Source: Polaromonas sp. (GTDB lineage Bacteria > Pseudomonadota > Gammaproteobacteria > Burkholderiales > Burkholderiaceae_C). From it: a stretch of DNA of 64,000 bases. Of this stretch, positions 1-64,000 are shown in pieces (positions within the stretch are counted from its first letter, which is position 1; the number at the start of each line of letters is the position of its first letter). Made by a program: the position numbers and the translations under genes. The notes beneath the pieces were generated by a model. The model had not been told where the DNA came from. It saw only the letters and a program-made list of their open reading frames with translations, and did not search any database. The stretch is taken from positions 62,001-126,000 of the forward strand of contig NZ_JAUYEY010000027.1 of NCBI RefSeq assembly GCF_030689685.1, read 5' to 3'.

Positions 1-923
1 GCTGCGGTTTCCGGGGCAATTACGCCCTCAATTTCACCGTTGCCAAAGTTCGAGCCGTTTTTGGACATTTTCTTGGCCACGCCATAACTCATGAAGGATG
101 CCGGGGTTGCGCCACCGGGTGTGATGCCCATCCAGATGCCGATCAACGAGCTTCTGAGTGAGGTTGCCCAGTACTTCGGTAGCTTCTTCCAGGTCTGAAA
201 CACCACCTTGGCATTGATTTTGGCCGCCTTGCCGGAAAAGGCCAGGCCTTCTTCCATCGACAGCAGAATTTCACCGATTCCAAACAAGCCGATGACGGCA
301 ATCAGGAAGTCGAAGCCACGCATCAGATCGGGAATGCCAAAGGTCAGGCGTAACTGGCCGGTGACGGTATCCATGCCGACGGCGGCCAATGCAAAGCCGA
401 TACACATGGAAGCCAGAATCTTGAAGGGGGAACCCTTGCCCATGCCGACGAAGCTGCAGAAAGTCAGCAAGTACACCGCGAAGAACTCGGGCGGACCAAA
501 TTGAAGCGCAAAACCGGCCACCATGGGCGCCAGAAAGGTGATCATCACCACGGCGACAAAAGCGCCAATGAACGACGAGGTAAATGCCGTTGTCAGTGCC
601 TCGCCAGCGCGCCCGTCCTGGGCCATGGGGTAGCCGTCAAAAGTGGTCGCAACCGACCAGGGTTCGCCCGGAATGTTGAACAGAATCGAGGTGATGGCGC
701 CCCCGAACAAGGCGCCCCAGTAAATACACGACAGCATGATGATTGCCGAGGTCGGCGGCATGGTGAAGGTCAGGGGCAGCAAGATGGCCACGCCGTTGGC
801 GCCGCCCAGACCCGGCAGTACCCCGATCAGGACGCCAAGAATGATGCCCACAAACATCAGGAGGATGTTCATCGGCGTCAGGATGACGTTGAATCCGTGA
901 AAAAGCGCGTTTAGTTCGTCCAT
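1..923 (-). CDS. tctA: Tripartite tricarboxylate transporter large permease TctA (C-terminus cut off by window edge)
   Basis: Large membrane subunit of a TctABC secondary transporter, which takes up carboxylates delivered by a periplasmic Bug/TctC protein. Reading the minus strand from the ATG at 923 gives about 307 codons with no stop before the edge; family members are about 500 residues, so the C-terminal 40 percent is missing. The protein has long hydrophobic helices and the family's glycine-rich motifs, including VLPGLGGANGVAILLPLTF near residue 38 and the later TPGGATPASFMSYG. It lies 48 bases downstream of tctB in the order tctC-tctB-tctA, so the three are probably co-transcribed. The family is clear; the substrate cannot be read from sequence. 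Confidence 0.93.
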   Translation of the reverse strand, partial: MDELNALFHGFNVILTPMNILLMFVGIILGVLIGVLPGLGGANGVAILLPLTFTMPPTSAIIMLSCIYWGALFGGAITSILFNIPGEPWSVATTFDGYPMAQDGRAGEALTTAFTSSFIGAFVAVVMITFLAPMVAGFALQFGPPEFFAVYLLTFCSFVGMGKGSPFKILASMCIGFALAAVGMDTVTGQLRLTFGIPDLMRGFDFLIAVIGLFGIGEILLSMEEGLAFSGKAAKINAKVVFQTWKKLPKYWATSLRSSLIGIWMGITPGGATPASFMSYGVAKKMSKNGSNFGNGEIEGVIAPETA

Positions 924-970
924 GGAAGTTGTCAGTCTTTAAAGTTTCGGTGGGCTGGCGCTGGCTCGGC

Positions 971-1492
971 TTAGTAGCCGAGGAAACTCAAGGGGTCCAG
1001 GTTGCCCTTGAACAAGGGAACCCTGAACCAGACCTCGAACATGAAGAAAAACAGCGTGTTCACGATCAGTGCTGCAATGACGCTCTTGATCGGGGAGAAC
1101 TTGCCCAGAATAATCATGAACAAGGCAATGTAGATAGCTGAGGCCACGTAGAGCCCTACGAACTGAACGGCCAGTACATAAACCAAAGCCGGTAAGAATA
1201 CGGAGAGCACACGTTTGAGCTGCTCGCTATCGACAAATATCTCGGTGTTCCGGTTCTTTCCAAGCAAGGCCTGATAAATGATGCCAGCACCTGAAATGCT
1301 CAGCACGATTCCGATGTAAAAAGGGAAGTAGCCGGCACCCGGCCCGTCGGTGGTCCAGCCAGCGCCCAGCGCCCAGCTATTGACAACGACCACAACACCC
1401 ATGACGAGAACGCAAAGAGCGACGATCGCTTCGATGACATTGGTGGCGACGCCCGTGCGATGCTTCGCACCGGATTCTTGGTTTGGCTCCAT
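971..1492 (-). CDS. tctB: Tripartite tricarboxylate transporter small subunit TctB
   Basis: Small membrane subunit of the TctABC transporter, about 173 residues with four predicted hydrophobic segments (residues about 20-40, 55-75, 95-115 and 130-155), as usual for TctB. I chose the ATG at 1492 because GGAG lies seven bases before it; an upstream in-frame ATG at 1558 would add 22 polar residues and has no ribosome site. It sits between tctC and tctA, the usual order for this family, with about 100 bases from tctC and 48 to tctA. TctB is poorly conserved, so the call rests on topology plus context. Confidence 0.88.
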   Translation of the reverse strand: MEPNQESGAKHRTGVATNVIEAIVALCVLVMGVVVVVNSWALGAGWTTDGPGAGYFPFYIGIVLSISGAGIIYQALLGKNRNTEIFVDSEQLKRVLSVFLPALVYVLAVQFVGLYVASAIYIALFMIILGKFSPIKSVIAALIVNTLFFFMFEVWFRVPLFKGNLDPLSFLGY

Positions 1493-1595
1493 GAGCAACT
1501 CCGTTGGATGTAAGTGCCCCGGAACAGGGCGAACTTGAATTGAGTGCCGGGTCGGCAAACTGCCGCCCGGCGAGAACTCCCGAAAGGAGATTCTT

Positions 1596-2606
1596 TTATT
1601 TAGCGAGGAAGCCGGCTTCTTTCATCAGCTCGCGATGGCGCTGCTCGGCAGATCCCAGCCATTTGGTATATTCATCGCCGGACATGGCGGTCTGATTGAA
1701 GGCACCGGTTTCCATATAGGCTTTCCAATCGGGGGTCTCGCGGACCTTCTTCAGCATGTTGCTGTAGAACTCAAGCTGGTCTTTGGAGACGCCGGGCGCC
1801 ATGAAAATGCCGCGCAGCATGGTGTAACTGGTCGGCACGCCGGATTCCTTGCAGGTCGGAAGGTCGGCCCACGACTGCGTATCGGTGACCTTGGCCGTAT
1901 AGGCCATCCGCTTGTCGTCGAACACACACAGCGCGCGCAGTTTGCCGGCACGCCACTGGGCCACGGCCTCAATCGGGTTGTTCACTGTGGAATCCACGTG
2001 CTTGCCCGCCAGTTGCACCGCCACTTCGCCGCCGCCCTTGTACGGCACGTAGATGAATTTGGTGCCAGTGGCCTGCTCGATGCCAACAGTGATGATCTGA
2101 TCTTCCTGCTTGGAGCCAGTGCCGCCCATCTTGATCTTGCTTGGACCTGCGGCCTTGACAGCGGCCAGATACTCCTTGGCGGTCTTGGCTGGATTTTCTG
2201 CATTGACCCACAACACAAACTGGTCGAGCGCCATCATGGACACTGGCGTCATGTCGCGCCAGTTGAAGGGGACGCCTGTCGCCATCGGGGTGGTGAACAG
2301 ATTGGACAAGGTGATGATGATCTTGTGTGGATCCCCCTTGGAGCCCTTGACTTCGAGAAAGCCCTCGGCACCAGCGCCGCCAGATTTGTTCACCACGATC
2401 AGCGGCTCTTTCATCAGTTTGTGTTTGATGACGATGCCCTGGATCAGTCGCGCCATCTGGTCGGCGCCGCCACCCGTGCCTGCTGGTACAACGAACTCAA
2501 CCGGCTTGGTGGGCTCCCAGGCGGCATGGGCTGATCCGATGGCCATCACCGCGATGGCCGCAGCCATGGCGAGGCTGCTTTTGATGGTGGAAAATTTGGT
2601 TTTCAT
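1596..2606 (-). CDS. tctC: Bug-family (TctC) periplasmic solute-binding protein
   Basis: Periplasmic binding protein that captures a carboxylate and presents it to TctAB. The 336-residue product starts with a signal peptide (MKTKFS, hydrophobic stretch, cleavage after SAHA near residue 29). It has the Bug motif FVVPAGTGGGADQMARLI near residues 38-55 and later VPYKGGGEVAVQLAGKHVD, which belong to the ligand-binding loops. A good AGGAGA ribosome site precedes the ATG. It is the first gene of the minus-strand tct operon, so its upstream region (2607-2931) should carry the operon promoter. Bug ligands vary widely and cannot be assigned here. Confidence 0.93.
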   Translation of the reverse strand: MKTKFSTIKSSLAMAAAIAVMAIGSAHAAWEPTKPVEFVVPAGTGGGADQMARLIQGIVIKHKLMKEPLIVVNKSGGAGAEGFLEVKGSKGDPHKIIITLSNLFTTPMATGVPFNWRDMTPVSMMALDQFVLWVNAENPAKTAKEYLAAVKAAGPSKIKMGGTGSKQEDQIITVGIEQATGTKFIYVPYKGGGEVAVQLAGKHVDSTVNNPIEAVAQWRAGKLRALCVFDDKRMAYTAKVTDTQSWADLPTCKESGVPTSYTMLRGIFMAPGVSKDQLEFYSNMLKKVRETPDWKAYMETGAFNQTAMSGDEYTKWLGSAEQRHRELMKEAGFLAK

Positions 2607-2715
2607 TGCGTTGTCTCCTGTGTTGGGTAACTCGGATTGAGGCTGGAACTTCTTGTTGACTTCCTAGCCAGAACGTATCACACCGGTATGGTCTTACCAA
2701 GTAGATTAAAAACTC

Positions 2716-2729
2716 TTGACGAGGGTCAA
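2716..2729. promoter_or_regulatory. FNR/CRP-type dyad (TTGAC-N4-GTCAA), copy 1
   Basis: TTGAC GAGG GTCAA lies between tctC (minus) and the exported-protein gene (plus). The spacing and half-sites match FNR/DNR-family operators (TTGAT-N4-ATCAA and variants). The rest of 2607-2931 shows no gene. Binding is inferred. Confidence 0.4.
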
Positions 2730-2836
2730 GTTTGCCCAATTTTCGATCCGCGCTAGGGTTTGTCCGGGGGCGTTGCGCGTGTGTTTTTCTGCGTAGCCCG
2801 TATGGATTCGTGGGAGCATCCTCCTCCTCTCGAATA

Positions 2837-2850
2837 TTGACCAGGGTCAA
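2837..2850. promoter_or_regulatory. FNR/CRP-type dyad (TTGAC-N4-GTCAA), copy 2
   Basis: TTGAC CAGG GTCAA, 121 bases from the first dyad and with the same half-sites, about 80 bases before the ATG at 2932. The repetition of the same 5-4-5 palindrome in a single divergent intergenic region supports a real operator pair. Confidence 0.4.
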
Positions 2851-2931
2851 GAGGCCGCTGTTGATCGATCAGTAGACTGGTTTCGTTTTGTGACGTTGAC
2901 AAAATATCGGCATTAAATTTAGGCGGAAACC

Positions 2932-3825
2932 ATGAAAAAGCTCTTGTCGGCTGGTCTGTTTTTATGCAACCTGGGTGCCCATGCGCAATCGTGTGAAGGA
3001 GGGCTTTATCTGAATCCCCAAGTCATTCGCGGTGAAGGCTCCTCCCAAACCGAAAGCGCGTTGCGCGAGCTCATCGATTTTGTTCGGCCCACTGGCTTGT
3101 CGGTCACGCCGGTTCTCAATATCAAGGAAACGCAAGACGTTCTTACCGCCGTGAAAAAATCCGTGCCGCCGTGCTGGGTGTACGGCAACCCGGTGGTCGG
3201 TCTGGCCTCGGGCTACCGCCCGGTGGCGATCAATGTGGACCCGATCCAGTCAGCCGTATTGATTTTGGCCGACATCGGCACCGTGAAGGACGGCAAGCCC
3301 GTGGAGTTGAAGTCGCTGCCGCCCGAGCAGCAAGCCAAGGTACTGGCCAAGCTCAAAACCACGAGCTGCTTTGGCATGAAAAGCGGCGTGACCACCTCGC
3401 TCGTGAAGGCTGAGAATTTCTGCGGGACGGTGGTGGAGGTCATTCCCCAACAAGGCCTGGGACAGAGCTACCTGCCGACCAAGGCCGCTTTTCACTGGCA
3501 GGCAGATCGTTGGGTGGGTCTGATCACCCGTCTTCAGTCTGCCCAGGCTACCACCATGAAGAACCATCATGGAACGGATGAGCGAATTCACATGGCTGAA
3601 CTTGTTGTTGTGCCGGCGACCCATGCCAGCTGGGGGTATGGCATCTATGTGCACCCCAATGCGCCGGCGGATGCCGTGAAAAAAGCGGCCACGCAATTTA
3701 AGTCCCTGAAAACCACCAGCCCCCTGCTGCTCAAGGCCCTGGACCTGGGGGGCAAGTATGAGTTCGCAACGCCTTCTGATGCAGCAGTTCAGGCGATGAA
3801 AAAATCGCTGGCCACGGGACCCTGA
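2932..3825 (+). CDS. Exported protein resembling PhnD/SsuA-type periplasmic binding proteins
   Basis: A 297-residue product with a signal peptide (MKKLLSAGLFLCNLGAHAQS; predicted cleavage after AHA), so it is probably periplasmic. The mature part, with LRELIDFVRPTGLSVTPVLN followed by repeated small-residue strands (YGNPVVGLASGYRPVAIN), looks like the type 2 periplasmic-binding fold of the PhnD/SsuA/transferrin group, but I see no diagnostic ligand motif. Four cysteines (near residues 21, 81, 144 and 164) could form disulfides. No membrane permease lies beside it, so it is not an obvious ABC-transporter component; it is divergent from tctC and convergent with the ketopantoate-reductase-like gene. 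Confidence 0.6.
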   Translation: MKKLLSAGLFLCNLGAHAQSCEGGLYLNPQVIRGEGSSQTESALRELIDFVRPTGLSVTPVLNIKETQDVLTAVKKSVPPCWVYGNPVVGLASGYRPVAINVDPIQSAVLILADIGTVKDGKPVELKSLPPEQQAKVLAKLKTTSCFGMKSGVTTSLVKAENFCGTVVEVIPQQGLGQSYLPTKAAFHWQADRWVGLITRLQSAQATTMKNHHGTDERIHMAELVVVPATHASWGYGIYVHPNAPADAVKKAATQFKSLKTTSPLLLKALDLGGKYEFATPSDAAVQAMKKSLATGP

Positions 3826-3855
3826 TTGCGCCGGGGATCGTTGGCTGCGTCCTGT

Positions 3856-4866
3856 TCAGGCGGCGAGTTGAAGTCGCACTTGCCCACTTTCTTCATGCAT
3901 GGTTCGGGCCAGCAGCTTGACCAAGGCATACAGCGTGTCGATATGTGGTGTAGGTGTCTGTGTCAGTCGGCCGAGTTCCACCACGGAGCCGACCAGGGCA
4001 TCAATCTCCGGCGCCCGCCCGGCCTCGATGTCCTGCAGCATGGAGGTCTTGTGTTTGCCCACCTTCTCGGCGCCTGCAATGCGTTTTTCAAGTGTCAGGC
4101 GAAATTCAATGCCCAGCTTATGGGCGACCTCTTGCGCTTCGCGCATCATACTGGCTGCGAGCTCGCGTGACAGTGGGAATTGGCAGATGTCCTGCAAGGT
4201 GGAGTGGGTCAGGCTGCTGATGGGATTGAAGGTGAGATTGCCCCAGAGCTTGAGCCAGATCTCTGAGCGGATGTTGTCAAGCACCGGTGCCTTGAAGCCT
4301 GCCTTGGCAAAACATTCGGAGATGCGCGTGACCCGCTCACTGGCCGTGCCGTCGAGTTCGCCGACCGGAAAGCGATCACCCTCGATGTGCCTGACGACGC
4401 CCGGCGCGACCAGCTCCGATGCCGGATAAACGACGCAGCCGATCACGCGCTGCGGCGGGATTTTTTCGACCAGGATGCCGGTAGGATCCACGCTGTGCAC
4501 CTGGCTGCCCTCGAACGGCCCGCCATGCTTGTGGAAATACCAGTAAGGGATGCCGTTTTGCATGGTGACCACGGTGGTGTGTGGCCCGAACAGTTTGGGC
4601 AGGTCACCGGCCACAGCCTCGACCTGGTGCGCTTTCATCGCGAGGATCACCATGTCTTGCGGGCCGGCTTCCGCATAGTTGTTGGTGGCCTTGACACTGG
4701 CGGCGACTTGTTCGCTGCCGTCATACATGATGAGCTTCATGCCGTTTTTGCGTATAGCGTCCAGATTGGCCCCGCGCACAATGAAGGTCACGTCTTCGCC
4801 AGCCAGTGCCAGTTTCACGCCCACATAACCGCCGATGGCTCCGGCTCCAATGATTGCAATTTTCAC
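3856..4866 (-). CDS. 2-dehydropantoate 2-reductase-like protein (ApbA/PanE family)
   Basis: NAD(P)H-dependent reductase family that converts ketopantoate to pantoate; many paralogues act on other 2-oxo acids. The start is a Rossmann fold, KIAIIGAGAIGGYVG, at residues 2-16, followed by the family's later QNGIPYWY and LWGNLTFNPIS motifs with the conserved Lys/Asn region. I chose the GTG at 4866 because GAGGAG lies seven bases upstream; a TTG at 4881 would overlap that site. It follows the fumarylacetoacetase-type gene by 21 bases, so the pair looks like a catabolic operon rather than pantothenate synthesis. The real substrate is unknown. Confidence 0.82.
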   Translation of the reverse strand: MKIAIIGAGAIGGYVGVKLALAGEDVTFIVRGANLDAIRKNGMKLIMYDGSEQVAASVKATNNYAEAGPQDMVILAMKAHQVEAVAGDLPKLFGPHTTVVTMQNGIPYWYFHKHGGPFEGSQVHSVDPTGILVEKIPPQRVIGCVVYPASELVAPGVVRHIEGDRFPVGELDGTASERVTRISECFAKAGFKAPVLDNIRSEIWLKLWGNLTFNPISSLTHSTLQDICQFPLSRELAASMMREAQEVAHKLGIEFRLTLEKRIAGAEKVGKHKTSMLQDIEAGRAPEIDALVGSVVELGRLTQTPTPHIDTLYALVKLLARTMHEESGQVRLQLAA

Positions 4867-4887
4867 ACCTGTTCTCCTCAAAAATTG

Positions 4888-5655
4888 TTACTCAAAACGG
4901 TTGCTGAGCTTGCCAATCCCAGCAATCTCCACCGATATGGTGCTTCCCGGTTTCATGGATCCGACGCCCACCGATGTACCGCAGAGGATGATGTCGCCCG
5001 CGTACAAGGTGATGTCCTGAGAAATCAGGTTGACCAGTTGTTGCACCGAAAAACGCATGTCGCTGATCGGATAGTCCTGGCGCACTTCTCCGTTGAGCAG
5101 GGTCCTGACCACCAGTTTCAGCGGGTCCAGGCCGGTGGCCACCACCGGACCGAACGGGCAAAAGGTGTCAAAGCCCTTGGCCCGCACCCACTGGGCAAAT
5201 GATGCGTCGCGGTTCAGGATGTCGGCGACCGTCACGTCGTTGGCGCAGGTGTAGCCAAACACATGCTCGAGCGCTTCAGGCTCCGACACCTGCTTGCAGG
5301 TCTTGCCGATGACGATGCCCAACTCACCTTCAAAAACTACTTTACCGTCGCAAGGAGGTTTGCGGATGGTGTCGCCGTGCGCCAGATAGGAGTTCGGGGA
5401 TTTGATCAGGTACAGCGGCTCGGTAGGAACGGGCAGATTGAGTTTTTCGCCCAGCGCGTGGAAGTTGTTCCACAGGGCGATGACCTTGGTGGGTTGAACC
5501 GGTGTCAGCAATTCCACATCGGCCAGTGGTACCAGGCGCTTGGTCGGGACGGCGCGGACGAACATGTCGCCTTCGCAAACCCGGACCAGCTCGCCCTGCA
5601 GCATCCCGAAACGAACGGACTGGCCTTCCCTGAAACGCACCCAATGATTTGTCAT
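4888..5655 (-). CDS. Fumarylacetoacetate hydrolase (FAH) family protein
   Basis: A 255-residue FAH-fold protein; the family includes hydrolases, hydratases and decarboxylases of 2-oxo acids with a divalent metal. Visible family motifs are IALWNNFHALGEKLN (N-domain end), YLIKSPNSYLAHGDTI, VVFEGELGIVIGK with metal-binding glutamates, GYTCANDVTVADIL, and the C-terminal GDIILCGTSVGVGSMKPG. It is in one minus-strand unit with the 126-residue gene upstream (9 bases) and the ApbA/PanE-like gene downstream (21 bases), all divergent from a LysR regulator. Context suggests degradation of a carboxylic acid; the exact reaction is not determined. Confidence 0.88.
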   Translation of the reverse strand: MTNHWVRFREGQSVRFGMLQGELVRVCEGDMFVRAVPTKRLVPLADVELLTPVQPTKVIALWNNFHALGEKLNLPVPTEPLYLIKSPNSYLAHGDTIRKPPCDGKVVFEGELGIVIGKTCKQVSEPEALEHVFGYTCANDVTVADILNRDASFAQWVRAKGFDTFCPFGPVVATGLDPLKLVVRTLLNGEVRQDYPISDMRFSVQQLVNLISQDITLYAGDIILCGTSVGVGSMKPGSTISVEIAGIGKLSNRFE

Positions 5656-5664
5656 CCCGTGCTT

Positions 5665-6045
5665 TCAGGTCAGTGCACTTGTCGCCACCCGGTGCGCGGG
5701 CGCGCCGGACGATGCGTGGTGCCGTGCAGCCGAAGGCATGTGCGAGGCGCCGGTCCGGCCGTAAGAGGCTGGAGACGTCCGGTGACCCATGCTCGCATAA
5801 CAGCGGGCTTGGGTGGTTTCGATGGCGCCGACCAGAAACTCGGCTTCGTAAGCTCGCAACAAGTGTGATTGCTCGGTTTCCAGGTAGATACGCACGCCAT
5901 CACGGCCATGGACTTGCAGGCGGGCATAGGTGGCGGCATTCCAGTACCAGGTCAGGCCCAGTTCCTCGAACGCGGCGTTGTAGGCGTGGCGGTGGGCTTC
6001 GGCGGCCTGGCCGACGGCGGTCTGGGAAAGCAGGGCATTGAGCAT
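5665..6045 (-). CDS. Hypothetical protein, 126 aa
   Basis: A soluble-looking 126-residue protein that I do not recognise. The ATG at 6045 has GAAGAGAA just upstream; an in-frame extension back to 6303 would run through the LysR promoter and into lysR itself and is rejected. Residues 1-80 look folded and helical (AYNAAFEELGLTWYWNAATY, then VRIYLETEQSHLLRAYEAEF), while the last 40 residues are rich in Ser, Ala and His and low in order. It is the first gene of the operon with the FAH and ApbA/PanE-like enzymes and is divergent from the LysR gene, so it is probably controlled by that regulator. Confidence 0.6.
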   Translation of the reverse strand: MLNALLSQTAVGQAAEAHRHAYNAAFEELGLTWYWNAATYARLQVHGRDGVRIYLETEQSHLLRAYEAEFLVGAIETTQARCYASMGHRTSPASYGRTGASHMPSAARHHASSGAPAHRVATSALT

Positions 6046-6131
6046 GGCAGTTCTCTTCGTGGTGTGGCGTTCTGGTCGACGTGACGGCTGCTTTTGCGCC
6101 GGGCTTGAACGCAAATGTAGGGAAAAAATAT

Positions 6132-6180
6132 GATTAGCGATAGTTAAAGTATTTGATACTATTGATAACTTATGAGTTAT
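6132..6180. promoter_or_regulatory. AT-rich divergent promoter with dyad, likely LysR site
   Basis: The gap between the 126-aa gene and lysR is strikingly AT-rich against the GC-rich background. It holds the perfect dyad AGTAT-TTG-ATACT (6148-6160) inside a wider imperfect palindrome (AGTTA...TGATAACT). Such dyads in a divergent gap are typical LysR autoregulatory sites. Binding is inferred. Confidence 0.5.
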
Positions 6181-6193
6181 ATATAGGAGTAGC

Positions 6194-7144
6194 ATGAAAA
6201 ATGCGACACTGCGCCAGCTTAAGGTTTTTGAGTCAGTGGCCAGGCATCTGAGCTTTTCGAGAGCTGCTGAGGAGCTGCACCTGTCGCAACCCGCCGTCTC
6301 CATTCAGGTGAAGAAGCTGGAAGACCATGCCGGTCTTCCACTGTTCGAACAACTCGGAAAAAAAATCCACCTCACGCCTGCAGGCGTGGAAATGCTGCAC
6401 TCCAGCCGGATCATCATCCAGCAGTTCAAGGAAGTCGAAGAGGCCATGGCGCAATTCAAGGGTGTCGCAGGCGGCAAGCTGAACGTGGCCGTGATCAGCG
6501 CGGGGGACTATTTTTTACCGCGTTTGCTGGTCGAATTCGCGCGTCGCCACTCCGGGGTCACGCTTGATTTCGGGGTTTGCAACCGCGAAGAGTTGCTGAG
6601 CCAACTGGGCGACAACCTGACGGATCTGGCCATCATGGTGCGCCCGCCGCTGGGCCTGGACACGGTCAGCGAAGCCTTTGCACCCCACCCCTATGTGGTG
6701 GTGGCGGCGCCCGACCATCCGCTGGCCAGCAAAAAGCGCATCACGCTGTCGCGCCTGGCGCGTGAGCCTTTTGTGGTGCGTGAAAAAGGCTCCGACACCT
6801 GGAATTCCATGCAAGAGGGATTCGGCGCGCATCTTGCCGACCTGAATATCGCGATGGAAATCAAAAGCACGGAAACCATCAAGCAGGCGGTGATGGCGGG
6901 CATGGGCGTGAGTTTTTTGTCGGCGCACACCATCAGCCGCGAGCTGCAGGTCGGCAGCCTCAGCGTGCTTGATGTGCAAGGCTTTCCACTGATGCTGCAC
7001 TGGTATGTGGTGCACCGGCGCAACAAGCGTCTGACGCCGGTGGCCCAGGCCTTCAAGACTTTTCTGATGAGTGACGGCGGCGCGCTGATTGAGCAGACCA
7101 TCGGCTACCGGCCCAAGCCGGTGCCGGGGCGTCTCAAGAGGTGA
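6194..7144 (+). CDS. LysR-family transcriptional regulator
   Basis: A 316-residue LysR regulator: N-terminal winged helix-turn-helix (LRQLKVFESVARHLSFSRAA, then LHLSQPAVSIQVKKLE, residues about 6-50) and a C-terminal co-inducer-binding domain beginning with GGKLNVAVISAGDYFLPRLL near residue 96. The N-terminal wording is close to the CbbR subgroup, but no RuBisCO or Calvin-cycle gene is present, so I do not use that name. AGGAG lies just before the ATG. It is divergent from the FAH operon across an AT-rich gap with a dyad, its most likely target. Confidence 0.92.
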   Translation: MKNATLRQLKVFESVARHLSFSRAAEELHLSQPAVSIQVKKLEDHAGLPLFEQLGKKIHLTPAGVEMLHSSRIIIQQFKEVEEAMAQFKGVAGGKLNVAVISAGDYFLPRLLVEFARRHSGVTLDFGVCNREELLSQLGDNLTDLAIMVRPPLGLDTVSEAFAPHPYVVVAAPDHPLASKKRITLSRLAREPFVVREKGSDTWNSMQEGFGAHLADLNIAMEIKSTETIKQAVMAGMGVSFLSAHTISRELQVGSLSVLDVQGFPLMLHWYVVHRRNKRLTPVAQAFKTFLMSDGGALIEQTIGYRPKPVPGRLKR

Positions 7145-7150
7145 GCAGGC

Positions 7151-8074
7151 TCAAGGCGCCGGGCTGAAGAGCTTGCGCTCGCGCGCGAAGTCCAGCGCAT
7201 TCATCTTTGCGCCGCCTTCGGGCTTCAGTTTGAGCACCTCGATCTGTCCACCATGCGAATTGATCAGCAGTCCGGTTTCTGTCAAACCGGCCATCTCTCC
7301 AGGCTTGCCGCGGACTTCCGAAAAACCGTGCACCGGATGCTTGCGGCAGTCATAAAGCCAGACACGCGTTTCATTGAGGACCGTCCACGCGCCGGGAGCC
7401 GGGTTACAGGCGCGAATCAGGTTGTAAACCTGGTCGACGTGGTTGGCCCAGTTGATGCGCGACTCTTCCTCGTGGTACCAACCTTCGTAGCTGGCTTTCG
7501 ACTCGTCTTGCACCCGCTCCTGGTGTCGGCCCGATATGACCAGATCGGCGGCTTCAAGCAGGGCCGCCACACCCATGGGAAACAGCCTGTTGAAGTACAG
7601 CTCGCCGAGGGTTTCGTCGGGGCCGATGGCGCATGACTTCTGCAGCACCAGGGGGCCTTCGTCGAGACCATCTGTGGGCCGGAAGATGCTGATGCCGGTC
7701 CGGGTTTCGCCCAGTGCAATCGGCCAACTGATCGACGACGGTCCGCGGTGCCGGGGCAGCAGAGAGGGGTGGAACTGAATGGTGCCGCAACGGGGGATGT
7801 TGACAAAGGTTTGCGGCGCGAATTGCACCACGTAAGCCATCACACCAATGTCCGCCTGGAGGTCACGCATGGCTTGCTCGGCATAGCTGCTTTTGAGGCT
7901 GCTGAACTGGAACACCGGCAGGTGCAGGGCCTGCGCGGCCACACGCAGGGCATCGGGTTTGGCGCCGGCTTTTTCAGGCACGCAGAAAACGCCGACCACC
8001 TCGTCTCCGCGTGCCAGAAAGGCTTCCAGCGTGGCTTTGCCGAATTCTTGCTGGCCGATGAATGCAATTTTCAT
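7151..8074 (-). CDS. Formyltransferase homologous to the hydrolase domain of 10-formyltetrahydrofolate dehydrogenase
   Basis: A 307-residue formyltransferase-fold protein. It has the N10-formyl-THF motif FHPSLLPRHRG with the catalytic His, and the downstream Asp in PTDGLDEGPLVLQK. The order and wording (IGQQEFGKATLEAF, VPEKAGAKPD, RGPSSISWPIALGE, YEGWYHEEESRINW, PGAWT) follow the N-terminal hydrolase domain of animal ALDH1L1 more closely than methionyl-tRNA formyltransferase, yet no aldehyde dehydrogenase domain follows. It may hydrolyse formyl-THF or formylate another acceptor. I chose the ATG at 8074; upstream in-frame sequence is repeat DNA. It converges with lysR (6 bases apart). Confidence 0.8.
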   Translation of the reverse strand: MKIAFIGQQEFGKATLEAFLARGDEVVGVFCVPEKAGAKPDALRVAAQALHLPVFQFSSLKSSYAEQAMRDLQADIGVMAYVVQFAPQTFVNIPRCGTIQFHPSLLPRHRGPSSISWPIALGETRTGISIFRPTDGLDEGPLVLQKSCAIGPDETLGELYFNRLFPMGVAALLEAADLVISGRHQERVQDESKASYEGWYHEEESRINWANHVDQVYNLIRACNPAPGAWTVLNETRVWLYDCRKHPVHGFSEVRGKPGEMAGLTETGLLINSHGGQIEVLKLKPEGGAKMNALDFARERKLFSPAP

Positions 8075-8108
8075 GAAGGAATACCTGGGGCGGTGTGGAC
8101 TGTTTTGG

Positions 8109-8265
8109 CCTGCCGCCGGACCGCTCCAAGGCAAGGCCGCTCCCCCTCGGGGCTGATGCCTGCGGCTCCATACCTGCTTGGGCAGGTTTGGACAGGCATC
8201 AGAAGCGAAGCCTCTGGCGAGCGGCGGCCTGCAAGGTGCAGCGTCGTACACGAAGTGACAAGCGT
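8109..8265. repeat. Interspersed GC-rich repeat, family C (long copy)
   Basis: The gap between the two minus-strand genes holds CCGCCGGACCGCTCCAAGG and CTCCCCCTCGGGG at its left end and TACACGAAGTGA at its right end. The same three blocks, in the same order, occur on the minus strand of gcvP at 62519-62582. This copy has about 90 extra bases in the middle (CTGATGCC to CTGCAAGG). Confidence 0.6.
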
Positions 8266-8278
8266 GAGGGTCATATTT

Positions 8279-9079
8279 TTAGCGAAACAGGAAGTATGCC
8301 GCGAGAATATAGAGCACCACCGCGAACACTTTTTTCAGTGGCCGGATGTCCATGCGGTGCGCCGTGCGCGCGCCCAGCGGCGCGGTGCACATGCTGGCCA
8401 GCGAGACGACGATCAGGCCGGGCAGGTAGAGATAACCGATGGAGCCCGGCGGCATTTCGGGCATGCCCTGGCCGGCCCAGATATAACCCAGCGTGCCTGC
8501 CAGCGCGATCGGGAAACCCAGCGCAGCCGACGTGCCTACCGCGTCATGGATTTTCACGTTGCACCAGGTCATGAAAGGCACCGAGACAAAGGCACCGCCG
8601 GCGCCGACCAGCGAGGACAACATGCCGATCACCCCGCCCATGCTGAAGGTGCCCAGGCGGCCGGGCAGGGTGCGGCTTGGTTTGGGTTTGCGGTCCAGAA
8701 ACATCTGCGTAGCGGAAAACGCCACGAACACCGCGAACAGGACGCTGAGGACCTTGCCCGGCAGGGCGACGGCGAGCTGTGCGCCAACCAGTGAACCCAG
8801 CAAAATACCGGGTGCCAGCAGGCGGACGATGGGCCACAACACGGCGCCGCGTCGGTGGTGCGCGCGCACCGATGACATCGAGGTAAAGCAGATCGTCGCC
8901 AGCGAAGTGGCCACAGCCATTTTCATGGTGTAGTCCGCCGGGTAGCCCTTGGCCGTGAGGATGAAGGTCATGAACGGCACCATCAGCATGCCGCCGCCTA
9001 TGCCCAGCAGGCCGGCCAGAAAACCGGTGACGCTGCCCAGCAGCAGAAGTTCGGCAATGAGTTGCGGTTCAAGAAACAT
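8279..9079 (-). CDS. TauE/SafE family membrane protein (putative sulfite/anion exporter)
   Basis: A 266-residue integral membrane protein with about eight hydrophobic helices. It has the two family half-motifs: GFLAGLLGIGGGMLMVPFM at residues 19-37 and GMLSSLVGAGGAFVSVPFMT in the second half. The family moves small organosulfonates, sulfite or sulfoacetate, but members vary and no sulfur gene is adjacent, so the substrate is open. It begins about 35 bases past the 3' end of 6S RNA on the same strand, in the position where many proteobacteria have ygfA. Confidence 0.88.
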   Translation of the reverse strand: MFLEPQLIAELLLLGSVTGFLAGLLGIGGGMLMVPFMTFILTAKGYPADYTMKMAVATSLATICFTSMSSVRAHHRRGAVLWPIVRLLAPGILLGSLVGAQLAVALPGKVLSVLFAVFVAFSATQMFLDRKPKPSRTLPGRLGTFSMGGVIGMLSSLVGAGGAFVSVPFMTWCNVKIHDAVGTSAALGFPIALAGTLGYIWAGQGMPEMPPGSIGYLYLPGLIVVSLASMCTAPLGARTAHRMDIRPLKKVFAVVLYILAAYFLFR

Positions 9080-9113
9080 TCAGGCCCGGGCCGGGCCCGA
9101 AAATAGATCAAAA

Positions 9114-9289
9114 AAGGTGTCTGCAAGTGCCACCGGACCGTCATCCTGAACCGGGGTTCAGGTGGGCGAGGGCAGTCAGGCTTCGGGTTCGTCTAACGCG
9201 AGACGATCACGCCTGCCTGACAATTTACCAAGCCCGTGCTCGTGGAGCATTGGTTCAAGGAAATATAAAGCCCGATGCGCACCGCAGAC
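9114..9289 (-). ncRNA. ssrS: 6S RNA (ssrS), regulator of sigma70 RNA polymerase
   Basis: A non-coding stretch of about 176 bases directly downstream of zapA, the conserved place for 6S RNA. On the minus strand a -10 TACAAT (9301-9296) is followed by GTCUGCGGUGC, which pairs with GGCACUUGCAGAC at the 3' end to form the closing stem. In between are blocks matching E. coli 6S RNA: AUAUUUC...UUGGU in the 5' arm and CACCUGAACCCCGGUUCAGG near the 3' arm. A U-run follows (9115-9110). 6S RNA mimics an open promoter and sequesters the housekeeping polymerase in stationary phase. Ends are estimates. Confidence 0.75.
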
Positions 9290-9374
9290 GATCTCATTGT
9301 AGGCGCTTGCGGCTGACAGTGCAGCCTGTGCCGAGGTGTTGGAGCGTGCGCCTTGCAGCGGCGCAGGATCCGCC

Positions 9375-9737
9375 TTACAGCAGGCGGCCGTCCACACCGA
9401 GCGCACTGTCCAGGCGCTGCAGCAATGCCGTCAGTTGGGGCTGCGTTGCAGCATTCTGTGCCGTCGCCGGCGTATCCGGCCTGGCGCCGGCCGGTGCGGC
9501 TGCCGCCCTGTTGCGCGAGGCTTTCAGTGCATTAGCCTCGAGTTCGGACAATTCAAAAGCCAGGTTCAGCGCGGCCAGCACGGCGATGCGGTCGCGCGCC
9601 TTGATTTTTCCGGCGTCGCGGATCTTGCACATGGCAGCGTCGACTTTTTCCACCGCGTCCAGCAAGCGTGTTTCACCGCCTTCGGGGCAGCCGAGCAGGT
9701 AGCTCTGGCCCATGATCTGTACATCAAGCTGCTTCAT
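9375..9737 (-). CDS. zapA: Cell division protein ZapA
   Basis: A 120-residue FtsZ-ring stabilising protein. The N-terminal ZapA domain is evident (MKQLDVQIMGQSYLLGCPEG, then the helix with RIAVLAALNLAFELSEL at about residues 50-66), followed by an Ala/Pro-rich linker and a C-terminal amphipathic helix. Its ATG overlaps the upstream zapB-like stop by 4 bases, and 6S RNA follows it on the same strand, the arrangement seen across beta- and gammaproteobacteria. Confidence 0.93.
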   Translation of the reverse strand: MKQLDVQIMGQSYLLGCPEGGETRLLDAVEKVDAAMCKIRDAGKIKARDRIAVLAALNLAFELSELEANALKASRNRAAAAPAGARPDTPATAQNAATQPQLTALLQRLDSALGVDGRLL

Positions 9738-9991
9738 GAGTCCGATCCGGCAGTGGTTCGGGCGCCAGCCGCGCCCAGGGTCAGGGACGAAGAAGAGTCG
9801 GGCAGCCGCTCCAGCAGCGCATCAACGCGCGAGCGGGCGGCGCTGAGGCGGGAGCGCAGAGAGTCGCGCTCTTGCGTGAGCACATGAACCTGCTCATTGA
9901 GCAAGGCATTGGTGCGCTGCAATTCCTCGTACCGCAGCAGCAGCCGCTCGACACGTTCGGCGATCTGGTCGATGTGGGTTTGGTTCGACAT
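9734..9991 (-). CDS. ZapB-like coiled-coil cell division protein (TIGR02449 type)
   Basis: An 85-residue protein, almost entirely coiled coil from residues 5 to 65 (heptads such as IAERVERLLLRYEELQ and LNEQVHVLTQERDSLR), with a short disordered Ser/Gly tail. Small coiled-coil genes of this kind regularly precede zapA in beta- and gammaproteobacteria and are thought to act with ZapA at the FtsZ ring. It overlaps zapA by 4 bases. The function is inferred from structure and position. Confidence 0.75.
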   Translation of the reverse strand: MSNQTHIDQIAERVERLLLRYEELQRTNALLNEQVHVLTQERDSLRSRLSAARSRVDALLERLPDSSSSLTLGAAGARTTAGSDS

Positions 9992-10043
9992 GGCCCTGTG
10001 ATTGTAGGGTTTGCCGCGTTTTGGGGCGTAGAATCTCGCCTGT

Positions 10044-10310
10044 TGGTGCTCGCGGTGTGGTTCACACGCCGCAGTTCAACGGGAAGCAGGAGGAAGTCAA
10101 CGCCATTCGGACCCGGTCAGCCCGGTCCGCAAGCGACTAGACCTCTAACCTGCGCTGCCCCCGCAACGGTAAACGGACGAATGTTTCTCCCCGGATTCAA
10201 ACTTGGGGACGCATTCAGCTTTCATCATCAGCCACTGAGCGTTCTGAACACGCGCTTGGGAAGGCGATGAAGGCAGTTCCGTCAGCCCGGATACCGGCCA
10301 ACAAGGTGGT
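10044..10310 (+). ncRNA. Cobalamin riboswitch
   Basis: Adenosylcobalamin-class leader RNA with the expected blocks in order: GGTGCTCGCGGTGTGG near the 5' end, AACGGGAAGCAGG at 10078, CTGCCCCCGCAACGGTAA at 10155, GCCACTG at 10231, TTGGGAAGGC at 10256, and the B12 box GTCAGCCCGGATACCGGCC at 10281-10299. It stands before btuB and the biosynthetic run, so high cellular B12 should shut the locus. Between the B12 box and the btuB start (10311-10397) there is a small CTGTC-TC-GACAG hairpin but no clear terminator, which suggests control at translation of btuB. Ends are approximate. Confidence 0.95.
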
Positions 10311-10397
10311 TGCACGTCTGTCTCGACAGGCCGCAGCCGTAACGCTCATGCACTGGCGGGGAAGCCGGTAAGAGCTTTTTGTTGATTGTTTCCATCC

Positions 10398-12281
10398 ATG
10401 AAAACCTGTGTTTTTTGCGCACGCCTTGCCGTGCTTCCGCTGGCCTTGACGGCGGTGTTTCCTGCATTTTCGCAATCTGCTGTTGCGCCGCAGCTCAAGG
10501 AGACGGTGGTCACCGCCTCGCGCGTGGCAACCCCGGTCACCGACGTGATTGCCGACGTTTCCATCATCGACCGGGAGACCCTGGATCGGGCCGGTCAGTC
10601 GTCGCTGCGCGACATTCTGGCCCAGCAGCCGGGTGTGCAGATGGGCAGCAATGGCAGCTACCGCTCAAACTCAAGCATTTTCCTGCGTGGCGCCAGCAAC
10701 TCGCAAACCATTGTGCTGATCGATGGCGTGCGGGTGGGCTCGGCCACCTCGGGCGGCGCATCGTTTGAGAACCTTCCGCTGGCGCGTATTGAACGCATTG
10801 AAATTTTGCGCGGCGCGGCCTCTGCCCTGTATGGGCCGGATGCCGTGGGTGGCGTGATCCAGATTTTTACCCGAGAGCCAAGCGATGGCCTGGCGCTCAG
10901 TGCCAGTGCCGGGTTTGGCTCGGTCGGGCAACGGCAGGCGGATGCGTCGGTGCGCGGCAGCACCGGCGCCATTGGGTACAGCCTGGGCGTGTCGCGCGAA
11001 AAAGCGCGCGGTATCAGTTCGGTTTCCGACCCCGCATCAAGCAACTTCAACCCGGATGCGGACGGCTTCACCTCTGCCAGTGTGGATGCCAAGTTGACTG
11101 CCAAAATCAACCGCGAGCATGCGCTGACATTGAGTCTGCTGCGCAGTGAAACCGAATACCAGTTTGACGGTTTGCCAACGCCTAATCCGCTGGCCTTGAC
11201 CCGCCTCACATCCGACGCGCGGGCCAAACCGAAACTCAACAACGCCACCTTCAAGTGGGACGCGCAGTGGCTGCCGAATTGGAAATCCACACTCATAGCG
11301 GGGACCAGCGACGAAGAATCGGTCAACGAGTATTACCGGCTCGCAGATGGAAGATTCGGCGGCAGCAGCCAGTTCAACACCAACCGCAAACAGCTGACCT
11401 GGCAAAACGACTTCACGCTGGACAAGGACGTGTTGTCGGTACTGTTTGAAGACCGTTCTGAAGCGGTGGACAGCTCCACCAATTACACGGTCAAGCAGCG
11501 CGATGTACGCAGCGCTTTGGCGTCTTATGCGCTGAACCGCGAGCGCTGGAATGCGCTGGCCGTGATCCGCAACGACAAAAACTCCCAGTTCGGCAGCTTC
11601 AACAACTGGGCGCTTTCCGCCGGTTATCGTTTGATGGACGGTTTGCGTGCTGTGGCCAGTGTTGGCACGAGTTTTCAGGCGCCCACCTTCAACCAGCTGT
11701 ACTTCCCGGGGTTTGGCAATCCTGCTCTCGTGCCGCAACGGAACCGGGCCACCGAAGTGGGCCTGAAATACCAGCAGGGCAACCTGGCGCTGGGTGCGGT
11801 GGCCTACCACAACGATATCCAGGGTTTCATCATTCCGTCCACCAATGTCCAGAGCTCGCAGGCGGTGTTGCGCGGTATCACCCTGAGCGCCGATGTGCAG
11901 TCTGGCGCAACCAGTTATTCGCTGTCTTACGACTACGCAGACCCGCGCTCTTACTCGACGGTGCCGGCTTCCAATGACCTGCGCCTGGTGCGTATTGCGC
12001 AAAACGTGCTTAATGCCCGCATCACGCACCGCATGGGTGATGTCAGCGTGTTTGGTGAAGTCAAGCTCTCCAGCAACCGCGAAGACGCCAAGGTGGTGGG
12101 TGTGGGCCGCGATACCTTGCCCGGCTACGGCGTGCTCAACACCGGCGTGACCTGGAAGGTGCAGAAAAACGTGTCCTTGCTGGCGCGTATCAACAACCTG
12201 ACCGATACCCGGTACATGCTCGCCAACGGCTTCTCGGTGCCCGGCCGCAATGTATTTGCGTCGGTGTCATGGGCGATGTAA
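10398..12281 (+). CDS. btuB: TonB-dependent vitamin B12 outer membrane receptor BtuB
   Basis: A 627-residue outer-membrane receptor. It has a signal peptide (residues 1 to about 26, ending PAFSQS), a TonB-box-like KETVVTASR near residue 35, a plug domain (LRDILAQQPGVQM, IVLIDGVRV, RIEILRGAASALYGPDAVGG) and a 22-strand barrel. The ATG at 10398 is used; a TTG at 10386 would add four residues and hides nothing useful. It is directly under the cobalamin riboswitch and ahead of B12 genes, which makes cobalamin the substrate. The C-terminus ends SWAM rather than in the usual aromatic residue. Confidence 0.95.
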   Translation: MKTCVFCARLAVLPLALTAVFPAFSQSAVAPQLKETVVTASRVATPVTDVIADVSIIDRETLDRAGQSSLRDILAQQPGVQMGSNGSYRSNSSIFLRGASNSQTIVLIDGVRVGSATSGGASFENLPLARIERIEILRGAASALYGPDAVGGVIQIFTREPSDGLALSASAGFGSVGQRQADASVRGSTGAIGYSLGVSREKARGISSVSDPASSNFNPDADGFTSASVDAKLTAKINREHALTLSLLRSETEYQFDGLPTPNPLALTRLTSDARAKPKLNNATFKWDAQWLPNWKSTLIAGTSDEESVNEYYRLADGRFGGSSQFNTNRKQLTWQNDFTLDKDVLSVLFEDRSEAVDSSTNYTVKQRDVRSALASYALNRERWNALAVIRNDKNSQFGSFNNWALSAGYRLMDGLRAVASVGTSFQAPTFNQLYFPGFGNPALVPQRNRATEVGLKYQQGNLALGAVAYHNDIQGFIIPSTNVQSSQAVLRGITLSADVQSGATSYSLSYDYADPRSYSTVPASNDLRLVRIAQNVLNARITHRMGDVSVFGEVKLSSNREDAKVVGVGRDTLPGYGVLNTGVTWKVQKNVSLLARINNLTDTRYMLANGFSVPGRNVFASVSWAM

Positions 12282-12291
12282 AGCAGCGACC

Positions 12292-13638
12292 ATGCCTTCA
12301 GCCCGTTGCCCCGCCATCCTGATTGCTGCGCCCGCCTCCGGCCAGGGCAAGACCACGGTCGCCTGCGCTCTGGCGCGGCTGCACACGCGCCAGGGCAGGC
12401 GGGTGCGGGTGTTCAAGTGCGGGCCAGATTTTCTCGATCCCTACTGGCTCAGCCTGGCCAGCGGCGCACCGGTGCATCAGCTGGACTTATGGATGACCGG
12501 CGACGCCGACTGCGCGCAGCGTTTGCACGCTGCCGCGCAAGAGGCCGACCTGATCATTGTTGAAGGCGTGATGGGCCTGTTTGACGGCGAGCCCAGCGCG
12601 GCCGACCTGGCCCGGCGTTTTGACCTGCCGGTGCTCACGGTGATTGACGCCGGCGCCATGGCCGGCACCTTTGGGGCGCTGGCCTGGGGGCTGCAGCATT
12701 ACCGCGAAGGCCTGCGTTTTGCCGGTGTGCTGGCGAATCGGGTTGCGTCTGAAGGCCATGCCGCGATGCTCAAGGATGGCCTGCGCGACCCAGCGTTATG
12801 GCTGGGGGCGCTGATGCGCAGCGAGGCCGTGACCTTGCCTGAGCGGCATCTGGGTCTGGTCATGGCGCACGAGCTGGACGATGCGCTGGCACGGCTGGAT
12901 GCAGCCGCTGATGCCTTGGCTGACTCAGCACTGGGGCAGATGGGTGTGGCCGATCTGCAGGTCTGGGCGGTAGATTTTGAAGCGCCGGATTCAGCGGGAA
13001 CGGGTTTTCCGGCCGATGCGCTGCAAGGGCAAACCATTGCAGTGGCGCGTGATGCGGCCTTCTGTTTTTTATACGCGGCCAATCTCGACTGTCTGCAAGC
13101 GATGGGCGCACAGCTGGTTTATTTTTCGCCGCTCGCAGACAGTGGCCTGCCAGTGTGTGATGCGCTCTGGCTGCCCGGCGGTTATCCCGAATTACATGCC
13201 GAGACACTGGCTGCCAACAGCGCCATGAAAACCGCCATCGTGGAGCATGCGCGGGCAGGCAAGCCGGTCTGGGCCGAGTGCGGCGGCATGATGGCGCTGT
13301 TTGACCAGCTCACCACGGTGGACGGCAGCAGCCACCCGATGTGGGGCGTGTTGCCCGGCTGCGTGACCATGCAAAAGCGGTTGGCTGCGCTGGGTCCGCA
13401 GCAGCTGGACGTGGCGAATGGCTCCCTGCGTGGTCATGCCTTTCATTACTCGACCTGCGCCACGCCCTTGCAAGCCGCGGCACGCACCCAGGCGGCTCCC
13501 GGCCGCAAGCTGCGCGGTGAGGGCGAGGCGCTTTATGTGGCCGGCCCGACGGGTTCGGTGAGGGCGAGTTATTTCCACGCCTGGTTTGCGTCTGATCCGG
13601 CTGCGGCAGCGCGTTTGTTCTTGAAGGAAGCGTCATGA
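12292..13638 (+). CDS. cobB: Cobyrinate a,c-diamide synthase (CobB/CbiA)
   Basis: Amidates the a and c side chains of cobyrinic acid using glutamine and ATP. The 448-residue protein has an N-terminal P-loop synthetase domain (APASGQGKTTVACALARL, residues about 10-27) and a C-terminal class I glutamine amidotransferase domain with the catalytic Cys in WAECGGMMALFDQL (Cys near residue 329) and the later HAFHYS. The ATG at 12292 lies 10 bases after btuB; an upstream in-frame start would overlap btuB without a ribosome site. It overlaps the next gene by 4 bases. Confidence 0.96.
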   Translation: MPSARCPAILIAAPASGQGKTTVACALARLHTRQGRRVRVFKCGPDFLDPYWLSLASGAPVHQLDLWMTGDADCAQRLHAAAQEADLIIVEGVMGLFDGEPSAADLARRFDLPVLTVIDAGAMAGTFGALAWGLQHYREGLRFAGVLANRVASEGHAAMLKDGLRDPALWLGALMRSEAVTLPERHLGLVMAHELDDALARLDAAADALADSALGQMGVADLQVWAVDFEAPDSAGTGFPADALQGQTIAVARDAAFCFLYAANLDCLQAMGAQLVYFSPLADSGLPVCDALWLPGGYPELHAETLAANSAMKTAIVEHARAGKPVWAECGGMMALFDQLTTVDGSSHPMWGVLPGCVTMQKRLAALGPQQLDVANGSLRGHAFHYSTCATPLQAAARTQAAPGRKLRGEGEALYVAGPTGSVRASYFHAWFASDPAAAARLFLKEAS

Positions 13639-14462
13639 CCGATGAATACAGAATTGAAACTACACCCAATTCCATCGACTTTTGGTCCAAGCACCGTCTG
13701 CCACTTGAACCAAACGGTGTTCTATTCATCGCCCGGATCGAGCTCCGGGAAAAACTTAAGAGTCTGAAACCGCGTCTTGGGGACGGACTATGGGCATCCC
13801 TCACAACGGAATGTCATGATCATTTTGATGCGGAGAACATCTTGTTCTACAACGTAGGAGCAGCAAGGTTTGGTGCGCTTTCTTCGGAGGGCTATTCGTT
13901 TAGCTTTTTCCGGGGGGCGCCAGTAGAGGCTGCTCAATTCAAATTTCACCATCATTACGAATTGCGCCGCTTGCCCGCTAAGGCCGCATCACAACCGCAT
14001 CTCCAGTTTGTTCTGGAGAAACTCAACACGAACATCAAACCACAACATGTTTGGTGGCCAGCGCGAAACGCGGGTGGCATGGATATACCAGTTGTGGAGG
14101 GTGATTTTCGGTTGGATGTTGTCCTGACCGGACCAGCAATCAAGAGTGGAATTGCGACAGTGGCAAAACCTCTTCTCGATGGGGTTATAGCAGCGCTTCA
14201 TTTCGACTCGTGCGTGGATCAAGCTGCCGTATCGTTTCTTGCATCTAAATTTCAGTTGCCGGCTGATCGTCTGCTTAAAGCATTTGCGCGTACCGATCAT
14301 TCGCCACTGGGTGATCAAAGAGTGCTCTCTACATACCGTGGGCCAACTTCTATCAAATGGAACCCTGCCGATGAGCGATGCGTTGAATGCGCGATTCGGT
14401 GGTTGCCTGGCAGCGGACCGGGAACTAGGGTTGACGTGTGTATTCAGCCAACCAATGGTTAA
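13635..14462 (+). CDS. Unknown protein, 275 aa, embedded in the cobalamin operon
   Basis: I do not recognise this gene. It starts with ATGA overlapping the cobB stop and ends 4 bases before the BtuF-like gene, so it is read as part of the operon, yet its DNA is visibly richer in A+T than the cob genes around it, a sign of later acquisition. The product appears soluble, without signal peptide or membrane helix. Noticeable stretches are HHHYELRRLP (residues 100-109), WWPARNAGGMDIP (about 136-148) and VAKPLLDGVIAALHF (about 173-187). The last, with nearby acidic residues, faintly recalls RusA-like resolvases, too weakly to name. Nothing in it suggests corrin chemistry. Confidence 0.7.
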   Translation: MTDEYRIETTPNSIDFWSKHRLPLEPNGVLFIARIELREKLKSLKPRLGDGLWASLTTECHDHFDAENILFYNVGAARFGALSSEGYSFSFFRGAPVEAAQFKFHHHYELRRLPAKAASQPHLQFVLEKLNTNIKPQHVWWPARNAGGMDIPVVEGDFRLDVVLTGPAIKSGIATVAKPLLDGVIAALHFDSCVDQAAVSFLASKFQLPADRLLKAFARTDHSPLGDQRVLSTYRGPTSIKWNPADERCVECAIRWLPGSGPGTRVDVCIQPTNG

Positions 14463-14466
14463 AACT

Positions 14467-15318
14467 ATGACCAACAGGGAATTCGACTGGCGCACGCTGG
14501 CCACCAGCCAGGGCACCTCAGCCTATGGTCCGCAGCGCATCGTCTGCCTGACGGAAGAACCCACCGAGTGGCTGTACCTGCTGGGGGAGGAGCGGCGCAT
14601 TGTCGGCATCTCGGGCTACACCGTGCGGCCACCGCGTGCACGGGAGGAAAAGCCCAAGGTCAGTGCCTTCCTCAACGCGAAGATCGACAAAATTGTGGAT
14701 CTGAAGCCCGACTGCGTGATTGGTTTTTCTGACCTGCAGGCCGACATTGCCTCGCAACTCGTCAAAAAAGGCATTCAGGTCACCATCTTCAACCAGCGCA
14801 GCGTGGCGGAAATTTTTTCGATGATGTACCAGCTTGCAGCCATGGTCGGCCAGGAGGCGCGTGGCCGCGCGCTGATGCGCGGCATGCAGCAGCGTCTGCT
14901 GGCGATTGAGCAGGCGGCTGCAAACCTAAAGCGCCGCCCGCGCGTGTTTTTTGAAGAATGGTACGACCCGCACATCAGCGCGATTGCCTGGGTGTCGGAA
15001 CTCATGGGTATTGCCGGGGGCGACGATTGCTTTCCGGAGCTGGCGTCGCAGCCCATGGGCAAGGACCGCATCATTGCCGACGGCAGCGAGATCGTGCGGC
15101 GCAACCCCGACATCATTTTTGGCTCCTGGTGTGGACGCAAATTTCGGCCCGAACATGTGTCGGCACGGACTGGTTGGGAGGATGTCAACGCCGTCAAAAA
15201 CAGGCAACTGTTCGAGATCAAGTCGGCAGAGATTCTGCAACCGGGACCGGCGGCCTTGACCGAGGGCGTGGAGCAAATCCACCGTCTGGTGATGCAGTGG
15301 AGCCAAGCCCATGCTTGA
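14467..15318 (+). CDS. BtuF-like cobalamin-binding protein lacking a signal peptide
   Basis: A 283-residue class III substrate-binding fold, as in BtuF/FepB: RIVCLTEEPTEWLYLLGEE (residues 20-38), RIVGISGYTVRPP, DLKPDCVIGFSDLQADIA, then FFEEWYDPHISAIAWVSELM and RRNPDIIFGSWCG in the C-lobe. Unlike true periplasmic BtuF it begins MTNREFDWRTL with no signal peptide, so it is probably cytoplasmic; a start 12 bases upstream (ATG 14455) does not add one. It could act as an intracellular corrinoid carrier, but that is inference. A second, exported BtuF lies two genes downstream. It overlaps cobU by 8 bases. Confidence 0.8.
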   Translation: MTNREFDWRTLATSQGTSAYGPQRIVCLTEEPTEWLYLLGEERRIVGISGYTVRPPRAREEKPKVSAFLNAKIDKIVDLKPDCVIGFSDLQADIASQLVKKGIQVTIFNQRSVAEIFSMMYQLAAMVGQEARGRALMRGMQQRLLAIEQAAANLKRRPRVFFEEWYDPHISAIAWVSELMGIAGGDDCFPELASQPMGKDRIIADGSEIVRRNPDIIFGSWCGRKFRPEHVSARTGWEDVNAVKNRQLFEIKSAEILQPGPAALTEGVEQIHRLVMQWSQAHA

Positions 15319-15892
15319 AGTCGCGCGCAGCGAATTCATCCTTGGCGGCCAGCGCAGCGGCAAGTCGCGCCGTGCAGAAATGCTGGCGCAGCACTGGCTG
15401 CTGCAATCCCCGCAACACAAGGCTGTGCTGATTGCCACGGCACAGCCCTGGGACGACGAAATGCGCGAACGCATCGCGCGGCATCAGCAAGACAGGGCCG
15501 GGCGTGTGCCGGGCATGGCTGCGGTGGAAGAGCCGCTGCAACTGGCGCAGGCCATCACACAGCACAGCGCAGCGCAGACGCTGCTGGTCGTTGATTGCCT
15601 GACCTTGTGGCTGACCAATTTACTCATGCCGGCTGAAAACTTTAAGCCAAATCAGCCTGTAGCCCTTGCTGCATCTGCGCAAGCAGCTATGCTTTTGGTA
15701 GCAATTGAAGCTGCGCCGGGGCCGCTGGTGCTGGTCGGCAACGAGATCGGGCTGGGCGTGATTCCCATGGGCCGCGAGACCCGCGACTTTGTGGATGCGC
15801 TGGGGCGACTGAACCAGCAGGTTGCCCGGGTCTGCGAGCGTGTGACCTTCATGGCCGCTGGTTTGCCGCTCACCCTGAAAGGCCAGCCATGA
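15311..15892 (+). CDS. cobU: Adenosylcobinamide kinase / adenosylcobinamide-phosphate guanylyltransferase
   Basis: Bifunctional enzyme of nucleotide-loop assembly: phosphorylates adenosylcobinamide, then transfers GMP to it. The 193-residue protein has the P-loop FILGGQRSGKSRRAE (residues about 9-23), RIARHQQDR near residue 56 with the guanylylated-His region, VVDCLTLWLTNLL (Walker B) and the C-terminal LVGNEIGLGVIPMGRETRDF. Between residues about 110 and 133 lies an extra hydrophobic stretch encoded by an interspersed repeat (15640-15710). Starts inside the previous gene and overlaps btuF by 4 bases. Confidence 0.95.
   Translation: MLEVARSEFILGGQRSGKSRRAEMLAQHWLLQSPQHKAVLIATAQPWDDEMRERIARHQQDRAGRVPGMAAVEEPLQLAQAITQHSAAQTLLVVDCLTLWLTNLLMPAENFKPNQPVALAASAQAAMLLVAIEAAPGPLVLVGNEIGLGVIPMGRETRDFVDALGRLNQQVARVCERVTFMAAGLPLTLKGQP
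15640..15710 (-). repeat. Interspersed repeat family A, in frame inside cobU
   Basis: Read on the minus strand: ATAGCTGCTTGCGC, a short variable loop, AAGGGCTACAGGCTGATTT. The same core occurs at 30218, 56621 and 60991 between genes, and in decayed form inside cbiB and gcvP. Here it is in frame and encodes PVALAASAQAAMLLVAIEA. Confidence 0.7.
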
Positions 15893-16803
15893 GCTTTTTT
15901 TCTTGCTCCCTCTCCCTTTGGGAGAGGGCTGGGGTGAGGGCGGCGTTACTGCTGCCCCTGCTGATTTTTCTTGCCGCAAGCGCCGCTCACGCGCTGCAAA
16001 TTACCGATGATCGCGGCGTCACGGTCACGCTGCCGCAAACGCCGCTGCGCATTGTCAGTCTGTTGCCCTCGCTGACCGAAACCGTGTGCGAGCTGGGCGA
16101 GTGCAAGCGCCTGGTGGGCGTGGACCGTTACTCCAACTACCCTGCCTTTGTGCGGACCTTGCCACAGGTGGGCGGTGGCATCGACCCGAACATCGAAGCC
16201 GTGGTGGCGCTGCGGCCCGACGTGGTGCTCATGGCTACCTCTTCGCGCGGCGTGCAAAGGCTGGAGGCGCTGGGCCTGAAGGTGGTGGCGCTGGAGCCCA
16301 AGAGTTCAGCCGACGTGCAGCGCGTGATGGGCAAGATCGGTCAGGTGCTGGCGGTGGCCGACGCTCAGCGCGTCTGGCGCGTCATCGACGCCGGGGTGTC
16401 GGCAGCGGCGCAGTCGCTGCCGCCTGCCGCAAAGAACACCCGCGTGTATTTCGAAGTCAACCGCGGGCCGTATGCTGCGGGCACCACCTCTTTCATCGGC
16501 GAGACACTGCAGCGACTGGGGGTGAAGAACATCGTGACGCCCGAGCTCGGGCCTTTCCCAAAGCTCAACCCCGAATACGTGGTGCGGGCCAATCCCGACC
16601 TGATCATGATAGGCGCACGCAATGCCCAGGGCATGGCGCAGCGCCCCGGCTGGGCGGGCCTGCGCGCCCTGCGTGAAGGGCGGCTGTGTGTGTTCACGCC
16701 GGAAGAATCAGACGTGCTGGTGCGCCCCGGCCCGCGCATGGCCGAAGCCGCGCGCATCATGGCCAAATGCATCGCCGACAAGGCGGGGGCTGCGGTTCGA
16801 TGA
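15889..16803 (+). CDS. btuF: Periplasmic vitamin B12-binding protein BtuF
   Basis: Periplasmic component of the BtuCDF importer, 304 residues. After the signal peptide (hydrophobic LLLPLLIFLAASAAHA) come the class III binding-protein motifs RIVSLLPSLTETVCELGE, DRYSNYPAFV, IEAVVALRPDVVLM and, in the C-lobe, FEVNRGPYAAGTTSFIGETL and ANPDLIMIGARN. The start and first residues (FFSCSLSLWERAGVRA) come from an interspersed palindromic repeat; the older start may have been the GTG at 15934, which alone gives a normal signal peptide. Overlaps cobU and btuC by 4 bases each. Confidence 0.92.
   Translation: MSFFSCSLSLWERAGVRAALLLPLLIFLAASAAHALQITDDRGVTVTLPQTPLRIVSLLPSLTETVCELGECKRLVGVDRYSNYPAFVRTLPQVGGGIDPNIEAVVALRPDVVLMATSSRGVQRLEALGLKVVALEPKSSADVQRVMGKIGQVLAVADAQRVWRVIDAGVSAAAQSLPPAAKNTRVYFEVNRGPYAAGTTSFIGETLQRLGVKNIVTPELGPFPKLNPEYVVRANPDLIMIGARNAQGMAQRPGWAGLRALREGRLCVFTPEESDVLVRPGPRMAEAARIMAKCIADKAGAAVR
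15905..15942. repeat. Palindromic repeat family B in the btuF signal-peptide region
   Basis: CTCCCTCTCCCTTTGGGAGAGG followed by GCTGGGGTGAGGG, an imperfect palindrome with a GGGTGAGGG tail. The same module lies in jetC (41452), cobQ (49716) and, in related form, between jetC and jetD. Here it encodes LSLWERAGVRA. Confidence 0.75.
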
Positions 16804-17819
16804 GCACGGCTGAACCGTCCAGCGCAGCCCATCGGCTTAGCCTGGTTATCGGGCTGTTCCTGCTGCTTGGCGCGGCCGGCTTGCTGCTGCTGGGCGCTGG
16901 CGTGGGCAGCACCGGCTTCGACAGTGTGCTGCGGGCGCGCCATGACCCGGTGGCCTGGCAAATCATCTGGGACATCCGGCTGCCGCGCACGCTGGGTGCC
17001 TGGGTGGCGGGAGGCCTGCTCGGTCTGGCCGGCGCCGTGGCCCAAGGGCTGTTTCGCAACCCGCTGGCCGACCCCTACCTGCTCGGCAGTGCTTCCGGCG
17101 CGGCCCTCGGCGTTGCCATAGCACTGGCCTTGTTTGGAGCCTCGCCGTTTGCTGCTTCGCTGCTTGTGCGGCTGGGCCTGACCGGCGCGGCTTTCGCCGG
17201 CGCGGTGGCCGGTGTGATGCTGACGCTGGCGCTGGCCAATGGCGTGCTGCACACCCTGCGCTTGCTGCTGGCCGGTGTCATCGTGGGTGTGGTGCTGGGC
17301 GCTGCGCGCGACCTTGTTACGCTGGCCGCTCCCGACATCCTGCAGGCCATGCAGGCTTTCATGCTGGGCAGCACCGGCTTTGTCGGCTGGACCTCGTTCG
17401 CCGTCATGGCGGCTGTGCTGCTGCCGACGCTGGCCGTCGCCTGGGCCCTGAGCCGCGTGCTCGATGGCCTGGCGCTGGGCGAGGCGACGGCCGCCAGCCT
17501 GGGTTTGCCGCTGGCCGCCGTGCGCGCCGCGCTGGTGGCTGTGCTGGCGCTGGCGACCGGCGCGGCGGTAGCGCAGACCGGGTTGATCGCTTTTGTCGGG
17601 CTGGCCGCGCCGCATCTGGTGCGCTCCATCGTCAAGACCACGCACGGACGGCTGCTGGTTCTCAGTGCGCTGATGGGTGGTCTGTTGCTGATGGCCGCCG
17701 ACGTGCTGGCGCGCTGGGTGATCGCTCCGCAAGAACTGCCGGTGGGCGTGTTGACGGCAGTGCTGGGCGGAAGCTACCTGTTGTGGTTGATGCACAAACG
17801 CAGCGGCGGGTCGCTATGA
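16800..17819 (+). CDS. btuC: Vitamin B12 ABC transporter permease BtuC (FecCD family)
   Basis: Inner-membrane permease of the BtuCDF importer, 339 residues with about ten hydrophobic helices. FecCD-family landmarks are IWDIRLPRTLGAWVAGGLLG (residues about 59-78), GLFRNPLADPYLLGSASGAA, and the cytoplasmic loop GLIAFVGLAAPHLVRSIV that contacts the ATPase. The ATG at 16800 overlaps the btuF stop by 4 bases; an earlier in-frame ATG at 16686 lies deep inside btuF and is rejected. Confidence 0.95.
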   Translation: MSTAEPSSAAHRLSLVIGLFLLLGAAGLLLLGAGVGSTGFDSVLRARHDPVAWQIIWDIRLPRTLGAWVAGGLLGLAGAVAQGLFRNPLADPYLLGSASGAALGVAIALALFGASPFAASLLVRLGLTGAAFAGAVAGVMLTLALANGVLHTLRLLLAGVIVGVVLGAARDLVTLAAPDILQAMQAFMLGSTGFVGWTSFAVMAAVLLPTLAVAWALSRVLDGLALGEATAASLGLPLAAVRAALVAVLALATGAAVAQTGLIAFVGLAAPHLVRSIVKTTHGRLLVLSALMGGLLLMAADVLARWVIAPQELPVGVLTAVLGGSYLLWLMHKRSGGSL

Positions 17820-18583
17820 ATTCGATAGCTATCGACGCCCGGTCTATCAGGGCCAAGCTCGGAAATGTTGAGGTATTGCATGACATCTCCCTGGCCCTGC
17901 CCGCCGCGCGCTGGACCAGCATCGTCGGTCCCAACGGCGCCGGCAAGTCCACCTTGCTCAAAGTGCTGGCGGGTTTGCTGCCGCACAGCGGCGAGGTGGT
18001 TCTGCTGGGCCAGCCGCTGGCCACGCTGCGCGCCCGGGAGCGCGCGCAGCAACTGTCCTGGCTCGGCCAGAACGAAAGCTCTGCCGACGACCTGACCACC
18101 TACGACGTGGCCATGCTGGGCCGCCTGCCACACCAGCCCTGGCTGGCGCCGCCCAGCGATGCCGACCATGCGGCGGTAGCGCGGGCTTTGCGCGCCACCC
18201 ACGCCTGGGACTGGCGTGATCGGCCGCTGGGCCAGCTCTCGGGCGGCGAACGCCAGCGCGTGCTGCTGGCGCGGGCCCTGGCCGTCGAAGCGCAGGTGCT
18301 GCTGATGGATGAACCGCTGGCCAACCTGGACCCGCCGCACCAGACCGACTGGCTGCTGATGGTGCGTCAGCTGGTGGCCGAGGGTAAAACCGTGCTCAGC
18401 GTGTTGCATGAAATTTCGTTTGCGCTGCATGCCGACGAGCTGGTGGTGATGGATCAGGGCAGAGTGACGCACCAGGGCGCTTGCGTTGACGCGGCCACGC
18501 ACCGTGCGCTGGAACAGGTTTTCGATGACCGCATTGCGGTGCACCAGCTTGCAGGCCAGTGGGTGGCTTTGCCCAAAGTCTAG
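17816..18583 (+). CDS. btuD: Vitamin B12 ABC transporter ATP-binding protein BtuD
   Basis: ATPase that powers BtuC, 255 residues. All ABC motifs are present: Walker A VGPNGAGKSTLLK (near residue 37), Q-loop in LSWLGQNES, signature LGQLSGGERQRVLLARAL (near 139), Walker B VLLMDEPLANLD and the switch His in VLHEISFALH. The ATG at 17816 overlaps the btuC stop by 4 bases. It ends the transport block; 33 bases separate it from cobM. Confidence 0.95.
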   Translation: MNSIAIDARSIRAKLGNVEVLHDISLALPAARWTSIVGPNGAGKSTLLKVLAGLLPHSGEVVLLGQPLATLRARERAQQLSWLGQNESSADDLTTYDVAMLGRLPHQPWLAPPSDADHAAVARALRATHAWDWRDRPLGQLSGGERQRVLLARALAVEAQVLLMDEPLANLDPPHQTDWLLMVRQLVAEGKTVLSVLHEISFALHADELVVMDQGRVTHQGACVDAATHRALEQVFDDRIAVHQLAGQWVALPKV

Positions 18584-18616
18584 CTTGCGGCTAACAAACT
18601 CAAACCGGAATACATC

Positions 18617-19489
18617 ATGCAGACTGACACTTCGCCCATTGATGCAGGCCGCGCTGCTACCGCTCCGGGCACCGTCTGGTTCGTCGGCGCGGGCCCGGGG
18701 GACCCGGAGCTGATCACCGTGAAAGGCCGACGGCTGATTGAGCGCGCTGGCGCCATTTTGTTTGCGGGCTCTCTGGTCAGCGAATCCGCCACGCGCTGGG
18801 CACCTGCGGGCTGCGTGATTGCTGACAGCAAGGACCTGACACTGGAGCAGATGTCTGCCTGGCTGATTGAGCAGGCCGGACGATGTGACACCGTGGTGCG
18901 CCTGCAAACCGGTGATCCCTGTTTGTACGGTGCGCTGATAGAACTGGTGCAACCCCTCGATGCGGCTGGAGTTGCCATCGAAGTGGTGCCGGGGGTGTCG
19001 TCCGCCATGGCATCAGCGGCGGCGGCTGTGGAAAGCCTCACCTTGCCAGAGGTGACCCAAACTGTGATCCTGACGCGTGTTGAAGGGCGTACGCCCATGC
19101 CGGAGGGTGAGTCGCTCGAAGCGCTGGCCAGGCACCACACGACCTTGTGTATCTTTCTCAGCATCACATTGATGGGCCGTGTCACGGCCGCATTGACGGC
19201 TGCGGGGTGGTCACCCGATGCGCCAGTAGTGGTGGTGCACAAGGCGAGCTGGCCGGGCGAAGAAAAAATTGTCCGTGGCACCGTGGCCACCATTCAAGCC
19301 TTGTGCCGCGAGGCCAAAATCGTCAGCCAAGCCATGATCATTGCCAGTCCCACGCTGGGGGCCCGCCAATGGACGACGCTGGCCAAGTCCAAGCTTTACG
19401 ATGCCAGTTTCACCCACCGCTTTCGACGCGGCATCACGGCTGCTCCGGACGGCACTGCGCCGACAATTGCTTCACAGGAGACTCCATGA
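18617..19489 (+). CDS. cobM: (Cobalt-)precorrin-4 C11-methyltransferase
   Basis: Methylates C11 of the corrin ring precursor with S-adenosylmethionine (CobM/CbiF). The 290-residue protein has the tetrapyrrole methylase opening VWFVGAGPGDPELITVKGRR (residues about 19-38), RLQTGDPCLYGALIE in the middle and EVVPGVSSAMASAAAA, with the CbiF-specific QTVILTRVEGRTPMPEGE. N- and C-terminal tails of about 20 residues are longer than needed for the fold. Its stop overlaps the cbiX start by 4 bases. Confidence 0.95.
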   Translation: MQTDTSPIDAGRAATAPGTVWFVGAGPGDPELITVKGRRLIERAGAILFAGSLVSESATRWAPAGCVIADSKDLTLEQMSAWLIEQAGRCDTVVRLQTGDPCLYGALIELVQPLDAAGVAIEVVPGVSSAMASAAAAVESLTLPEVTQTVILTRVEGRTPMPEGESLEALARHHTTLCIFLSITLMGRVTAALTAAGWSPDAPVVVVHKASWPGEEKIVRGTVATIQALCREAKIVSQAMIIASPTLGARQWTTLAKSKLYDASFTHRFRRGITAAPDGTAPTIASQETP

Positions 19490-20499
19490 ATTCAACAGCC
19501 ATTTTGCTGGTGGGCCACGGCTCACGCGAGAAATCGGGTAACGACGAGATTGAAGCTTTTGCGCAGCAATGGCGTGCGCGCCAGCCCGGCTGGCGCATCG
19601 AAATCTGCTTTATCGAATTTTCGGAAATTACCATGAGTGAGGGCCTGCGCTGCGCCGCGATGGGTGCCAGCCGGGTCATGGTCATTCCGCTGATTTTGAA
19701 TGCGGCCGGGCACGTCAAGATGGATATTCCGCAGGCGATTGATGGGGCTCGGCTACGCTTTCCGAACGTGCAGTTTTTGTATGCGCCGCACCTGACAGCT
19801 TGTGACCATATTCTCTCCATCGTCAAGCGCCGTTTGAAGGGGGCAATGGAAAAACTGGATATGCCTGACCCGACCACGACGGGTGTGGTGATCCTGGGGC
19901 GCGGCTCGTCGGACCGCCAGGCCAACGGCGAGATGGCCAAGATGGCGCGCTGGGTCACGGAGGAAACCGATCACGAACTGGTTGATCTGGCCTTCACCGG
20001 CATCACCTGGCCGCGCCTTGAAAAAGCGGTGCAACGGCAAAGCCTGCTAGGCATGACGCAGGTGGTGGTGCTGCCTTATTACCTGTTCAACGGCACGCTG
20101 GTCGAGCGCATCACGCGGCAGGTCGAGAACCTTAAAACCCAGTATCCAGCGATCCGTTTTACCTCGACAGCCTACTTCGGCTTTGAGCGCGAAATTTTTG
20201 AATTGCTGGAGGAACGGGTCAAGGACCTGGAGCGCAATGCCCCCGCATCACGCATGCCCTGCGATGGCTGCAAATACCGGGAATTTGCGGTGGAGCACGG
20301 CATGGGTGGGCATCACCATGACGACGCGGTGCCGCATCACCATGACCATGGAAACGATCACGCGCCTCACACGGAGCACGCCCATGCGCTTGCCCAGGCG
20401 AATGATCATGCACATCCCCATGCGCCTGAGTCGGGGCATGCCCACCCGGATCACAATGACCACGCGCGCTCCCATGATCATGAGCACGCCCATCCATGA
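19486..20499 (+). CDS. cbiX: Sirohydrochlorin cobaltochelatase CbiX, long form with His-rich tail
   Basis: Inserts Co2+ into sirohydrochlorin, the committing step of the cobalt-early pathway. The 337-residue protein has two chelatase domains; catalytic His residues are seen in LLVGHGSR (His11) and LNAAGHVKMDIP. After ASRMPCDGCKYREF comes a tail of about 65 residues holding some 22 histidines mixed with Asp, Ala and Pro, well suited to bind cobalt or nickel. I chose the ATG at 19486, 4 bases into the cobM stop. Presence of CbiX marks this locus as the anaerobic-type route, even if the cell is aerobic. Confidence 0.95.
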   Translation: MNSTAILLVGHGSREKSGNDEIEAFAQQWRARQPGWRIEICFIEFSEITMSEGLRCAAMGASRVMVIPLILNAAGHVKMDIPQAIDGARLRFPNVQFLYAPHLTACDHILSIVKRRLKGAMEKLDMPDPTTTGVVILGRGSSDRQANGEMAKMARWVTEETDHELVDLAFTGITWPRLEKAVQRQSLLGMTQVVVLPYYLFNGTLVERITRQVENLKTQYPAIRFTSTAYFGFEREIFELLEERVKDLERNAPASRMPCDGCKYREFAVEHGMGGHHHDDAVPHHHDHGNDHAPHTEHAHALAQANDHAHPHAPESGHAHPDHNDHARSHDHEHAHP

Positions 20500-21182
20500 G
20501 CACCCCTAACGTCATTACCGAGCAGCTAACGGCTGCAGGAAGAGCCATCGAGTATGACTCGTTTGCGGTGATCGACCGCGAAGTGGGGCCGCATACCTAC
20601 ACCCCCGGTCAGTGGCCCATCGTTCGCCGCATGATTCACGCCAATGCCGATTTTGATTTCAACGGTCTGACGGATTTTCATCCTCAAGCGGTGAATGCGG
20701 GTGTGGCCGCCATCCTGTCGCGCGCGGCCCGCGTGGTGGCCGATGTGGAGATGATTTGTGTGGGCTTGTCTGCGCCTCGCCTGGCGCACTTTGGCATGAC
20801 GACGCACCAGTTCATCTCAGACGCTGACGTCATCGATACCGCCAAGGCAGAAGGCACGACCCGCGCCGTGCAGGCCATGCGCAAGGCGCACCGATTGGGT
20901 TTGCTCGACGGCGCCATTGTGGGCATCGGCAATGCGCCTACCGCGCTGATCGAGCTGGTGCGGCTGATTCAGGAAGAGGGCGCACGGCCTGCGCTGGTGG
21001 TGGGCATGCCTGTGGGTTTTGTGTCCGCTGCCGAATCAAAAGATCTGATGGCACAAAGCACCGCCACTCCCTGGGTGGTGATCCGGGGGCGCAAGGGCGG
21101 CTCGACGCTGGTGGTGGCCGCGATTCACGCGATGCTGGGCTTGGCGGAAGCGCGTGAGCTGAGGGAGCCCGGCGCAGCATGA
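20496..21182 (+). CDS. cobH: (Cobalt-)precorrin-8 methylmutase CobH/CbiC
   Basis: Moves the methyl group from C11 to C12 to form (cobalt-)cobyrinic acid. The 228-residue protein has the conserved active-site region PIVRRMIHANADFDF with the catalytic His near residue 48, then SRAARVVADVEMICVGL and GAIVGIGNAPTALIELVRL, and the C-terminal VIRGRKGGSTLVVAAIHAM. It overlaps cbiX upstream and cbiD downstream by 4 bases each. Confidence 0.96.
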   Translation: MSTPNVITEQLTAAGRAIEYDSFAVIDREVGPHTYTPGQWPIVRRMIHANADFDFNGLTDFHPQAVNAGVAAILSRAARVVADVEMICVGLSAPRLAHFGMTTHQFISDADVIDTAKAEGTTRAVQAMRKAHRLGLLDGAIVGIGNAPTALIELVRLIQEEGARPALVVGMPVGFVSAAESKDLMAQSTATPWVVIRGRKGGSTLVVAAIHAMLGLAEARELREPGAA

Positions 21183-22276
21183 TGAAAAAAGACGCGCCCC
21201 GCGGTACCCGCACCGGTTTCACGACCGGTGCGTGCTCTGCTGCTGCTGCGCGTGCCGCGACCATCGGGTTGGTGACCGGCCAGGTGCCCGAAGCCGTGGA
21301 ATGCCTGCTGCCCAACGGCGACTTGGTGATGTTTGCGGTGCAAAATGGCCGCTGCGGCCAGGACAGCGCCCACGCCATGGTCATCAAGGACGCAGGCGAC
21401 GACCCGGACTGCACTGACAAGGCGCATCTCACGGTCGATGTGCGCTTGCTTCACGAACTGCCGGGCCAAGTGCTGCTGATGGGGGGCTTTGGTGTGGGCA
21501 CAGTCACCATGCCGGGCCTGGGGCTGGCCGTGGGCGGCCCGGCCATCAACCCGGTGCCACGCCGCAACATCGAGGCCAATGTACGTGCTGCAGGCTCCTC
21601 TCTGCTCGACGAAGCAGGTTTTGAGGTCACGATTTCCGTGCCGCAAGGTGAGGAGATGACCAAGAAGACGCTGAATGCGCGCCTGGGCATCCTGGGCGGC
21701 ATTTCCATCTTGGGCACGACCGGCATCGTCAAGCCTTATTCCACGGCCGCCTTCCGTGCCAGCGTGGTGCAGGGCGTGCAGGTCGCCGGTACGCTGGGCC
21801 ACGGCTTGGTGGTCTTGACCACGGGCGGGCGAACCGAGAAGTTTGTCATGCAGGAAATGCCGCACCTGCCCGAGGCGGCGTTTGTGCAGATGGGCGACTT
21901 TTTGCGCTACGCCATGGGCGCTGCGGTGAAAGCGGGTTTGAAGCAGGTGGTGATTGGCGGCATGGTCGGCAAGCTCACCAAAATTGCGCAGGGCGAAACC
22001 ATCACCCACGCCGGCCGTGCCGAGGTCGATACCGGCTTGCTGGCTGACATTGCGGCCAGCCTGGGCGCAGCGCCCGAAGTGTGCGACGCGATTCGCCAGA
22101 ACGAAACCGCGCGTTATGCCGGCGAGCGCATGGATGCGCTGGGTCTGGGCACGGCATTCCATACGGCACTGGCACAGCGGGTGATCCAGACCCTGCGCAC
22201 GCGCTACCCCGATCAGTTCGATTTGAAAGTGCTGGTTTGTGACTTTGACGGTCGCAAGATAGCGGAGGCCCCTTGA
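21179..22276 (+). CDS. cbiD: Cobalt-precorrin-5B C1-methyltransferase CbiD
   Basis: Methylates C1 in the anaerobic-type pathway; cobalt-early organisms use CbiD where aerobic ones use CobF. The 365-residue protein has the defining N-terminal RTGFTTGACSAAAARAA (residues about 11-27), then GRCGQDSAHAMVIKDAGDDP and LNARLGILGGISILGTTGIV. The ATG at 21179 overlaps cobH by 4 bases. Its stop overlaps the TTG start of cobL. Confidence 0.96.
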   Translation: MMKKDAPRGTRTGFTTGACSAAAARAATIGLVTGQVPEAVECLLPNGDLVMFAVQNGRCGQDSAHAMVIKDAGDDPDCTDKAHLTVDVRLLHELPGQVLLMGGFGVGTVTMPGLGLAVGGPAINPVPRRNIEANVRAAGSSLLDEAGFEVTISVPQGEEMTKKTLNARLGILGGISILGTTGIVKPYSTAAFRASVVQGVQVAGTLGHGLVVLTTGGRTEKFVMQEMPHLPEAAFVQMGDFLRYAMGAAVKAGLKQVVIGGMVGKLTKIAQGETITHAGRAEVDTGLLADIAASLGAAPEVCDAIRQNETARYAGERMDALGLGTAFHTALAQRVIQTLRTRYPDQFDLKVLVCDFDGRKIAEAP

Positions 22277-23610
22277 ATTCTGAAAACTTTCCTGCGATAG
22301 AAAAATGTCGGATCATCGGCGTGCTGGACGATGGCGTGGACAGTCTGAGCCGCACCGCGCTGGCACACCTGCAACGGGCGCAATTGGTCATTGGCGGCAG
22401 TCGCACCCTGCAGCTGTTTGCGCCGCAGATGGACCCGACCGCTATCCGCCGCGACCTGACGGGGGCGCTGGCGCAAGTGCCTGAATGGATACGGGCGGCC
22501 CAGGCAGAAGGGCAGCGCGTGGTGCTACTGGCCACGGGGGATCCCTTGTGCCATGGCATTGCCGCCTACCTGGCCTCGCGTCTGTGCATTGAAGCCATCG
22601 ACGTGTTGCCCAACGTCTCCACCTTGCAACTGGCTTGCGCCCGGCTGGGGCTGCCGTGGCAGGACATGAAGTTTTCATCGGTCCACAGCAAGGATGCAGG
22701 CGACTGGATGGAAGGCTCAGAGCCCAGCCATGGCCTGTATGCCCTGCTGCGTGATATTCGCCAAAACGACCGTCTGGCCATTCTGACCAGCCCCGACAAC
22801 ACGCCTGATCGCATCGCCCGCATGCTGGTGACCGAAGGCATGGCGGACGACTTTCAGATGGCCGTGGCCGAGCGCCTGTGCCAGCCCGAAGAGCGCGTGC
22901 TGAGCGGCATCACCATCCAGGCGGCCACGCAGGTGCCCTTTGCCGACCCCAATGTGGTGCTGCTGTGGCGCACCACATTGCGCCCGTCGCCGGTGCTGCT
23001 GGGCTTGCCCGACGCGAGCTATCAGCAGCGTTACCCAGAAAAAGGCCTGATCACCAAAAATGAAGTGCGGGTGGTGTCGCTGGCCCGCATGCAGCTACGC
23101 GCCAACAGCGTGGTCTGGGACATTGGCGCGGGCTCAGGATCGGTGGGGCTGGAGGCGGCGCGCCTGTGCAGCCAGGGCCATGTGTACGCGATTGAAAAGA
23201 ACGTGGACGACAGCGCGATTGTGCGCAGCAACCGCAAAGCGCTGGGCATCAGCAACCACACCCTGGTGCATGGCAAAGCCCCCGAATGCCTGCAACACTG
23301 GCCGGACCCCGATGCCGTGTTTATAGGCGGCTCGGGCGGCGAGCTTGCCGAGTTGATTCGCCTGATCTTGCTCCGCCTGAAGCCTGAAGGCTGGCTGGTG
23401 ATGAACTTTGTGACGCTGGAGAACCTGAGCGTCGCCGTTGACACTCTGAAGGCGCTGGGCGTGGCTTGGGACGTGCTGCAGTTGCAGGCTTCGCGCAGCA
23501 AGCCGATCTTGCACATGAACCGTATGGCCGCCGAGAACCCGGTGTGGCTGGTGTGCGCGCAAAAAGTGACCGTGCAAAAAACAGCCAAACTGGAGAAAAG
23601 CGATGACTGA
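22273..23610 (+). CDS. cobL: (Cobalt-)precorrin-6B/7 C5,C15-methyltransferase, CbiE-CbiT fusion
   Basis: Methylates C5 and C15 and decarboxylates the C12 acetate. The 445-residue protein joins a CbiE domain (residues 1 to about 215: CRIIGVLDDGVDSLSRTALA, LLATGDPLCHGIAAYLAS) to a CbiT domain (about 230-445) with the SAM-binding DIGAGSGSVGLEAARL and AVFIGGSGGELAELI. The best start is TTG at 22273, overlapping the cbiD stop by 4 bases; no ATG is available nearby, so the rare start probably relies on coupling to cbiD. Overlaps cobI by 8 bases. Confidence 0.94.
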   Translation: MNSENFPAIEKCRIIGVLDDGVDSLSRTALAHLQRAQLVIGGSRTLQLFAPQMDPTAIRRDLTGALAQVPEWIRAAQAEGQRVVLLATGDPLCHGIAAYLASRLCIEAIDVLPNVSTLQLACARLGLPWQDMKFSSVHSKDAGDWMEGSEPSHGLYALLRDIRQNDRLAILTSPDNTPDRIARMLVTEGMADDFQMAVAERLCQPEERVLSGITIQAATQVPFADPNVVLLWRTTLRPSPVLLGLPDASYQQRYPEKGLITKNEVRVVSLARMQLRANSVVWDIGAGSGSVGLEAARLCSQGHVYAIEKNVDDSAIVRSNRKALGISNHTLVHGKAPECLQHWPDPDAVFIGGSGGELAELIRLILLRLKPEGWLVMNFVTLENLSVAVDTLKALGVAWDVLQLQASRSKPILHMNRMAAENPVWLVCAQKVTVQKTAKLEKSDD

Positions 23611-24424
23611 ACTTCACGCCGCGCAGCTCGAACGGGGAAGGGGCCGCCTTTTTGGCGTGTCTTTGGGTCCCGGTGACCCGGGGCTGATCACCCGCCGCGC
23701 CTGGGCTTTGCTGGAACGTACCGACGCTGTGTGGACCTACCCGGTACGCAGCCTGCGCAAGGAAAGCTATGCGCTCGACATCGTTCTGCGCTCGGGCATG
23801 ACGCTGCCGGCGCAACACCAGCCGCTCCTGTTCCCCATGACCCATGATGTCGAAAAACTCGCGCGCCACTGGCTCAAAGCCGCCGAGACCGTGAAGGCGC
23901 TGCTGGCCACCGGGCAAGACGTGTTGTTTCTGGTTGAAGGCGATGCTTCCACCTACGCCAGTTTCTGCTACCTGGCGCGGGTGCTGCGCGAACTGGAGCC
24001 CGATGCGCAAATCGACATCGTGCCCGGCGTCACGTCCTTCAACGCGGCCTGCGCCCAGCTGCAGATGCCACTGTCCGAGCAGGACGACACCATCGCCATC
24101 GTGCCTGCTGCTTACGGCATTGCAGCCGTCGAAAAAATGCTGGATGACTTCGACACCCTGGTGTTGATGAAGGTCAAGCCGCTGCTCGACGATTTGATTG
24201 CGCTGCTGGAGCGCCGGGGCCTGCTGGCACACAGCCGCTTCATCGAAAAAGCCGGCTCCCCGGTGGAACGCATCGTGCACAACGTGGCCGAACTCAAGGG
24301 CACCAAAGTTAATTATTTGTCGCTGCTTCTGGTTAAAAATCCCAACCGCGAGCGCGGCGAGATGCTGCGCGGTTGTCGCAAAAAAACCAGCACTGAAATT
24401 GAAGAAGAGGAATTGCAGGAATGA
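23603..24424 (+). CDS. cobI: (Cobalt-)precorrin-2 C20-methyltransferase
   Basis: First dedicated ring methylation after precorrin-2 (CobI/CbiL). The 273-residue protein has the tetrapyrrole methylase start LFGVSLGPGDPGLITRRAWA (residues about 15-34), DVLFLVEGDASTYASFCYLA, IVPGVTSFNAACAQL and VLMKVKPLLDDLIALL, as in CobI. The C-terminus ends in a charged tail (KKTSTEIEEEELQE) that is probably flexible. Overlaps cobL by 8 bases and cbiG by 4. Confidence 0.95.
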   Translation: MTELHAAQLERGRGRLFGVSLGPGDPGLITRRAWALLERTDAVWTYPVRSLRKESYALDIVLRSGMTLPAQHQPLLFPMTHDVEKLARHWLKAAETVKALLATGQDVLFLVEGDASTYASFCYLARVLRELEPDAQIDIVPGVTSFNAACAQLQMPLSEQDDTIAIVPAAYGIAAVEKMLDDFDTLVLMKVKPLLDDLIALLERRGLLAHSRFIEKAGSPVERIVHNVAELKGTKVNYLSLLLVKNPNRERGEMLRGCRKKTSTEIEEEELQE

Positions 24425-25200
24425 CTATGAATACTTTGCCGGAAACCAGCTCCGCTACACCTTTGGATGTACGCATCGTTCTGGTCGCGATCACCAAACA
24501 CGGCGCGCAGCAAACCGCCGATCTGGCACGTCGGCTGCCGCAAGCTAGCGTGTGCGTGGCCGACAAATTCGCGCCGCTGATGGCCGGCCTACCCAACCCG
24601 GTGCGTGCCTACAGCGGCGCTTTCCGCGACGAGATCGCCACGCTGTTCGCCGACTTCGACCAGGTCGTGTTCTTTGTTTCGCTGGGGGCTGTCGTGCGCC
24701 TGATCGCTCCGCATCTCAAAAGCAAGGACGAAGACCCCGGGGTGGTGGTGGTCGATGATGCGGCGCAGTTCGTGATTCCCGTGCTGTCGGGTCATGTGGG
24801 CGGCGCCAACGCCATGGCCGAACAACTTGCGGCGATGCTGAGTGCTACCGCCGTGCTGACCACCGCCTCCGACGTGGGCAAGACCATTCCGGTGGACATT
24901 CTGGGCCGTGAGCTGGGCTGGAAGGTCGAGGCGCCCAAGATCAACATCACCCGCGTGTCGGCGCATGTGGTTAACGGCGAGCCGATTGCGGTGGTGCAGG
25001 AAACGGGCAGCCCGAACTGGTGGACGCGGTCCACGCCGCTGCCGGGCAGCATTCACAAGTTCGAACGCTTCGAAGACGTGGATTTGAACCGCTTCAAGGC
25101 CGTGCTCTGGATCACGCATGCAGAAATTACCCCCGAGCGCTGGCAGCAGCTCAGTGAGCGTCTGGTGGTTTATCGCCCTCCGCAAGAGGTCGAGGCATGA
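24421..25200 (+). CDS. cbiG: Cobalt-precorrin-5A hydrolase CbiG (N-terminal and central domains)
   Basis: Opens the delta-lactone of cobalt-precorrin-5A, releasing acetaldehyde. This 259-residue protein has the CbiG N-terminal domain (VVFFVSLGAVVRLIAPHL near residues 80-97, then VLSGHVGGANAMAEQLA) and the central linker, but lacks the C-terminal CbiG/CobE domain, which is encoded by the next gene. It starts 4 bases inside cobI and overlaps cobE by 4 bases, so the two halves should be made together. Confidence 0.93.
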   Translation: MTMNTLPETSSATPLDVRIVLVAITKHGAQQTADLARRLPQASVCVADKFAPLMAGLPNPVRAYSGAFRDEIATLFADFDQVVFFVSLGAVVRLIAPHLKSKDEDPGVVVVDDAAQFVIPVLSGHVGGANAMAEQLAAMLSATAVLTTASDVGKTIPVDILGRELGWKVEAPKINITRVSAHVVNGEPIAVVQETGSPNWWTRSTPLPGSIHKFERFEDVDLNRFKAVLWITHAEITPERWQQLSERLVVYRPPQEVEA

Positions 25201-25625
25201 CGGGTCGCTTGACGCAGGTGGCCGTGGGCCTGGGCTGCGACCGCGGCACGCCGCTGGCCACCGTGGCGCAGACACTGGACGCCGCGCTGGCTCAGGCCGG
25301 TCTGGTGCGGTCGCAGGTGGCGGTGCTGGCCAGCATCGAGGCCAAGCGTGATGAGCCTGCGTTTGCCGAGCTGGCGGCGCAGGGCGGCTGGCCGCTGCGT
25401 TTTTTCAGTGCCGCCGAGCTGGCCGCCGTGCCGGTGCCCAACCCCTCGGCCACCGTGCTGCGCCACATGGGCACGCCGTCGGTGTCGGAGGCCGCTGCCG
25501 TGCTCGCGGGGCAGACCACTGCGGCGGGCCTGGTGGTCGAAAAATTCAAGCATCAGGGGCCCGATGGGCGTAACGCCACCGTGTCCATTGCCACTTGCGC
25601 CCGCGTTGCACTTGGACTGTGTTGA
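25197..25625 (+). CDS. cobE: CobE / CbiG C-terminal domain protein
   Basis: A 142-residue protein equal to the C-terminal domain that is fused to CbiG in many bacteria and free-standing as CobE in others. Diagnostic stretches are VAVGLGCDRGTPLATV (residues about 8-23), LASIEAKRDEPAFAELA and HMGTPSVSEAAAVLA. Its exact role is not settled for the family; it probably binds a corrin intermediate. Coupled to cbiG by a 4-base overlap. Confidence 0.9.
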   Translation: MTGRLTQVAVGLGCDRGTPLATVAQTLDAALAQAGLVRSQVAVLASIEAKRDEPAFAELAAQGGWPLRFFSAAELAAVPVPNPSATVLRHMGTPSVSEAAAVLAGQTTAAGLVVEKFKHQGPDGRNATVSIATCARVALGLC

Positions 25626-25680
25626 CGATTTCGTTTCGCTGGCTTTATTTTTTTCTTCAGTTTTAACCCAAGGAGTTTTC

Positions 25681-25884
25681 ATGAACGCTTCCACTTCAAC
25701 TGCTTCCGTAACTACCGCCGTAGTCAGCCAGCACGTCACATCCAGAGTGTCCCTGCTGGCGCAGCTGGGCGGCGCACTGCTGCTTGGCCTGGTCATGCTG
25801 TATGCCGTCGGTTTCAGCGAAGCGTCGGTCGCGCACAACGCGGCTCATGATGTGCGCCATGCCAATGGCCGTCCCTGCCATTGA
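25681..25884 (+). CDS. cbtB: Cobalt transporter subunit CbtB
   Basis: A 67-residue membrane protein with one hydrophobic helix (LLAQLGGALLLGLVMLYAVGF) and a C-terminal His-rich metal motif (VAHNAAHDVRHANGRPCH) characteristic of CbtB. AAGGAG lies before the ATG at 25681; in-frame sequence upstream of it belongs to cobE in another frame. CbtB pairs with CbtA, 13 bases downstream, as a predicted cobalt importer that is usually under B12 control. Confidence 0.92.
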   Translation: MNASTSTASVTTAVVSQHVTSRVSLLAQLGGALLLGLVMLYAVGFSEASVAHNAAHDVRHANGRPCH

Positions 25885-25897
25885 GCCGGAGTACCCT

Positions 25898-26722
25898 ATG
25901 CTTTTTCGACGATTGTTTTTATGCGCGCTGTTCGTCGGCCTGCTGACAGGCCTTATCGACAGCCTGGTGCAGCGCTGGCAGGTGGTGCCGCTGATTCTGG
26001 CTGCTGAAGTGTTTGAAGCAGCGGCAAAGTCAGCCCCGCCGGTTACCGCAAGCAGCACAGGTTCGGACCACGCACACGCCGACGGCGCAGCGCACAGCCA
26101 CGATGGCGCGTGGGAGCCGCAAACCGGCCTGGAGCGTACCGCCTACACCGTGCTCGCCAACGTGCTCAATGCCGTCGGCACTGCGCTGGTGCTGATGCCA
26201 TTGATGGCGTTTGTCAATCGCCAGCGCGGCGGCCAGCCTTTGTCGCTGCAGCGCGGTAACGGTGCCGTGTTGCGCCATGGGTTGCTGTGGGGTGGTGCTG
26301 CCTGGGTGAGTCTGTTTGCCATGCCGGCACTCGGGCTGCCTCCCGAGCTGCCGGGCATGCAGTCAGCGGCGCTGCATGCGCGCCAGCTCTGGTGGGTCGG
26401 TACGGCGCTGTGCGGCGCGGGCGGGCTGGCGATGCTGTTTCTGATCAAGGCGAAATGGCGTGTGCTGGGTCTTGCCCTGCTGGTCTTGCCCTTTGCGATT
26501 GGCGCGCCAGAACACGCGGGCAGCCCGTATGCGGGTCTTAGCCCCGAAGTTGCGGTGCAACTGCAGGCCTTGGCCAGCCGCTTTGCGGTAGCGACGGCTG
26601 TAGCCAGTGCCCTGCAATACCTGCTGCTGGGGGCTTTGTGCGCCGTGGCGGTGGCGCGTTGGCTGAGCCCCTTGCTTGACACGGCGGCACCTGCCCCTGT
26701 GACTGCTGAGGTGTCATCATGA
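25898..26722 (+). CDS. cbtA: Cobalt transporter subunit CbtA
   Basis: A 274-residue membrane protein with about six hydrophobic helices, starting MLFRRLFLCALFVGLLTGL. The first periplasmic loop carries a His-rich stretch (SDHAHADGAAHSHDGAW, residues about 56-72), typical of CbtA and likely to bind Co2+. GGAG precedes the ATG at 25898. Together with CbtB it should supply the metal for CbiX. Its stop overlaps the cobJ start by 4 bases. Confidence 0.92.
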   Translation: MLFRRLFLCALFVGLLTGLIDSLVQRWQVVPLILAAEVFEAAAKSAPPVTASSTGSDHAHADGAAHSHDGAWEPQTGLERTAYTVLANVLNAVGTALVLMPLMAFVNRQRGGQPLSLQRGNGAVLRHGLLWGGAAWVSLFAMPALGLPPELPGMQSAALHARQLWWVGTALCGAGGLAMLFLIKAKWRVLGLALLVLPFAIGAPEHAGSPYAGLSPEVAVQLQALASRFAVATAVASALQYLLLGALCAVAVARWLSPLLDTAAPAPVTAEVSS

Positions 26723-27702
26723 GCGGCGGCAAGATCATGCTGGTGGGCATTGGCCCCGGCAGCCATGACCACATGACGCACCGCGCACGCGCGGCCATAG
26801 CCGAGTCGGATGTGGTCGTTGGCTACGTTACTTACATCAAGCTGGTGGCTGATTTGCTGGAAGGCAAAGAAGTCATCCGCAAAGGCATGACCGAGGAACT
26901 GGACCGCGCCGTCAACGCGCTGGAAAGGGCGCGCGAAGGCAAAAAAGTGGCCCTCATTTCATCGGGTGATGCGGGGGTGTACGGCATGGCCGGGCCGACC
27001 TATGAAGTGCTGTTTCAGGCCGGCTGGACGCCGGATTCGGGTGTCGAGGTCGAGGTGGTGCCGGGCGCGTCGGCCATCAATGCGTGCGCGGCGCTGGTGG
27101 GCGCGCCCCTGACGCACGATTTCTGCTCTATTTCCCTGTCGGACCTGCTCACGCCCTGGCCGGTGATTGCCCGCCGGCTCGATGCCGTGGCCGCCGCCGA
27201 TTTCGTGGTGGCGCTGTACAACCCCAAGAGCGGGCGTCGCACGCAGCAGATTGTCCAGGCACAGCACTTGTTTTTGCGTCACCGCAAGCCCGACACGCCA
27301 GTGGCGGTGGTCAAGTCCGCTTACCGCCGGCGCGAGCGCATCGAGTTCACCACGTTGGCGCACATGAGTGAGTGCGACATCGGCATGCTGACCACGGTGC
27401 TGATTGGCAACAGCAACACCTTTGTGCGGCATGGCCTGATGGTCACGCCGCGCGGTTATGCCAACAAGTACGAATTGCACGGCGACGGCAGCACCCGCGA
27501 GGGTGAAAGGCCTGGTCGTTCACTGTCTACCGGCCTGCTCGGCTGGATGGAAAACCTGCGCGCCGACCATGCTGAGGGGCAGAGCATCAGCGCATTGGCC
27601 TTGCGCCACAAATTACCCGCTGACTACATTGAGGCTGTTTTGACGGCGCCGATTGTAGAAGTCACCCCGGAAGCTGCCAGCACCGAGGAATCGGAAGCAT
27701 GA
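26719..27702 (+). CDS. cobJ: (Cobalt-)precorrin-3B C17-methyltransferase with C-terminal extension
   Basis: Methylates C17 and drives ring contraction (CobJ/CbiH). The 327-residue protein has the methylase domain in residues 1 to about 250: IMLVGIGPGSHDHMTHRARA, VALISSGDAGVYGMAGPTYE, EVVPGASAINACAALVGAPL and ALYNPKSGRRTQQI. Beyond this an extra part of about 75 residues follows, charged and helical, ending TEESEA; typical family members stop near 250-260. The extension may contact the small ferredoxin encoded next, with which the gene overlaps by 4 bases. Confidence 0.94.
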   Translation: MSGGKIMLVGIGPGSHDHMTHRARAAIAESDVVVGYVTYIKLVADLLEGKEVIRKGMTEELDRAVNALERAREGKKVALISSGDAGVYGMAGPTYEVLFQAGWTPDSGVEVEVVPGASAINACAALVGAPLTHDFCSISLSDLLTPWPVIARRLDAVAAADFVVALYNPKSGRRTQQIVQAQHLFLRHRKPDTPVAVVKSAYRRRERIEFTTLAHMSECDIGMLTTVLIGNSNTFVRHGLMVTPRGYANKYELHGDGSTREGERPGRSLSTGLLGWMENLRADHAEGQSISALALRHKLPADYIEAVLTAPIVEVTPEAASTEESEA

Positions 27703-28052
27703 GCGAGGTGGTCGTCAAACCCAGGATTGGCGCTTACAAACGCCATGTGTTGATCTGTACCGGCCCACGTTGCACGCAGGATGGTGCATCGCAGGAACTG
27801 TTCGACAGCCTGGGCGACAAGTTCAAGGCGGCCGGCATCAACGATGGCGAGCTTCGCGTCAAGCGCAGCCGCGTCAGTTGCTTTGCCGCCTGCAAGGGAG
27901 GGCCAGTCATGTGTGTGCAGCCCGATGGCACCTGGTACTACAACGTCACGCCCGCCAACATGGACCGCATCATCGAGCAACACCTGGTGGGCGGGCAGCC
28001 GGTTGCCGACCTGATTTTTCACCAGGGACCGCAAGGGCATGATGCAGACTGA
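27699..28052 (+). CDS. Thioredoxin-like [2Fe-2S] ferredoxin of the cobalamin cluster
   Basis: A 117-residue protein with four cysteines in the pattern of thioredoxin-fold 2Fe-2S ferredoxins: CTGPRC (residues about 21-26) and CFAACKGGPVMC (about 56-67). It lies between cobJ and cobA, overlapping both (4 and 14 bases). Cobalamin clusters often hold a ferredoxin of this kind (CbiW-like), thought to supply electrons for ring contraction or cobalt reduction. The electron-transfer role is well supported, the partner is inferred. Confidence 0.82.
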   Translation: MSEVVVKPRIGAYKRHVLICTGPRCTQDGASQELFDSLGDKFKAAGINDGELRVKRSRVSCFAACKGGPVMCVQPDGTWYYNVTPANMDRIIEQHLVGGQPVADLIFHQGPQGHDAD

Positions 28053-28848
28053 CATCATCAAGCCTTTGCGCGCTGTGGCGGGCATGGTTTATATCGTCGG
28101 GGCCGGTCCGGGCGCGGTTGATTTGCTGACCTTGCGGGCGCTGGACAGGATTCAGCGGGCTGAGGTGGTGGTGCACGACCGGTTGATCACACCCGAGGTG
28201 CTGGCCCTGATCCCGCAGGCGGCCGTGCGGACCTATGTCGGAAAGGCTCTGGGCAACCATTCGGTGCCGCAAGAGGGCATTCATGCCTTGCTGGTGCAGC
28301 ATGCGCGCGCCGGCCGCTGCGTGGTACGGCTCAAGGGCGGTGACCCCTACGTCTTTGGCCGTGGCGGCGAAGAAGTGCAGGCTTTGCAGGCCGCCGGTAT
28401 TGCCTTCGAAGTGGTGCCCGGCGTGACGGCGGCGGGTGGCTGCGCGGCGGCGGCGGGTATTCCGCTGACCCACCGCGACTTTTCAAACAGCTGCGTTTTC
28501 CTGACCGGTCACGAGGCCGACGGCAATGCACCGCCGGACTGGGCCGCGTTGGCCAGGCCGGGGCAGACGCGGGTGTTCTACATGGGCGTGCAGCGCCTGG
28601 CGCAGATTGCCCGCCAGCTCATCGCGCACGGCCTGTCGCCTGACACGCCTGCCGCCATCGTGAGCGACGGAACCCGACCCTCCCAGCAGGTGGTGGCGAC
28701 CGAACTGCATGCGCTGGTGGCGCAGGCGCCTTTGTATGGGCCGCGACCGGGCTTGTTGATCATTGGCGAAACGGTCCGGCTCAGTCCGGATTTTCGACCT
28801 GTAGCGCGCTGCCATCATGCCCTTGAACCGGTCCACCATGAATCGTAA
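28039..28848 (+). CDS. cobA: Uroporphyrinogen-III C-methyltransferase (SUMT)
   Basis: Makes precorrin-2 from uroporphyrinogen III with two SAM methylations, feeding both sirohaem and B12. The 269-residue protein has all SUMT motifs: VYIVGAGPGAVDLLTLRAL (residues about 17-35), RLKGGDPYVFGRGGEEVQAL, FEVVPGVTAAGGCAAAAGIP, THRDFSNSCVFLTGH and RVFYMGVQRL. It has no CysG-type oxidase/chelatase domain, so the dehydrogenation to sirohydrochlorin needs another enzyme not seen here. Overlaps the ferredoxin gene by 14 bases. Confidence 0.95.
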   Translation: MMQTDIIKPLRAVAGMVYIVGAGPGAVDLLTLRALDRIQRAEVVVHDRLITPEVLALIPQAAVRTYVGKALGNHSVPQEGIHALLVQHARAGRCVVRLKGGDPYVFGRGGEEVQALQAAGIAFEVVPGVTAAGGCAAAAGIPLTHRDFSNSCVFLTGHEADGNAPPDWAALARPGQTRVFYMGVQRLAQIARQLIAHGLSPDTPAAIVSDGTRPSQQVVATELHALVAQAPLYGPRPGLLIIGETVRLSPDFRPVARCHHALEPVHHES

Positions 28849-28854
28849 ATCCTG

Positions 28855-29448
28855 ATGCAAATTGAATCCCCTCTGTCTGAAAAACCCTATGACAAACCCG
28901 AAGGCGAACGCCGAGGCCTGCTCATCGTCAACACCGGCGATGGCAAGGGCAAGAGCACTGCGGCGTTTGGCCTGGCCCTGCGCGCCCATGGCCGCCACCA
29001 TGTGCATGGCAAAGCCGTGAAGATTTTCCAGTTCATGAAAGTGCCCAGCGCGCGTTTCGGCGAGCACCGCATGTTTGAGCAGCTCGGCATACCGATTGAA
29101 GGCCTGGGCGACGGCTTTAGCTGGAAGAGCCAGGACCTGGAGCGCTCCGGCCAGCTCGCCCGCGATGGCTGGCTGAAAGCCAAAGCGGCGATTCAAAGCG
29201 GCGAGTACTTCATGGTGGTGCTCGACGAGTTCACCTACCCGCTGATTTACGGCTGGATGGAACCCCTCGGCGGCGTTGAAGAAGTGGTGCAGACGCTGTT
29301 CGACCGCCCTACGCATGTGCATGTGGTGATCACCGGCCGGCGCTGCCCGCCCGAGATCATTGAGCTGGCTGACACCGTGACCGAGATGACCAAGATCAAG
29401 CATGCGTTCAACGCTGGCATTCCCGCGCAGCGTGGAATAGAAGATTAG
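28855..29448 (+). CDS. cobO: Cob(I)yrinic acid a,c-diamide adenosyltransferase (CobO/BtuR type)
   Basis: Attaches the 5'-deoxyadenosyl group to Co(I) corrinoids using ATP. The 197-residue protein has the unusual P-loop of this family, [20 protein letters not shown] (residues about 22-41), [26 protein letters not shown] and [20 protein letters not shown], and ends [11 protein letters not shown]. It lies 6 bases after cobA and 9 bases before bluB. Confidence 0.95.
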
Positions 29449-29457
29449 GAACGCATA

Positions 29458-30132
29458 GTGAGCATATCCACAGAACCCCACGCCTTCAGCGCCGCCGAGC
29501 AACAGGCGGTGTACCGCGCTATTTACGAGCGGCGCGACATGCGCCACTTCAGCGGAGGCACGGTGGCTGACGACGTGCTGCAGCGGCTGCTGTCTGCCGC
29601 GCACCACGCGCCCAGTGTGGGCCTGATGCAGCCCTGGCGTTTTATCCGCGTGTCCAGCCAGCCGCTGCGCGAGGAACTGCATGCACTGATAGAGCAGGAA
29701 CGGGTGCTGACGGCGCGTGCTTTGGGCGAGCGCGAAGGCGAGTTCATGAAGCTCAAGGTGCAGGGCGTGCTCGACGCGGCCGAGGTACTGGTGGTTGCCC
29801 TGCCGCCGGGGCGCGAGAAACATGTGTTCGGCCGCCGTACGCTGCCGCAGATGGATCTGGCCTCCGCCGCCTGTGCCATCCAGAACCTATGGCTGGCGGC
29901 CCGCGCCGAAGGGCTGGGGATGGGCTGGGTATCGCTGTTTGATCCGGCTGCCGTCGGTGCGCTGTTGCAGATGCCAGCCGGCGCCGAACCGATTGCCGTT
30001 TTGTGCCTGGGCCCGGTCCCGGCGTTTTACGGGCAGCCCATGCTGCAAGCTGAAAAATGGGCGAGCCGCTCTGCGCTGGCCGACATGGTGTTTGAAGACC
30101 GTTGGGGCCAGTTGGCAGCTTCTGCCAACTGA
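29458..30132 (+). CDS. bluB: 5,6-dimethylbenzimidazole synthase BluB
   Basis: Oxygen-dependent flavoenzyme that cannibalises FMN to make the lower ligand of B12. The 224-residue nitroreductase-fold protein has YERRDMRHFSGGTV (residues about 24-37), SAAHHAPSVGLMQPWRFI, the later AACAIQNLWLAARAEGLGMGW and a PFYGQPM-like end (FYGQPMLQAEKW). The start is GTG at 29458. BluB needs O2, so the host is at least microaerobic while using the cobalt-early ring pathway. It is the last gene before the defence island. Confidence 0.93.
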   Translation: MSISTEPHAFSAAEQQAVYRAIYERRDMRHFSGGTVADDVLQRLLSAAHHAPSVGLMQPWRFIRVSSQPLREELHALIEQERVLTARALGEREGEFMKLKVQGVLDAAEVLVVALPPGREKHVFGRRTLPQMDLASAACAIQNLWLAARAEGLGMGWVSLFDPAAVGALLQMPAGAEPIAVLCLGPVPAFYGQPMLQAEKWASRSALADMVFEDRWGQLAASAN

Positions 30133-30217
30133 TTTTTCGCCGTGCGGCCAGCTACGTATAGCCGCGAAGGGTGCTTGACGGATGGGTAGTTGCTGCTTGC
30201 TTGTCAGTCAAGCGCTA

Positions 30218-30270
30218 TTAATTTGGTAGCTGCCTACGCATGTATCTAAAGGGCTGGAGGCCGATTTGAT
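30218..30270 (+). repeat. Interspersed repeat family A (intergenic, near full)
   Basis: ATTAATTTGGTAGCTGCCTACGC, a short loop, then AAAGGGCTGGAGGCCGATTTG: the full family A core in plus orientation. It lies in the 505-base gap between bluB and mod, which otherwise holds a mobile-element remnant and a decayed jetD tail. Confidence 0.7.
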
Positions 30271-30322
30271 GTGTATTTTTGGTCTTTCTCAGGTTTTTGG
30301 CCGGTTCGAAGACCGGAATTCA

Positions 30323-30479
30323 GGCCTTGATCCAATACTGTTCGCTTAAGGCATTGTCCCCGACTTGTCATCCCGGACTCGATCCGGGATCCATGGATTG
30401 CGGGTGCCCGGATCAAGTCCGGGCCAGGCTCTGCCCGCAATGACAAATTCTCGCAAGCGAACAGTATTGGGCCTTGGTC
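30323..30479. mobile_element. MITE-like element with terminal inverted repeats and target duplication
   Basis: A 137-base element (30333-30469) bounded by the inverted repeat CAATACTGTTCGCTT and AAGCGAACAGTATTG, flanked by an imperfect 10-base direct repeat (GGCCTTGATC left, GGCCTTGGTC right). The inside holds nested palindromes (ATCCGGGAT; CCCGGATCAAGTCCGGG) and no coding capacity. A related, right-end-less copy is at 58641. The repeat and duplication lengths fit passive mobilisation by an IS4-like transposase; family assignment is inference. Confidence 0.7.
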
Positions 30480-30598
30480 CATGACCTCGGCTGCACGACT
30501 CTCGATCAGATGCCCCGCACTATCCTGCGCGCAATCGGTTTGAATGTATTGGTTTTGGCTGGGTAGAACAGGCGCTGGCGGCCCTGGACACGGTATAA
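30480..30598 (+). pseudogene. Remnant of a jetD 3' end
   Basis: Conceptual translation of 30533-30598 reads NRFECIGFGWVEQALAAL then DTV and a stop. The intact jetD ends with NRIRAGLRLEQERIGFGWVCQALAAL split by only a few changes and a deletion of about 8 codons. Before it, LGCTTLDQM (30485-30511) resembles the THGFAMLDQL region of jetD. The rest of that gene is gone and no open frame remains. It marks an older jetD-type copy at the other end of the defence island. Confidence 0.6.
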
Positions 30599-30637
30599 AC
30601 GCAGGTACTCGCAAAAAAAGACCAAACAAGGCATTCC

Positions 30638-33544
30638 ATGGCAACCCGCAAACCCGCTAGCAGCCCCAACTCAAAGGCCAAATCAAGCCTAGCGACCACT
30701 GCCTCGTACCAGCACAGCGAGGCCAAGGCCATCATTCGCCCCGAGGCAGGCGCGCAAACCCGTTTTAAAAAGAAAAAGCCTGCCGCCACCTGGCGCTACG
30801 ACTCGTCGCTGGCCCCCGAGCTGCAATGGGATGCACAAAACCCGGCCCGCGAGCAGGGCGAGGCGCGCATTGCGGCATTGCAGGCCGCCATGGCTGCCAT
30901 GCAGGCCACCCTGGTTGATGTCCAGTCGCAGCTGGCTGCGGCGCAGCCCAGCCAAAGCGCCGCAGAGCTGAGCGCACTGCTGCTGCAAACCAGGGCCAAA
31001 CTGACCACGCTGCAAAACGAGCCGCTGCGGGCGGGGCGAGAGGCCGCCGCAGCATTGAAATCCATGTCCCGGCCTTTTTTGAACTGGGCCGGCAAGGCCG
31101 AGCGTTTGAGCTTTGACGTGCCCACGCTGCCCATGTTTATTCATGAGCGGCTGTCCACCCAGGCGATTCTGGACTCGGTGTCGCGCCACAAGCTCTCAAG
31201 CCAGGGCGACTGGGTGAACGAGTTTTTTGGCCACCCCGAGCGCAGCCTGCCCGAGCAGCTGATGAAGGCTTACGAGCACCCCAACGGCTGGCAAAACCGC
31301 ATGGTGCTGGGCGATTCGCTGGTGGTGATGAACTCGATGCTGCATTATGAAAACATGGGCGGTCAGGTGCAGATGGCCTACATTGACCCGCCGTATGGGG
31401 TGAAGTTTGGCAGCAACTTTCAGCCCTTTGTGCGCAAGCGCGACGTAACCCACAACGACGATGAGGGCCTGACCCGCGAGCCCGAAATGGTCAAAGCCTA
31501 CCGCGACACCTGGGAGCTGGGCCTGCATTCTTACCTGACTTACCTGCGCGACCGGCTGCTGCTGACGCGCGAGCTGCTGGCGGAAAGCGGCTCGGTGTTT
31601 GTGCAGATCTCGGATGAGAATTTGCACCATGTGCGGGAGGTGATGGATGAGGTGTTTGGGGCGGAGAATTTTGTCGCCGTGATTGCAGTACAGAAGACTG
31701 GAAGCCAGGCAGGGCAATTACTGGGTATAACGCTCGACTACCTCATTTGGTACGCAAAAAATAAGGCGGGCGTGAAATATCGCCAACTCTATGAGCATCG
31801 AAAGGCAGGCGATACCTCTCTTGATCGCTACGACCAAATTGAGATTCCTTCTGGTTCGATTCGCCGCCTGACTGCAAACGAAATTCGCGGAGAGGAGCCG
31901 TTGCCTGAAGGTCGTCGGTTTCGCTTGACTAGTTTGTTTAGCGATGGCGCTTCCGAGCGTGGGAGCTTCGACTACAACTTTCTCGGGAAAAAGTACGCCT
32001 GTGCCAAAAACAGCCATTGGAAGACGAACGAGGCGGGACTCAATGTACTTGAATTGCATGGACGTTTGTCAATTGAAGGTACTCGGCTTCGATACAAACG
32101 TTACGCTGAAGATTTTCCTGTTATCCCTGTAAATGATCGATGGGATTCAATGCAAATTGGTACGGGTTTGCTTTATGCGGTTCAAACCAGCCCGGCTGTG
32201 ATTCAGCGCTGCATGCTGATGACCACCGACCCCGGCGACCTCGTACTAGACCCTACTTGCGGCAGCGGCACCACCGCCGTAGTCGCCGAAAGCTGGGGCC
32301 GGCGCTGGATCACCATAGACACCTCGCGTGTGCCGCTGGCCCTGGCCCGGCAACGCCTGCTGACCGCCACCTTCAAATACTGGGACTTGAAAGAACCGCA
32401 CCGCGGCCCGGCGGGCGGCTTTGTCTATAAAGAAAAGAAGAACAAAAAAGGCGAGCATGTGGGCGGCATCGTGCCGCACATCACGCTGGGCTCAATAGCC
32501 AACAATGAGCCACCCAAATACGAAGTGCTGGTAGACCGGCCCGAGGTCAACAGCGGTGTCACTCGTGTTTGTGGCCCGTTTGTGTTTGAGGCGACGATTC
32601 CGACGGCCAGTAATTTTGATGGGGAAGATTCGGGTGCGGGGGAGAGGGAGTCAAGACGGGCAGGGGGGCAAGACGCGCAAGACTTTGTGGACCGCATGAT
32701 TGAGGTGCTGCGGTCTTCGCCGGTGCTGCATCTGGCTGGCGGCAAAACAGTGCAGCTCTCAGGCATTCGTCGCCCGGCAAAAACGCTGTTTCTGGCGGCT
32801 GAGGCCATGGTCAGCTCATCTGAAGGCATGGCGGGTGCGCTGGAAGATGCGGATGCAGCCAATGGCGGCCTGGCATTGCAACAAGGTGAGCCCGTGGCGC
32901 TGATGTTTGGCCCTGAATACGGCCCGGTGGCCGAGGTGGCGGTGCTGCAGGCCTGGCAAGAGGCCACGGCCAAGGCGTTTACGCATCTGTACGTGATTGG
33001 CTTTGCCATTGAGCCCAAGGCGCGCCAGTCGATTGGCGAATATTCGGCCATGGGCATGCCCACCACCTATGTGCAAGCCACGCCTGACATCCTGATGGGC
33101 GACCTGCTGAAAAACATGCGCTCGTCGCAAATCTTTTCGGTCTGCGGCCAGCCCGACGTGGCGGTGCGTACCATCGCCACGCCCGAGGGCGGCATCGCGG
33201 GGCAAAGCTATTACGAGGTGCAGCTGCGCGGGCTGGATGTGTTTGACCCGGTGACGATGGACCTGGACACCCGCAGCGGCCTGGACGTGCCGGCCTGGTT
33301 TTTGGACACCGACTACAACGGCCTGGTGTTTCGCGTTTGTCAGGCGTTTTTTCCGCGCACGCAGGCCTGGGACAACCTCAAGCGTGCGCTGAAGGCCGAC
33401 TTTGACGAGTCAGTATGGGCGCATCTGGCGGGCGATACGTCCACACCGTTTAACGTGGGCCAGCACCGGCAGATTGCGGTGAAGGTGATTGACGACCGGG
33501 GCAATGAGCTGATGGTGGTGAAGAAGCTGGAGGGTGCGCAATGA
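30638..33544 (+). CDS. mod: Type III-like restriction-modification DNA methyltransferase (Mod)
   Basis: Adenine-specific DNA methyltransferase of the beta-class, 968 residues. Motif IV is YIDPPYGVKFGSNFQPF near residue 250, and motif I LVLDPTCGSGTTAVVAESWG comes later, near 537; the target recognition domain lies between, at about 345-505. That segment (DNA 31685-32165) is clearly richer in A+T than the flanks. An N-terminal part of 150 residues (Ala/Gln-rich helices) and a C-terminal part of about 350 residues extend the core. First gene of a tight three-gene operon; overlaps the next by 4 bases. Confidence 0.9.
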   Translation: MATRKPASSPNSKAKSSLATTASYQHSEAKAIIRPEAGAQTRFKKKKPAATWRYDSSLAPELQWDAQNPAREQGEARIAALQAAMAAMQATLVDVQSQLAAAQPSQSAAELSALLLQTRAKLTTLQNEPLRAGREAAAALKSMSRPFLNWAGKAERLSFDVPTLPMFIHERLSTQAILDSVSRHKLSSQGDWVNEFFGHPERSLPEQLMKAYEHPNGWQNRMVLGDSLVVMNSMLHYENMGGQVQMAYIDPPYGVKFGSNFQPFVRKRDVTHNDDEGLTREPEMVKAYRDTWELGLHSYLTYLRDRLLLTRELLAESGSVFVQISDENLHHVREVMDEVFGAENFVAVIAVQKTGSQAGQLLGITLDYLIWYAKNKAGVKYRQLYEHRKAGDTSLDRYDQIEIPSGSIRRLTANEIRGEEPLPEGRRFRLTSLFSDGASERGSFDYNFLGKKYACAKNSHWKTNEAGLNVLELHGRLSIEGTRLRYKRYAEDFPVIPVNDRWDSMQIGTGLLYAVQTSPAVIQRCMLMTTDPGDLVLDPTCGSGTTAVVAESWGRRWITIDTSRVPLALARQRLLTATFKYWDLKEPHRGPAGGFVYKEKKNKKGEHVGGIVPHITLGSIANNEPPKYEVLVDRPEVNSGVTRVCGPFVFEATIPTASNFDGEDSGAGERESRRAGGQDAQDFVDRMIEVLRSSPVLHLAGGKTVQLSGIRRPAKTLFLAAEAMVSSSEGMAGALEDADAANGGLALQQGEPVALMFGPEYGPVAEVAVLQAWQEATAKAFTHLYVIGFAIEPKARQSIGEYSAMGMPTTYVQATPDILMGDLLKNMRSSQIFSVCGQPDVAVRTIATPEGGIAGQSYYEVQLRGLDVFDPVTMDLDTRSGLDVPAWFLDTDYNGLVFRVCQAFFPRTQAWDNLKRALKADFDESVWAHLAGDTSTPFNVGQHRQIAVKVIDDRGNELMVVKKLEGAQ

Positions 33545-35244
33545 TTCGGCTAGTCACACTCAAAGACTTCAAGCTGTTTGGCAACGTTGAGTTCCCCATT
33601 CCTGGCCATGTGGTTCTGGCTGGGCCGAACAATACCGGTAAAACAACGCTGTTGCAGGCAATTGCGGCCTGGGAACTGGGCTTTAGGAAGTGGCTGGAGT
33701 TGAATGATTTTAATCCCCGCGTTAATGGCTACCCGTGGCAGGAACTGGAGCGTCTTAACTTCTCACCCGTAGCCGTGCGTTCGTTTGACTTGTTATGGAA
33801 AAATAGAAAGAGGAAGCAGTCGTTTGAGATTGGTGTGCAGGTCGATGGATTGCCTCTTGTTACGCTGGAATTTTTTTATCAAAGCGCCGGGTCTATCAGC
33901 GTTCGGCCTAAAAATGATGCCGCGCTCAACGCGACCATCTTGAGAAAATCCGCACTTCGGTTTCAGACCACATTTATCCCGGCCATGTCGGGCTTGTCGA
34001 GATCCGAGCAACGCCTGGCCGACCAAGAAGCCATTGATTCCGCTCTGGCTCAAGGTCGCCCTGGCGAGGTGCTGCGCAATTTGCTCTACATCGCGCACCA
34101 GGACGAGGCAGCCTGGCGCACCTTGAATGCGACGATGCAAAGGCTGTTCTCATGTCGGCTGGAAACACCTAAAAGTGGCGCCGAGCTGTTATGCGAATAC
34201 CGGCAGGGCAATGCGGCAGACGCGCCTTTTTTTGATGTGGCAAGCGCAGGCAGTGGTTTTTTGCAGGTCTTGCTGTTGTTGACGCTGCTGCTCACGCAGT
34301 CAAAGCGGGCCGATGGAACTCATGCGGTGTTGCTGATAGACGAGCCTGATGCTCACTTGCACATGATGCTTCAGCGCAGTATTTACGGCGAACTGCGCTC
34401 AATCGCGGCAAGTAGGCAAGCGCAACTGTTCGTAGCTACGCACTCCGAAATGATCGTCAATAACATCGACTCGCGTGAGCTGTATCTCATGTACGGTGTC
34501 CCCCGGTTAATTCAAAGCGACCTGGAGCGTGCGCAATTAACGACCTCATTCGGCGCCCTGACTCACAGCGACATTTTGGAAGCTGAGGGTGCCAAAGGTG
34601 TTCTATATACCGAGGACTTTACCGATATTGATATTCTCGAAGCCTTTGCCCGCGTGCTAAATGACGCCGCAGCGTTGAAGCTTTTGACAAGGGAGTTGGT
34701 AACCAAGTCATCCAAGGCGCCTTTACCCGACGGTTTGGGAGAATTCAGTCCACAAAAACATTGGGACATGCTCAAACTTGTTCGCAGTGACTTGCCAGCG
34801 CTGGAGTTGTTGGACGGCGATAACCAAAAAAACAAAGCACCGGATTCCATCACGGGTACGGCCGACAGCCTACAGCGCCTGCGCTGGCGCCGCTATGAAA
34901 TTGAAAGCTATTTGCTGCTTGAGGGGCCGCTGCAACGCTTTTTTGAAAAACGGCTGGGCGGGGTTGATGCCGCAGCCATTGCGGTGGCTGAACTGCAGAA
35001 GAGACTTGCTTTCATTGCGGGAAAAGATGAATCAGATCCTTTGGTGAAAAGTTATTTTCAAAGCGAACCATTGAGTAAAACCTTGCTGCCAGAACTGATG
35101 GTGGCAGCGGGGCTGGATGCGCCAAAACGCGACTACTTTGAGATCGCCGCTCAGTTCAAACCAGAAGAAATTCACCCCGAAATCATCGAGCGCTTGAACC
35201 AGATCAAACAGGCTTTTGGGGTGCTTGGAGTCGCGAATGTTTGA
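33541..35244 (+). CDS. OLD-like ATPase (AAA_15/TOPRIM-type), between mod and res
   Basis: A 567-residue ATPase of the SMC/ABC-like group. Walker A is LAGPNNTGKTTLLQA (near residue 29), Walker B VLLIDEPDAHLHMML (near 262), followed by LFVATHSEMIVNNID. The C-terminal half has a TOPRIM-like arrangement: VLYTEDFTDIDILEAF (near 354), LELLDGDNQKNK (near 421) and WRRYEIESYLLLEG, the Glu-containing motif common after the TOPRIM of OLD-family nucleases. It may therefore cut DNA, though the first acidic motif is not canonical. It overlaps mod by 4 bases and res by 8, so it is a true operon member; classic type III systems lack such a subunit. Confidence 0.8.
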   Translation: MIRLVTLKDFKLFGNVEFPIPGHVVLAGPNNTGKTTLLQAIAAWELGFRKWLELNDFNPRVNGYPWQELERLNFSPVAVRSFDLLWKNRKRKQSFEIGVQVDGLPLVTLEFFYQSAGSISVRPKNDAALNATILRKSALRFQTTFIPAMSGLSRSEQRLADQEAIDSALAQGRPGEVLRNLLYIAHQDEAAWRTLNATMQRLFSCRLETPKSGAELLCEYRQGNAADAPFFDVASAGSGFLQVLLLLTLLLTQSKRADGTHAVLLIDEPDAHLHMMLQRSIYGELRSIAASRQAQLFVATHSEMIVNNIDSRELYLMYGVPRLIQSDLERAQLTTSFGALTHSDILEAEGAKGVLYTEDFTDIDILEAFARVLNDAAALKLLTRELVTKSSKAPLPDGLGEFSPQKHWDMLKLVRSDLPALELLDGDNQKNKAPDSITGTADSLQRLRWRRYEIESYLLLEGPLQRFFEKRLGGVDAAAIAVAELQKRLAFIAGKDESDPLVKSYFQSEPLSKTLLPELMVAAGLDAPKRDYFEIAAQFKPEEIHPEIIERLNQIKQAFGVLGVANV

Positions 35245-38200
35245 CTTCCAGGTCGAAAGCCCCATCGCCAATTCGCCCTTTTTGGCGCCACTCCGGCATT
35301 GGCAGATTGAAGAAGGCACGCCGCCAGTGCTGGCTCAAGAACGCCGCAAGCCGGTTTACTTTTACCGGCCTCCCAGCTACGAGGTGTCTAAAGAGGGCAT
35401 GGAAGAGGATGTGGGCTACCAGATTGAGCTGTTGCTGGTCTCACGCATACGCAGCCGCCTGGCGGAGTGGCGCGCGGCAGGCTACCCTGGTGCGTCCAAA
35501 ATCACACTGGAGCTGTTGGCCTACTGGGAACGTGAGGGGCGTGAAAAGCGCCTTTTCTTTGCGCAAAGGGAAGCGGCGCAAACAGTGATTTTTTTAACCG
35601 AGGCGCGGGCTGATTTTCTGCAGGGCATTCATGTCCCGACGGACGAGCCCTCCGACAAACAAAAGGCCGAAGGCATTCAAGCCTTTCAGCGCTATGCCTG
35701 CAAGATGGCCACTGGCAGCGGCAAAACCACGGTCATGGGTATGTTGGTGGCCTGGAGCATTTTGAATCGGCAAGCCGGTGGACATGACCGCAGCCGGGCG
35801 CGCCTGTTCTCCAATACGGTGGTTGTGGTCTGCCCCAATGTGACGATTCGCAGCCGCCTGGCAGAGCTGGACCCAGCCCGTGGCGAAGCCAGTTTGTACC
35901 GCAGCCGCGACCTGGTGCCTGCGCATCTGATGGGGCCGTTGTCGCAGGGCCGGGTGCTGGTGATGAACTGGCATGTGTTTGCCCTGCACGATGCCAACAA
36001 GGTAGGCGGAACAGCTGCCAAAGTAGTGCGCACCGGGCGCGAAGTCAATGTGATGGAGAGCATTCGCATTGGCGATAAAACCACCACCGCCAGGGGCACG
36101 CGCTATCTGTCGCTTCCTGATTATCAGCGTCAGGTGGCAGCAGGCCTGCTGGAAGTGCTGAAGGAAGAACTTGATGCAAGCGGCTCACTGGTGCGGGCCC
36201 AGGTGGCCAGCACGCGTTATGTGGAGTCTGATGCTGCCTGGCTGGAGCGTGTGCTGGGCATAAAGTCGGGGCGACGCGCCAATGTGCTGGTGCTCAACGA
36301 TGAGGCACATCATGCCTACCGTATTCGTTCGGAAGAGCCTGACGAGTTTGAGGAAGCCGACGACGAAGGCTTTGAGGACTATTACAAAGAGGCCACGGTT
36401 TGGGTCGAGGGACTGGACCGTATGCACAAACAGGTGGGTATCAATACCTGCATAGACTTTTCGGCTACGCCCTATTTTTTAGGGCGTGTGGGTGAGCAGG
36501 CAAACCGGCCATTTCCATGGGTGGTGTCTAGTTTTGATCTGATGGAAGCCATTGAGTCGGGCTTGACCAAGATTCCGCAGTTTGCGGTGCGCGATATGTC
36601 GGGGCAGTCTATTCCGGGCTACTTCAATATCTGGCGCTGGATATTGCCGCAGTTAAAGGCGTCTGAGCGTGGTGGCAAAAAAAGTGCTGCCAAGCCGGAA
36701 GCCATTTTGCGTTACGCATACACACCCATCGTTATGCTGGGAGGCTTGTGGCAGCAGGTGGCACGCGACTGGAAGGAGGCCGGTACTGACCCTAGGCCGC
36801 CGGTTTTCATTTTGGTGTGTAAAAACACGAAGCTGGCCAAGGTGGTGTTCGACTGGCTGGCCGACGACAATCCGCCACCGGGCATTCCCTCTGCAGGACT
36901 GCCGGATTTTCGCAACCAAAATGGAGTCATCAACACAATTCGGGTTGATTCCAACGTGGTGTCAGAAACCGATTCGGGTGATGCCAAGTCTGATTTGAAC
37001 GCATGGATGCGCCACACGCTGGACACGGTGGGTCGCCTGGACTGGCCTTCTGATGCACAGGGCAGCCCGCTTTACCCGGAAGGTTTTGTGGCGTTGGCCG
37101 AAAAGCTGGGCAAGGCCTTGCACCCGCCGGGCCGTGATGTGCGCGCCATTGTCAGTGTTGGCATGCTCACTGAGGGCTGGGACTGCAACACGGTGACCCA
37201 CATTGTGGGGTTGCGTCCTTTCATGTCGCAACTGCTTTGCGAGCAGGTAGTGGGACGCGGTCTGCGGCGTGCCAGCTACGAAACAGACGGCGAGGGAGAA
37301 AACGAGCGGTTGGGCGAAGAAATAGCCCAGGTGTTTGGCGTACCGTTTCAGGTCGTTCCCTTCAAGGCGACTCAAGGCGGCGCGCCCAAGCCGCCGGTTA
37401 AAACCTGGCGTGTCAGGGCGCTGCCCGAGCGGGCTGATCTGGAGATTCGGTTCCCGCGGGTAGAGGGTTTTGTGTTTGAGCCGAGTAGTGATGTTCAAGT
37501 GGACTGGAGCCGTGTAGAAGCACTGGTGATTGATCCCACACAGATTCCGCCCGAGGTGCAAATGAAGGCGGGTTTTGCCACCAATGATGGTCGGCCTACC
37601 TTGTATGGACCCGGTCGGCTGGATATGGCAAGTCTTGCGCAATATCGCGCTGGGCGGCGTATGCAGTCGCGGGTGGCCGAGGCTGCCAGGGAATTGGTCA
37701 AGGTGTACATGGGTCAAGCCGATGAGGCCACATCGTTAATTCATCCGGGTCGGCTTTATCCGCAGTTTGTGAAACTGATAGGCCAATTCGTAGCAACCAA
37801 AGTCGAGGCGCATCAGCCCGCAGCGCTTGAGGACGTGTTTTCGGCTCCCTACTACGGGCTGATGTTTGAACGCTTATTGGCAAGCATCTCCCCAGCCCAA
37901 GGCGGGCACGAGGGCATTCGGGTGGAGCGCCATCGTGGCCCGGGCACCACCGCGGAGGTGGAGTACGTCACCCGCAAAGAGCCCTATGCGGTGGCCAAAA
38001 GCCATGTCAACTATGTGGTGCCTGATTCCCAATGGGAGCGCGTTGCAGCCTATGCGCTGGACACGCATCCGGCAGTTCGCAGTTTTGTGAAAAACAGTGG
38101 CCTGGGGTTTGCCATACCCTATCTTCATGCTGGGCAAGGCCATGACTATTTGCCTGATTTTGTGGTGCAACTCAGCGCCCCGGCTGATCGGCACGTGATT

Positions 38201-38410
38201 GTGGAAACAAAAGGGTATGACGACCGACTGGCTGAAAAACACGCGGCTGCGCTGCGTTGGGTTTCTGCCGTGAATCAGGACGGGCGCTATGGGCGCTGGG
38301 ATTATTTGATGCTGCGCGACAAGGCAAAAATCGCAGAGGAAATTGGCGAAAAATTCGCGGCACTCTTGGATTCATCGGGCTTTCCGGCGCAGCGCGGCAT
38401 TGAAGACTGA
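35237..38410 (+). CDS. res: Type III-like restriction enzyme Res subunit (helicase-nuclease)
   Basis: A 1057-residue restriction subunit: superfamily 2 helicase with Walker A KMATGSGKTTVMGML (near residue 157), DEAH-type box LNDEAHHAYRI (near 353), FSATPYF, and motif VI region CEQVVGRGLRRASYE. The C-terminus has a PD-(D/E)XK nuclease: DYLPDFVVQL then HVIVETKGYDD (residues about 970-992). The ATG at 35237 lies 8 bases inside the ATPase gene; an in-frame ATG at 35216 is less likely. It should translocate or cleave DNA that Mod has not methylated. It ends [11 protein letters not shown]. Confidence 0.9.
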   Translation: MFDFQVESPIANSPFLAPLRHWQIEEGTPPVLAQERRKPVYFYRPPSYEVSKEGMEEDVGYQIELLLVSRIRSRLAEWRAAGYPGASKITLELLAYWEREGREKRLFFAQREAAQTVIFLTEARADFLQGIHVPTDEPSDKQKAEGIQAFQRYACKMATGSGKTTVMGMLVAWSILNRQAGGHDRSRARLFSNTVVVVCPNVTIRSRLAELDPARGEASLYRSRDLVPAHLMGPLSQGRVLVMNWHVFALHDANKVGGTAAKVVRTGREVNVMESIRIGDKTTTARGTRYLSLPDYQRQVAAGLLEVLKEELDASGSLVRAQVASTRYVESDAAWLERVLGIKSGRRANVLVLNDEAHHAYRIRSEEPDEFEEADDEGFEDYYKEATVWVEGLDRMHKQVGINTCIDFSATPYFLGRVGEQANRPFPWVVSSFDLMEAIESGLTKIPQFAVRDMSGQSIPGYFNIWRWILPQLKASERGGKKSAAKPEAILRYAYTPIVMLGGLWQQVARDWKEAGTDPRPPVFILVCKNTKLAKVVFDWLADDNPPPGIPSAGLPDFRNQNGVINTIRVDSNVVSETDSGDAKSDLNAWMRHTLDTVGRLDWPSDAQGSPLYPEGFVALAEKLGKALHPPGRDVRAIVSVGMLTEGWDCNTVTHIVGLRPFMSQLLCEQVVGRGLRRASYETDGEGENERLGEEIAQVFGVPFQVVPFKATQGGAPKPPVKTWRVRALPERADLEIRFPRVEGFVFEPSSDVQVDWSRVEALVIDPTQIPPEVQMKAGFATNDGRPTLYGPGRLDMASLAQYRAGRRMQSRVAEAARELVKVYMGQADEATSLIHPGRLYPQFVKLIGQFVATKVEAHQPAALEDVFSAPYYGLMFERLLASISPAQGGHEGIRVERHRGPGTTAEVEYVTRKEPYAVAKSHVNYVVPDSQWERVAAYALDTHPAVRSFVKNSGLGFAIPYLHAGQGHDYLPDFVVQLSAPADRHVIVETKGYDDRLAEKHAAALRWVSAVNQDGRYGRWDYLMLRDKAKIAEEIGEKFAALLDSSGFPAQRGIED

Positions 38411-38445
38411 AGAATCCGATGCGAATGATGTATCCGATTTTGTGT

Positions 38446-38463
38446 GTCAAATTGACGTACAAT
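38446..38463 (+). promoter_or_regulatory. Promoter/operator of the tacAT pair
   Basis: GTCAA-A-TTGAC (38446-38456), a perfect dyad, abuts a -10 TACAAT (38458-38463), 20 bases before the tacA ATG. A ribbon-helix-helix antitoxin such as TacA would be expected to bind such a dyad and repress its own operon. Confidence 0.45.
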
Positions 38464-38482
38464 TTTCGAAAAAGAGCAAGTT

Positions 38483-38755
38483 ATGCCTTCCACCACCCCT
38501 GCAGCCGAATCCGCCAGAATCAACCTTCGAACCAGCCCGGAAGCCAAAGCGCTGATCGAGCGGGCTGCCGCCATCATGGGTTCCACGGTTTCCAGTTTCA
38601 TGTTGCAAAACGCTTATGAAGCGGCGAGCCGTGTTGTCACCCAACAGGAAGTAATCACCTTGTCAGACCGGGATCGCGACGCTTTCCTGGACGCACTGGA
38701 CAACCCGCCTGAACCCACGCCAGCTCTCATTGCATTAATGCGCGCAAGGACATGA
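38483..38755 (+). CDS. tacA: TacA-type antitoxin (DUF1778, ribbon-helix-helix)
   Basis: A 90-residue antitoxin. The N-terminal DUF1778 RHH fold is visible (ARINLRTSPEAKALIERAAA, residues about 11-30, then MGSTVSSFMLQNAYEAA), and the C-terminal part (LSDRDRDAFLDALDNPPEPT) is the usual toxin-neutralising tail. It stands directly before the GNAT toxin with a 4-base overlap and follows a promoter with a dyad. It should hold the toxin inactive and repress the operon. Confidence 0.9.
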   Translation: MPSTTPAAESARINLRTSPEAKALIERAAAIMGSTVSSFMLQNAYEAASRVVTQQEVITLSDRDRDAFLDALDNPPEPTPALIALMRART

Positions 38756-39258
38756 CGCTTGTCATCTCCGCGCTGGAGCGTCACCATGACCGCAACGACT
38801 TTGACTGCGGCGAGGCGGCACTCAACCATTTTTTGCAGCGTCTGGCCCGCCAGCATGCTGATAAAGACTTCAACCGCACTTATGTGGCCGTCGAGCAAGG
38901 CGAAGCGCAAATACGGGGCTTTTACGCCATCAGCTCGGCTTCCATCGACTTTGAAAATTGGCCCGCTGCGTTGCGTTTGCCGCGCTATCCCGTGCCGGTT
39001 GTTCGTATTGGCCGCTTGGGCGTTGATTTGCGCGCACAGGGCAAGGGCATAGGCGTCGCCTTGTTGCGCCATGCCATGCATCTGGCCGCATCAACCGCTG
39101 AAAAAATCGGTTTGTTTGCTGTTGTGGTGGATGCCCAAAACAAAGCAGCTGCCAGCTTCTATGCGCGTTACGGTTTTCAGAGTTTTCCTGACAGAAGCTT
39201 GAGTTTGTTTTTGATGACAGATGTCTTCAAGCGCGCACTGGCGGCTTCCAGGCCCTGA
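38752..39258 (+). CDS. tacT: TacT-type GNAT acetyltransferase toxin
   Basis: A 168-residue GNAT toxin; TacT-family toxins block translation by acetylating the amino group of aminoacyl-tRNA. It has the acceptor-domain elements FDCGEAALNHFLQRLARQHA (residues about 17-36) typical of TacT, then the acetyl-CoA loop IGRLGVDLRAQGKGIGVALL with the Q/R-x-x-G-x-G/A signature, and FYARYGFQSFPDR near the end with the catalytic Tyr. The toxin overlaps its antitoxin and ends 6 bases before jetA. Confidence 0.9.
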   Translation: MTLVISALERHHDRNDFDCGEAALNHFLQRLARQHADKDFNRTYVAVEQGEAQIRGFYAISSASIDFENWPAALRLPRYPVPVVRIGRLGVDLRAQGKGIGVALLRHAMHLAASTAEKIGLFAVVVDAQNKAAASFYARYGFQSFPDRSLSLFLMTDVFKRALAASRP

Positions 39259-39264
39259 CTTTTT

Positions 39265-40743
39265 ATGCCGCTCGATTACCACACGCTGGACCTGCTGCGC
39301 CGCCAACATCCCGCCTGGCGCTTGCTGGCAGCTGAACATGCGCCTTTGGTGGCCAGCTTTTTGCACCGGGCCTTTGTTGCGCCCAACGTGCGCGTGATGG
39401 CGCAGGCTGCCCTGGTCGAGGCGCTGAACGACACGCTGTATGCCATTCATGAGCTGGCCTTCGAGAAGGCCACTCCGAAATTTCCCAAGTCGGCGCTGGA
39501 GTACCTGAACGATTGGGCCGCCAATGAAAAAGCCTGGCTGCGCAAGTTTTACCCGCCGGGCTCTGATGAGCCGCATTTTGACCTCACCCCGGCCACCGAG
39601 CGCGCACTGGCCTGGCTCGTCAATCTGTCTGACCGTGCTTTTGTCGGAACCGAGTCACGGCTTTTGATGCTGTTTGAGCTGCTCAAACAAATCAGCGAAG
39701 GCAGCGACACCAACCCGGAGACGCGCCTGGCCGAGCTGCACAAACGCAAGGATGACATTGACGCCGAGATCGCGCTTGTGCTGAGCGGCAACATGCCGCT
39801 GCTGGATGACACCGCAGTCAAGGACCGCTTTCAGCAATTCGACCGGCTGGCCAAAGAGCTGCTTGGCGACTTCAGGGAAGTGGAGCAAAACTTTCGCACG
39901 CTGGATCGCCGGGTGCGTGAGCGCATTGCGCTCTGGGATGGCCGTCATCAGGCGGATGCTGCGCAGGGCCGTGGCGCCTTGCTCGAAAGCATCCTCGGAG
40001 AGCGCGATGCCATCAGCGATTCTGATCAAGGCAAAAGCTTTCAGGCTTTCTGGGATTTTTTAATGTCGCAGTCGCGCCAGGAAGAGCTGACCGCGCTGCT
40101 TGAGCGTGTGCTGGCTTTGCCGCCCGTCGCTGCCATGTCGCCCGACAAGCGCCTGCGGCGGGTGCACTACGACTGGCTGCAGGCCGGCGAACACGCGCAG
40201 CGCACGGTGGCCCTGCTGTCGCAGCAATTGCGGCGCTTTTTAGACGACCAGGCCTGGCTTGAAAACCGGCGCATCATGGACTTGCTGCGCGGCATTGAAG
40301 CCAAAGCTTTGAGCCTGCGCGATGCGCCACCGCAGGGTCTCGTCCACAGCGTCAACGCGCTCGGCCCCCGCGTCGAGTTGCCCATGGAGCGGCCCCTGTA
40401 CAGCGTGCCGGTCAAAACAATCCTGAGCAATGTGAAGCTTGAAACGGGGGACGCCGATGTCGATGCAGACGCCTTGTTTTCTCAGGTCAGGGTGGACAAG
40501 GCGGCACTGGCCAGCCACATCCGCCAGTCGCTGCAAACCCGCGCGCAGATCAGCCTGGGCGAGCTGCTGCAGGCCCGGCCCTTGCAGCAGGGCCTGGGTG
40601 AACTGGTGGCCTACCTTCAACTGGCCAGTGCGCCCGCACAATCCGTCATCGATGAGGACACGCTTGAAACCGTGCGCTGGACGGCTGCCGATGGTGTCCT
40701 TCGCAGCGCGAAGCTACAGCGCGTTATTTTTGTGAGGACTTGA
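39265..40743 (+). CDS. jetA: Wadjet anti-plasmid system subunit JetA (DUF3375)
   Basis: A 492-residue DUF3375 protein, the kleisin-type subunit of the Wadjet SMC complex. It opens DYHTLDLLRRQHPAWRLLAA, as family members do, and has LVNLSDRAFVGTESRLLMLF and MSPDKRLRRVHYDWLQAGEH. Wadjet senses and cleaves small circular DNA, so it acts mainly against plasmids. It is the first of four ordered jet genes; it starts 6 bases after tacT and its stop lies 2 bases before the jetB ATG. Confidence 0.92.
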   Translation: MPLDYHTLDLLRRQHPAWRLLAAEHAPLVASFLHRAFVAPNVRVMAQAALVEALNDTLYAIHELAFEKATPKFPKSALEYLNDWAANEKAWLRKFYPPGSDEPHFDLTPATERALAWLVNLSDRAFVGTESRLLMLFELLKQISEGSDTNPETRLAELHKRKDDIDAEIALVLSGNMPLLDDTAVKDRFQQFDRLAKELLGDFREVEQNFRTLDRRVRERIALWDGRHQADAAQGRGALLESILGERDAISDSDQGKSFQAFWDFLMSQSRQEELTALLERVLALPPVAAMSPDKRLRRVHYDWLQAGEHAQRTVALLSQQLRRFLDDQAWLENRRIMDLLRGIEAKALSLRDAPPQGLVHSVNALGPRVELPMERPLYSVPVKTILSNVKLETGDADVDADALFSQVRVDKAALASHIRQSLQTRAQISLGELLQARPLQQGLGELVAYLQLASAPAQSVIDEDTLETVRWTAADGVLRSAKLQRVIFVRT

Positions 40744-40745
40744 CG

Positions 40746-41414
40746 ATGGACCTGCAACCCGAGGCAGACCCGAATGCCGTGCCGTCAGATGCGCCGCCAG
40801 CCGCTCCCCAGTACGACTTGACAGCGCTGGTCGTGCCCTTGCTTAAAGGCGTGCTCTACCGTGAAGACGATGCAACGCTCTGGCAAGCGCTGCTCAAGCT
40901 GCAAAGCCGGGTGCGAGATTACACGTCGGTGTTGGCGCTGGAACTGGTGCTTGACGAAGCCGAGGGTTATGCCTTTTTGCGGTCCCGCCCAGAACCCGAA
41001 GACGACGAAAGCCCCAAGCTTCCGCGCCTGGTGCGCCGCCAGCCTTTGACCTTTCATGTCAGCGTGCTTTTGGCCTTGCTGCGTAAAAAGCTTGCCGAGT
41101 TTGATGCCAGCGGGGGTGATACGCGGCTGATTTTGTCCCGCGATGCCGTGGTCGAGCTGATTCGCGTCTTTTTACCTGCTGGCTCCAATGAATCACGCCT
41201 GATTGACAACGTCGATGCGCACCTGAACAAGGTTGTGGAGTTGGGTTTTGTGCGTCGTCTCAAGCCATCGGCTGGCGGGCAAGAGGCCATGTATGAAGTG
41301 CGGCGCATTTTGAAAGCTTTTGTCGATGCGCAATGGCTGGCCGATTTTGACCAGCGCCTGGCGCTGTATCAGGCGCAGTTGTTAATGCCGCAAACGGAAG
41401 ATGCTGATGAATAG
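40746..41414 (+). CDS. jetB: Wadjet subunit JetB (DUF4194)
   Basis: A 222-residue DUF4194 protein, the MukE-like winged-helix subunit of the Wadjet complex. Recognisable parts are [20 protein letters not shown] (near residue 30), the [20 protein letters not shown] helix pair, and [16 protein letters not shown]. The ATG at 40746 follows the jetA stop directly; a TTG at 40740 would overlap it. Its end overlaps jetC by 14 bases, so jetB and jetC are translationally linked. Confidence 0.9.
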
Positions 41415-44400
41415 TCCTGATTGGTTTGCGGCGGAATCCGCTTCTGAACTACTCCATCTCCCGCTTGCGGGAGAGGGCGGGGGTGAGGGGGAACCCCTGG
41501 CCGGCTTTCGTCTCATGCACCTTGAAGTTCTCAACTGGGGCACCTTTGACAAGCGCGTCTGGGCACTCAACCTGGATGGCCGCAACGGGCTGCTCACAGG
41601 TGACATCGGCTCAGGCAAGTCCACGCTGGTTGATGCCGTCACCACGCTGCTGGTGCCGACCCAGCGCATCGCCTACAACAAGGCCGCCGGGGCCGATGCC
41701 AGGGAACGCACTTTGCGCTCTTACGTGCTGGGGCACTTCAAGTCTGAGCGCAACGAGGCCAGTGGCCATGCCAAGCCCGTGGCCCTGCGCGATGCCAGCT
41801 CCTACTCGGTGATTTTGGGTGTCTTTCACAACGCGAGTTTGAAGCAAACGGTTTCGCTGGTGCAGGTGTTTTGGCTAAAGGACGGTCTGGGCCAGCCCGA
41901 GCGGTTTTATGCGGTGGCAGACAAACGCCTGGGTATTGCCACTGACTTTTCAAACATTGGAACGACGGTGACGGCCTTGCGCGCGCGCCTGCGCAAGGGC
42001 GGCGCGGAGTTGTTTGACACCTTTCCAGGCTATGGGGCCGAGTTTCGCCGCCGCTTTGGCATTGACGGCGAGCAGGCGCTGGAGCTGTTTCACCAGACCG
42101 TCTCGATGAAGTCAGTCGGCAATTTGACTGACTTTGTGCGCCACCACATGCTGGAGCCTTTTGATGTGCAGCCCCGCATCAATGGCCTGATTGCCCATTT
42201 TGACGACTTGAACCGCGCCCACGCCGCTGTACTCAAGGCCAAACGCCAGCTTGAGCTGTTGACGCCGCTGGTGGCGGATTGCGACAAACACGCACAATTG
42301 CTGGCCAGTATTGAAGCCCTGCGCGATGCGCGCGAAGCCTTGCGGCCTTACTTTGCCGGATTGAAGCTGGGCTTGCTCGACGTTCGCCTGCAGACCCTGG
42401 CCGATACCCTGGAAACTGAAAGCGGAAAGGAAGAAAAACTGGAGCGGCTCAGATCGGAGCAACAACTCCAGATGCGCGAGCAGCGTGATGCCATTGCCCG
42501 CAACGGCGGCGACCGGATCGCCCAGATTGAAGCGGATATGGACCGCCAGCAGCGCGAGGCCGACATCCGCAAAGGCAAGGCAGCGCGCTACGATGAGCTG
42601 CGCAAACAGCTGGGCTTGCTACAGGTCAGCAGCATGGAAGACTTGCTGGTGCAGCAGCAAACCTGCACACAAAAACGCATTGAAGAGCAAGACCGCAGCG
42701 CCGCCGTGCAAAACGACTGGATTGAGAAAAGCGCGGACTTTCGCCAGGGCAATGACGAGCACAAGCTGCTCGCCGGGGAAATTGCCAGCCTCAAAAGCCG
42801 CCGCAGCAACATCGACACGCAGCAAATTGCCATCCGCGCCGCGCTGTGCCAGGCCACGGGTTACACCGAGGCGTCCATGCCTTTTGCGGGCGAACTCATT
42901 GAGGTGCGCGAGGCCGAGCGTGACTGGGAGGGCGCGATAGAGCGCCTGATGCACAACTTTGGCTTGTCGCTGCTGGTGCCTGAAGCGCAATACGCGAAGG
43001 TGGCCGAGTGGGTGAACAACACCCATTTGAAAGGGCGCCTGGTGTACTTCAAGGTGCCGCAGGCTGTGCGCGGCGGTTTGCCTGGCCTTCACCCGGATTC
43101 GCTGGTGCGCAAGATCACCGTCAAACCCGATTCGGCTTTTTACAATTGGCTTGACCGTGCGGTTCATGAGCGGTTCGATCTGGCCTGCTGCAGCACGCAA
43201 GAGCAGTTCCGGCGCGAGGACAAGGCAATCACGCGCAGCGGACAAATCAAAAGCACACTGCGCCATGAAAAAGACGACCGTCATCACATTGAGGACCGCA
43301 GCCGCTATGTGCTGGGCTGGAGCAATGCCAATAAGCTTGGCGCATTACAAGTCAAGGCCAGGCTGCTGGAGGACAAGTTGGGGCGAATTGGCGGGCTGAT
43401 CTCAGCTTGTGAAGCGGAAAAGCGCGCCATCGACAGCCAGCTTTCTGCCCTCGACAAGATCGTCGAATTTCAGGACTATCGCGAGCTGGACTGGCCCAGC
43501 CTGGCCCTGGAAATAGCCCGCCTTCGTCAAGAGCTGGAGCAAATCAAGGCCGCATCGGACGTTTTGAAAACGTTGACCGAGCGTCTGGAATCGCTTGAGA
43601 AAATCTTGGCGGCGACTGAGAAAAAATTACAGGAACAAATAGAGCGCCGAGCCAGGACCGAGCAAAAAATTGACGAGGCACAAACGCTGCGTGAGCACAC
43701 GGTGCAAACCGTTACGCAGCTGGATGCCCAAGCTGTTTCACCAGCGGTGCTTGAGCGCCTTGCGCAGTTGCAAACCGAATCAGCCACGGGTCAAACGCTG
43801 ACGGTAGAGCTTTGCGGTCCGGTGGAGAGCGACCTGCGCGACAGCCTGCAACGCTCGATGGATGCCGAGACGCTGCGGGCCAACCGCTTGCTGGGCAAGA
43901 TCAGCGCCGCCATGAGCAATTTCTCCAGTGAGTTTCCGCTGGAGACGCGCGAGATGGACGTGGCCATTGAGGCGGCTGGCGAATACCGCAAGCTCTTGAA
44001 CCAGCTGGCGCTGGACGACTTGCCGCGTTTTGAAGCGAAATTTCAGGAGCTGCTCAAAGTCAACACCATCCGCGAGCTGGCCAATTTCAGCACGCAGTTG
44101 CGCATGGAAAGCGACCTCATCAAAGAGCGCATTGACCGCATCAACCAGTCACTGGCGCAGATCGACTACAACCCTGGCCGCTTTATCGTGCTGCAAGCGC
44201 AAAAAGCCCTGGATGTTGAAGTGCGTGACTTTCAAACCGAGTTGCGGGCCTGCCTGGATGGCTCTTTATCGGGCGATGTAACAGGCGCTCCATCAGCAGA
44301 AGACGGCCAATACTCCGAGGCCAAGTTTTTGCAGGTCAAGGCCATCATCGAGCGCCTGCGCGGGCGCACCGGGCAAACAGACCAGGACCGCCGCTGGACC

Positions 44401-44862
44401 GCCAAAGTCACCGATGTGCGCAACTGGTTTGTGTTTGCCGCAAGCGAGTGTTGGCACGAGGATGGCCGCGAACACGAGCATTATTCTGACTCCGGCGGCA
44501 AATCCGGCGGGCAAAAAGAAAAACTCGCCTACACCATTTTGGCGGCCAGCCTGGCCTACCAGTTTGGCTTGGACTGGACGGCGGGTGGTGCCGACGCCGA
44601 TGGCCAGCGCGCCCGCAGCTTTCGCTTTGTGGTGATTGATGAAGCCTTTGGCCGAGGCTCAGACGAGTCAGCGCAATACGGGCTGGAGCTGTTTGAAAAG
44701 CTCAACCTGCAGTTGCTGATCGTCACGCCTCTGCAAAAAATACACATCATTGAGCCCTTTGTTTCCACCGTGGGTTTTGTGCAAAACGACGAAGGCAGGG
44801 ATTCGAAGTTGCGCAACTTGACGATTGAGGAATACCGGGCGGAGAAGGCGCTGAGGGCATGA
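41401..44862 (+). CDS. jetC: Wadjet subunit JetC (MukB/SMC-like ATPase)
   Basis: The motor subunit, 1153 residues: Walker [19 protein letters not shown] (near residue 64), long coiled-coil arms (about 300-500 and 690-960) around a hinge, the signature [14 protein letters not shown] (near 1029) and Walker [19 protein letters not shown] (near 1075). It should extrude DNA loops for JetD to cut. Residues about 18-31 ([13 protein letters not shown]), before the first ATPase strand, are encoded by a family B palindromic repeat and are not expected in the family; the true start may be downstream, for example at the Met in [12 protein letters not shown]. Confidence 0.92.
41452..41497. repeat. Palindromic repeat family B at the 5' end of jetC
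   Basis: CTCCATCTCCCGCTTGCGGG followed by AGAGGGCGGGGGTGAGGGGG, the same module as in btuF and cobQ. In the jetC frame it encodes [16 protein letters not shown], just before the ATPase domain. Confidence 0.75.
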
Positions 44863-44880
44863 TGCTGGAGCCTGCACTTT

Positions 44881-45000
44881 CTGGCTCCTTCCCCCGCTGG
44901 GGGAAGGCAGGGATGGGGGCCAGCAGCCTCAACCATCAGCACCTGTTTGCCCACGCCGAAAGCCCCCATCCCAACCTTCCCCCAAAGGCGGGAAGGAGAA
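44881..45000. repeat. Two inverted G/C-run palindromic repeats between jetC and jetD
   Basis: CTCCTTCCCCCGCTGGGGGAAGG-type sequence (44884-44920, with the tail CAGGGATGGGGGC) and its inverted partner (44961-45000: GCCCCCATCCCAACCTTCCCCC...GGGAAGGAG). The pair fills most of the 154-base gap and could fold into one long hairpin that weakens jetD expression. It is related to family B but has longer G/C runs. Confidence 0.65.
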
Positions 45001-45016
45001 ATTTGCAGATTCGCTT

Positions 45017-46183
45017 ATGAACTGGACCACCCCCGCCGACTTGCGCGCCCAGGTGCAAAAGCTCTGGGACAAGGGCTTGCTGCTGAAGCCCACGGACAGC
45101 GCAAACGAGTTGTTCCCGCTGCGCCTGCGCTTTACCGCGCCATCCACCACCGAGTTGACTGCGCGCTTCGACGAGGTACGGGCCTGGATAGCGGGCCTGG
45201 CAGCCGGCGCGCAGCGCCTGCGGATCGTGCAGCGTGAGTGGCGTCACGCGATTCTGGGCAACAACAGTGTGCCCAGCGAAGCCTGGGTCGATACGCCAGC
45301 CGATGCGCTGGCGCTTATCGGCAAACAAAAAGAAGCCCAGCGCTTTGCCGCGCTGGCCTTGCTCACGCAAAACCAACAGCCCGAACTGTTGCCCTGGCTG
45401 GCCAGACGGCCGCTCCAGGCGCTGGCGCTGGCCGACGCCTGGCCGCGCCTCTTGAGCGTGGTGGCCTGGCTGCAAGCGCATCCGCGCCCCGGTATTTACC
45501 TGCGGCAGGTCGATGTTGCCGGTGTGGACAGCAAATTCATTGAGTTGCACCGCAGCGTGCTGGCAGAACTGTTCGACCTGGCCTTGCCGCCCGAGGCTAT
45601 ACACCACACTGCCACCGGCGCGTCCGGGTTTTGTCAGCGTTATGGCTTTTTGGACAAGCCCCTGCGGATTCGGTTTCGTTGGCTGGATACGCTTGATGCC
45701 CGTTACGGGCAGGACGTCGCCATCACGCAAATCACTTTTGAACAACTCGCGCCCCCAATTGCCCACGTTTTCATCACCGAAAACGAAGTAAATTTTTTGG
45801 CGTTCCCGCCTGTGGCCGATGCCATGGTCGTCTTTGGTGGCGGTTTTGGCGGCCTGGACCGGTTGCGTGCCGCTGACTGGTTGAACCAGCGTCAGTTGCA
45901 TTACTGGGGCGACATAGATACCCACGGCTTCGCCATGCTCGATCAACTGCGCGCCTACTTTCCACAAGCCCAGTCCCTGCTGATGGACGAGCGCACACTG
46001 CTGGCCCATGCCGAGCACTGGGGCCACGAAGGGCTAGCCCAGCAGCGCGATTTGCCGCGCCTGACGGCGCACGAACGGGCCGTGTACGACAGCCTGCGCG
46101 ACAACCGCATCCGAGCCGGCCTGCGGCTGGAGCAAGAGCGCATCGGCTTTGGCTGGGTTTGCCAGGCGCTGGCGGCTTTGTGA
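45017..46183 (+). CDS. jetD: Wadjet nuclease subunit JetD (DUF3322/DUF2220, TOPRIM)
   Basis: A 388-residue topoisomerase VI-like nuclease that cuts the plasmid trapped by JetABC. The N-terminal DUF3322 part (TTPADLRAQVQKLWDKGLLL) leads to the DUF2220 TOPRIM: VFITENEVNFLAF with the catalytic Glu near residue 254, VVFGGGFGGLD, and YWGDIDTHGFAMLDQLR with the Asp-x-Asp near 297. It lies 154 bases after jetC, separated by repeats, and its stop overlaps the GTG start of cbiB by 4 bases, so a defence gene is coupled to a B12 gene. Confidence 0.92.
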   Translation: MNWTTPADLRAQVQKLWDKGLLLKPTDSANELFPLRLRFTAPSTTELTARFDEVRAWIAGLAAGAQRLRIVQREWRHAILGNNSVPSEAWVDTPADALALIGKQKEAQRFAALALLTQNQQPELLPWLARRPLQALALADAWPRLLSVVAWLQAHPRPGIYLRQVDVAGVDSKFIELHRSVLAELFDLALPPEAIHHTATGASGFCQRYGFLDKPLRIRFRWLDTLDARYGQDVAITQITFEQLAPPIAHVFITENEVNFLAFPPVADAMVVFGGGFGGLDRLRAADWLNQRQLHYWGDIDTHGFAMLDQLRAYFPQAQSLLMDERTLLAHAEHWGHEGLAQQRDLPRLTAHERAVYDSLRDNRIRAGLRLEQERIGFGWVCQALAAL

Positions 46184-47136
46184 CGCTTGACTTCGACGCA
46201 GTGGCATGCGCCCTGGCTTTGCTGGTGGCTTTGGCCATTGACTGCGTGTTCGGTGAGCCAGCAGCGCGCTGGCATCCGGTGGTCTGGATGGGCAGTTTTC
46301 TCAAGCGCATGGAGCCGCTCTTGCTGCGCCAGCCGCCGTGGCCGCCGCAAACCCGGGATTTGAAGGCGTTTGGCCTTGCAGCCCTTGTATGGATTGCTGG
46401 TGCAGCTATTGTTTTTATAGCGGCTATGGCGTTGCAGTGGGCGATTTTTCAGCTGCATGGATGGCTGGCGGCTTTGCTGCTGGGCGTGGCGCTCAAGCCG
46501 ATGTTCGCTTGGCGCATGTTGCGCAGCGAGGTGCAGGCTGTCGAAGACGCGCTACAGACCTCGCTGACAGCGGGGCGCGATCGGCTGGCCATGCTGGTCA
46601 GCCGCGACACGGCGCACTTAAGCGAAAGCGAGGTGCGCGAAAGCGCCATTGAATCGCTGGCCGAAAACTTGAGCGATTCAGTAGTGGCCCCCATCTTCTG
46701 GTTTGTCTTGTTTGGCCTGCCCGGCGCCGCCATCTACCGCTTTGCCAACACCGCCGATGCGATGTGGGGCTACCGGGGGCGTTGGGAGTGGGCGGGAAAA
46801 TGGGCCGCGCGTGCGGACGATGTGCTGTCCTGGGTGCCCGCGCGGCTGACCGCTGTGCTGATCTGGGCGGTGACGCGTACCTTCCGGCTGCGCACCCTGC
46901 GACCAGAGGCGCTGCGCACGCCGTCGCCAAACAGCGGTTGGCCCATGGCGGCCATGGCACTCACCCTCGGCGTGGGCCTGCGCAAACCCGGTGTCTATGC
47001 GCTCAACGCTGCGGGCAGGGCGCCGCAAGCCCTAGACACCCTTCTGGCTTTGGATGTTGCATCAAAAGTGGTTGTAGCCCTTGCTGTACTTGCGCCAACA
47101 GCTATGTTATTGATAGCGACTGGAGTTGCCCGATGA
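46180..47136 (+). CDS. cbiB: Adenosylcobinamide-phosphate synthase CbiB (CobD in Pseudomonas naming)
   Basis: Membrane enzyme that attaches the (R)-1-amino-2-propanol (phosphate) linker to adenosylcobyric acid. The 318-residue protein has the CbiB hallmarks ALAIDCVFGEPAARWHPVVWMG (split around residue 20), VSRDTAHLSESEVRESAIES (about residues 135-154), ENLSDSVVAPIFWF and RFANTADAMWGYRG. GTG at 46180 is the start, overlapping the jetD stop. Two decayed family A repeats lie in it in frame, at 46363-46426 and 47058-47128, the second forming the C-terminal hydrophobic end. Overlaps cobD by 4 bases. Confidence 0.93.
   Translation: MTLDFDAVACALALLVALAIDCVFGEPAARWHPVVWMGSFLKRMEPLLLRQPPWPPQTRDLKAFGLAALVWIAGAAIVFIAAMALQWAIFQLHGWLAALLLGVALKPMFAWRMLRSEVQAVEDALQTSLTAGRDRLAMLVSRDTAHLSESEVRESAIESLAENLSDSVVAPIFWFVLFGLPGAAIYRFANTADAMWGYRGRWEWAGKWAARADDVLSWVPARLTAVLIWAVTRTFRLRTLRPEALRTPSPNSGWPMAAMALTLGVGLRKPGVYALNAAGRAPQALDTLLALDVASKVVVALAVLAPTAMLLIATGVAR
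46363..46426 (-). repeat. Degenerate repeat family A inside cbiB (internal)
   Basis: On the minus strand: ATAGCTGC, loop, CAAGGGCTGCAAGGCC, matching the family A core at both ends. In frame it encodes FGLAALVWIAGAAIVFIAAM, one of the membrane segments. Confidence 0.5.
47058..47128 (-). repeat. Repeat family A inside cbiB (C-terminal)
   Basis: On the minus strand: ATAGCTGTTGGCGCAAG, loop, AAGGGCTACAAC. In frame it encodes ASKVVVALAVLAPTAMLLIA, the same frame and much the same peptide as the copy in cobU. Confidence 0.6.
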
Positions 47137-48140
47137 TGCCCCGCAGCCACGGCGGGCCTGACGAAGAGGGGGTGCCGCTGCACGATTTTTCCAGCAATAG
47201 CAACGCCTGCGGACCGTGCCCGGTGGCGCTGGCAGCCGTGCAGCAGGCCGATGCGGCGTGTTACCCGGACGCCACTTATGCGGTGTTGCGTGCGCAGCTT
47301 GCAGATTTTCATGGTGTCAACCTGCAGCGCATGGTGCTGGCCGGCAGCGCCAGTGAATTCATCTTTCGTATCACGGCGCTGGCGGGGCAGCGCGGCGCCC
47401 GCGCCGTGTGGCTGCCGCCACACGCTTATGGCGACTATGCGCATGCAGCACAGGCCTGGCGTCTGGCCGTGGTGCCTGACCCCGCACAGGCGCCACTGCG
47501 CTGGGCCTGTGAGCCGTCCAGCCCGCTGGGCGTCGCACAGGCAGGGCTGGATCAACTGGCGGGCGGCGGCGCACTGTGTGTGCTGGACCGCGCGTACGAG
47601 CCTTTGCGGCTCAGCGGTGCATCGGCGCTTGCGGATACAGCGTTGCAAAAATTCTGGCAGCTCTGGACACCGAACAAGGCCCTCGGCCTGACCGGCGTGC
47701 GTGCGGCCTATGTGATTGCGCCGCCCGACGCCGAAGAGCTGGTAGCGCAACTTGAAAGCCTGGCAGCGTCATGGCCTGTGGGTGCGCACGGCGTCGCCAT
47801 GTTGCAGGCCTGGACCACGCCCGAGGTGCAAAGCTGGCTGACGGGCAGCCTGGACACCCTGCGCGACTGGAAAACGCGGCAAGTCGCGCTGTGCGAATCA
47901 GGGGGCTGGCGTTGCCTGCCGAGCGAGGCCAATTTTTTCTGCGCACGGCCTGCGTTGCCTGAGAGCGTCGGGCTGCAGCAGGCGCTGGCGCAACTGCGGG
48001 CGCAGGGCATCAAGCTGCGCGATGCGACTTCCTTCGGCCTGCCTGGCCATGTGCGCATGAGTGTGATGCCGCCCGCTGCGCAGGACGCGCTGCGACTGTC
48101 CTGGCGCGGTTTGCGCCGTAACAGTGGCATGTCGTCCTGA
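47133..48140 (+). CDS. cobD: L-threonine-O-3-phosphate decarboxylase-type aminotransferase (CobD/CobC)
   Basis: PLP enzyme that supplies the aminopropanol phosphate linker used by CbiB; 335 residues of the class I aminotransferase fold. Visible parts are LHDFSSNSNACGPCPVALAA (residues about 16-35), VLAGSASEFIFRI, ELD-like VLDRAYEPLRL, and the PLP-lysine region WTPNKALGLTGVRAAY (Lys near residue 187). It is shorter than Salmonella CobD and lacks its C-terminal metal tail. The ATG at 47133 overlaps the cbiB stop by 4 bases. Confidence 0.9.
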   Translation: MMPRSHGGPDEEGVPLHDFSSNSNACGPCPVALAAVQQADAACYPDATYAVLRAQLADFHGVNLQRMVLAGSASEFIFRITALAGQRGARAVWLPPHAYGDYAHAAQAWRLAVVPDPAQAPLRWACEPSSPLGVAQAGLDQLAGGGALCVLDRAYEPLRLSGASALADTALQKFWQLWTPNKALGLTGVRAAYVIAPPDAEELVAQLESLAASWPVGAHGVAMLQAWTTPEVQSWLTGSLDTLRDWKTRQVALCESGGWRCLPSEANFFCARPALPESVGLQQALAQLRAQGIKLRDATSFGLPGHVRMSVMPPAAQDALRLSWRGLRRNSGMSS

Positions 48141-48166
48141 AAGTTCAACCAAGCAATCTAGATAAG

Positions 48167-48184
48167 TAACATATTTGTTATAAT
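48167..48184 (+). promoter_or_regulatory. Promoter/operator of a RelE/HTH toxin-antitoxin pair
   Basis: TAACA-TATT-TGTTA (48167-48180), a perfect dyad, overlaps a consensus -10 TATAAT (48179-48184). The toxin GTG follows only 5 bases later, with no ribosome site, so the message is probably leaderless or nearly so. Confidence 0.5.
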
Positions 48185-48189
48185 TTTGT

Positions 48190-48522
48190 GTGGATTACTC
48201 GATCACCTACTACAGCGGCGCGGTGCAGGAGCAGATCGTTGAACTGCCTGATACCCTTGCCGCCCGCTACATCGTTCTGACACGTCGAATGCTTGCACTG
48301 GGTCCGAACCTTGGCGAACCCCACTCCAAGGCGTTCGGTGACGGCCTATTCGAACTTCGACTCAAAGGTGCGGAAGGCATAGCCCGAGTATTTTTTTGTA
48401 CGCTGGTGGGAAAACGTATCGTGATGCTTCACAGTTTCGTCAAGAAAACCGACCGTACCCCAGCTCGCCACCGCGAGATTGCCAAAACCCGAATGAAGGA
48501 GATCAAACGTGAAAACGCATGA
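48190..48522 (+). CDS. RelE/HigB-like toxin (phage-derived Gp49-like)
   Basis: A 110-residue RelE-superfamily toxin that should cleave mRNA on the ribosome. Family features are LPDTLAARYIVLTRRMLALG, the strand FGDGLFELRLKGAEGIARVFF (interrupted around residue 60) and IVMLHSFVKKTDRTPARHRE, with basic residues for RNA binding. GTG at 48190 is the only reasonable start. The HTH antitoxin follows, overlapping by 14 bases: toxin first, as in HigBA. The pair lies between cobD and cobQ, with lower GC than the neighbours. Confidence 0.88.
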   Translation: MDYSITYYSGAVQEQIVELPDTLAARYIVLTRRMLALGPNLGEPHSKAFGDGLFELRLKGAEGIARVFFCTLVGKRIVMLHSFVKKTDRTPARHREIAKTRMKEIKRENA

Positions 48523-48796
48523 ACAAGTTGTCAACAAACTGATGCGCCGACCCGGCGTGCGCATTGAGGTGGAGCGTATCGAGCGGGAAGAGGGTGTCCT
48601 GCTTGATGCCCTGCTGAAAGCGCGTCAGGATGCCGGTTTGACGCAGGCCGACGTGGCAGAGCTGATGGGAACGCAGGCACCTGCTGTCGCACGACTGGAG
48701 CGGTCGCTGGCCACCGGCAAACATTCACCTTCCATTGCAACCCTGCGCAAATACGTTAAAGCCTGCGGCAAAAATTTGCTCTGGCGCGTGGCGTGA
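48509..48796 (+). CDS. HTH (XRE/HigA-like) antitoxin
   Basis: A 95-residue antitoxin with an XRE helix-turn-helix: LLKARQDAGLTQADVAELMG (residues about 35-54), then APAVARLERSLATGKHSPSI. The N-terminal 30 residues (MKTHEQVVNKLMRRPGVRIE) are the usual toxin-contact arm. It should bind the TAACATATTTGTTA dyad upstream. Its stop overlaps a 60-codon reading frame. Confidence 0.88.
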   Translation: MKTHEQVVNKLMRRPGVRIEVERIEREEGVLLDALLKARQDAGLTQADVAELMGTQAPAVARLERSLATGKHSPSIATLRKYVKACGKNLLWRVA

Positions 48797-48975
48797 CCAT
48801 TCTCCGAAGCGGGACAGAAGCAAGACCCGCCATCAGACGCAGTGAAGCTGTCTTCGGCAAGCGCGAGGACTTTGAGCAGTTTCTGAAGCTGGTGCCCGAT
48901 GCGCCTGCGTTGGCAGGCGATGAGCTGCCTTCAGATGCGGATGCCTTGGTAAAAACAAGAAATAAAAAAGCCTGA
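48793..48975 (+). CDS. Small unknown protein, 60 aa
   Basis: A GTG-started frame that overlaps the antitoxin stop by 4 bases. The product (MTILRSGTEARPAIRRSEAV at the start, DFEQFLKLVPDAPALAGDEL in the middle, a basic end) has no domain I recognise. Coupling to the antitoxin suggests it may be expressed, but it may also be the decayed end of another gene. It ends 12 bases before cobQ. Confidence 0.35.
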   Translation: MTILRSGTEARPAIRRSEAVFGKREDFEQFLKLVPDAPALAGDELPSDADALVKTRNKKA

Positions 48976-48987
48976 GAGTTCTTTGAA

Positions 48988-50475
48988 GTGACCGCAAAAA
49001 GTGTGATGGTTCTGGGTACCACCAGTGGTGCCGGCAAAAGCTGGCTGACCACTGCCTTGTGCCGCTACTACGCGCGGCAGGGGCTCAAGGTGGCGCCTTT
49101 CAAGGCGCAGAACATGAGCAACAACGCAAGGGTGGTGGCAGGAGGGGAGATCGGCAGCGCCCAATACTTTCAGGCACTGGCGGCGCGCGCCGAGCCTGAG
49201 GTGCGTATGAATCCGCTGCTGCTCAAGCCCGAGAAAGACACCCACAGCCAGGTGATTTTGATGGGCCAGGTCAACGCCGAACTCTCGCGCATGGAATGGC
49301 GGGGCCGCAGCGCCTCGGTCTGGCCGGTGGTGGCGCAGGCGCTGGACGAGTTGCTGCAGGAAAACGATGTGGTGGTGATTGAAGGCGCGGGCTCGCCGGC
49401 CGAGATCAACCTGAAAGGCAGCGACATCGTCAACATGCGTGTTGCCCAGCACGCCAACGCGGCCTGCCTGCTGGTCACCGATATCGATCGTGGCGGCGCC
49501 TTTGCGCATCTGTACGGTACCTGGGCCATGCTCGATGAAGCAGAACGCAAACTGATCAGAGGTTTTGTGCTGAACAAGTTTCGCGGCGACGCAACGCTTC
49601 TGGCGCCCGGGCCGCAGATGTTGCAGGACCTGACCGGCGTGCCCACGGTTGCAACGCTGCCGATGTGGTGGCAACACGGCCTGCCCGAGGAAGACGGCCT
49701 GTTTCACGCTTCCGGCTTGCTCCCTCTCCCGCTGGGAGAGGGCAGGGGTGAGGGCTCCCCTGCCCGTGCACCCCTCAACATCTCAATCGTCGCCTACCCG
49801 CGCATCAGCAACCTCGATGAATTCCAGCCGCTTAAAAACGTGCCGGGCATTCACCTCGAATGGGTCCGCACCCCAGCTGAATTGACAGACGCCGACTGGA
49901 TCATCCTGCCCGGCTCCAAACACACCAGCGGCGACCTGGCCTGGTTGCGCGCCCAGGGGCTGGACAGCGCGATTGCAGCGCATGCCGGGCGGGGCGGGGC
50001 GGTGCTGGGCATTTGCGGCGGGTTGCAGATGCTGGGCGAGGCGCTCATCGATCCGCACGGCATCGACGGCAACGGGCCCGGCCTCGGCCTGCTGCCGGTG
50101 GTCACGCTGTTTGAAACCGACAAGACCGTGCGGCACCGGCAGGCGAGTTTTTCATCGGTGGGTGGCGCGTGGGCGGCACTGTCGGGTGTGGCCGTGCAGG
50201 GCTACGAAATTCACCATGGCCAGACCGCGCCGCACAGCGCCATGGCCGCAGCCGGCGATGTGGCGCATGCCGTCATGCCCGAGGGCTTGGCCTGGCAAAA
50301 CGGCAGCGGCAACGTATTGGGTGTTTACCTGCATGGCCTGTTTGAAGACCCGGCAGTGCTGCAGGCACTGTTCGGGGTCAACACGCCTACGCTGGAGTCG
50401 GTATTTGAGGGTCTGGCCGACTACATCGGCCAACATTTTGATCCGGGTGTACTGGACGGCCTGATCGCCGCATAG
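48988..50475 (+). CDS. cobQ: Cobyric acid synthase CobQ
   Basis: Amidates side chains b, d, e and g of adenosylcobyrinic a,c-diamide. The 495-residue protein has the N-terminal synthetase domain (VMVLGTTSGAGKSWLTTALC, residues about 6-25; APFKAQNMSNNARVV; GAGSPAEINL; VTDIDRGGAFAHLYGT) and a C-terminal GATase domain with the catalytic Cys in VLGICGGLQMLGEAL and the His in YEIHHGQT. GTG at 48988 is the start. Residues about 243-257 (GLLPLPLGEGRGEGS) are encoded by a family B repeat, placed in the linker between the two domains, where they are likely tolerated. Confidence 0.95.
   Translation: MTAKSVMVLGTTSGAGKSWLTTALCRYYARQGLKVAPFKAQNMSNNARVVAGGEIGSAQYFQALAARAEPEVRMNPLLLKPEKDTHSQVILMGQVNAELSRMEWRGRSASVWPVVAQALDELLQENDVVVIEGAGSPAEINLKGSDIVNMRVAQHANAACLLVTDIDRGGAFAHLYGTWAMLDEAERKLIRGFVLNKFRGDATLLAPGPQMLQDLTGVPTVATLPMWWQHGLPEEDGLFHASGLLPLPLGEGRGEGSPARAPLNISIVAYPRISNLDEFQPLKNVPGIHLEWVRTPAELTDADWIILPGSKHTSGDLAWLRAQGLDSAIAAHAGRGGAVLGICGGLQMLGEALIDPHGIDGNGPGLGLLPVVTLFETDKTVRHRQASFSSVGGAWAALSGVAVQGYEIHHGQTAPHSAMAAAGDVAHAVMPEGLAWQNGSGNVLGVYLHGLFEDPAVLQALFGVNTPTLESVFEGLADYIGQHFDPGVLDGLIAA
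49716..49757. repeat. Palindromic repeat family B inside cobQ
   Basis: CTCCCTCTCCCGCTGGGAGAGG followed by GCAGGGGTGAGGG, nearly identical to the copy in btuF. In frame it encodes LPLPLGEGRGEG at the boundary of the synthetase and amidotransferase domains. Confidence 0.8.
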
Positions 50476-50492
50476 TCAGCGGGTGGCTACAA

Positions 50493-50512
50493 TACTGGCT
50501 ATTCATACAGTA
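50493..50512. promoter_or_regulatory. LexA (SOS) box
   Basis: TACTGGCTATTCATACAGTA, a close match to the proteobacterial LexA consensus (CTGT-N8-ACAG with TA flanks; one half-site reads CTGG). It overlaps a -10-like TACAAT (50488-50493) and lies 23 bases before the helicase ATG. Confidence 0.65.
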
Positions 50513-50534
50513 ACGTAGCAAGCAACACCCTCCC

Positions 50535-52877
50535 ATGAGCAAGCCACACGACCCGGACGAGCCGTATGTTGTGGTCGTGCGTGCTTTATGTGACTTCACT
50601 GCCAAACGCGGTGACCTGGATCTGCGTTTCACCCCGTCACCTTCAGCGCTCGAAGGCATGGCCGGTCACCGCATGGTGGCGCTACGGCGGCCGCCGCACT
50701 ATCAGACCGAACTCAGTCTGAGCGGGGACTACGAGAGTTTGCGCGTGCGTGGCCGCGCCGATGGTTACAACGCCGAAGCAGGGCAGCTTGAAGAAATCAA
50801 GACCTATCGCGGCAACCTGGAAGCCATGCGCGAGAACCACCGGCAACTGCACTGGGCGCAGCTCAAGGTCTATGGCCACCTGCTGTGCAGCCGGGACGGC
50901 TTGCAGCAGATCAAGCTGGCGCTGGTCTATTTCAATGTCACCACGCAGGACGAGACCTTGCTGGTCGAGTCCTGCAGCGCGGAGGACCTGCGGGCGTATT
51001 TCGAGGCGCAGTGCGAAAGCTTTCTGGGCTGGGCAAGGCAGGAGCTGGCGCACCGGGCCGCGCGCAACGAAGCGCTGGCCTTGTTGCCGTTTCCGCATGC
51101 GGCTTTCCGGCCTGGCCAGCGCGAACTGGCCGAGGCGGTCTACAAATCAGCCAGCAGCGGGCGCTGCCTGATGGCGCAGGCACCGACAGGCATTGGCAAA
51201 ACCATAGGCACGCTGTTTCCTTTGCTCAAGGCCTGTCCGTCGCAGCAACTCGACAAGGTGTTTTTTCTCGCGGCCAAGACACCGGGCCGGCAACTGGCGC
51301 TGGATGCGCTGGCGCTGATCAAGACCGCAGCGCCAGCGCTTCCCCTGCGGGTGCTCGAGCTGGTGGCCAAAGGCAAGGCCTGTGAACACCCCGACAAGGC
51401 CTGCCACGGCGAGTCTTGCCCGCTGGCCCAGGGTTTTTATGACCGCTTGCCGGCGGCGCGGCAGGCTGCTGTCGATGCGGCTGCCGCCGCACCCGGTCCG
51501 CTCGACAAAAACGCGCTGCGCGAGGTCGCGCTGGCGCACCAGGTCTGCCCGTATTACCTGGGCCAAGACCTGCTGCACTGGAGCGACGTGGTGGTGGGCG
51601 ACTACAACTATTACTTCGACGTGAACGCCATGCTGCATGCGCAGACGCAGGCCAACCAGTGGCGCGTCTGCGTGCTGGTCGATGAGGCGCACAACCTGGT
51701 CGAACGCGCGCGCAAGATGTATTCGGCCGAGTTGGACCCGGCGCATCTGGCGCTGGCGCGGCAGGCGGCGCCAGTCGACATCAAGCGCGTGCTGGACCGG
51801 CTCAAGCGCAGCTGGTACGACCTGTTCAAGGAGCAGCAGGAGGACTACCAGGTGTATGAAGACGTGCCGCAGGATTTTCGCGGTGCGCTGCAGCAGACAA
51901 GCAGCGCCATCCTCGACCACCTGGCCGACCATCCGTCGGGCATCGCCGCCAGTCTGCAGGACTTCTTTTTCGAGGTGCTGCATTTCTCGCGCATGGCTGA
52001 GCTGCTGGGCGCACATTCGCTGTTCGACATCACTCAGGGTGAGGGCGGGGCGCTGCTGTGCCTGCGCAACATCGTGCCCGCACCTTTTCTGGTGCCGCGT
52101 TTTAGCGCCGCGCGGTCGGCGACGCTGTTCTCCGCGACGCTGAGCCCGGCGGACTATTACAGCGACATGTTGGGCCTGCCTGATGACACCGCCTGGATCG
52201 ACGTGGCCTCGCCCTTCAAAGCCGAGCAGCTCTCGGTGCGGGTGGTGGACGACGTATCGACCCGGTTCCAGCACCGTGAGCACTCGCTGTCCCCGATGGT
52301 GGATCTGATGGCCCGGCAGTACGCGCAGGTGCCCGGCAACTACCTGAGTTTTGTCAGCAGCTTTGACTACCTGCAGCAGCTGGCGGCGCTGTTCAAGGCG
52401 CGGTACCCGGACATCCCGGTCTGGGAGCAGTCGCGCGGCATGGAAGAAAGCGCGAAGAAAGGTTTTCTCGAACGCTTCACGCCAGCTTCAAGCGGCATCG
52501 GTTTTGCAGTGCTTGGTGGCGCGTTTGCCGAGGGCATTGACCTGCCCGGCAAACGCCTGATCGGCGCCTTCATCGCCACGCTGGGCTTGCCGCAGGTCAA
52601 CCCGGTCAACGAGCAGATCAAAGGGCGCATGGAGGCCAGCTTCGGCCAGGGCTACGACTACACCTACCTCTACCCCGGCCTGCAAAAAGTGGTGCAGGCG
52701 GCGGGCCGGGTGATACGCGCCGAATCTGATCGCGGCGTGGTCTACCTGATTGACGACAGGTATGCGGGCGCGCAAGTGCGTGGGCTGTTTCCAGGGTGGT
52801 GGGAGGTGGAGCGCCTGCAGGCACGATTGCCAGATCCCGATGAAGAAAGAAGTCACGCAAGTCGCCCGACACATTGA
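50535..52877 (+). CDS. Rad3/XPD-type (DinG-like) DNA helicase with N-terminal PD-(D/E)XK domain
   Basis: A 780-residue superfamily 2 helicase of the DinG/XPD group. The N-terminal 170 residues have a RecB-like nuclease fold: VRGRADGYNAEAGQLEEIKT with Asp near residue 76 and Glu-x-Lys near 87-89. Then come Walker A MAQAPTGIGKTIGTLFPLL (near 213), cysteines in GKACEHPDKACHGESCPL and QVCPYYLG (about 283-338) that fit an iron-sulfur cluster, DEAH box VDEAHNLVERA (near 381), TLFSATLSP and AAGRVIRAESDRGVVYLID. A LexA box precedes it, so it is likely a damage-induced repair enzyme. It starts 59 bases after cobQ. Confidence 0.88.
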   Translation: MSKPHDPDEPYVVVVRALCDFTAKRGDLDLRFTPSPSALEGMAGHRMVALRRPPHYQTELSLSGDYESLRVRGRADGYNAEAGQLEEIKTYRGNLEAMRENHRQLHWAQLKVYGHLLCSRDGLQQIKLALVYFNVTTQDETLLVESCSAEDLRAYFEAQCESFLGWARQELAHRAARNEALALLPFPHAAFRPGQRELAEAVYKSASSGRCLMAQAPTGIGKTIGTLFPLLKACPSQQLDKVFFLAAKTPGRQLALDALALIKTAAPALPLRVLELVAKGKACEHPDKACHGESCPLAQGFYDRLPAARQAAVDAAAAAPGPLDKNALREVALAHQVCPYYLGQDLLHWSDVVVGDYNYYFDVNAMLHAQTQANQWRVCVLVDEAHNLVERARKMYSAELDPAHLALARQAAPVDIKRVLDRLKRSWYDLFKEQQEDYQVYEDVPQDFRGALQQTSSAILDHLADHPSGIAASLQDFFFEVLHFSRMAELLGAHSLFDITQGEGGALLCLRNIVPAPFLVPRFSAARSATLFSATLSPADYYSDMLGLPDDTAWIDVASPFKAEQLSVRVVDDVSTRFQHREHSLSPMVDLMARQYAQVPGNYLSFVSSFDYLQQLAALFKARYPDIPVWEQSRGMEESAKKGFLERFTPASSGIGFAVLGGAFAEGIDLPGKRLIGAFIATLGLPQVNPVNEQIKGRMEASFGQGYDYTYLYPGLQKVVQAAGRVIRAESDRGVVYLIDDRYAGAQVRGLFPGWWEVERLQARLPDPDEERSHASRPTH

Positions 52878-53014
52878 GGGCGTGACGCCGGGCTTGACGT
52901 GGGAGAAGGTGGTCGTGGTGCGGTCCAGTAGGGGGTGATCCTTCTGTCAGTGCATCAAGGGATGCTGCACCGCAGCAAGCAGGAAGTGTTCCCGCAGGCA
53001 GTACCTGTGCATGC

Positions 53015-53042
53015 TTGACAACAGTATCCATTTGGATACAAT
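53015..53042 (+). promoter_or_regulatory. Promoter with operator for the higBA-like pair
   Basis: -35 TTGACA (53015-53020), 16-base spacer, -10 TACAAT (53037-53042): a textbook sigma70 promoter. The spacer holds the perfect dyad GTATCCA-TT-TGGATAC (53024-53039), placed for repression by the HTH antitoxin. The ATG of the toxin remnant follows at 53049. Confidence 0.65.
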
Positions 53043-53048
53043 TTCACG

Positions 53049-53228
53049 ATGTTTCAAGTCCGCCAGACGCAACAGTTTCAGGACTGGCTCGATGCGCTAA
53101 AGGACCTTCGGGCTCAGGTGCGTATTGTTGCCAGATTGCGTCTTGTCGAAGCCGGTAGCCTGGGCGACTGGAAAGCGCTTGGAGGTGAAGTGTCTGAAAT
53201 GCGGGTCGATGTCGGCCCCGGCCCATGA
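53049..53228 (+). pseudogene. C-terminally truncated HigB-like toxin, 59 aa
   Basis: Translation starts MFQVRQTQQFQDWLDALKDL and continues to VSEMRVDVGPGP, then stops. This equals the first 60 percent of the HigB/Gp49-like addiction-killer family, whose members continue GPGYRVYF and on to about 100 residues with the catalytic basic residues. The missing part includes the active site, so the toxin is probably dead. The antitoxin ATG (53225) overlaps the stop exactly as in the intact operon, which suggests a clean internal deletion rather than decay from the end. Confidence 0.7.
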
Positions 53229-53524
53229 CCACGTCCAAGCCAAAAACCAAACTGCTTGCCTTCGATGCAGCGAGGTACCTGACCGACGATGCCGCTGTTG
53301 CAGAGTACATGACGGCTGTTCTCGAAACCGACAACCCCGATCTTCTGCTTCTTGCGCTTGGCGACATCGCTCGCGCCAGAGGCATGGCGCAAGTTGCCAA
53401 GGATGCCGGTCTTGGAAGAGAAAGCCTGTACAAGGCGTTGGCGCCTGGCGCCAAACCACGGTTCGATACGGTGCTGAAGGTGGCGCGGGCGCTGGGGGTG
53501 AAGCTGACTGCGCAGGTGGCGTAG
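53225..53524 (+). CDS. HigA-like addiction-module antitoxin (HTH)
   Basis: A 99-residue antidote protein of the family that follows HigB/Gp49-type killers. It has an N-terminal arm (FDAARYLTDDAAVAEYMTAV, residues about 13-32), and a C-terminal HTH (MAQVAKDAGLGRESLYKALA, then PRFDTVLKVARALGVKL). It is intact although its toxin is truncated, so it may remain only as a repressor at the dyad upstream. Confidence 0.87.
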   Translation: MTTSKPKTKLLAFDAARYLTDDAAVAEYMTAVLETDNPDLLLLALGDIARARGMAQVAKDAGLGRESLYKALAPGAKPRFDTVLKVARALGVKLTAQVA

Positions 53525-53562
53525 GGTGTTGCGGCTGTGAACGCTCAGAATAGGGGATCTGT

Positions 53563-54183
53563 ATGAAAGCTAGAAAATTCGATCAGCAGTTCGACGAGGG
53601 TGTTGACCTCACTGCGTCGTTGGACGTGTCCAAAGCCCGGCGTGTTTTGCAGGAGCAAAACAGCCCTCTGGTGCAGATCGTTCCCTACGATGAATCATGG
53701 CCTGCGGAGTTCGAAACTGAGCGTTCGCTGCTGCAAAAAGCGCTTGCACCCTGGTTGACTGGCCCCATTGAGCACATCGGAAGCACGGCCGTACCGCTGC
53801 TGCCGGCAAAGCCAATCATCGACATAATGGCTCCGGTACACACGCTTGGGGCGTCGCGCCCGGCAATAGAGGCAGCGGCAAGCGCCGGCTACGTTTACTA
53901 TCCCTACAAAGCAGAAGTCATGCACTGGTTCTGCAAGCCGTCCCCGCATCTTCGAACTCACCACCTACATTTGGTGCCGTTCGCAAGCCCACTCTGGGAA
54001 GAAAGGCTTCGCTTTCGTGATGCCTTGCGCCAGAACTTAGCACTCGCCGCAGAGTATGCTGAACTTAAACTACGACTTGCACAGCAGTTCCGCCTGGACC
54101 GAGAGGCCTACACAGAAGCCAAAGCGCCGTTCGTTCACCGGGTGCTTTCTGAAGTCACTGCGTCAGGCCACAATGCAACGTAA
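53563..54183 (+). CDS. GrpB-family (UPF0157) protein fused to a CopG-type antitoxin N-terminus
   Basis: A 206-residue protein. Residues about 35-200 are a GrpB/UPF0157 domain of the nucleotidyltransferase fold (VQIVPYDESWPAEFETERSL, IEHIGSTAVPLLPAKPIIDI, HLRTHHLHLVPF). Residues 1 to about 28 (MKARKFDQQFDEGVDLTASL, then DVSKARR) instead match the start of CopG-family antitoxins that usually go on with the RHH DNA-binding part, which is missing here. The most likely origin is a deletion joining an antitoxin start to a grpB gene. Whether the chimera is functional is unknown. Confidence 0.75.
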   Translation: MKARKFDQQFDEGVDLTASLDVSKARRVLQEQNSPLVQIVPYDESWPAEFETERSLLQKALAPWLTGPIEHIGSTAVPLLPAKPIIDIMAPVHTLGASRPAIEAAASAGYVYYPYKAEVMHWFCKPSPHLRTHHLHLVPFASPLWEERLRFRDALRQNLALAAEYAELKLRLAQQFRLDREAYTEAKAPFVHRVLSEVTASGHNAT

Positions 54184-54298
54184 CCCTTTTATCGAGCCGA
54201 CGTGCCTTCGGCTCGCCGCTCATGGCAAACATTTTCGATCATTCCCGTAGCCTAAGCTTCGGGCTGATCCCGGTAATCTCATCTGGGATAATCCCCCC

Positions 54299-55393
54299 AT
54301 GAGCGGCAACACCCTAGGCACCCTATTCGCAGTCACCAACTTCGGTGAATCCCACGGCCCGGCCATTGGCTGCGTGATTGATGGCTGCCCGCCGGGCATG
54401 GCGCTCTCCGAGGCGGACATCCAGGTCGAGCTGGACCGGCGCCGTCCCGGCACCAGCAAGTACGTGACGCAGCGCAATGAGCCGGACACGGTCGAAATTC
54501 TTTCAGGTGTCTACGAAGGCAAGACCACCGGCACACCGATCTGCCTGCTGATCAAAAACACCGACCAGCGCAGCAAGGACTACGGTGACATCCTCAACAC
54601 CTTCCGGCCCGGCCATGCCGACTACAGCTATTTGCAGAAATACGGCATCCGCGACCCGCGCGGCGGCGGCCGGGCTTCGGCGCGGCTGACGGCGCCCACC
54701 GTGGCGGCCGGTGCGGTGGCCCGCAAGTGGCTGCTGGAAAAATACGGCACCACCTTTCGCGGCTGCATGACGCAGGTCGGCGACTTGGCGGTTGGTTTCG
54801 AGTCCTGGGAACATGTGCCCCACAACCCTTTCTTCGCGCCGGTTGCCGATGTGTCGGCGCTGGAAGCCTACATGGACGAGTTGCGCAAGGGCGGCGACTC
54901 CTGCGGCGCGCGCATCCGCGTGACCGCCAGCGGCGTGCCGGTGGGCCTGGGTGAGCCGCTGTTCGACAAGCTCGACGCCGACATCGCCTTTGCGATGATG
55001 GGCCTCAATGCGGTCAAGGGCGTGGAAATCGGCGCGGGTTTTGCCAGTGTCACGCAGCGTGGCAGCGCCCATGGCGATTCGCTGTCGCCCGAAGGCTTCG
55101 TGTCCAACAACGCCGGTGGCGTGCTGGGCGGCATCAGCACAGGGCAGGACCTGGAAGTGTCGATTGCCATCAAGCCGACCAGCTCCATCCTGACGCCGCG
55201 CGACTCGATCGACATGGCGGGCCAGCCGACCTCGGTCATCACCAAGGGCCGGCACGACCCCTGCGTCGGCATACGCGCGACGCCGATTGCCGAAGCCCTG
55301 CTGGCGCTTGTGGTGATGGACCACGCCTTGCGGCACCGCGCCCAATGCGGCGACGTGGTCTCGCCGATGCGCGCCATCAACGGCTCGGCCTGA
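54299..55393 (+). CDS. aroC: Chorismate synthase
   Basis: Last step of the shikimate pathway: 5-enolpyruvylshikimate-3-phosphate to chorismate, needing reduced FMN. The 364-residue protein has the family signatures [20 protein letters not shown] (residues about 8-27), [20 protein letters not shown] and [20 protein letters not shown], with the active-site His residues. It starts 115 bases after the GrpB chimera and ends 13 bases before the MFS gene. AroQ of the same pathway is encoded 2.3 kb away. Confidence 0.97.
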
Positions 55394-55406
55394 ATCGGCG
55401 CTGAAC

Positions 55407-56621
55407 ATGCCTGAAACCGCAGCGCGGCGCCGCCAGCTGGTGCCGTTTGCGGCGCTGTCGGCCAGCTACTTCGCCCACATCGGGTTTTTCAACCCCTATT
55501 TGCCGCTGTGGCTCAAGGAGCTGGGCTTCAGCATCATTGCGATCAGCCTGCTGACTTCGGTACAGGCCGCGACGCGCTTGTTTGCACCCTACGGCTGGGG
55601 TGCGCTCAGCGATCACACTGGTGAACGGGTCAAGCTGCTGCGTTACGGCGCAACGGTCGCGCTGATCAGTTCCTGCGGCCTGTGGCTGGACTTTGACGCG
55701 CGTTTCGGCATCTGGTGGCTGGCGGCGGTGCTGCTGGTGATGTTCACCCACACCAGCGCCATGATGCCCATGAGCGAGGCCGCGATGGCGCACTTGATCA
55801 GCCAGGGTGGAGCGTTTGACGCGCGGCGTTACGGCCGGGTACGGCTCTGGGGCTCGCTGGGTTTCCTGGTCACGGTGTTTGCCGCAGGCGCCTGGTTTGA
55901 GTTCTTCGGCATGAGCCATTTCCCGGCCTGGACTTTTTTGTCGCTGCTGGCGGTGACCATCAGCGTCTGGTGCCTGCCCAACCTGAAGGAGGCTGTCAAC
56001 CCGCACGAAGAAAAAATGCCGGTGCTGCCGGTGCTGCGCCAGCGGGCTGTGCAGTGGTTTTTTGCGGCGGCTTTTTTTCATGTGCTGGCGCATATCGGGA
56101 TCTACGTTTTTTTCTCACTCTACCTGGACAGCATTGGTTACAGCAAGGCCATGATAGGTATTCTGTGGGCGGTGTCGGTCATTGTCGAGATCGGCTGGTT
56201 CTATTCCCAGGGCCGCTGGCTGCCGCGTTTCAGTTTGACCGGCTGGCTGGTGATCTGTGCCGCCGCCATGACCTTGCGCATGGGGCTGACGGCCACCTTC
56301 GCCGGTGTGCTGGCCGTGCTGGTGTTTGCGCAGATGCTGCATGCGCTGACCTTTGCAACGCACCACACGGTGTGTATTGCCTTGTTGTCGCACCACTTTC
56401 CCGGGCGGCTGCGCGGGCGCGGCCAGGCGCTGTACGTGGTGGTGGCCTACGGCTTGCCCGGGGTGCTGGGCGGCCTGGCGGGTGGTTTGCTCAGCTCGGT
56501 CTACGGGCTGGGCAGTGTGTACTGGGCCTGCGCGGTCGCCAGCGCCATTGCCACCTTCTGCGCCTGGCGGGCGTGGCGGCTGCAGCGTGGGCTGGATGCT
56601 GCAGCTTCGGTGGCCGCATAA
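55407..56621 (+). CDS. MFS transporter, HcaT/phenylpropionate-permease-like
   Basis: A 404-residue major facilitator with about 12 hydrophobic helices. The opening (ASYFAHIGFFNPYLPLWLKE, residues about 16-35) and GWGALSDHTGERVKLLRYGA, with the MFS loop 2-3 motif, match the 3-phenylpropionate (HcaT) subfamily; YGRVRLWGSLGFLVTVFAAG is also typical. It probably moves an aromatic acid or nucleoside; neighbours give no hint beyond aromatic biosynthesis. It follows aroC by 13 bases and may share its transcript. Confidence 0.85.
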   Translation: MPETAARRRQLVPFAALSASYFAHIGFFNPYLPLWLKELGFSIIAISLLTSVQAATRLFAPYGWGALSDHTGERVKLLRYGATVALISSCGLWLDFDARFGIWWLAAVLLVMFTHTSAMMPMSEAAMAHLISQGGAFDARRYGRVRLWGSLGFLVTVFAAGAWFEFFGMSHFPAWTFLSLLAVTISVWCLPNLKEAVNPHEEKMPVLPVLRQRAVQWFFAAAFFHVLAHIGIYVFFSLYLDSIGYSKAMIGILWAVSVIVEIGWFYSQGRWLPRFSLTGWLVICAAAMTLRMGLTATFAGVLAVLVFAQMLHALTFATHHTVCIALLSHHFPGRLRGRGQALYVVVAYGLPGVLGGLAGGLLSSVYGLGSVYWACAVASAIATFCAWRAWRLQRGLDAAASVAA

Positions 56622-56690
56622 TTTAAGCGTTTTAGGCCTCCAGCCCATACGGGGTGGGCGTAAGCAGCTATAAATTAAATAGCATGACGA
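56621..56690 (-). repeat. Interspersed repeat family A between convergent genes
   Basis: On the minus strand: ATTTATAGCTGCTTACGC, loop CCACCCCGTAT, GGGCTGGAGGCC. The copy lies in the 75-base gap between two convergent genes, and GCCCATACGGGGTGGGC can form a hairpin, so it may serve as a two-way terminator. Confidence 0.7.
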
Positions 56691-56696
56691 AACAAC

Positions 56697-57578
56697 TCAT
56701 GCTTGGCCTTTGTCGCGAAACGGGTTGAACCCTGTGATCAGCGCGGTGGCCGCCAGCACCAGCACGCAGCCCGGTGCCATGCCCCAGGTGACAGGCTCGC
56801 CCAGAAAGATGCCACCCCAGGCCACGCCAAACAGCGGGATCATGAAGGCCGCCGAGGTGGCGGCGCTGGCCGAAATTTCGCGCATCAGGCGCATGCTGAT
56901 CCAGTACATCAGCCCCGAGGTGACCAGGCCCAGCACCGCGACGGCAGCCAGCGCGCCGGTGCTGTAATGCGCCGTCGGAGCCGCCACACCCGCCGGCAAC
57001 AGCAAGATCAGTGTGGCCGCCACATGCACCACCGCCGAGGCGGGCAAGGGCGAATAGGCCATGGTCGCGCGTTTCATCAAAATAGCGCCGAAGCCGTAGG
57101 CGGCCGCAGCCGCTGTGCAGGCCAGCGCGGCCAGCACCACGGGCGGTGTGACGGCGACCGGACCGAGCTGCACCAGCAATGCGACGCCGGCAAAACCGAC
57201 CGCGCAACCGACCAGGCGTCGCGCGCTGAGCCGCTCTTCGCCCGCCGCAGCGGCACCCAGCACGCCGAACAGCGGCGCAGTGGCGTTGAGCACCGCCGAA
57301 TAACCGGCCGGGATCACCAGCGCGGCCCAGTTGAACAGCACAAAAGGCGCGACGACGGTGAGCACGCTGAGCACGGCCAGCCGTGGCCAGGCGTCGCGAC
57401 CCGGCCATGTCTCGCGCAGCACCCGCATCAGCAGCGCCAGCACCACCGCAGCCAGGGCGCAGCGCAGGCCCGCCAGCAGCCAGGGGCCGAGGGCAGGGCT
57501 GGCAATGCGCAGCAGCGGAAACGAGCCGCCCCACAGCGCGGACAGGGCAATCAACTGGAGGAAGTGGCGGGTTTGCAT
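56697..57578 (-). CDS. EamA/DMT-superfamily transporter
   Basis: A 293-residue membrane protein with ten hydrophobic helices in two EamA repeats: the first opens LQLIALSALWGGSFPLLRIA (residues about 8-27), the second LAALACTAAAAAYGFGAILM. DMT permeases export amino acids or small metabolites; the substrate cannot be told from sequence. It converges with the MFS gene across a family A repeat and diverges from aroQ. Confidence 0.88.
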   Translation of the reverse strand: MQTRHFLQLIALSALWGGSFPLLRIASPALGPWLLAGLRCALAAVVLALLMRVLRETWPGRDAWPRLAVLSVLTVVAPFVLFNWAALVIPAGYSAVLNATAPLFGVLGAAAAGEERLSARRLVGCAVGFAGVALLVQLGPVAVTPPVVLAALACTAAAAAYGFGAILMKRATMAYSPLPASAVVHVAATLILLLPAGVAAPTAHYSTGALAAVAVLGLVTSGLMYWISMRLMREISASAATSAAFMIPLFGVAWGGIFLGEPVTWGMAPGCVLVLAATALITGFNPFRDKGQA

Positions 57579-57702
57579 GGGGACCCGTGATTGTGCGCGA
57601 TTCGCCCCGCTCCCACCGTCACGCAGATCCAGGCGGGCGGCCGGACAGCCCCCTAAAATTCAGGCTGGATAATGCCGGTTCACACATTGAAAGCCTGAGT
57701 CC

Positions 57703-58158
57703 ATGAAAACAGTTCTCGTCCTCAACGGTCCCAACCTCAATCTGCTCGGCACGCGCGAGCCCGCTGTCTATGGCGCACAGACGTTGGCCGATGTGGAGGC
57801 CCTGTGCGCCAAAGCCTGCGTCACCCACGGTTTCAAGCTCGACTTTCGCCAGAGCAACCACGAAGGCGCGCTGGTCGACGCCATCCAGGAGGCGGGGCGC
57901 GCCCAGGCGGCCGGTACGCTGGTGGGCGTCGTCCTCAATGCCGGTGCCTACACCCACACCAGCGTGGCGCTGCATGACGCCATCAAGGGCGCTGGCGTGA
58001 CCCTGATCGAGCTGCACATCAGCAACGTCCATGCGCGCGAGGCGTTTCGGCATCATTCCTACATTTCGCCGGCCGCCAGGGCGGTGATGGCCGGCTTCGG
58101 CGTCAAGGGGTATGCCTTGGCAATCGCCGGCTTGGCCGAGTTGGCCCAACCCGCTTGA
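57703..58158 (+). CDS. aroQ: Type II 3-dehydroquinate dehydratase
   Basis: Third step of the shikimate pathway. The 151-residue protein has the type II signature [20 protein letters not shown] (residues about 5-24) with the catalytic Tyr, [18 protein letters not shown], the [18 protein letters not shown] stretch and the His in [20 protein letters not shown]. -10-like AT-rich sequence lies 40-50 bases upstream. Only 30 bases separate it from arfB. Confidence 0.97.
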
Positions 58159-58188
58159 CGGGTCTTCTCAAACCTCCCGGGCGCTGAA

Positions 58189-58599
58189 ATGCCGCTGCCG
58201 CTGAAATTTCCGGTGGATGAACGCGAGGTGGAGTTCAGCGCCATCCGGGCCCAGGGTGCGGGCGGGCAAAACGTCAACAAGGTGTCGAGCGCGATTCACC
58301 TGCGCTTTGACATTGCCGCCTCTTCGCTGCCCGACGACATCAAGGGCCGCTTGCTGGCGCTCAGCGACAGCCGGATTACGCTGGAAGGCGTGTTCGTCAT
58401 TAAAGCGCAGCAGCACCGCACGCAAGAGATGAACCGGGCCGATGCCCTGGCGCGGTTGCAGGAAGTGGTTGACAGTGTGGCCCAGCCGCCCAAGCCGCGG
58501 CGCGCCACCAAGCCGACCTATGGCTCGAAGCAGCGGCGCCTGGCCGGAAAAAGCCAGCGCTCGGAGATCAAGGCCTCGCGCGGAAAGGTAGGTGAATGA
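58189..58599 (+). CDS. arfB: Ribosome-rescue peptidyl-tRNA hydrolase ArfB (YaeJ)
   Basis: Frees ribosomes stalled without a stop codon. The 136-residue protein is the catalytic domain of class I release factors alone, with the GGQ motif in IRAQGAGGQNVNKVSSAIHL (residues about 18-37), and a basic C-terminal tail (KPTYGSKQRRLAGKSQRSEI) that reaches into the empty mRNA channel. Length and layout fit ArfB. Confidence 0.94.
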   Translation: MPLPLKFPVDEREVEFSAIRAQGAGGQNVNKVSSAIHLRFDIAASSLPDDIKGRLLALSDSRITLEGVFVIKAQQHRTQEMNRADALARLQEVVDSVAQPPKPRRATKPTYGSKQRRLAGKSQRSEIKASRGKVGE

Positions 58600-58640
58600 G
58601 TGTTTTCAATCGGGTTTCATGGTGATTTATGCTTTTAGCC

Positions 58641-58785
58641 CAATACTGTTCAGCTAAGTCACTCACCCCACGCAGCAATGAAAAAACGTTGCTTTGTCGT
58701 TGCGGCCCCGGACCTGATCCGGGATCCATGGAGTGCGGGTTTCCGGACCGGGTCCGGGACAGACTCTGCCCGCAATCACAAGTAA
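58641..58785. mobile_element. Truncated copy of the MITE-like element
   Basis: Starts CCAATACTGTTCAGCTAAG like the left end of the element at 30332 and repeats its inside (CTGATCCGGGATCCATGGA, CCGGGTCCGGGACAGACTCTG, CCCGCAATCACAAG), but the right inverted repeat is absent. It runs into the 3' end of hicB, whose last codons and stop lie within it. Confidence 0.65.
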
Positions 58786-58982
58786 AACTTTTTGCTACTG
58801 ATCGCTACAGGACGCGACCCACTCTGTTCAAGGCGCTCGGCCAGGGCACGAAGGGCAAGCACTTCCGCCTTCGCCATGGCGTCGTCGGCAGTCTTGCCGT
58901 AGCACAGGACACCAGGAAGCTGCGGCACCTCAGCGATCCAGCGGCCATCGACTTCTTCCTCGCACTCGATGCTGAAATTCAT
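58776..58982 (-). CDS. hicB: Orphan HicB-like antitoxin, 68 aa
   Basis: Shows the partial RNase H fold of HicB antitoxins: MNFSIECEEEVDGRWIAEVP (residues 1-20), QLPGVLCYGKTADDAMAKAE and ALRALAERLE. I chose the ATG at 58982; upstream in-frame sequence looks non-coding. No hicA toxin is present on either side (58983-59205 shows no gene), and there is no C-terminal HTH/RHH domain. The stop lies inside the adjacent mobile-element remnant, so the original C-terminus may have been lost. Confidence 0.75.
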   Translation of the reverse strand: MNFSIECEEEVDGRWIAEVPQLPGVLCYGKTADDAMAKAEVLALRALAERLEQSGSRPVAISSKKFYL

Positions 58983-59205
58983 GATTGATTTCCGTGGGGA
59001 AATAAGCGAAATTGTAACGCGCCATGCTCTGTGACGCCGAACGTCCACGTCCACCAGCGAGTGCGCACTGCGGATTGAGTGGGCGGTCAAGAATCGCTGC
59101 ACTTTTGACGATTGAGGTGCGCTCGCCGATGCTTGGTTTCAAAGCTATCAGGCAGGCGACGACAGACAGAAACAGGCAAATGCAACTGGATGCAGGCAAA
59201 GACGA

Positions 59206-59553
59206 CTAACTGAAATCGCCGGTCCGCAATTCAATCGGCTGACCATGAGGCGTACGGTCAGCGGCATGATCCCAGGCGTCACGATATCGATCCAGTTCGG
59301 CCCTGCTGCTGACGCCTTTGTTGGCTACCAGGGATTCGAGGGCATGCAGCCAGTGTTCGTAATAGGTGTCGCCCCGGTCCGGATCACCATCGCGCTGCGC
59401 ACGGGCGATCTGCGCGGTCAGGGCGTCGGCCCATTCCTGCCAGGTGAAAATGCCACGCTCATGAAGCATCAATACCATGGCAAACGCCTGCGCTTCCCAC
59501 GGCTCCCCAAAGACGGCGGCGCCATCGTTGATTGCCGCGGGAATTTCGGTCAC
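59206..59553 (-). CDS. Nitrile hydratase accessory protein (cobalt activator type)
   Basis: A 115-residue protein similar to the N-terminal part of nitrile hydratase beta subunits (FGEPWEAQAFAMVLMLHERG, residues about 15-34, then TWQEWADALTAQIARAQRDG and YYEHWLHALESLVANKG). In cobalt-type enzymes a small protein of this kind follows the two structural genes and swaps the alpha subunit in to load Co(III) and oxidise its cysteines. It overlaps nthB by 4 bases. Confidence 0.85.
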   Translation of the reverse strand: MTEIPAAINDGAAVFGEPWEAQAFAMVLMLHERGIFTWQEWADALTAQIARAQRDGDPDRGDTYYEHWLHALESLVANKGVSSRAELDRYRDAWDHAADRTPHGQPIELRTGDFS

Positions 59554-60209
59554 AGTGCTTCCAGGTAAGGCTCAAATGCGTCGATGCAGACCTGCACGCC
59601 AGGCGAACCGGCATCCCCCCACAGCTCAACCCCGTCAAAGGCCACAGCATAGAGCCACTGTGGCTGCTCGCCCAGTCCCTGCGCGTGCGCGTCTGCAAAC
59701 ACGTGCACACCGCGAATTTGCTCAACCACACCTTCTTTGCCAAGAGCATACGCGGGTAACCGGGTGTGATGATCAGCCTGCAGTTTGCGAACCCGGACTT
59801 TCTGGCCCTGTGCATATCGACCGGGCTCGACAGGCGAGCGTTCGGTCGAAGCGCCTCGCGCCAGCGCTGCATGGACATCGGCCCCTTTTAGAACGCGTGG
59901 CAAGGCTGGCGATGCCTGCAACATCCGCTCGGCGCTGACTTCCTCGGGCGTCACCAGGCCCCGCTTTTCTAGCATGTTTTGCAGGGCAAAAAGCCAGATT
60001 TCGTAGTAGCTGAGTTCACGGTAGTCAGGCAGCGTCTCACGCGCGGCCCGCATCATGTCCAGGTTCCAGGCGCCGGTTGCGCCCATGGCGACGGTCAGTG
60101 CCAGTGCGCGTGGTTCCCACGACGCGTGGAACAATTCGCCTTCGGGTTCAAGCGTGACCGGGCCGAAACCCGGCAAGCCACCCAGATCAGCATGCGTCGT
60201 GTAAGTCAC
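59550..60209 (-). CDS. nthB: Nitrile hydratase beta subunit
   Basis: Structural subunit of nitrile hydratase, which turns nitriles into amides. The 219-residue protein opens with the family's [13 protein letters not shown] (residues about 6-18) and [20 protein letters not shown], then [19 protein letters not shown]; the C-terminal SH3-like barrel has [32 protein letters not shown] and [14 protein letters not shown]. Lies between nthA and the accessory gene, overlapping each by 4 bases. Confidence 0.93.
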
Positions 60210-60823
60210 GACAGGCCTGACCCAGGGCGCAGTGCCAGCCCGGTTCCAATCATTGAATCCCGCGTGACGAGGCGGGCAAGTGCGTCTTCATCAAACCCCT
60301 CGCTGCCCTCAGGGCGACGCGGAAGAACGAGATAACGAACCTCCGCGGTCGAGTCCCAGACCCGGATCTCCATCGCTTCCGGCAGGGCGACCCCGAATTC
60401 CGCCAATACGCCGCGCGGGTCCTTGACGACCCGCGAACGGTACGGCGCACTCTTGTACCAGGTGGGCGGCAATCCCAGTACCGGCCAGGGATAGCAGCTG
60501 CACAGCGTACAGACCACCATGTTATGGCGCTCGGGGGTGTTCTCCACTACAACCATGTGTTCACCCTGGCGTCCCTGGTAGCCCAGCGAGGCAATCGCCG
60601 CCGTGGCATCGGTGAACAGCCATTCCCGGTAGGCTGGATCAGACCAGGCGCGCGCCACAACCCGCGCCCCATTGCGCGGGCCGACTCGGGTCTGATAGGT
60701 ATCAATAATTGCATCCAGTGCGGCGGGATCGATGTACCCCTTTTGCGTCAGCACGGTTTCCAGTGCTCGCACGCGCAAATCCATTTCACCCAACTCGCTG
60801 TGATCGTGATCTGTTGAACTCAT
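60206..60823 (-). CDS. nthA: Nitrile hydratase alpha subunit, cobalt type
   Basis: Catalytic subunit, 205 residues. The metal claw is VCTLCSC (Cys105, Cys108, Ser109, Cys110); Thr at the second position is the mark of non-corrin Co(III) enzymes, where iron types have Ser. Two cysteines are expected to be oxidised to sulfinic and sulfenic acid. Other family parts are [60 protein letters not shown]. First of three overlapping genes; no amidase gene is seen nearby. Confidence 0.94.
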
Positions 60824-60990
60824 CTGCCAATCTTACGGCAATCACACTTTTCAAGCGATTCGCATGCACAGCTCATGAAGTCGGCAGGGGCGTCAAGAAA
60901 TTTTTCCGTTTTGCATCATTAGCGGGCATTCGGCGACACACCGTTAACTGCCTGAAATCGCCCGACAGCTCCCATTCCATCTCAACCCTT

Positions 60991-61060
60991 GATTTCAAAC
61001 AAAATCGGCCTCCAGCCCATTTGAAACGAGCGCAGCATGTTATTAAATCAATATCAGATT
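60991..61060 (-). repeat. Interspersed repeat family A in the nthA-TauE gap
   Basis: On the minus strand: TTTAATAACATGCTGCGCTC, loop, ATGGGCTGGAGGCCGATTTTG. It occupies the middle of the 285-base gap 60824-61108, in which I see no gene. Confidence 0.6.
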
Positions 61061-61108
61061 CAGAGCCGCTCCGGCTTCTGAAAGCCGGCGGGGCAGTTCA
61101 ACGCCCCC

Positions 61109-61864
61109 TCAGGCGGAGCGTTGCAACAAACCCGGCACTGACGAGACGAGCAAGGCGACGCCGGTGCCTGTCAGCAGGCTCAGCACAATTTTTCGGAAAG
61201 TCGCTTCGCTGATGCCGATATAAAGCCGCGCCCCCAGCAGCGAGGGGATCAGCATGGCAGGGGCCACAATCGCCAGAAAAGGCAGGGTGGCGCGGCTGAT
61301 GATGCCGGTGGCGATGTAGCTGCCAAAGGTGACCAGCAACATCGACAAATTGAAGTTTTGCACGATGGTGCGCTGAGCGTCTTTGTCCATCCCGCGCAGC
61401 GTGCACCAGAGTGTGGGCAACACGCCGGTAAAACCGCCCAGTGCACCCATCACGCCGCCGCCTGCACCGATCAGCGCGTCGGCGATGCGCCCGCCGCGGG
61501 TGATGCGCGGCAGTTGTGCACCGAACAGCATCGCCGGGCACCAGACGGCCAGCAGGGCGCCCAGAAAAGCCTTGAACACCTGCACGTCCACCTGCGGCAG
61601 CAGCAGCATGCCCAGCGGAATGCCTATCAGGCCTCCCACCACAAACGGTGCCAATGTCTTGAGGTCAAAGCCGCGCCGCACAGTCACGGCTGCAATGATT
61701 TGCCCGGTCAGGGCGCCAAACACCGCCATGGCCGCTGCCAGGCGCGGGTCAATCGTCCAGGCCCAGAAGGACATGGCCACCAGGCCGAAACCAAAACCCG
61801 ACAGGCCCTGAACAAAGCCCGCAGCGATGGCACCGGCAATGATGACCAGCGTCTGGGTCTCCAT
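61109..61864 (-). CDS. TauE/SafE family membrane protein (second copy)
   Basis: A 251-residue membrane protein with about seven to eight hydrophobic helices and the family motifs GFVQGLSGFGFGLVAMSFWA (residues about 16-35) and GAGGGVMGALGGFTGVLPTL in the second half. It differs clearly from the TauE/SafE protein at 8279, so the two are not a recent duplication. It starts 11 bases after the end of gcvP on the same strand. Substrate unknown. Confidence 0.87.
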   Translation of the reverse strand: METQTLVIIAGAIAAGFVQGLSGFGFGLVAMSFWAWTIDPRLAAAMAVFGALTGQIIAAVTVRRGFDLKTLAPFVVGGLIGIPLGMLLLPQVDVQVFKAFLGALLAVWCPAMLFGAQLPRITRGGRIADALIGAGGGVMGALGGFTGVLPTLWCTLRGMDKDAQRTIVQNFNLSMLLVTFGSYIATGIISRATLPFLAIVAPAMLIPSLLGARLYIGISEATFRKIVLSLLTGTGVALLVSSVPGLLQRSA

Positions 61865-61875
61865 GCCTCAGTGGC

Positions 61876-64000
<2,125 letters not shown>

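What the first reader, a model, noticed from the sequence alone, without database searches (positions are those of the whole stretch)
30638..38410. Three-gene mod / OLD-like ATPase / res operon, a possible undescribed variant of type III restriction
Classic type III systems need only Mod and Res. Here a 567-aa ATPase with Walker A/B, a TOPRIM-like C-terminal half and the WRRYEIESYLL motif is encoded between them, overlapping mod by 4 bases and res by 8. Such tight coupling argues for a stoichiometric third subunit. OLD-family nucleases are known in other defence systems (for example Gabija GajA), so a combined modification, sensing and cutting machine is plausible.
Basis: partly seen in the sequence, partly recalled or inferred. 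Interest (0 to 1): 0.72.

Follow-up and report, generated by a model that had tools for sequence, protein, structure and literature searches.

The report
Swappable nuclease gene inside restriction operon
The gene between the two halves of this bacterial DNA-restriction operon looks like an optional, exchangeable anti-virus module, probably a back-up alarm, rather than a third working part of the restriction enzyme.

Summary
The operon is real. mod (30638-33544), a 567-aa OLD/ABC-type ATPase with a TOPRIM-like C-terminus (33541-35244) and res (ATG 35237-38410) overlap by 4 and 8 nt as described. Res belongs to the named BPTD_3080 family. Six of six close ATPases found with the window protein alone, the window's own included, lie downstream of mod and upstream of res, so the association is genuine. 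In 38 related mod-res loci found from Res, the gap held this ATPase in 5, nothing in 17, and other genes in 16, among them modules matching the defence systems PD-T4-4 and HEC-01. Two loci with 99%-identical Res carry unrelated cargo (one contig starts within mod, so an assembly caveat remains). Two loci with about 95%-identical Mod and Res carry ATPases only 51% alike. Between the window and its nearest kin the variable Mod region differs while the ATPase is kept. Distant cousins sit in another type III, a type I and a BREX operon. Best reading: an embedded, interchangeable defence module, probably a PrrC/PARIS-like guard. New variant of a known kind.

The parts
30109..30131 (+). terminator-like hairpin after the preceding cobalamin (bluB-like) gene
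   Evidence: 9 such patterns found in the region where shuffles give 11.5 on average, so weak
30638..33544 (+). mod: type III DNA methyltransferase, 968 aa
   Evidence: PF01555 98 bits; PADLOC MTase_III 490 bits
31718..32257 (+). approximate variable region of Mod (probably target recognition), exchanged between close relatives
   Evidence: pairwise alignment columns 361-540: 26-47% identical among window/L067/L068, 100% between L111 and L112; called target recognition by position and variability only
33541..35244 (+). embedded ABC-type (OLD/AriA-like) ATPase with TOPRIM-like C-terminus, 567 aa
   Evidence: AAA_21 80 bits, AAA_15 64 bits; alignment A1
33622..33648 (+). Walker A, GPNNTGKTT (residues 28-36)
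   Evidence: G28, N30, N31, G33, K34, T35 invariant in 10 sequences; P29, T32, T36 vary
34327..34350 (+). Walker B, VLLIDEPD (residues 263-270)
   Evidence: DEPD invariant in 10 sequences
34576..34917 (+). TOPRIM-like core: E358 / D362 / D425 / D427 and W449-xx-YE-x-E-x-Y457
   Evidence: D362, D425, D427, W449, Y452, E453, E455, Y457 invariant and E358 in 9 of 10; in the wider set of 16 the second D of DxD is not kept in 3; profile match to a BREX-embedded cousin, hhalign 92%
35237..38410 (+). res: type III-like restriction helicase-nuclease, BPTD_3080 family
   Evidence: NF046055 952 bits, cut-off 800; ResIII 23.5 bits (cut-off 22.5), RE_endonuc 16.7 below its cut-off 23.4

Best explanation
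The 567-aa protein is an optional, interchangeable anti-phage module embedded between mod and res of a BPTD_3080-family type III restriction-modification operon. Mod and Res do the modification and restriction on their own. The ATPase half most likely senses, directly or through Mod/Res, that restriction has been inhibited or bypassed, and then frees its TOPRIM-like nuclease half to cut nucleic acid (tRNA, if it works like PARIS AriB or PrrC) and stop the infection: a type III counterpart of a restriction guard. Shown here: gene order, conserved ATPase and TOPRIM-like motifs, optional presence, cassette and allele exchange at constant flanks, independence from the variable region of Mod, and recurrence of cousins in other modification-based operons. 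Inferred: the guard role, the trigger, the nuclease activity, its target, and that Mod plus Res work alone.
For: One-sided dependence. With the window protein alone, close relatives were found in L066-L068 and in G527 and G521 (150 genomes of the order); with the window's own that is 6 of 6 downstream of mod and upstream of a BPTD_3080 res. G640 is a seventh, found by a profile that already contained it. From the Res side 5 of 38 mod-res loci have it, 17 have nothing in the slot and 16 have something else. Other cargo includes matches to known defence modules: PD-T4-4 ATPase (6 of 6 scanned, 338-388 bits) and HEC-01 (4 of 4 loci scanned, ATPase 232-601 bits), GmrSD_N 102 bits, PIN, ParE, ThiF/JAB. 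Exchange at constant flanks: L090 and L091 have Res 99.2% identical and the 55 bp before the break identical, but HEC-01 in one and this ATPase in the other, with joins in the last codons of mod and at the res start codon. L111 and L112 have Mod 94.4%, Res 95.6%, ATPase 50.7%, with DNA identity falling at the ATPase gene and rising again in res. In L067 and L068 a PD-T4-4-type ATPase plus a 184-189-aa gene lie exactly between mod and the ATPase. Cousins: between mod and res of a canonical type III system (L192), before hsdR (L095), after a type IIG-like enzyme (L096), between pglX and pglZ of a Nostoc BREX operon (L205). Literature, passages read: OLD-ABC/TOPRIM back-up effectors in BREX (PMC12839542), toxin-like domains in type I and III RM systems (PMC3506569).
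Against: No DUF4435 (the PARIS effector family) is found in the window protein at E up to 1; its own C-terminus matches no Pfam or PADLOC family at the thresholds used; a profile of 16 C-termini finds no PDB chain. E358 is D in L112, and in L144, L145 and L192 the second D of DxD is not kept, so not every relative need be an active nuclease. Nothing shows that the ATPase senses restriction failure rather than a phage signal of its own. L090 is a 5-kb contig of a draft genome that begins exactly 55 bp into the shared stretch, so an assembly effect cannot be wholly excluded; L112 is from a one-contig genome, L111 from a 100-contig one. Of the 8 assessable distant cousins, 6 show no RM genes nearby by eye. 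One search scored at most 3 candidates a genome and at most 9, so further copies outside RM operons could have been missed.
Confidence: 0.53

Rival explanations
1. An autonomous anti-phage system (HEC-04, PARIS or Gabija type) with its own phage trigger, merely embedded in the operon for shared expression and transfer; it does not sense the restriction system at all.
For: The same slot carries PD-T4-4-, HEC-01- and GmrSD-like modules, families also known outside this operon; 6 of 8 assessable distant cousins show no RM genes nearby by eye. HEC-04, an ABC ATPase fused to TOPRIM and embedded in Hma loci, is reported to defend against T4 and T5 (PMC12111858, passages read).
Against: The close subfamily was found only in mod-res operons: 6 of 6 with the window protein alone. 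A free-standing module should also turn up alone.
Confidence: 0.3
2. A stoichiometric third subunit of a new type III enzyme.
For: Overlapping genes and a close subfamily seen only in this operon.
Against: Absent from 5 of 9 Res-first loci with Res at least 50% identical; 51%-identical ATPases beside about 95%-identical Mod and Res; HEC-01 instead of it beside 99%-identical Res.
Confidence: 0.08
3. A regulator or addiction element that stabilises the operon by harming cells that lose mod or res, with no part in phage defence.
For: Close subfamily seen only in this operon and toxin-like genes (PIN, ParE) in the same slot elsewhere.
Against: Other slot contents match named anti-phage modules. 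An addiction gene gives no obvious reason for allele exchange (inference).
Confidence: 0.06

Closest known systems
PARIS (AriA/AriB, also as single-gene fusion)
   Same: OLD-type ABC ATPase plus TOPRIM nuclease; seven of 16 relatives' C-termini match PADLOC AriAB; a BREX-embedded cousin matches AriAB with 110 bits across both domains
   Different: no DUF4435 match in the window protein; sits inside a type III RM operon; trigger unknown
HEC-04 and other embedded candidates (2024 preprint, seen only as cited or described in PMC12111858, PMC12255303, PMC12988326)
   Same: ABC ATPase fused to TOPRIM, embedded in another defence operon
   Different: host operon is Hma there, type III RM here; no HEC-04 row among the best 25 shown of 144 PADLOC matches of the window protein, the rest not seen
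PrrC in EcoprrI (type IC RM)
   Same: ABC NTPase plus nuclease in one protein, encoded within an RM operon (PMC12707154, PMC3506569, passages read); the guard logic is carried over by analogy
   Different: PrrC's nuclease is a HEPN-type anticodon nuclease; no such match here
OLD-ABC/TOPRIM back-up modules in BREX (PMC12839542, passages read)
   Same: same kind of module nested within a modification-based operon
   Different: described there for BREX and BREX-related systems; the passages read do not treat type III RM
Gabija GajA
   Same: ATPase and TOPRIM in one protein; profile match that reaches beyond Walker B
   Different: no GajB helicase neighbour; hhalign of the C-termini with a protein that I take to be Gabija-like from its UvrD neighbour gives only 4%

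Membership tests
Type III restriction-modification | Mod with N6/N4 methylase domain | tested here: met
   PF01555 98 bits, cut-off 26.7
Type III restriction-modification | Res with ResIII helicase and endonuclease domain | tested here: met
   NF046055 952 bits over its cut-off 800, ResIII 23.5 over 22.5; but RE_endonuc 16.7 is below its cut-off 23.4, so the endonuclease domain is the weaker part
Type III restriction-modification | restriction and methylation activity with two-site cleavage | not testable with these tools
   needs biochemistry
OLD-type ABC ATPase with TOPRIM | Walker A, Walker B, signature and His switch of OLD-ABC ATPases | tested here: met
   GPNNTGKTT, SAGSGFLQ, LLIDEPDAHLH, ATHSE present and largely conserved; PDB matches to OLD, GajA, AriA, PtuA; 'signature' and 'switch' are named from recall
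OLD-type ABC ATPase with TOPRIM | TOPRIM fold with E and DxD | tested here: inconclusive
   E358 in 9 of 10 and DxD in 10 of 10 close rows, second D lacking in 3 of 16 wider rows; relatives match AriAB, AriB, OLD-like_TOPRIM, the window C-terminus alone does not; no structure
PARIS | AAA_15 or AAA_21 domain | tested here: met
   64 and 80 bits
PARIS | DUF4435 (AriB) | tested here: not met
   no match at E up to 1 in the window protein; 1 of 16 relatives, E 0.0029
PARIS | triggered by anti-restriction protein, cuts tRNA | not testable with these tools
   needs experiment
Gabija | GajB UvrD-like helicase next to the ATPase | tested here: not met
   neighbours are mod and res
PrrC | HEPN-type anticodon nuclease domain | tested here: not met
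   no such Pfam match at E up to 1

The most novel reading that the evidence does not exclude
A guard family specialised for type III restriction systems: a fused OLD-ATPase/TOPRIM protein kept latent by Mod/Res, or triggered by phage inhibitors of type III enzymes, whose allele is exchanged between otherwise near-identical operons because phage inhibitors differ. It would be the type III equivalent of PrrC and PARIS, in an operon slot that works as a docking site for exchangeable back-up defences.
Probability: 0.38. Interest if true: 0.65.

Novelty: new variant of a known kind. Interest (0 to 1): 0.43.

Why it matters
Restriction guards with a known link to their restriction system are few: PrrC for type IC, PARIS for Ocr-type inhibition. 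A recurring, exchangeable ATPase/nuclease slot inside type III operons would extend this layered defence to type III systems. It also supplies natural experiments, near-identical Mod/Res with different guards, for asking what the guard senses. It cautions against reading gene overlap as proof of a shared complex.

Tried and rejected
Third-subunit reading: rejected on the absence and swap data. PARIS membership: not filed, because the DUF4435 test failed. Gabija: no helicase neighbour; hhalign 4%. PrrC membership: no HEPN match. Viral contigs: no Res relative confirmed; 35 ATPase relatives, all distant (best segments 23-38% identical). Annotated phages: no ATPase match. Plasmids: 869 records with an ATPase match, all under 60% identity and only 2 covering 80% of the query; two cousins as queries gave none at stricter limits; 45 records with a Res relative, of which 10 were opened. 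PDB search with the C-terminal profile: none. Promoter scan: none found, 3.5 expected in shuffles. Cobalamin-locus hotspot: the inserts of six other genus genomes (five of about 5 kb, one of 1.4 kb) are not defence genes by eye, so only the window and, in part, G057 show defence genes there.

Papers. Passages only were read of PMC10568477, PMC3506569, PMC9122126, PMC12707154, PMC12839542, PMC10853773, PMC12988326, PMC12137116, PMC12409363, PMC11411939, PMC12111858, PMC12255303. doi 10.1093/nar/gkaa726 (which I take from recall to be the 2020 ABC-ATPase classification) and PMC11464382 are not held. The embedded-defences preprint was seen only as cited. That this type III architecture is undescribed was looked for and not found in what those listings and passages showed; they cover open-licence papers only, and the two most relevant earlier surveys were not readable.
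Full report
What is there. The window lies in contig C22 (62001-126000) of a 4.1-Mb genome of 103 contigs; close relatives of its ATPase include one in a Rhodoferax MAG. mod (30638-33544, 968 aa), an ATPase (33541-35244, 567 aa) and res (ATG 35237-38410) follow each other on the + strand with overlaps of 4 and 8 nt. Mod carries PF01555 (98 bits). Res matches NCBIfam NF046055, 'BPTD_3080 family restriction endonuclease', with 952 bits over a cut-off of 800. The ATPase matches AAA_21 (80 bits) and AAA_15 (64 bits); its best PADLOC matches are general ATPase models (AriA 87 bits, NsnB 83, GajA 61).

The ATPase protein. Ten relatives align over their whole length. Walker A, an SAGSGFLQ motif, LLIDEPDAHLH and ATHSE are largely conserved, which I read (from recall) as the ABC-type ATPase of the OLD class. 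The C-terminal half keeps E358 (9 of 10, D in L112), D362, D425, D427 and W-xx-YE-x-E-x-Y. In a wider set of 16 C-termini the first D of DxD is invariant, but the second is not kept in L144, L145 and L192. Of these 16, 7 match PADLOC AriAB, 3 AriB, 3 Pfam OLD-like_TOPRIM, 3 DUF3226 and 1 DUF4435, but the window's own matches none, and their profile finds no PDB chain. hhalign of that profile against the ATPase embedded in a Nostoc BREX operon gives 92% (E 6e-7), aligning the E, DGD and EIENYLL motifs; that protein matches AriAB with 110 bits, the best stretch running from the ATPase into the C-terminal part. Against a protein that I take to be Gabija-like, hhalign gives only 4%. A TOPRIM-like nuclease is therefore likely but not shown. 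Structure prediction failed and was then switched off.

Association seen from the ATPase. A pattern scan of genome contigs (84,980 species genomes) with the window protein found three relatives (72-77% identical), each downstream of mod and upstream of res; such a scan reaches close relatives only. In 150 genomes of the order, the window protein alone found, besides itself, G527 (61%) and G521 (48%), both in mod-ATPase-res, and then a gap to four matches at 32-33%. That makes 6 of 6, window included. In 399 genomes of the order a profile of nine such ATPases gave four matches of 853-920 bits (window, G527, G521, G640), all in the slot, and nine of 144-341 bits; three of those four genomes had supplied rows of the profile, so G640 adds little as independent evidence (the window protein alone also finds it). 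The 87 genomes of the genus held only distant relatives besides the window's own (best 33%).

Association seen from Res. NF046055 was searched in 369, 399 and 398 genomes and the window's Res in plasmids. Of one search's 26 places over the cut-off, all 25 outside the window were fetched. Of a part was fetched (36 regions): none of those above 1,290 bits, because of the 11 such loci fetched first 10 had res before mod and 1 had no mod in the stretch, and not G987 or G1018. Ten of the 45 plasmid records were opened. Of the mod-then-res loci, 38 (window, L067 and L068 not counted) entered the tree: this ATPase in 5 (L085, L091, L111-L113), a PD-T4-4-type insert without it in 3, HEC-01-type in 4, other genes in 9, nothing that I recognised in 17 (L109 has a 505-nt gap). 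Dropped before the count: loci with broken or cut Res or poor Res identity (for example L066, L099, L108, L110, L114, L117, L129, L130, L136) and other loci without mod in the stretch. L086 and L088 were kept although mod lies off the contig, and L090 has only 55 bases of mod. L118/L141 have identical Res and L138/L139 nearly so, so the rows are not all independent. With Res at least 50% identical to the window's, 4 of 9 Res-first loci carry the ATPase, 1 HEC-01, 1 an unknown 354-aa gene, 3 nothing. On the tree (quick method, weak deep branches, one long branch) presence of this ATPase needs at least 4 changes and all cargo states 19; no shuffle control was run.

The slot holds known defence modules. 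The ATPases of the inserts in L067, L068, L083-L085 and L101 match PD-T4-4_A (338-388 bits; 6 of 6 scanned); their small partner genes matched nothing where scanned (L067, L083, L085), and a PD-(D/E)XK-like motif is seen by eye only. The ATPases in L080, L088, L090 and L102 match HEC-01 (232-601 bits; 4 of 4); the partner matches DUF4276 in L090 (58 bits) and just below the cut-off in L080, not scanned in the other two. L105 has GmrSD_N, L082 PIN_3, L100 ParE, L107 and L115 AAA_14+DUF4143, L086 ThiF/JAB, L103 Schlafen/AlbA, L140 DUF3800.

Natural swaps. (1) L090 and L091, from two genomes of one genus: Res 99.2% identical, res DNA 99.4% over 3,101 bp, 55 of 55 bp identical before the break, yet HEC-01 in one and this ATPase in the other; the joins lie in the last few codons of mod and at the res start codon. 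L090's contig begins exactly at that 55-bp stretch, a possible assembly-graph edge, so this pair carries a caveat. (2) L111 and L112: Mod 94.4% (columns 361-540 100%), Res 95.6%, ATPase 50.7%; L112's ATPase is as close to L091's (51.7%) as to L111's. In 60-column steps, DNA identity is 90-100% through most of the last 600 nt of mod, 33-77% (mostly near 55%) through the ATPase and 77-90% in res. L112 is from a one-contig genome. (3) Window, L067 and L068: Mod columns 361-540 are only 26-47% identical while the ATPases are 73-76% identical, and L067/L068 have the PD-T4-4-type insert at the boundary between mod and the ATPase. The ATPase therefore changes independently of Mod, Res and, presumably, DNA specificity.

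Cousins. Of the nine distant matches, one lies between mod and res of a different type III system (L192; Res with RE_endonuc 129 bits), one directly after mod of a res-mod operon (L199), one after an AAA_14/DUF4143 gene on a short contig (L193), five without RM genes nearby by eye (L194-L198), and one is cut by a contig end (L200). In the genus, one precedes hsdR (L095; HSDR_N 54 bits, the hsdS- and PIN-like neighbours read by eye), one follows an Eco57I/MmeI-like enzyme (L096), and one lies next to a jetD-like gene (L097). A plasmid BREX operon of Nostoc sp. ATCC 53789 has one (25% identical over 81%) between pglX and pglZ.

Reading. An essential subunit predicts presence with, and co-divergence with, Mod and Res; this is not seen. 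A free passenger predicts occurrence outside the operon; in the close subfamily this was not seen, within the limits of the searches. A module that needs the restriction system while the system does not need it fits both, and is what a guard would look like. Similar ideas are in print (passages read): toxin-like domains coupled to type I and III RM systems (PMC3506569), guardians PrrC and PARIS (PMC12707154), OLD-ABC/TOPRIM back-up effectors in BREX (PMC12839542), modules embedded in type I RM operons (PMC11411939, PMC12255303). Trigger, target and nuclease activity remain inferred.

Verdict. It is a new variant of a known kind, of moderate interest, with good natural material for experiments.

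Noticed in passing
window 39265-46183: Complete Wadjet type I locus: JetA, JetB, JetC, JetD with PADLOC scores 711, 308, 1532 and 474 bits. jetD overlaps the start of the cobalamin gene (cbiB-like) at 46159.
   Followed up: partly
window 38483-39258: TacA-like antitoxin (102 bits) and GNAT acetyltransferase pair between res and the Wadjet locus.
   Followed up: no
window 30133-46158: The whole island (type III RM, toxin-antitoxin, Wadjet) sits between bluB- and cbiB-like genes (named by eye). Of 36 genus genomes with both genes found, 32 have them on one contig; in 25 of these 32 the gap is at most 338 nt, in the window's genome 16,029 nt.
   Followed up: yes
L097 (G057 contig 43) 3012-6186: Another genome of the genus has a distant ATPase/TOPRIM cousin and a jetD-like gene (66% identical) just upstream of the cbiB-like gene, hinting at a shared insertion spot.
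   Followed up: partly
L205 6001-7878: Nostoc sp. ATCC 53789 plasmid BREX operon with an AriAB-like ATPase/TOPRIM gene between pglX and pglZ.
   Followed up: yes
L086 5234-9186: Multi-gene insert upstream of a BPTD_3080 res with a ThiF/JAB protein and an AAA_15 ATPase, resembling ubiquitin-like defence operons (from recall).
   Followed up: no
L136 2604-10057: Synechocystis sp. B12 plasmid: NYN-domain gene (record annotation) and OST-HTH/LOTUS gene between mod and a res whose frame is broken into several ORFs.
   Followed up: no
window 30350-30460: Upstream of mod, a stretch that looks like a long inverted repeat, seen by eye only.
   Followed up: no
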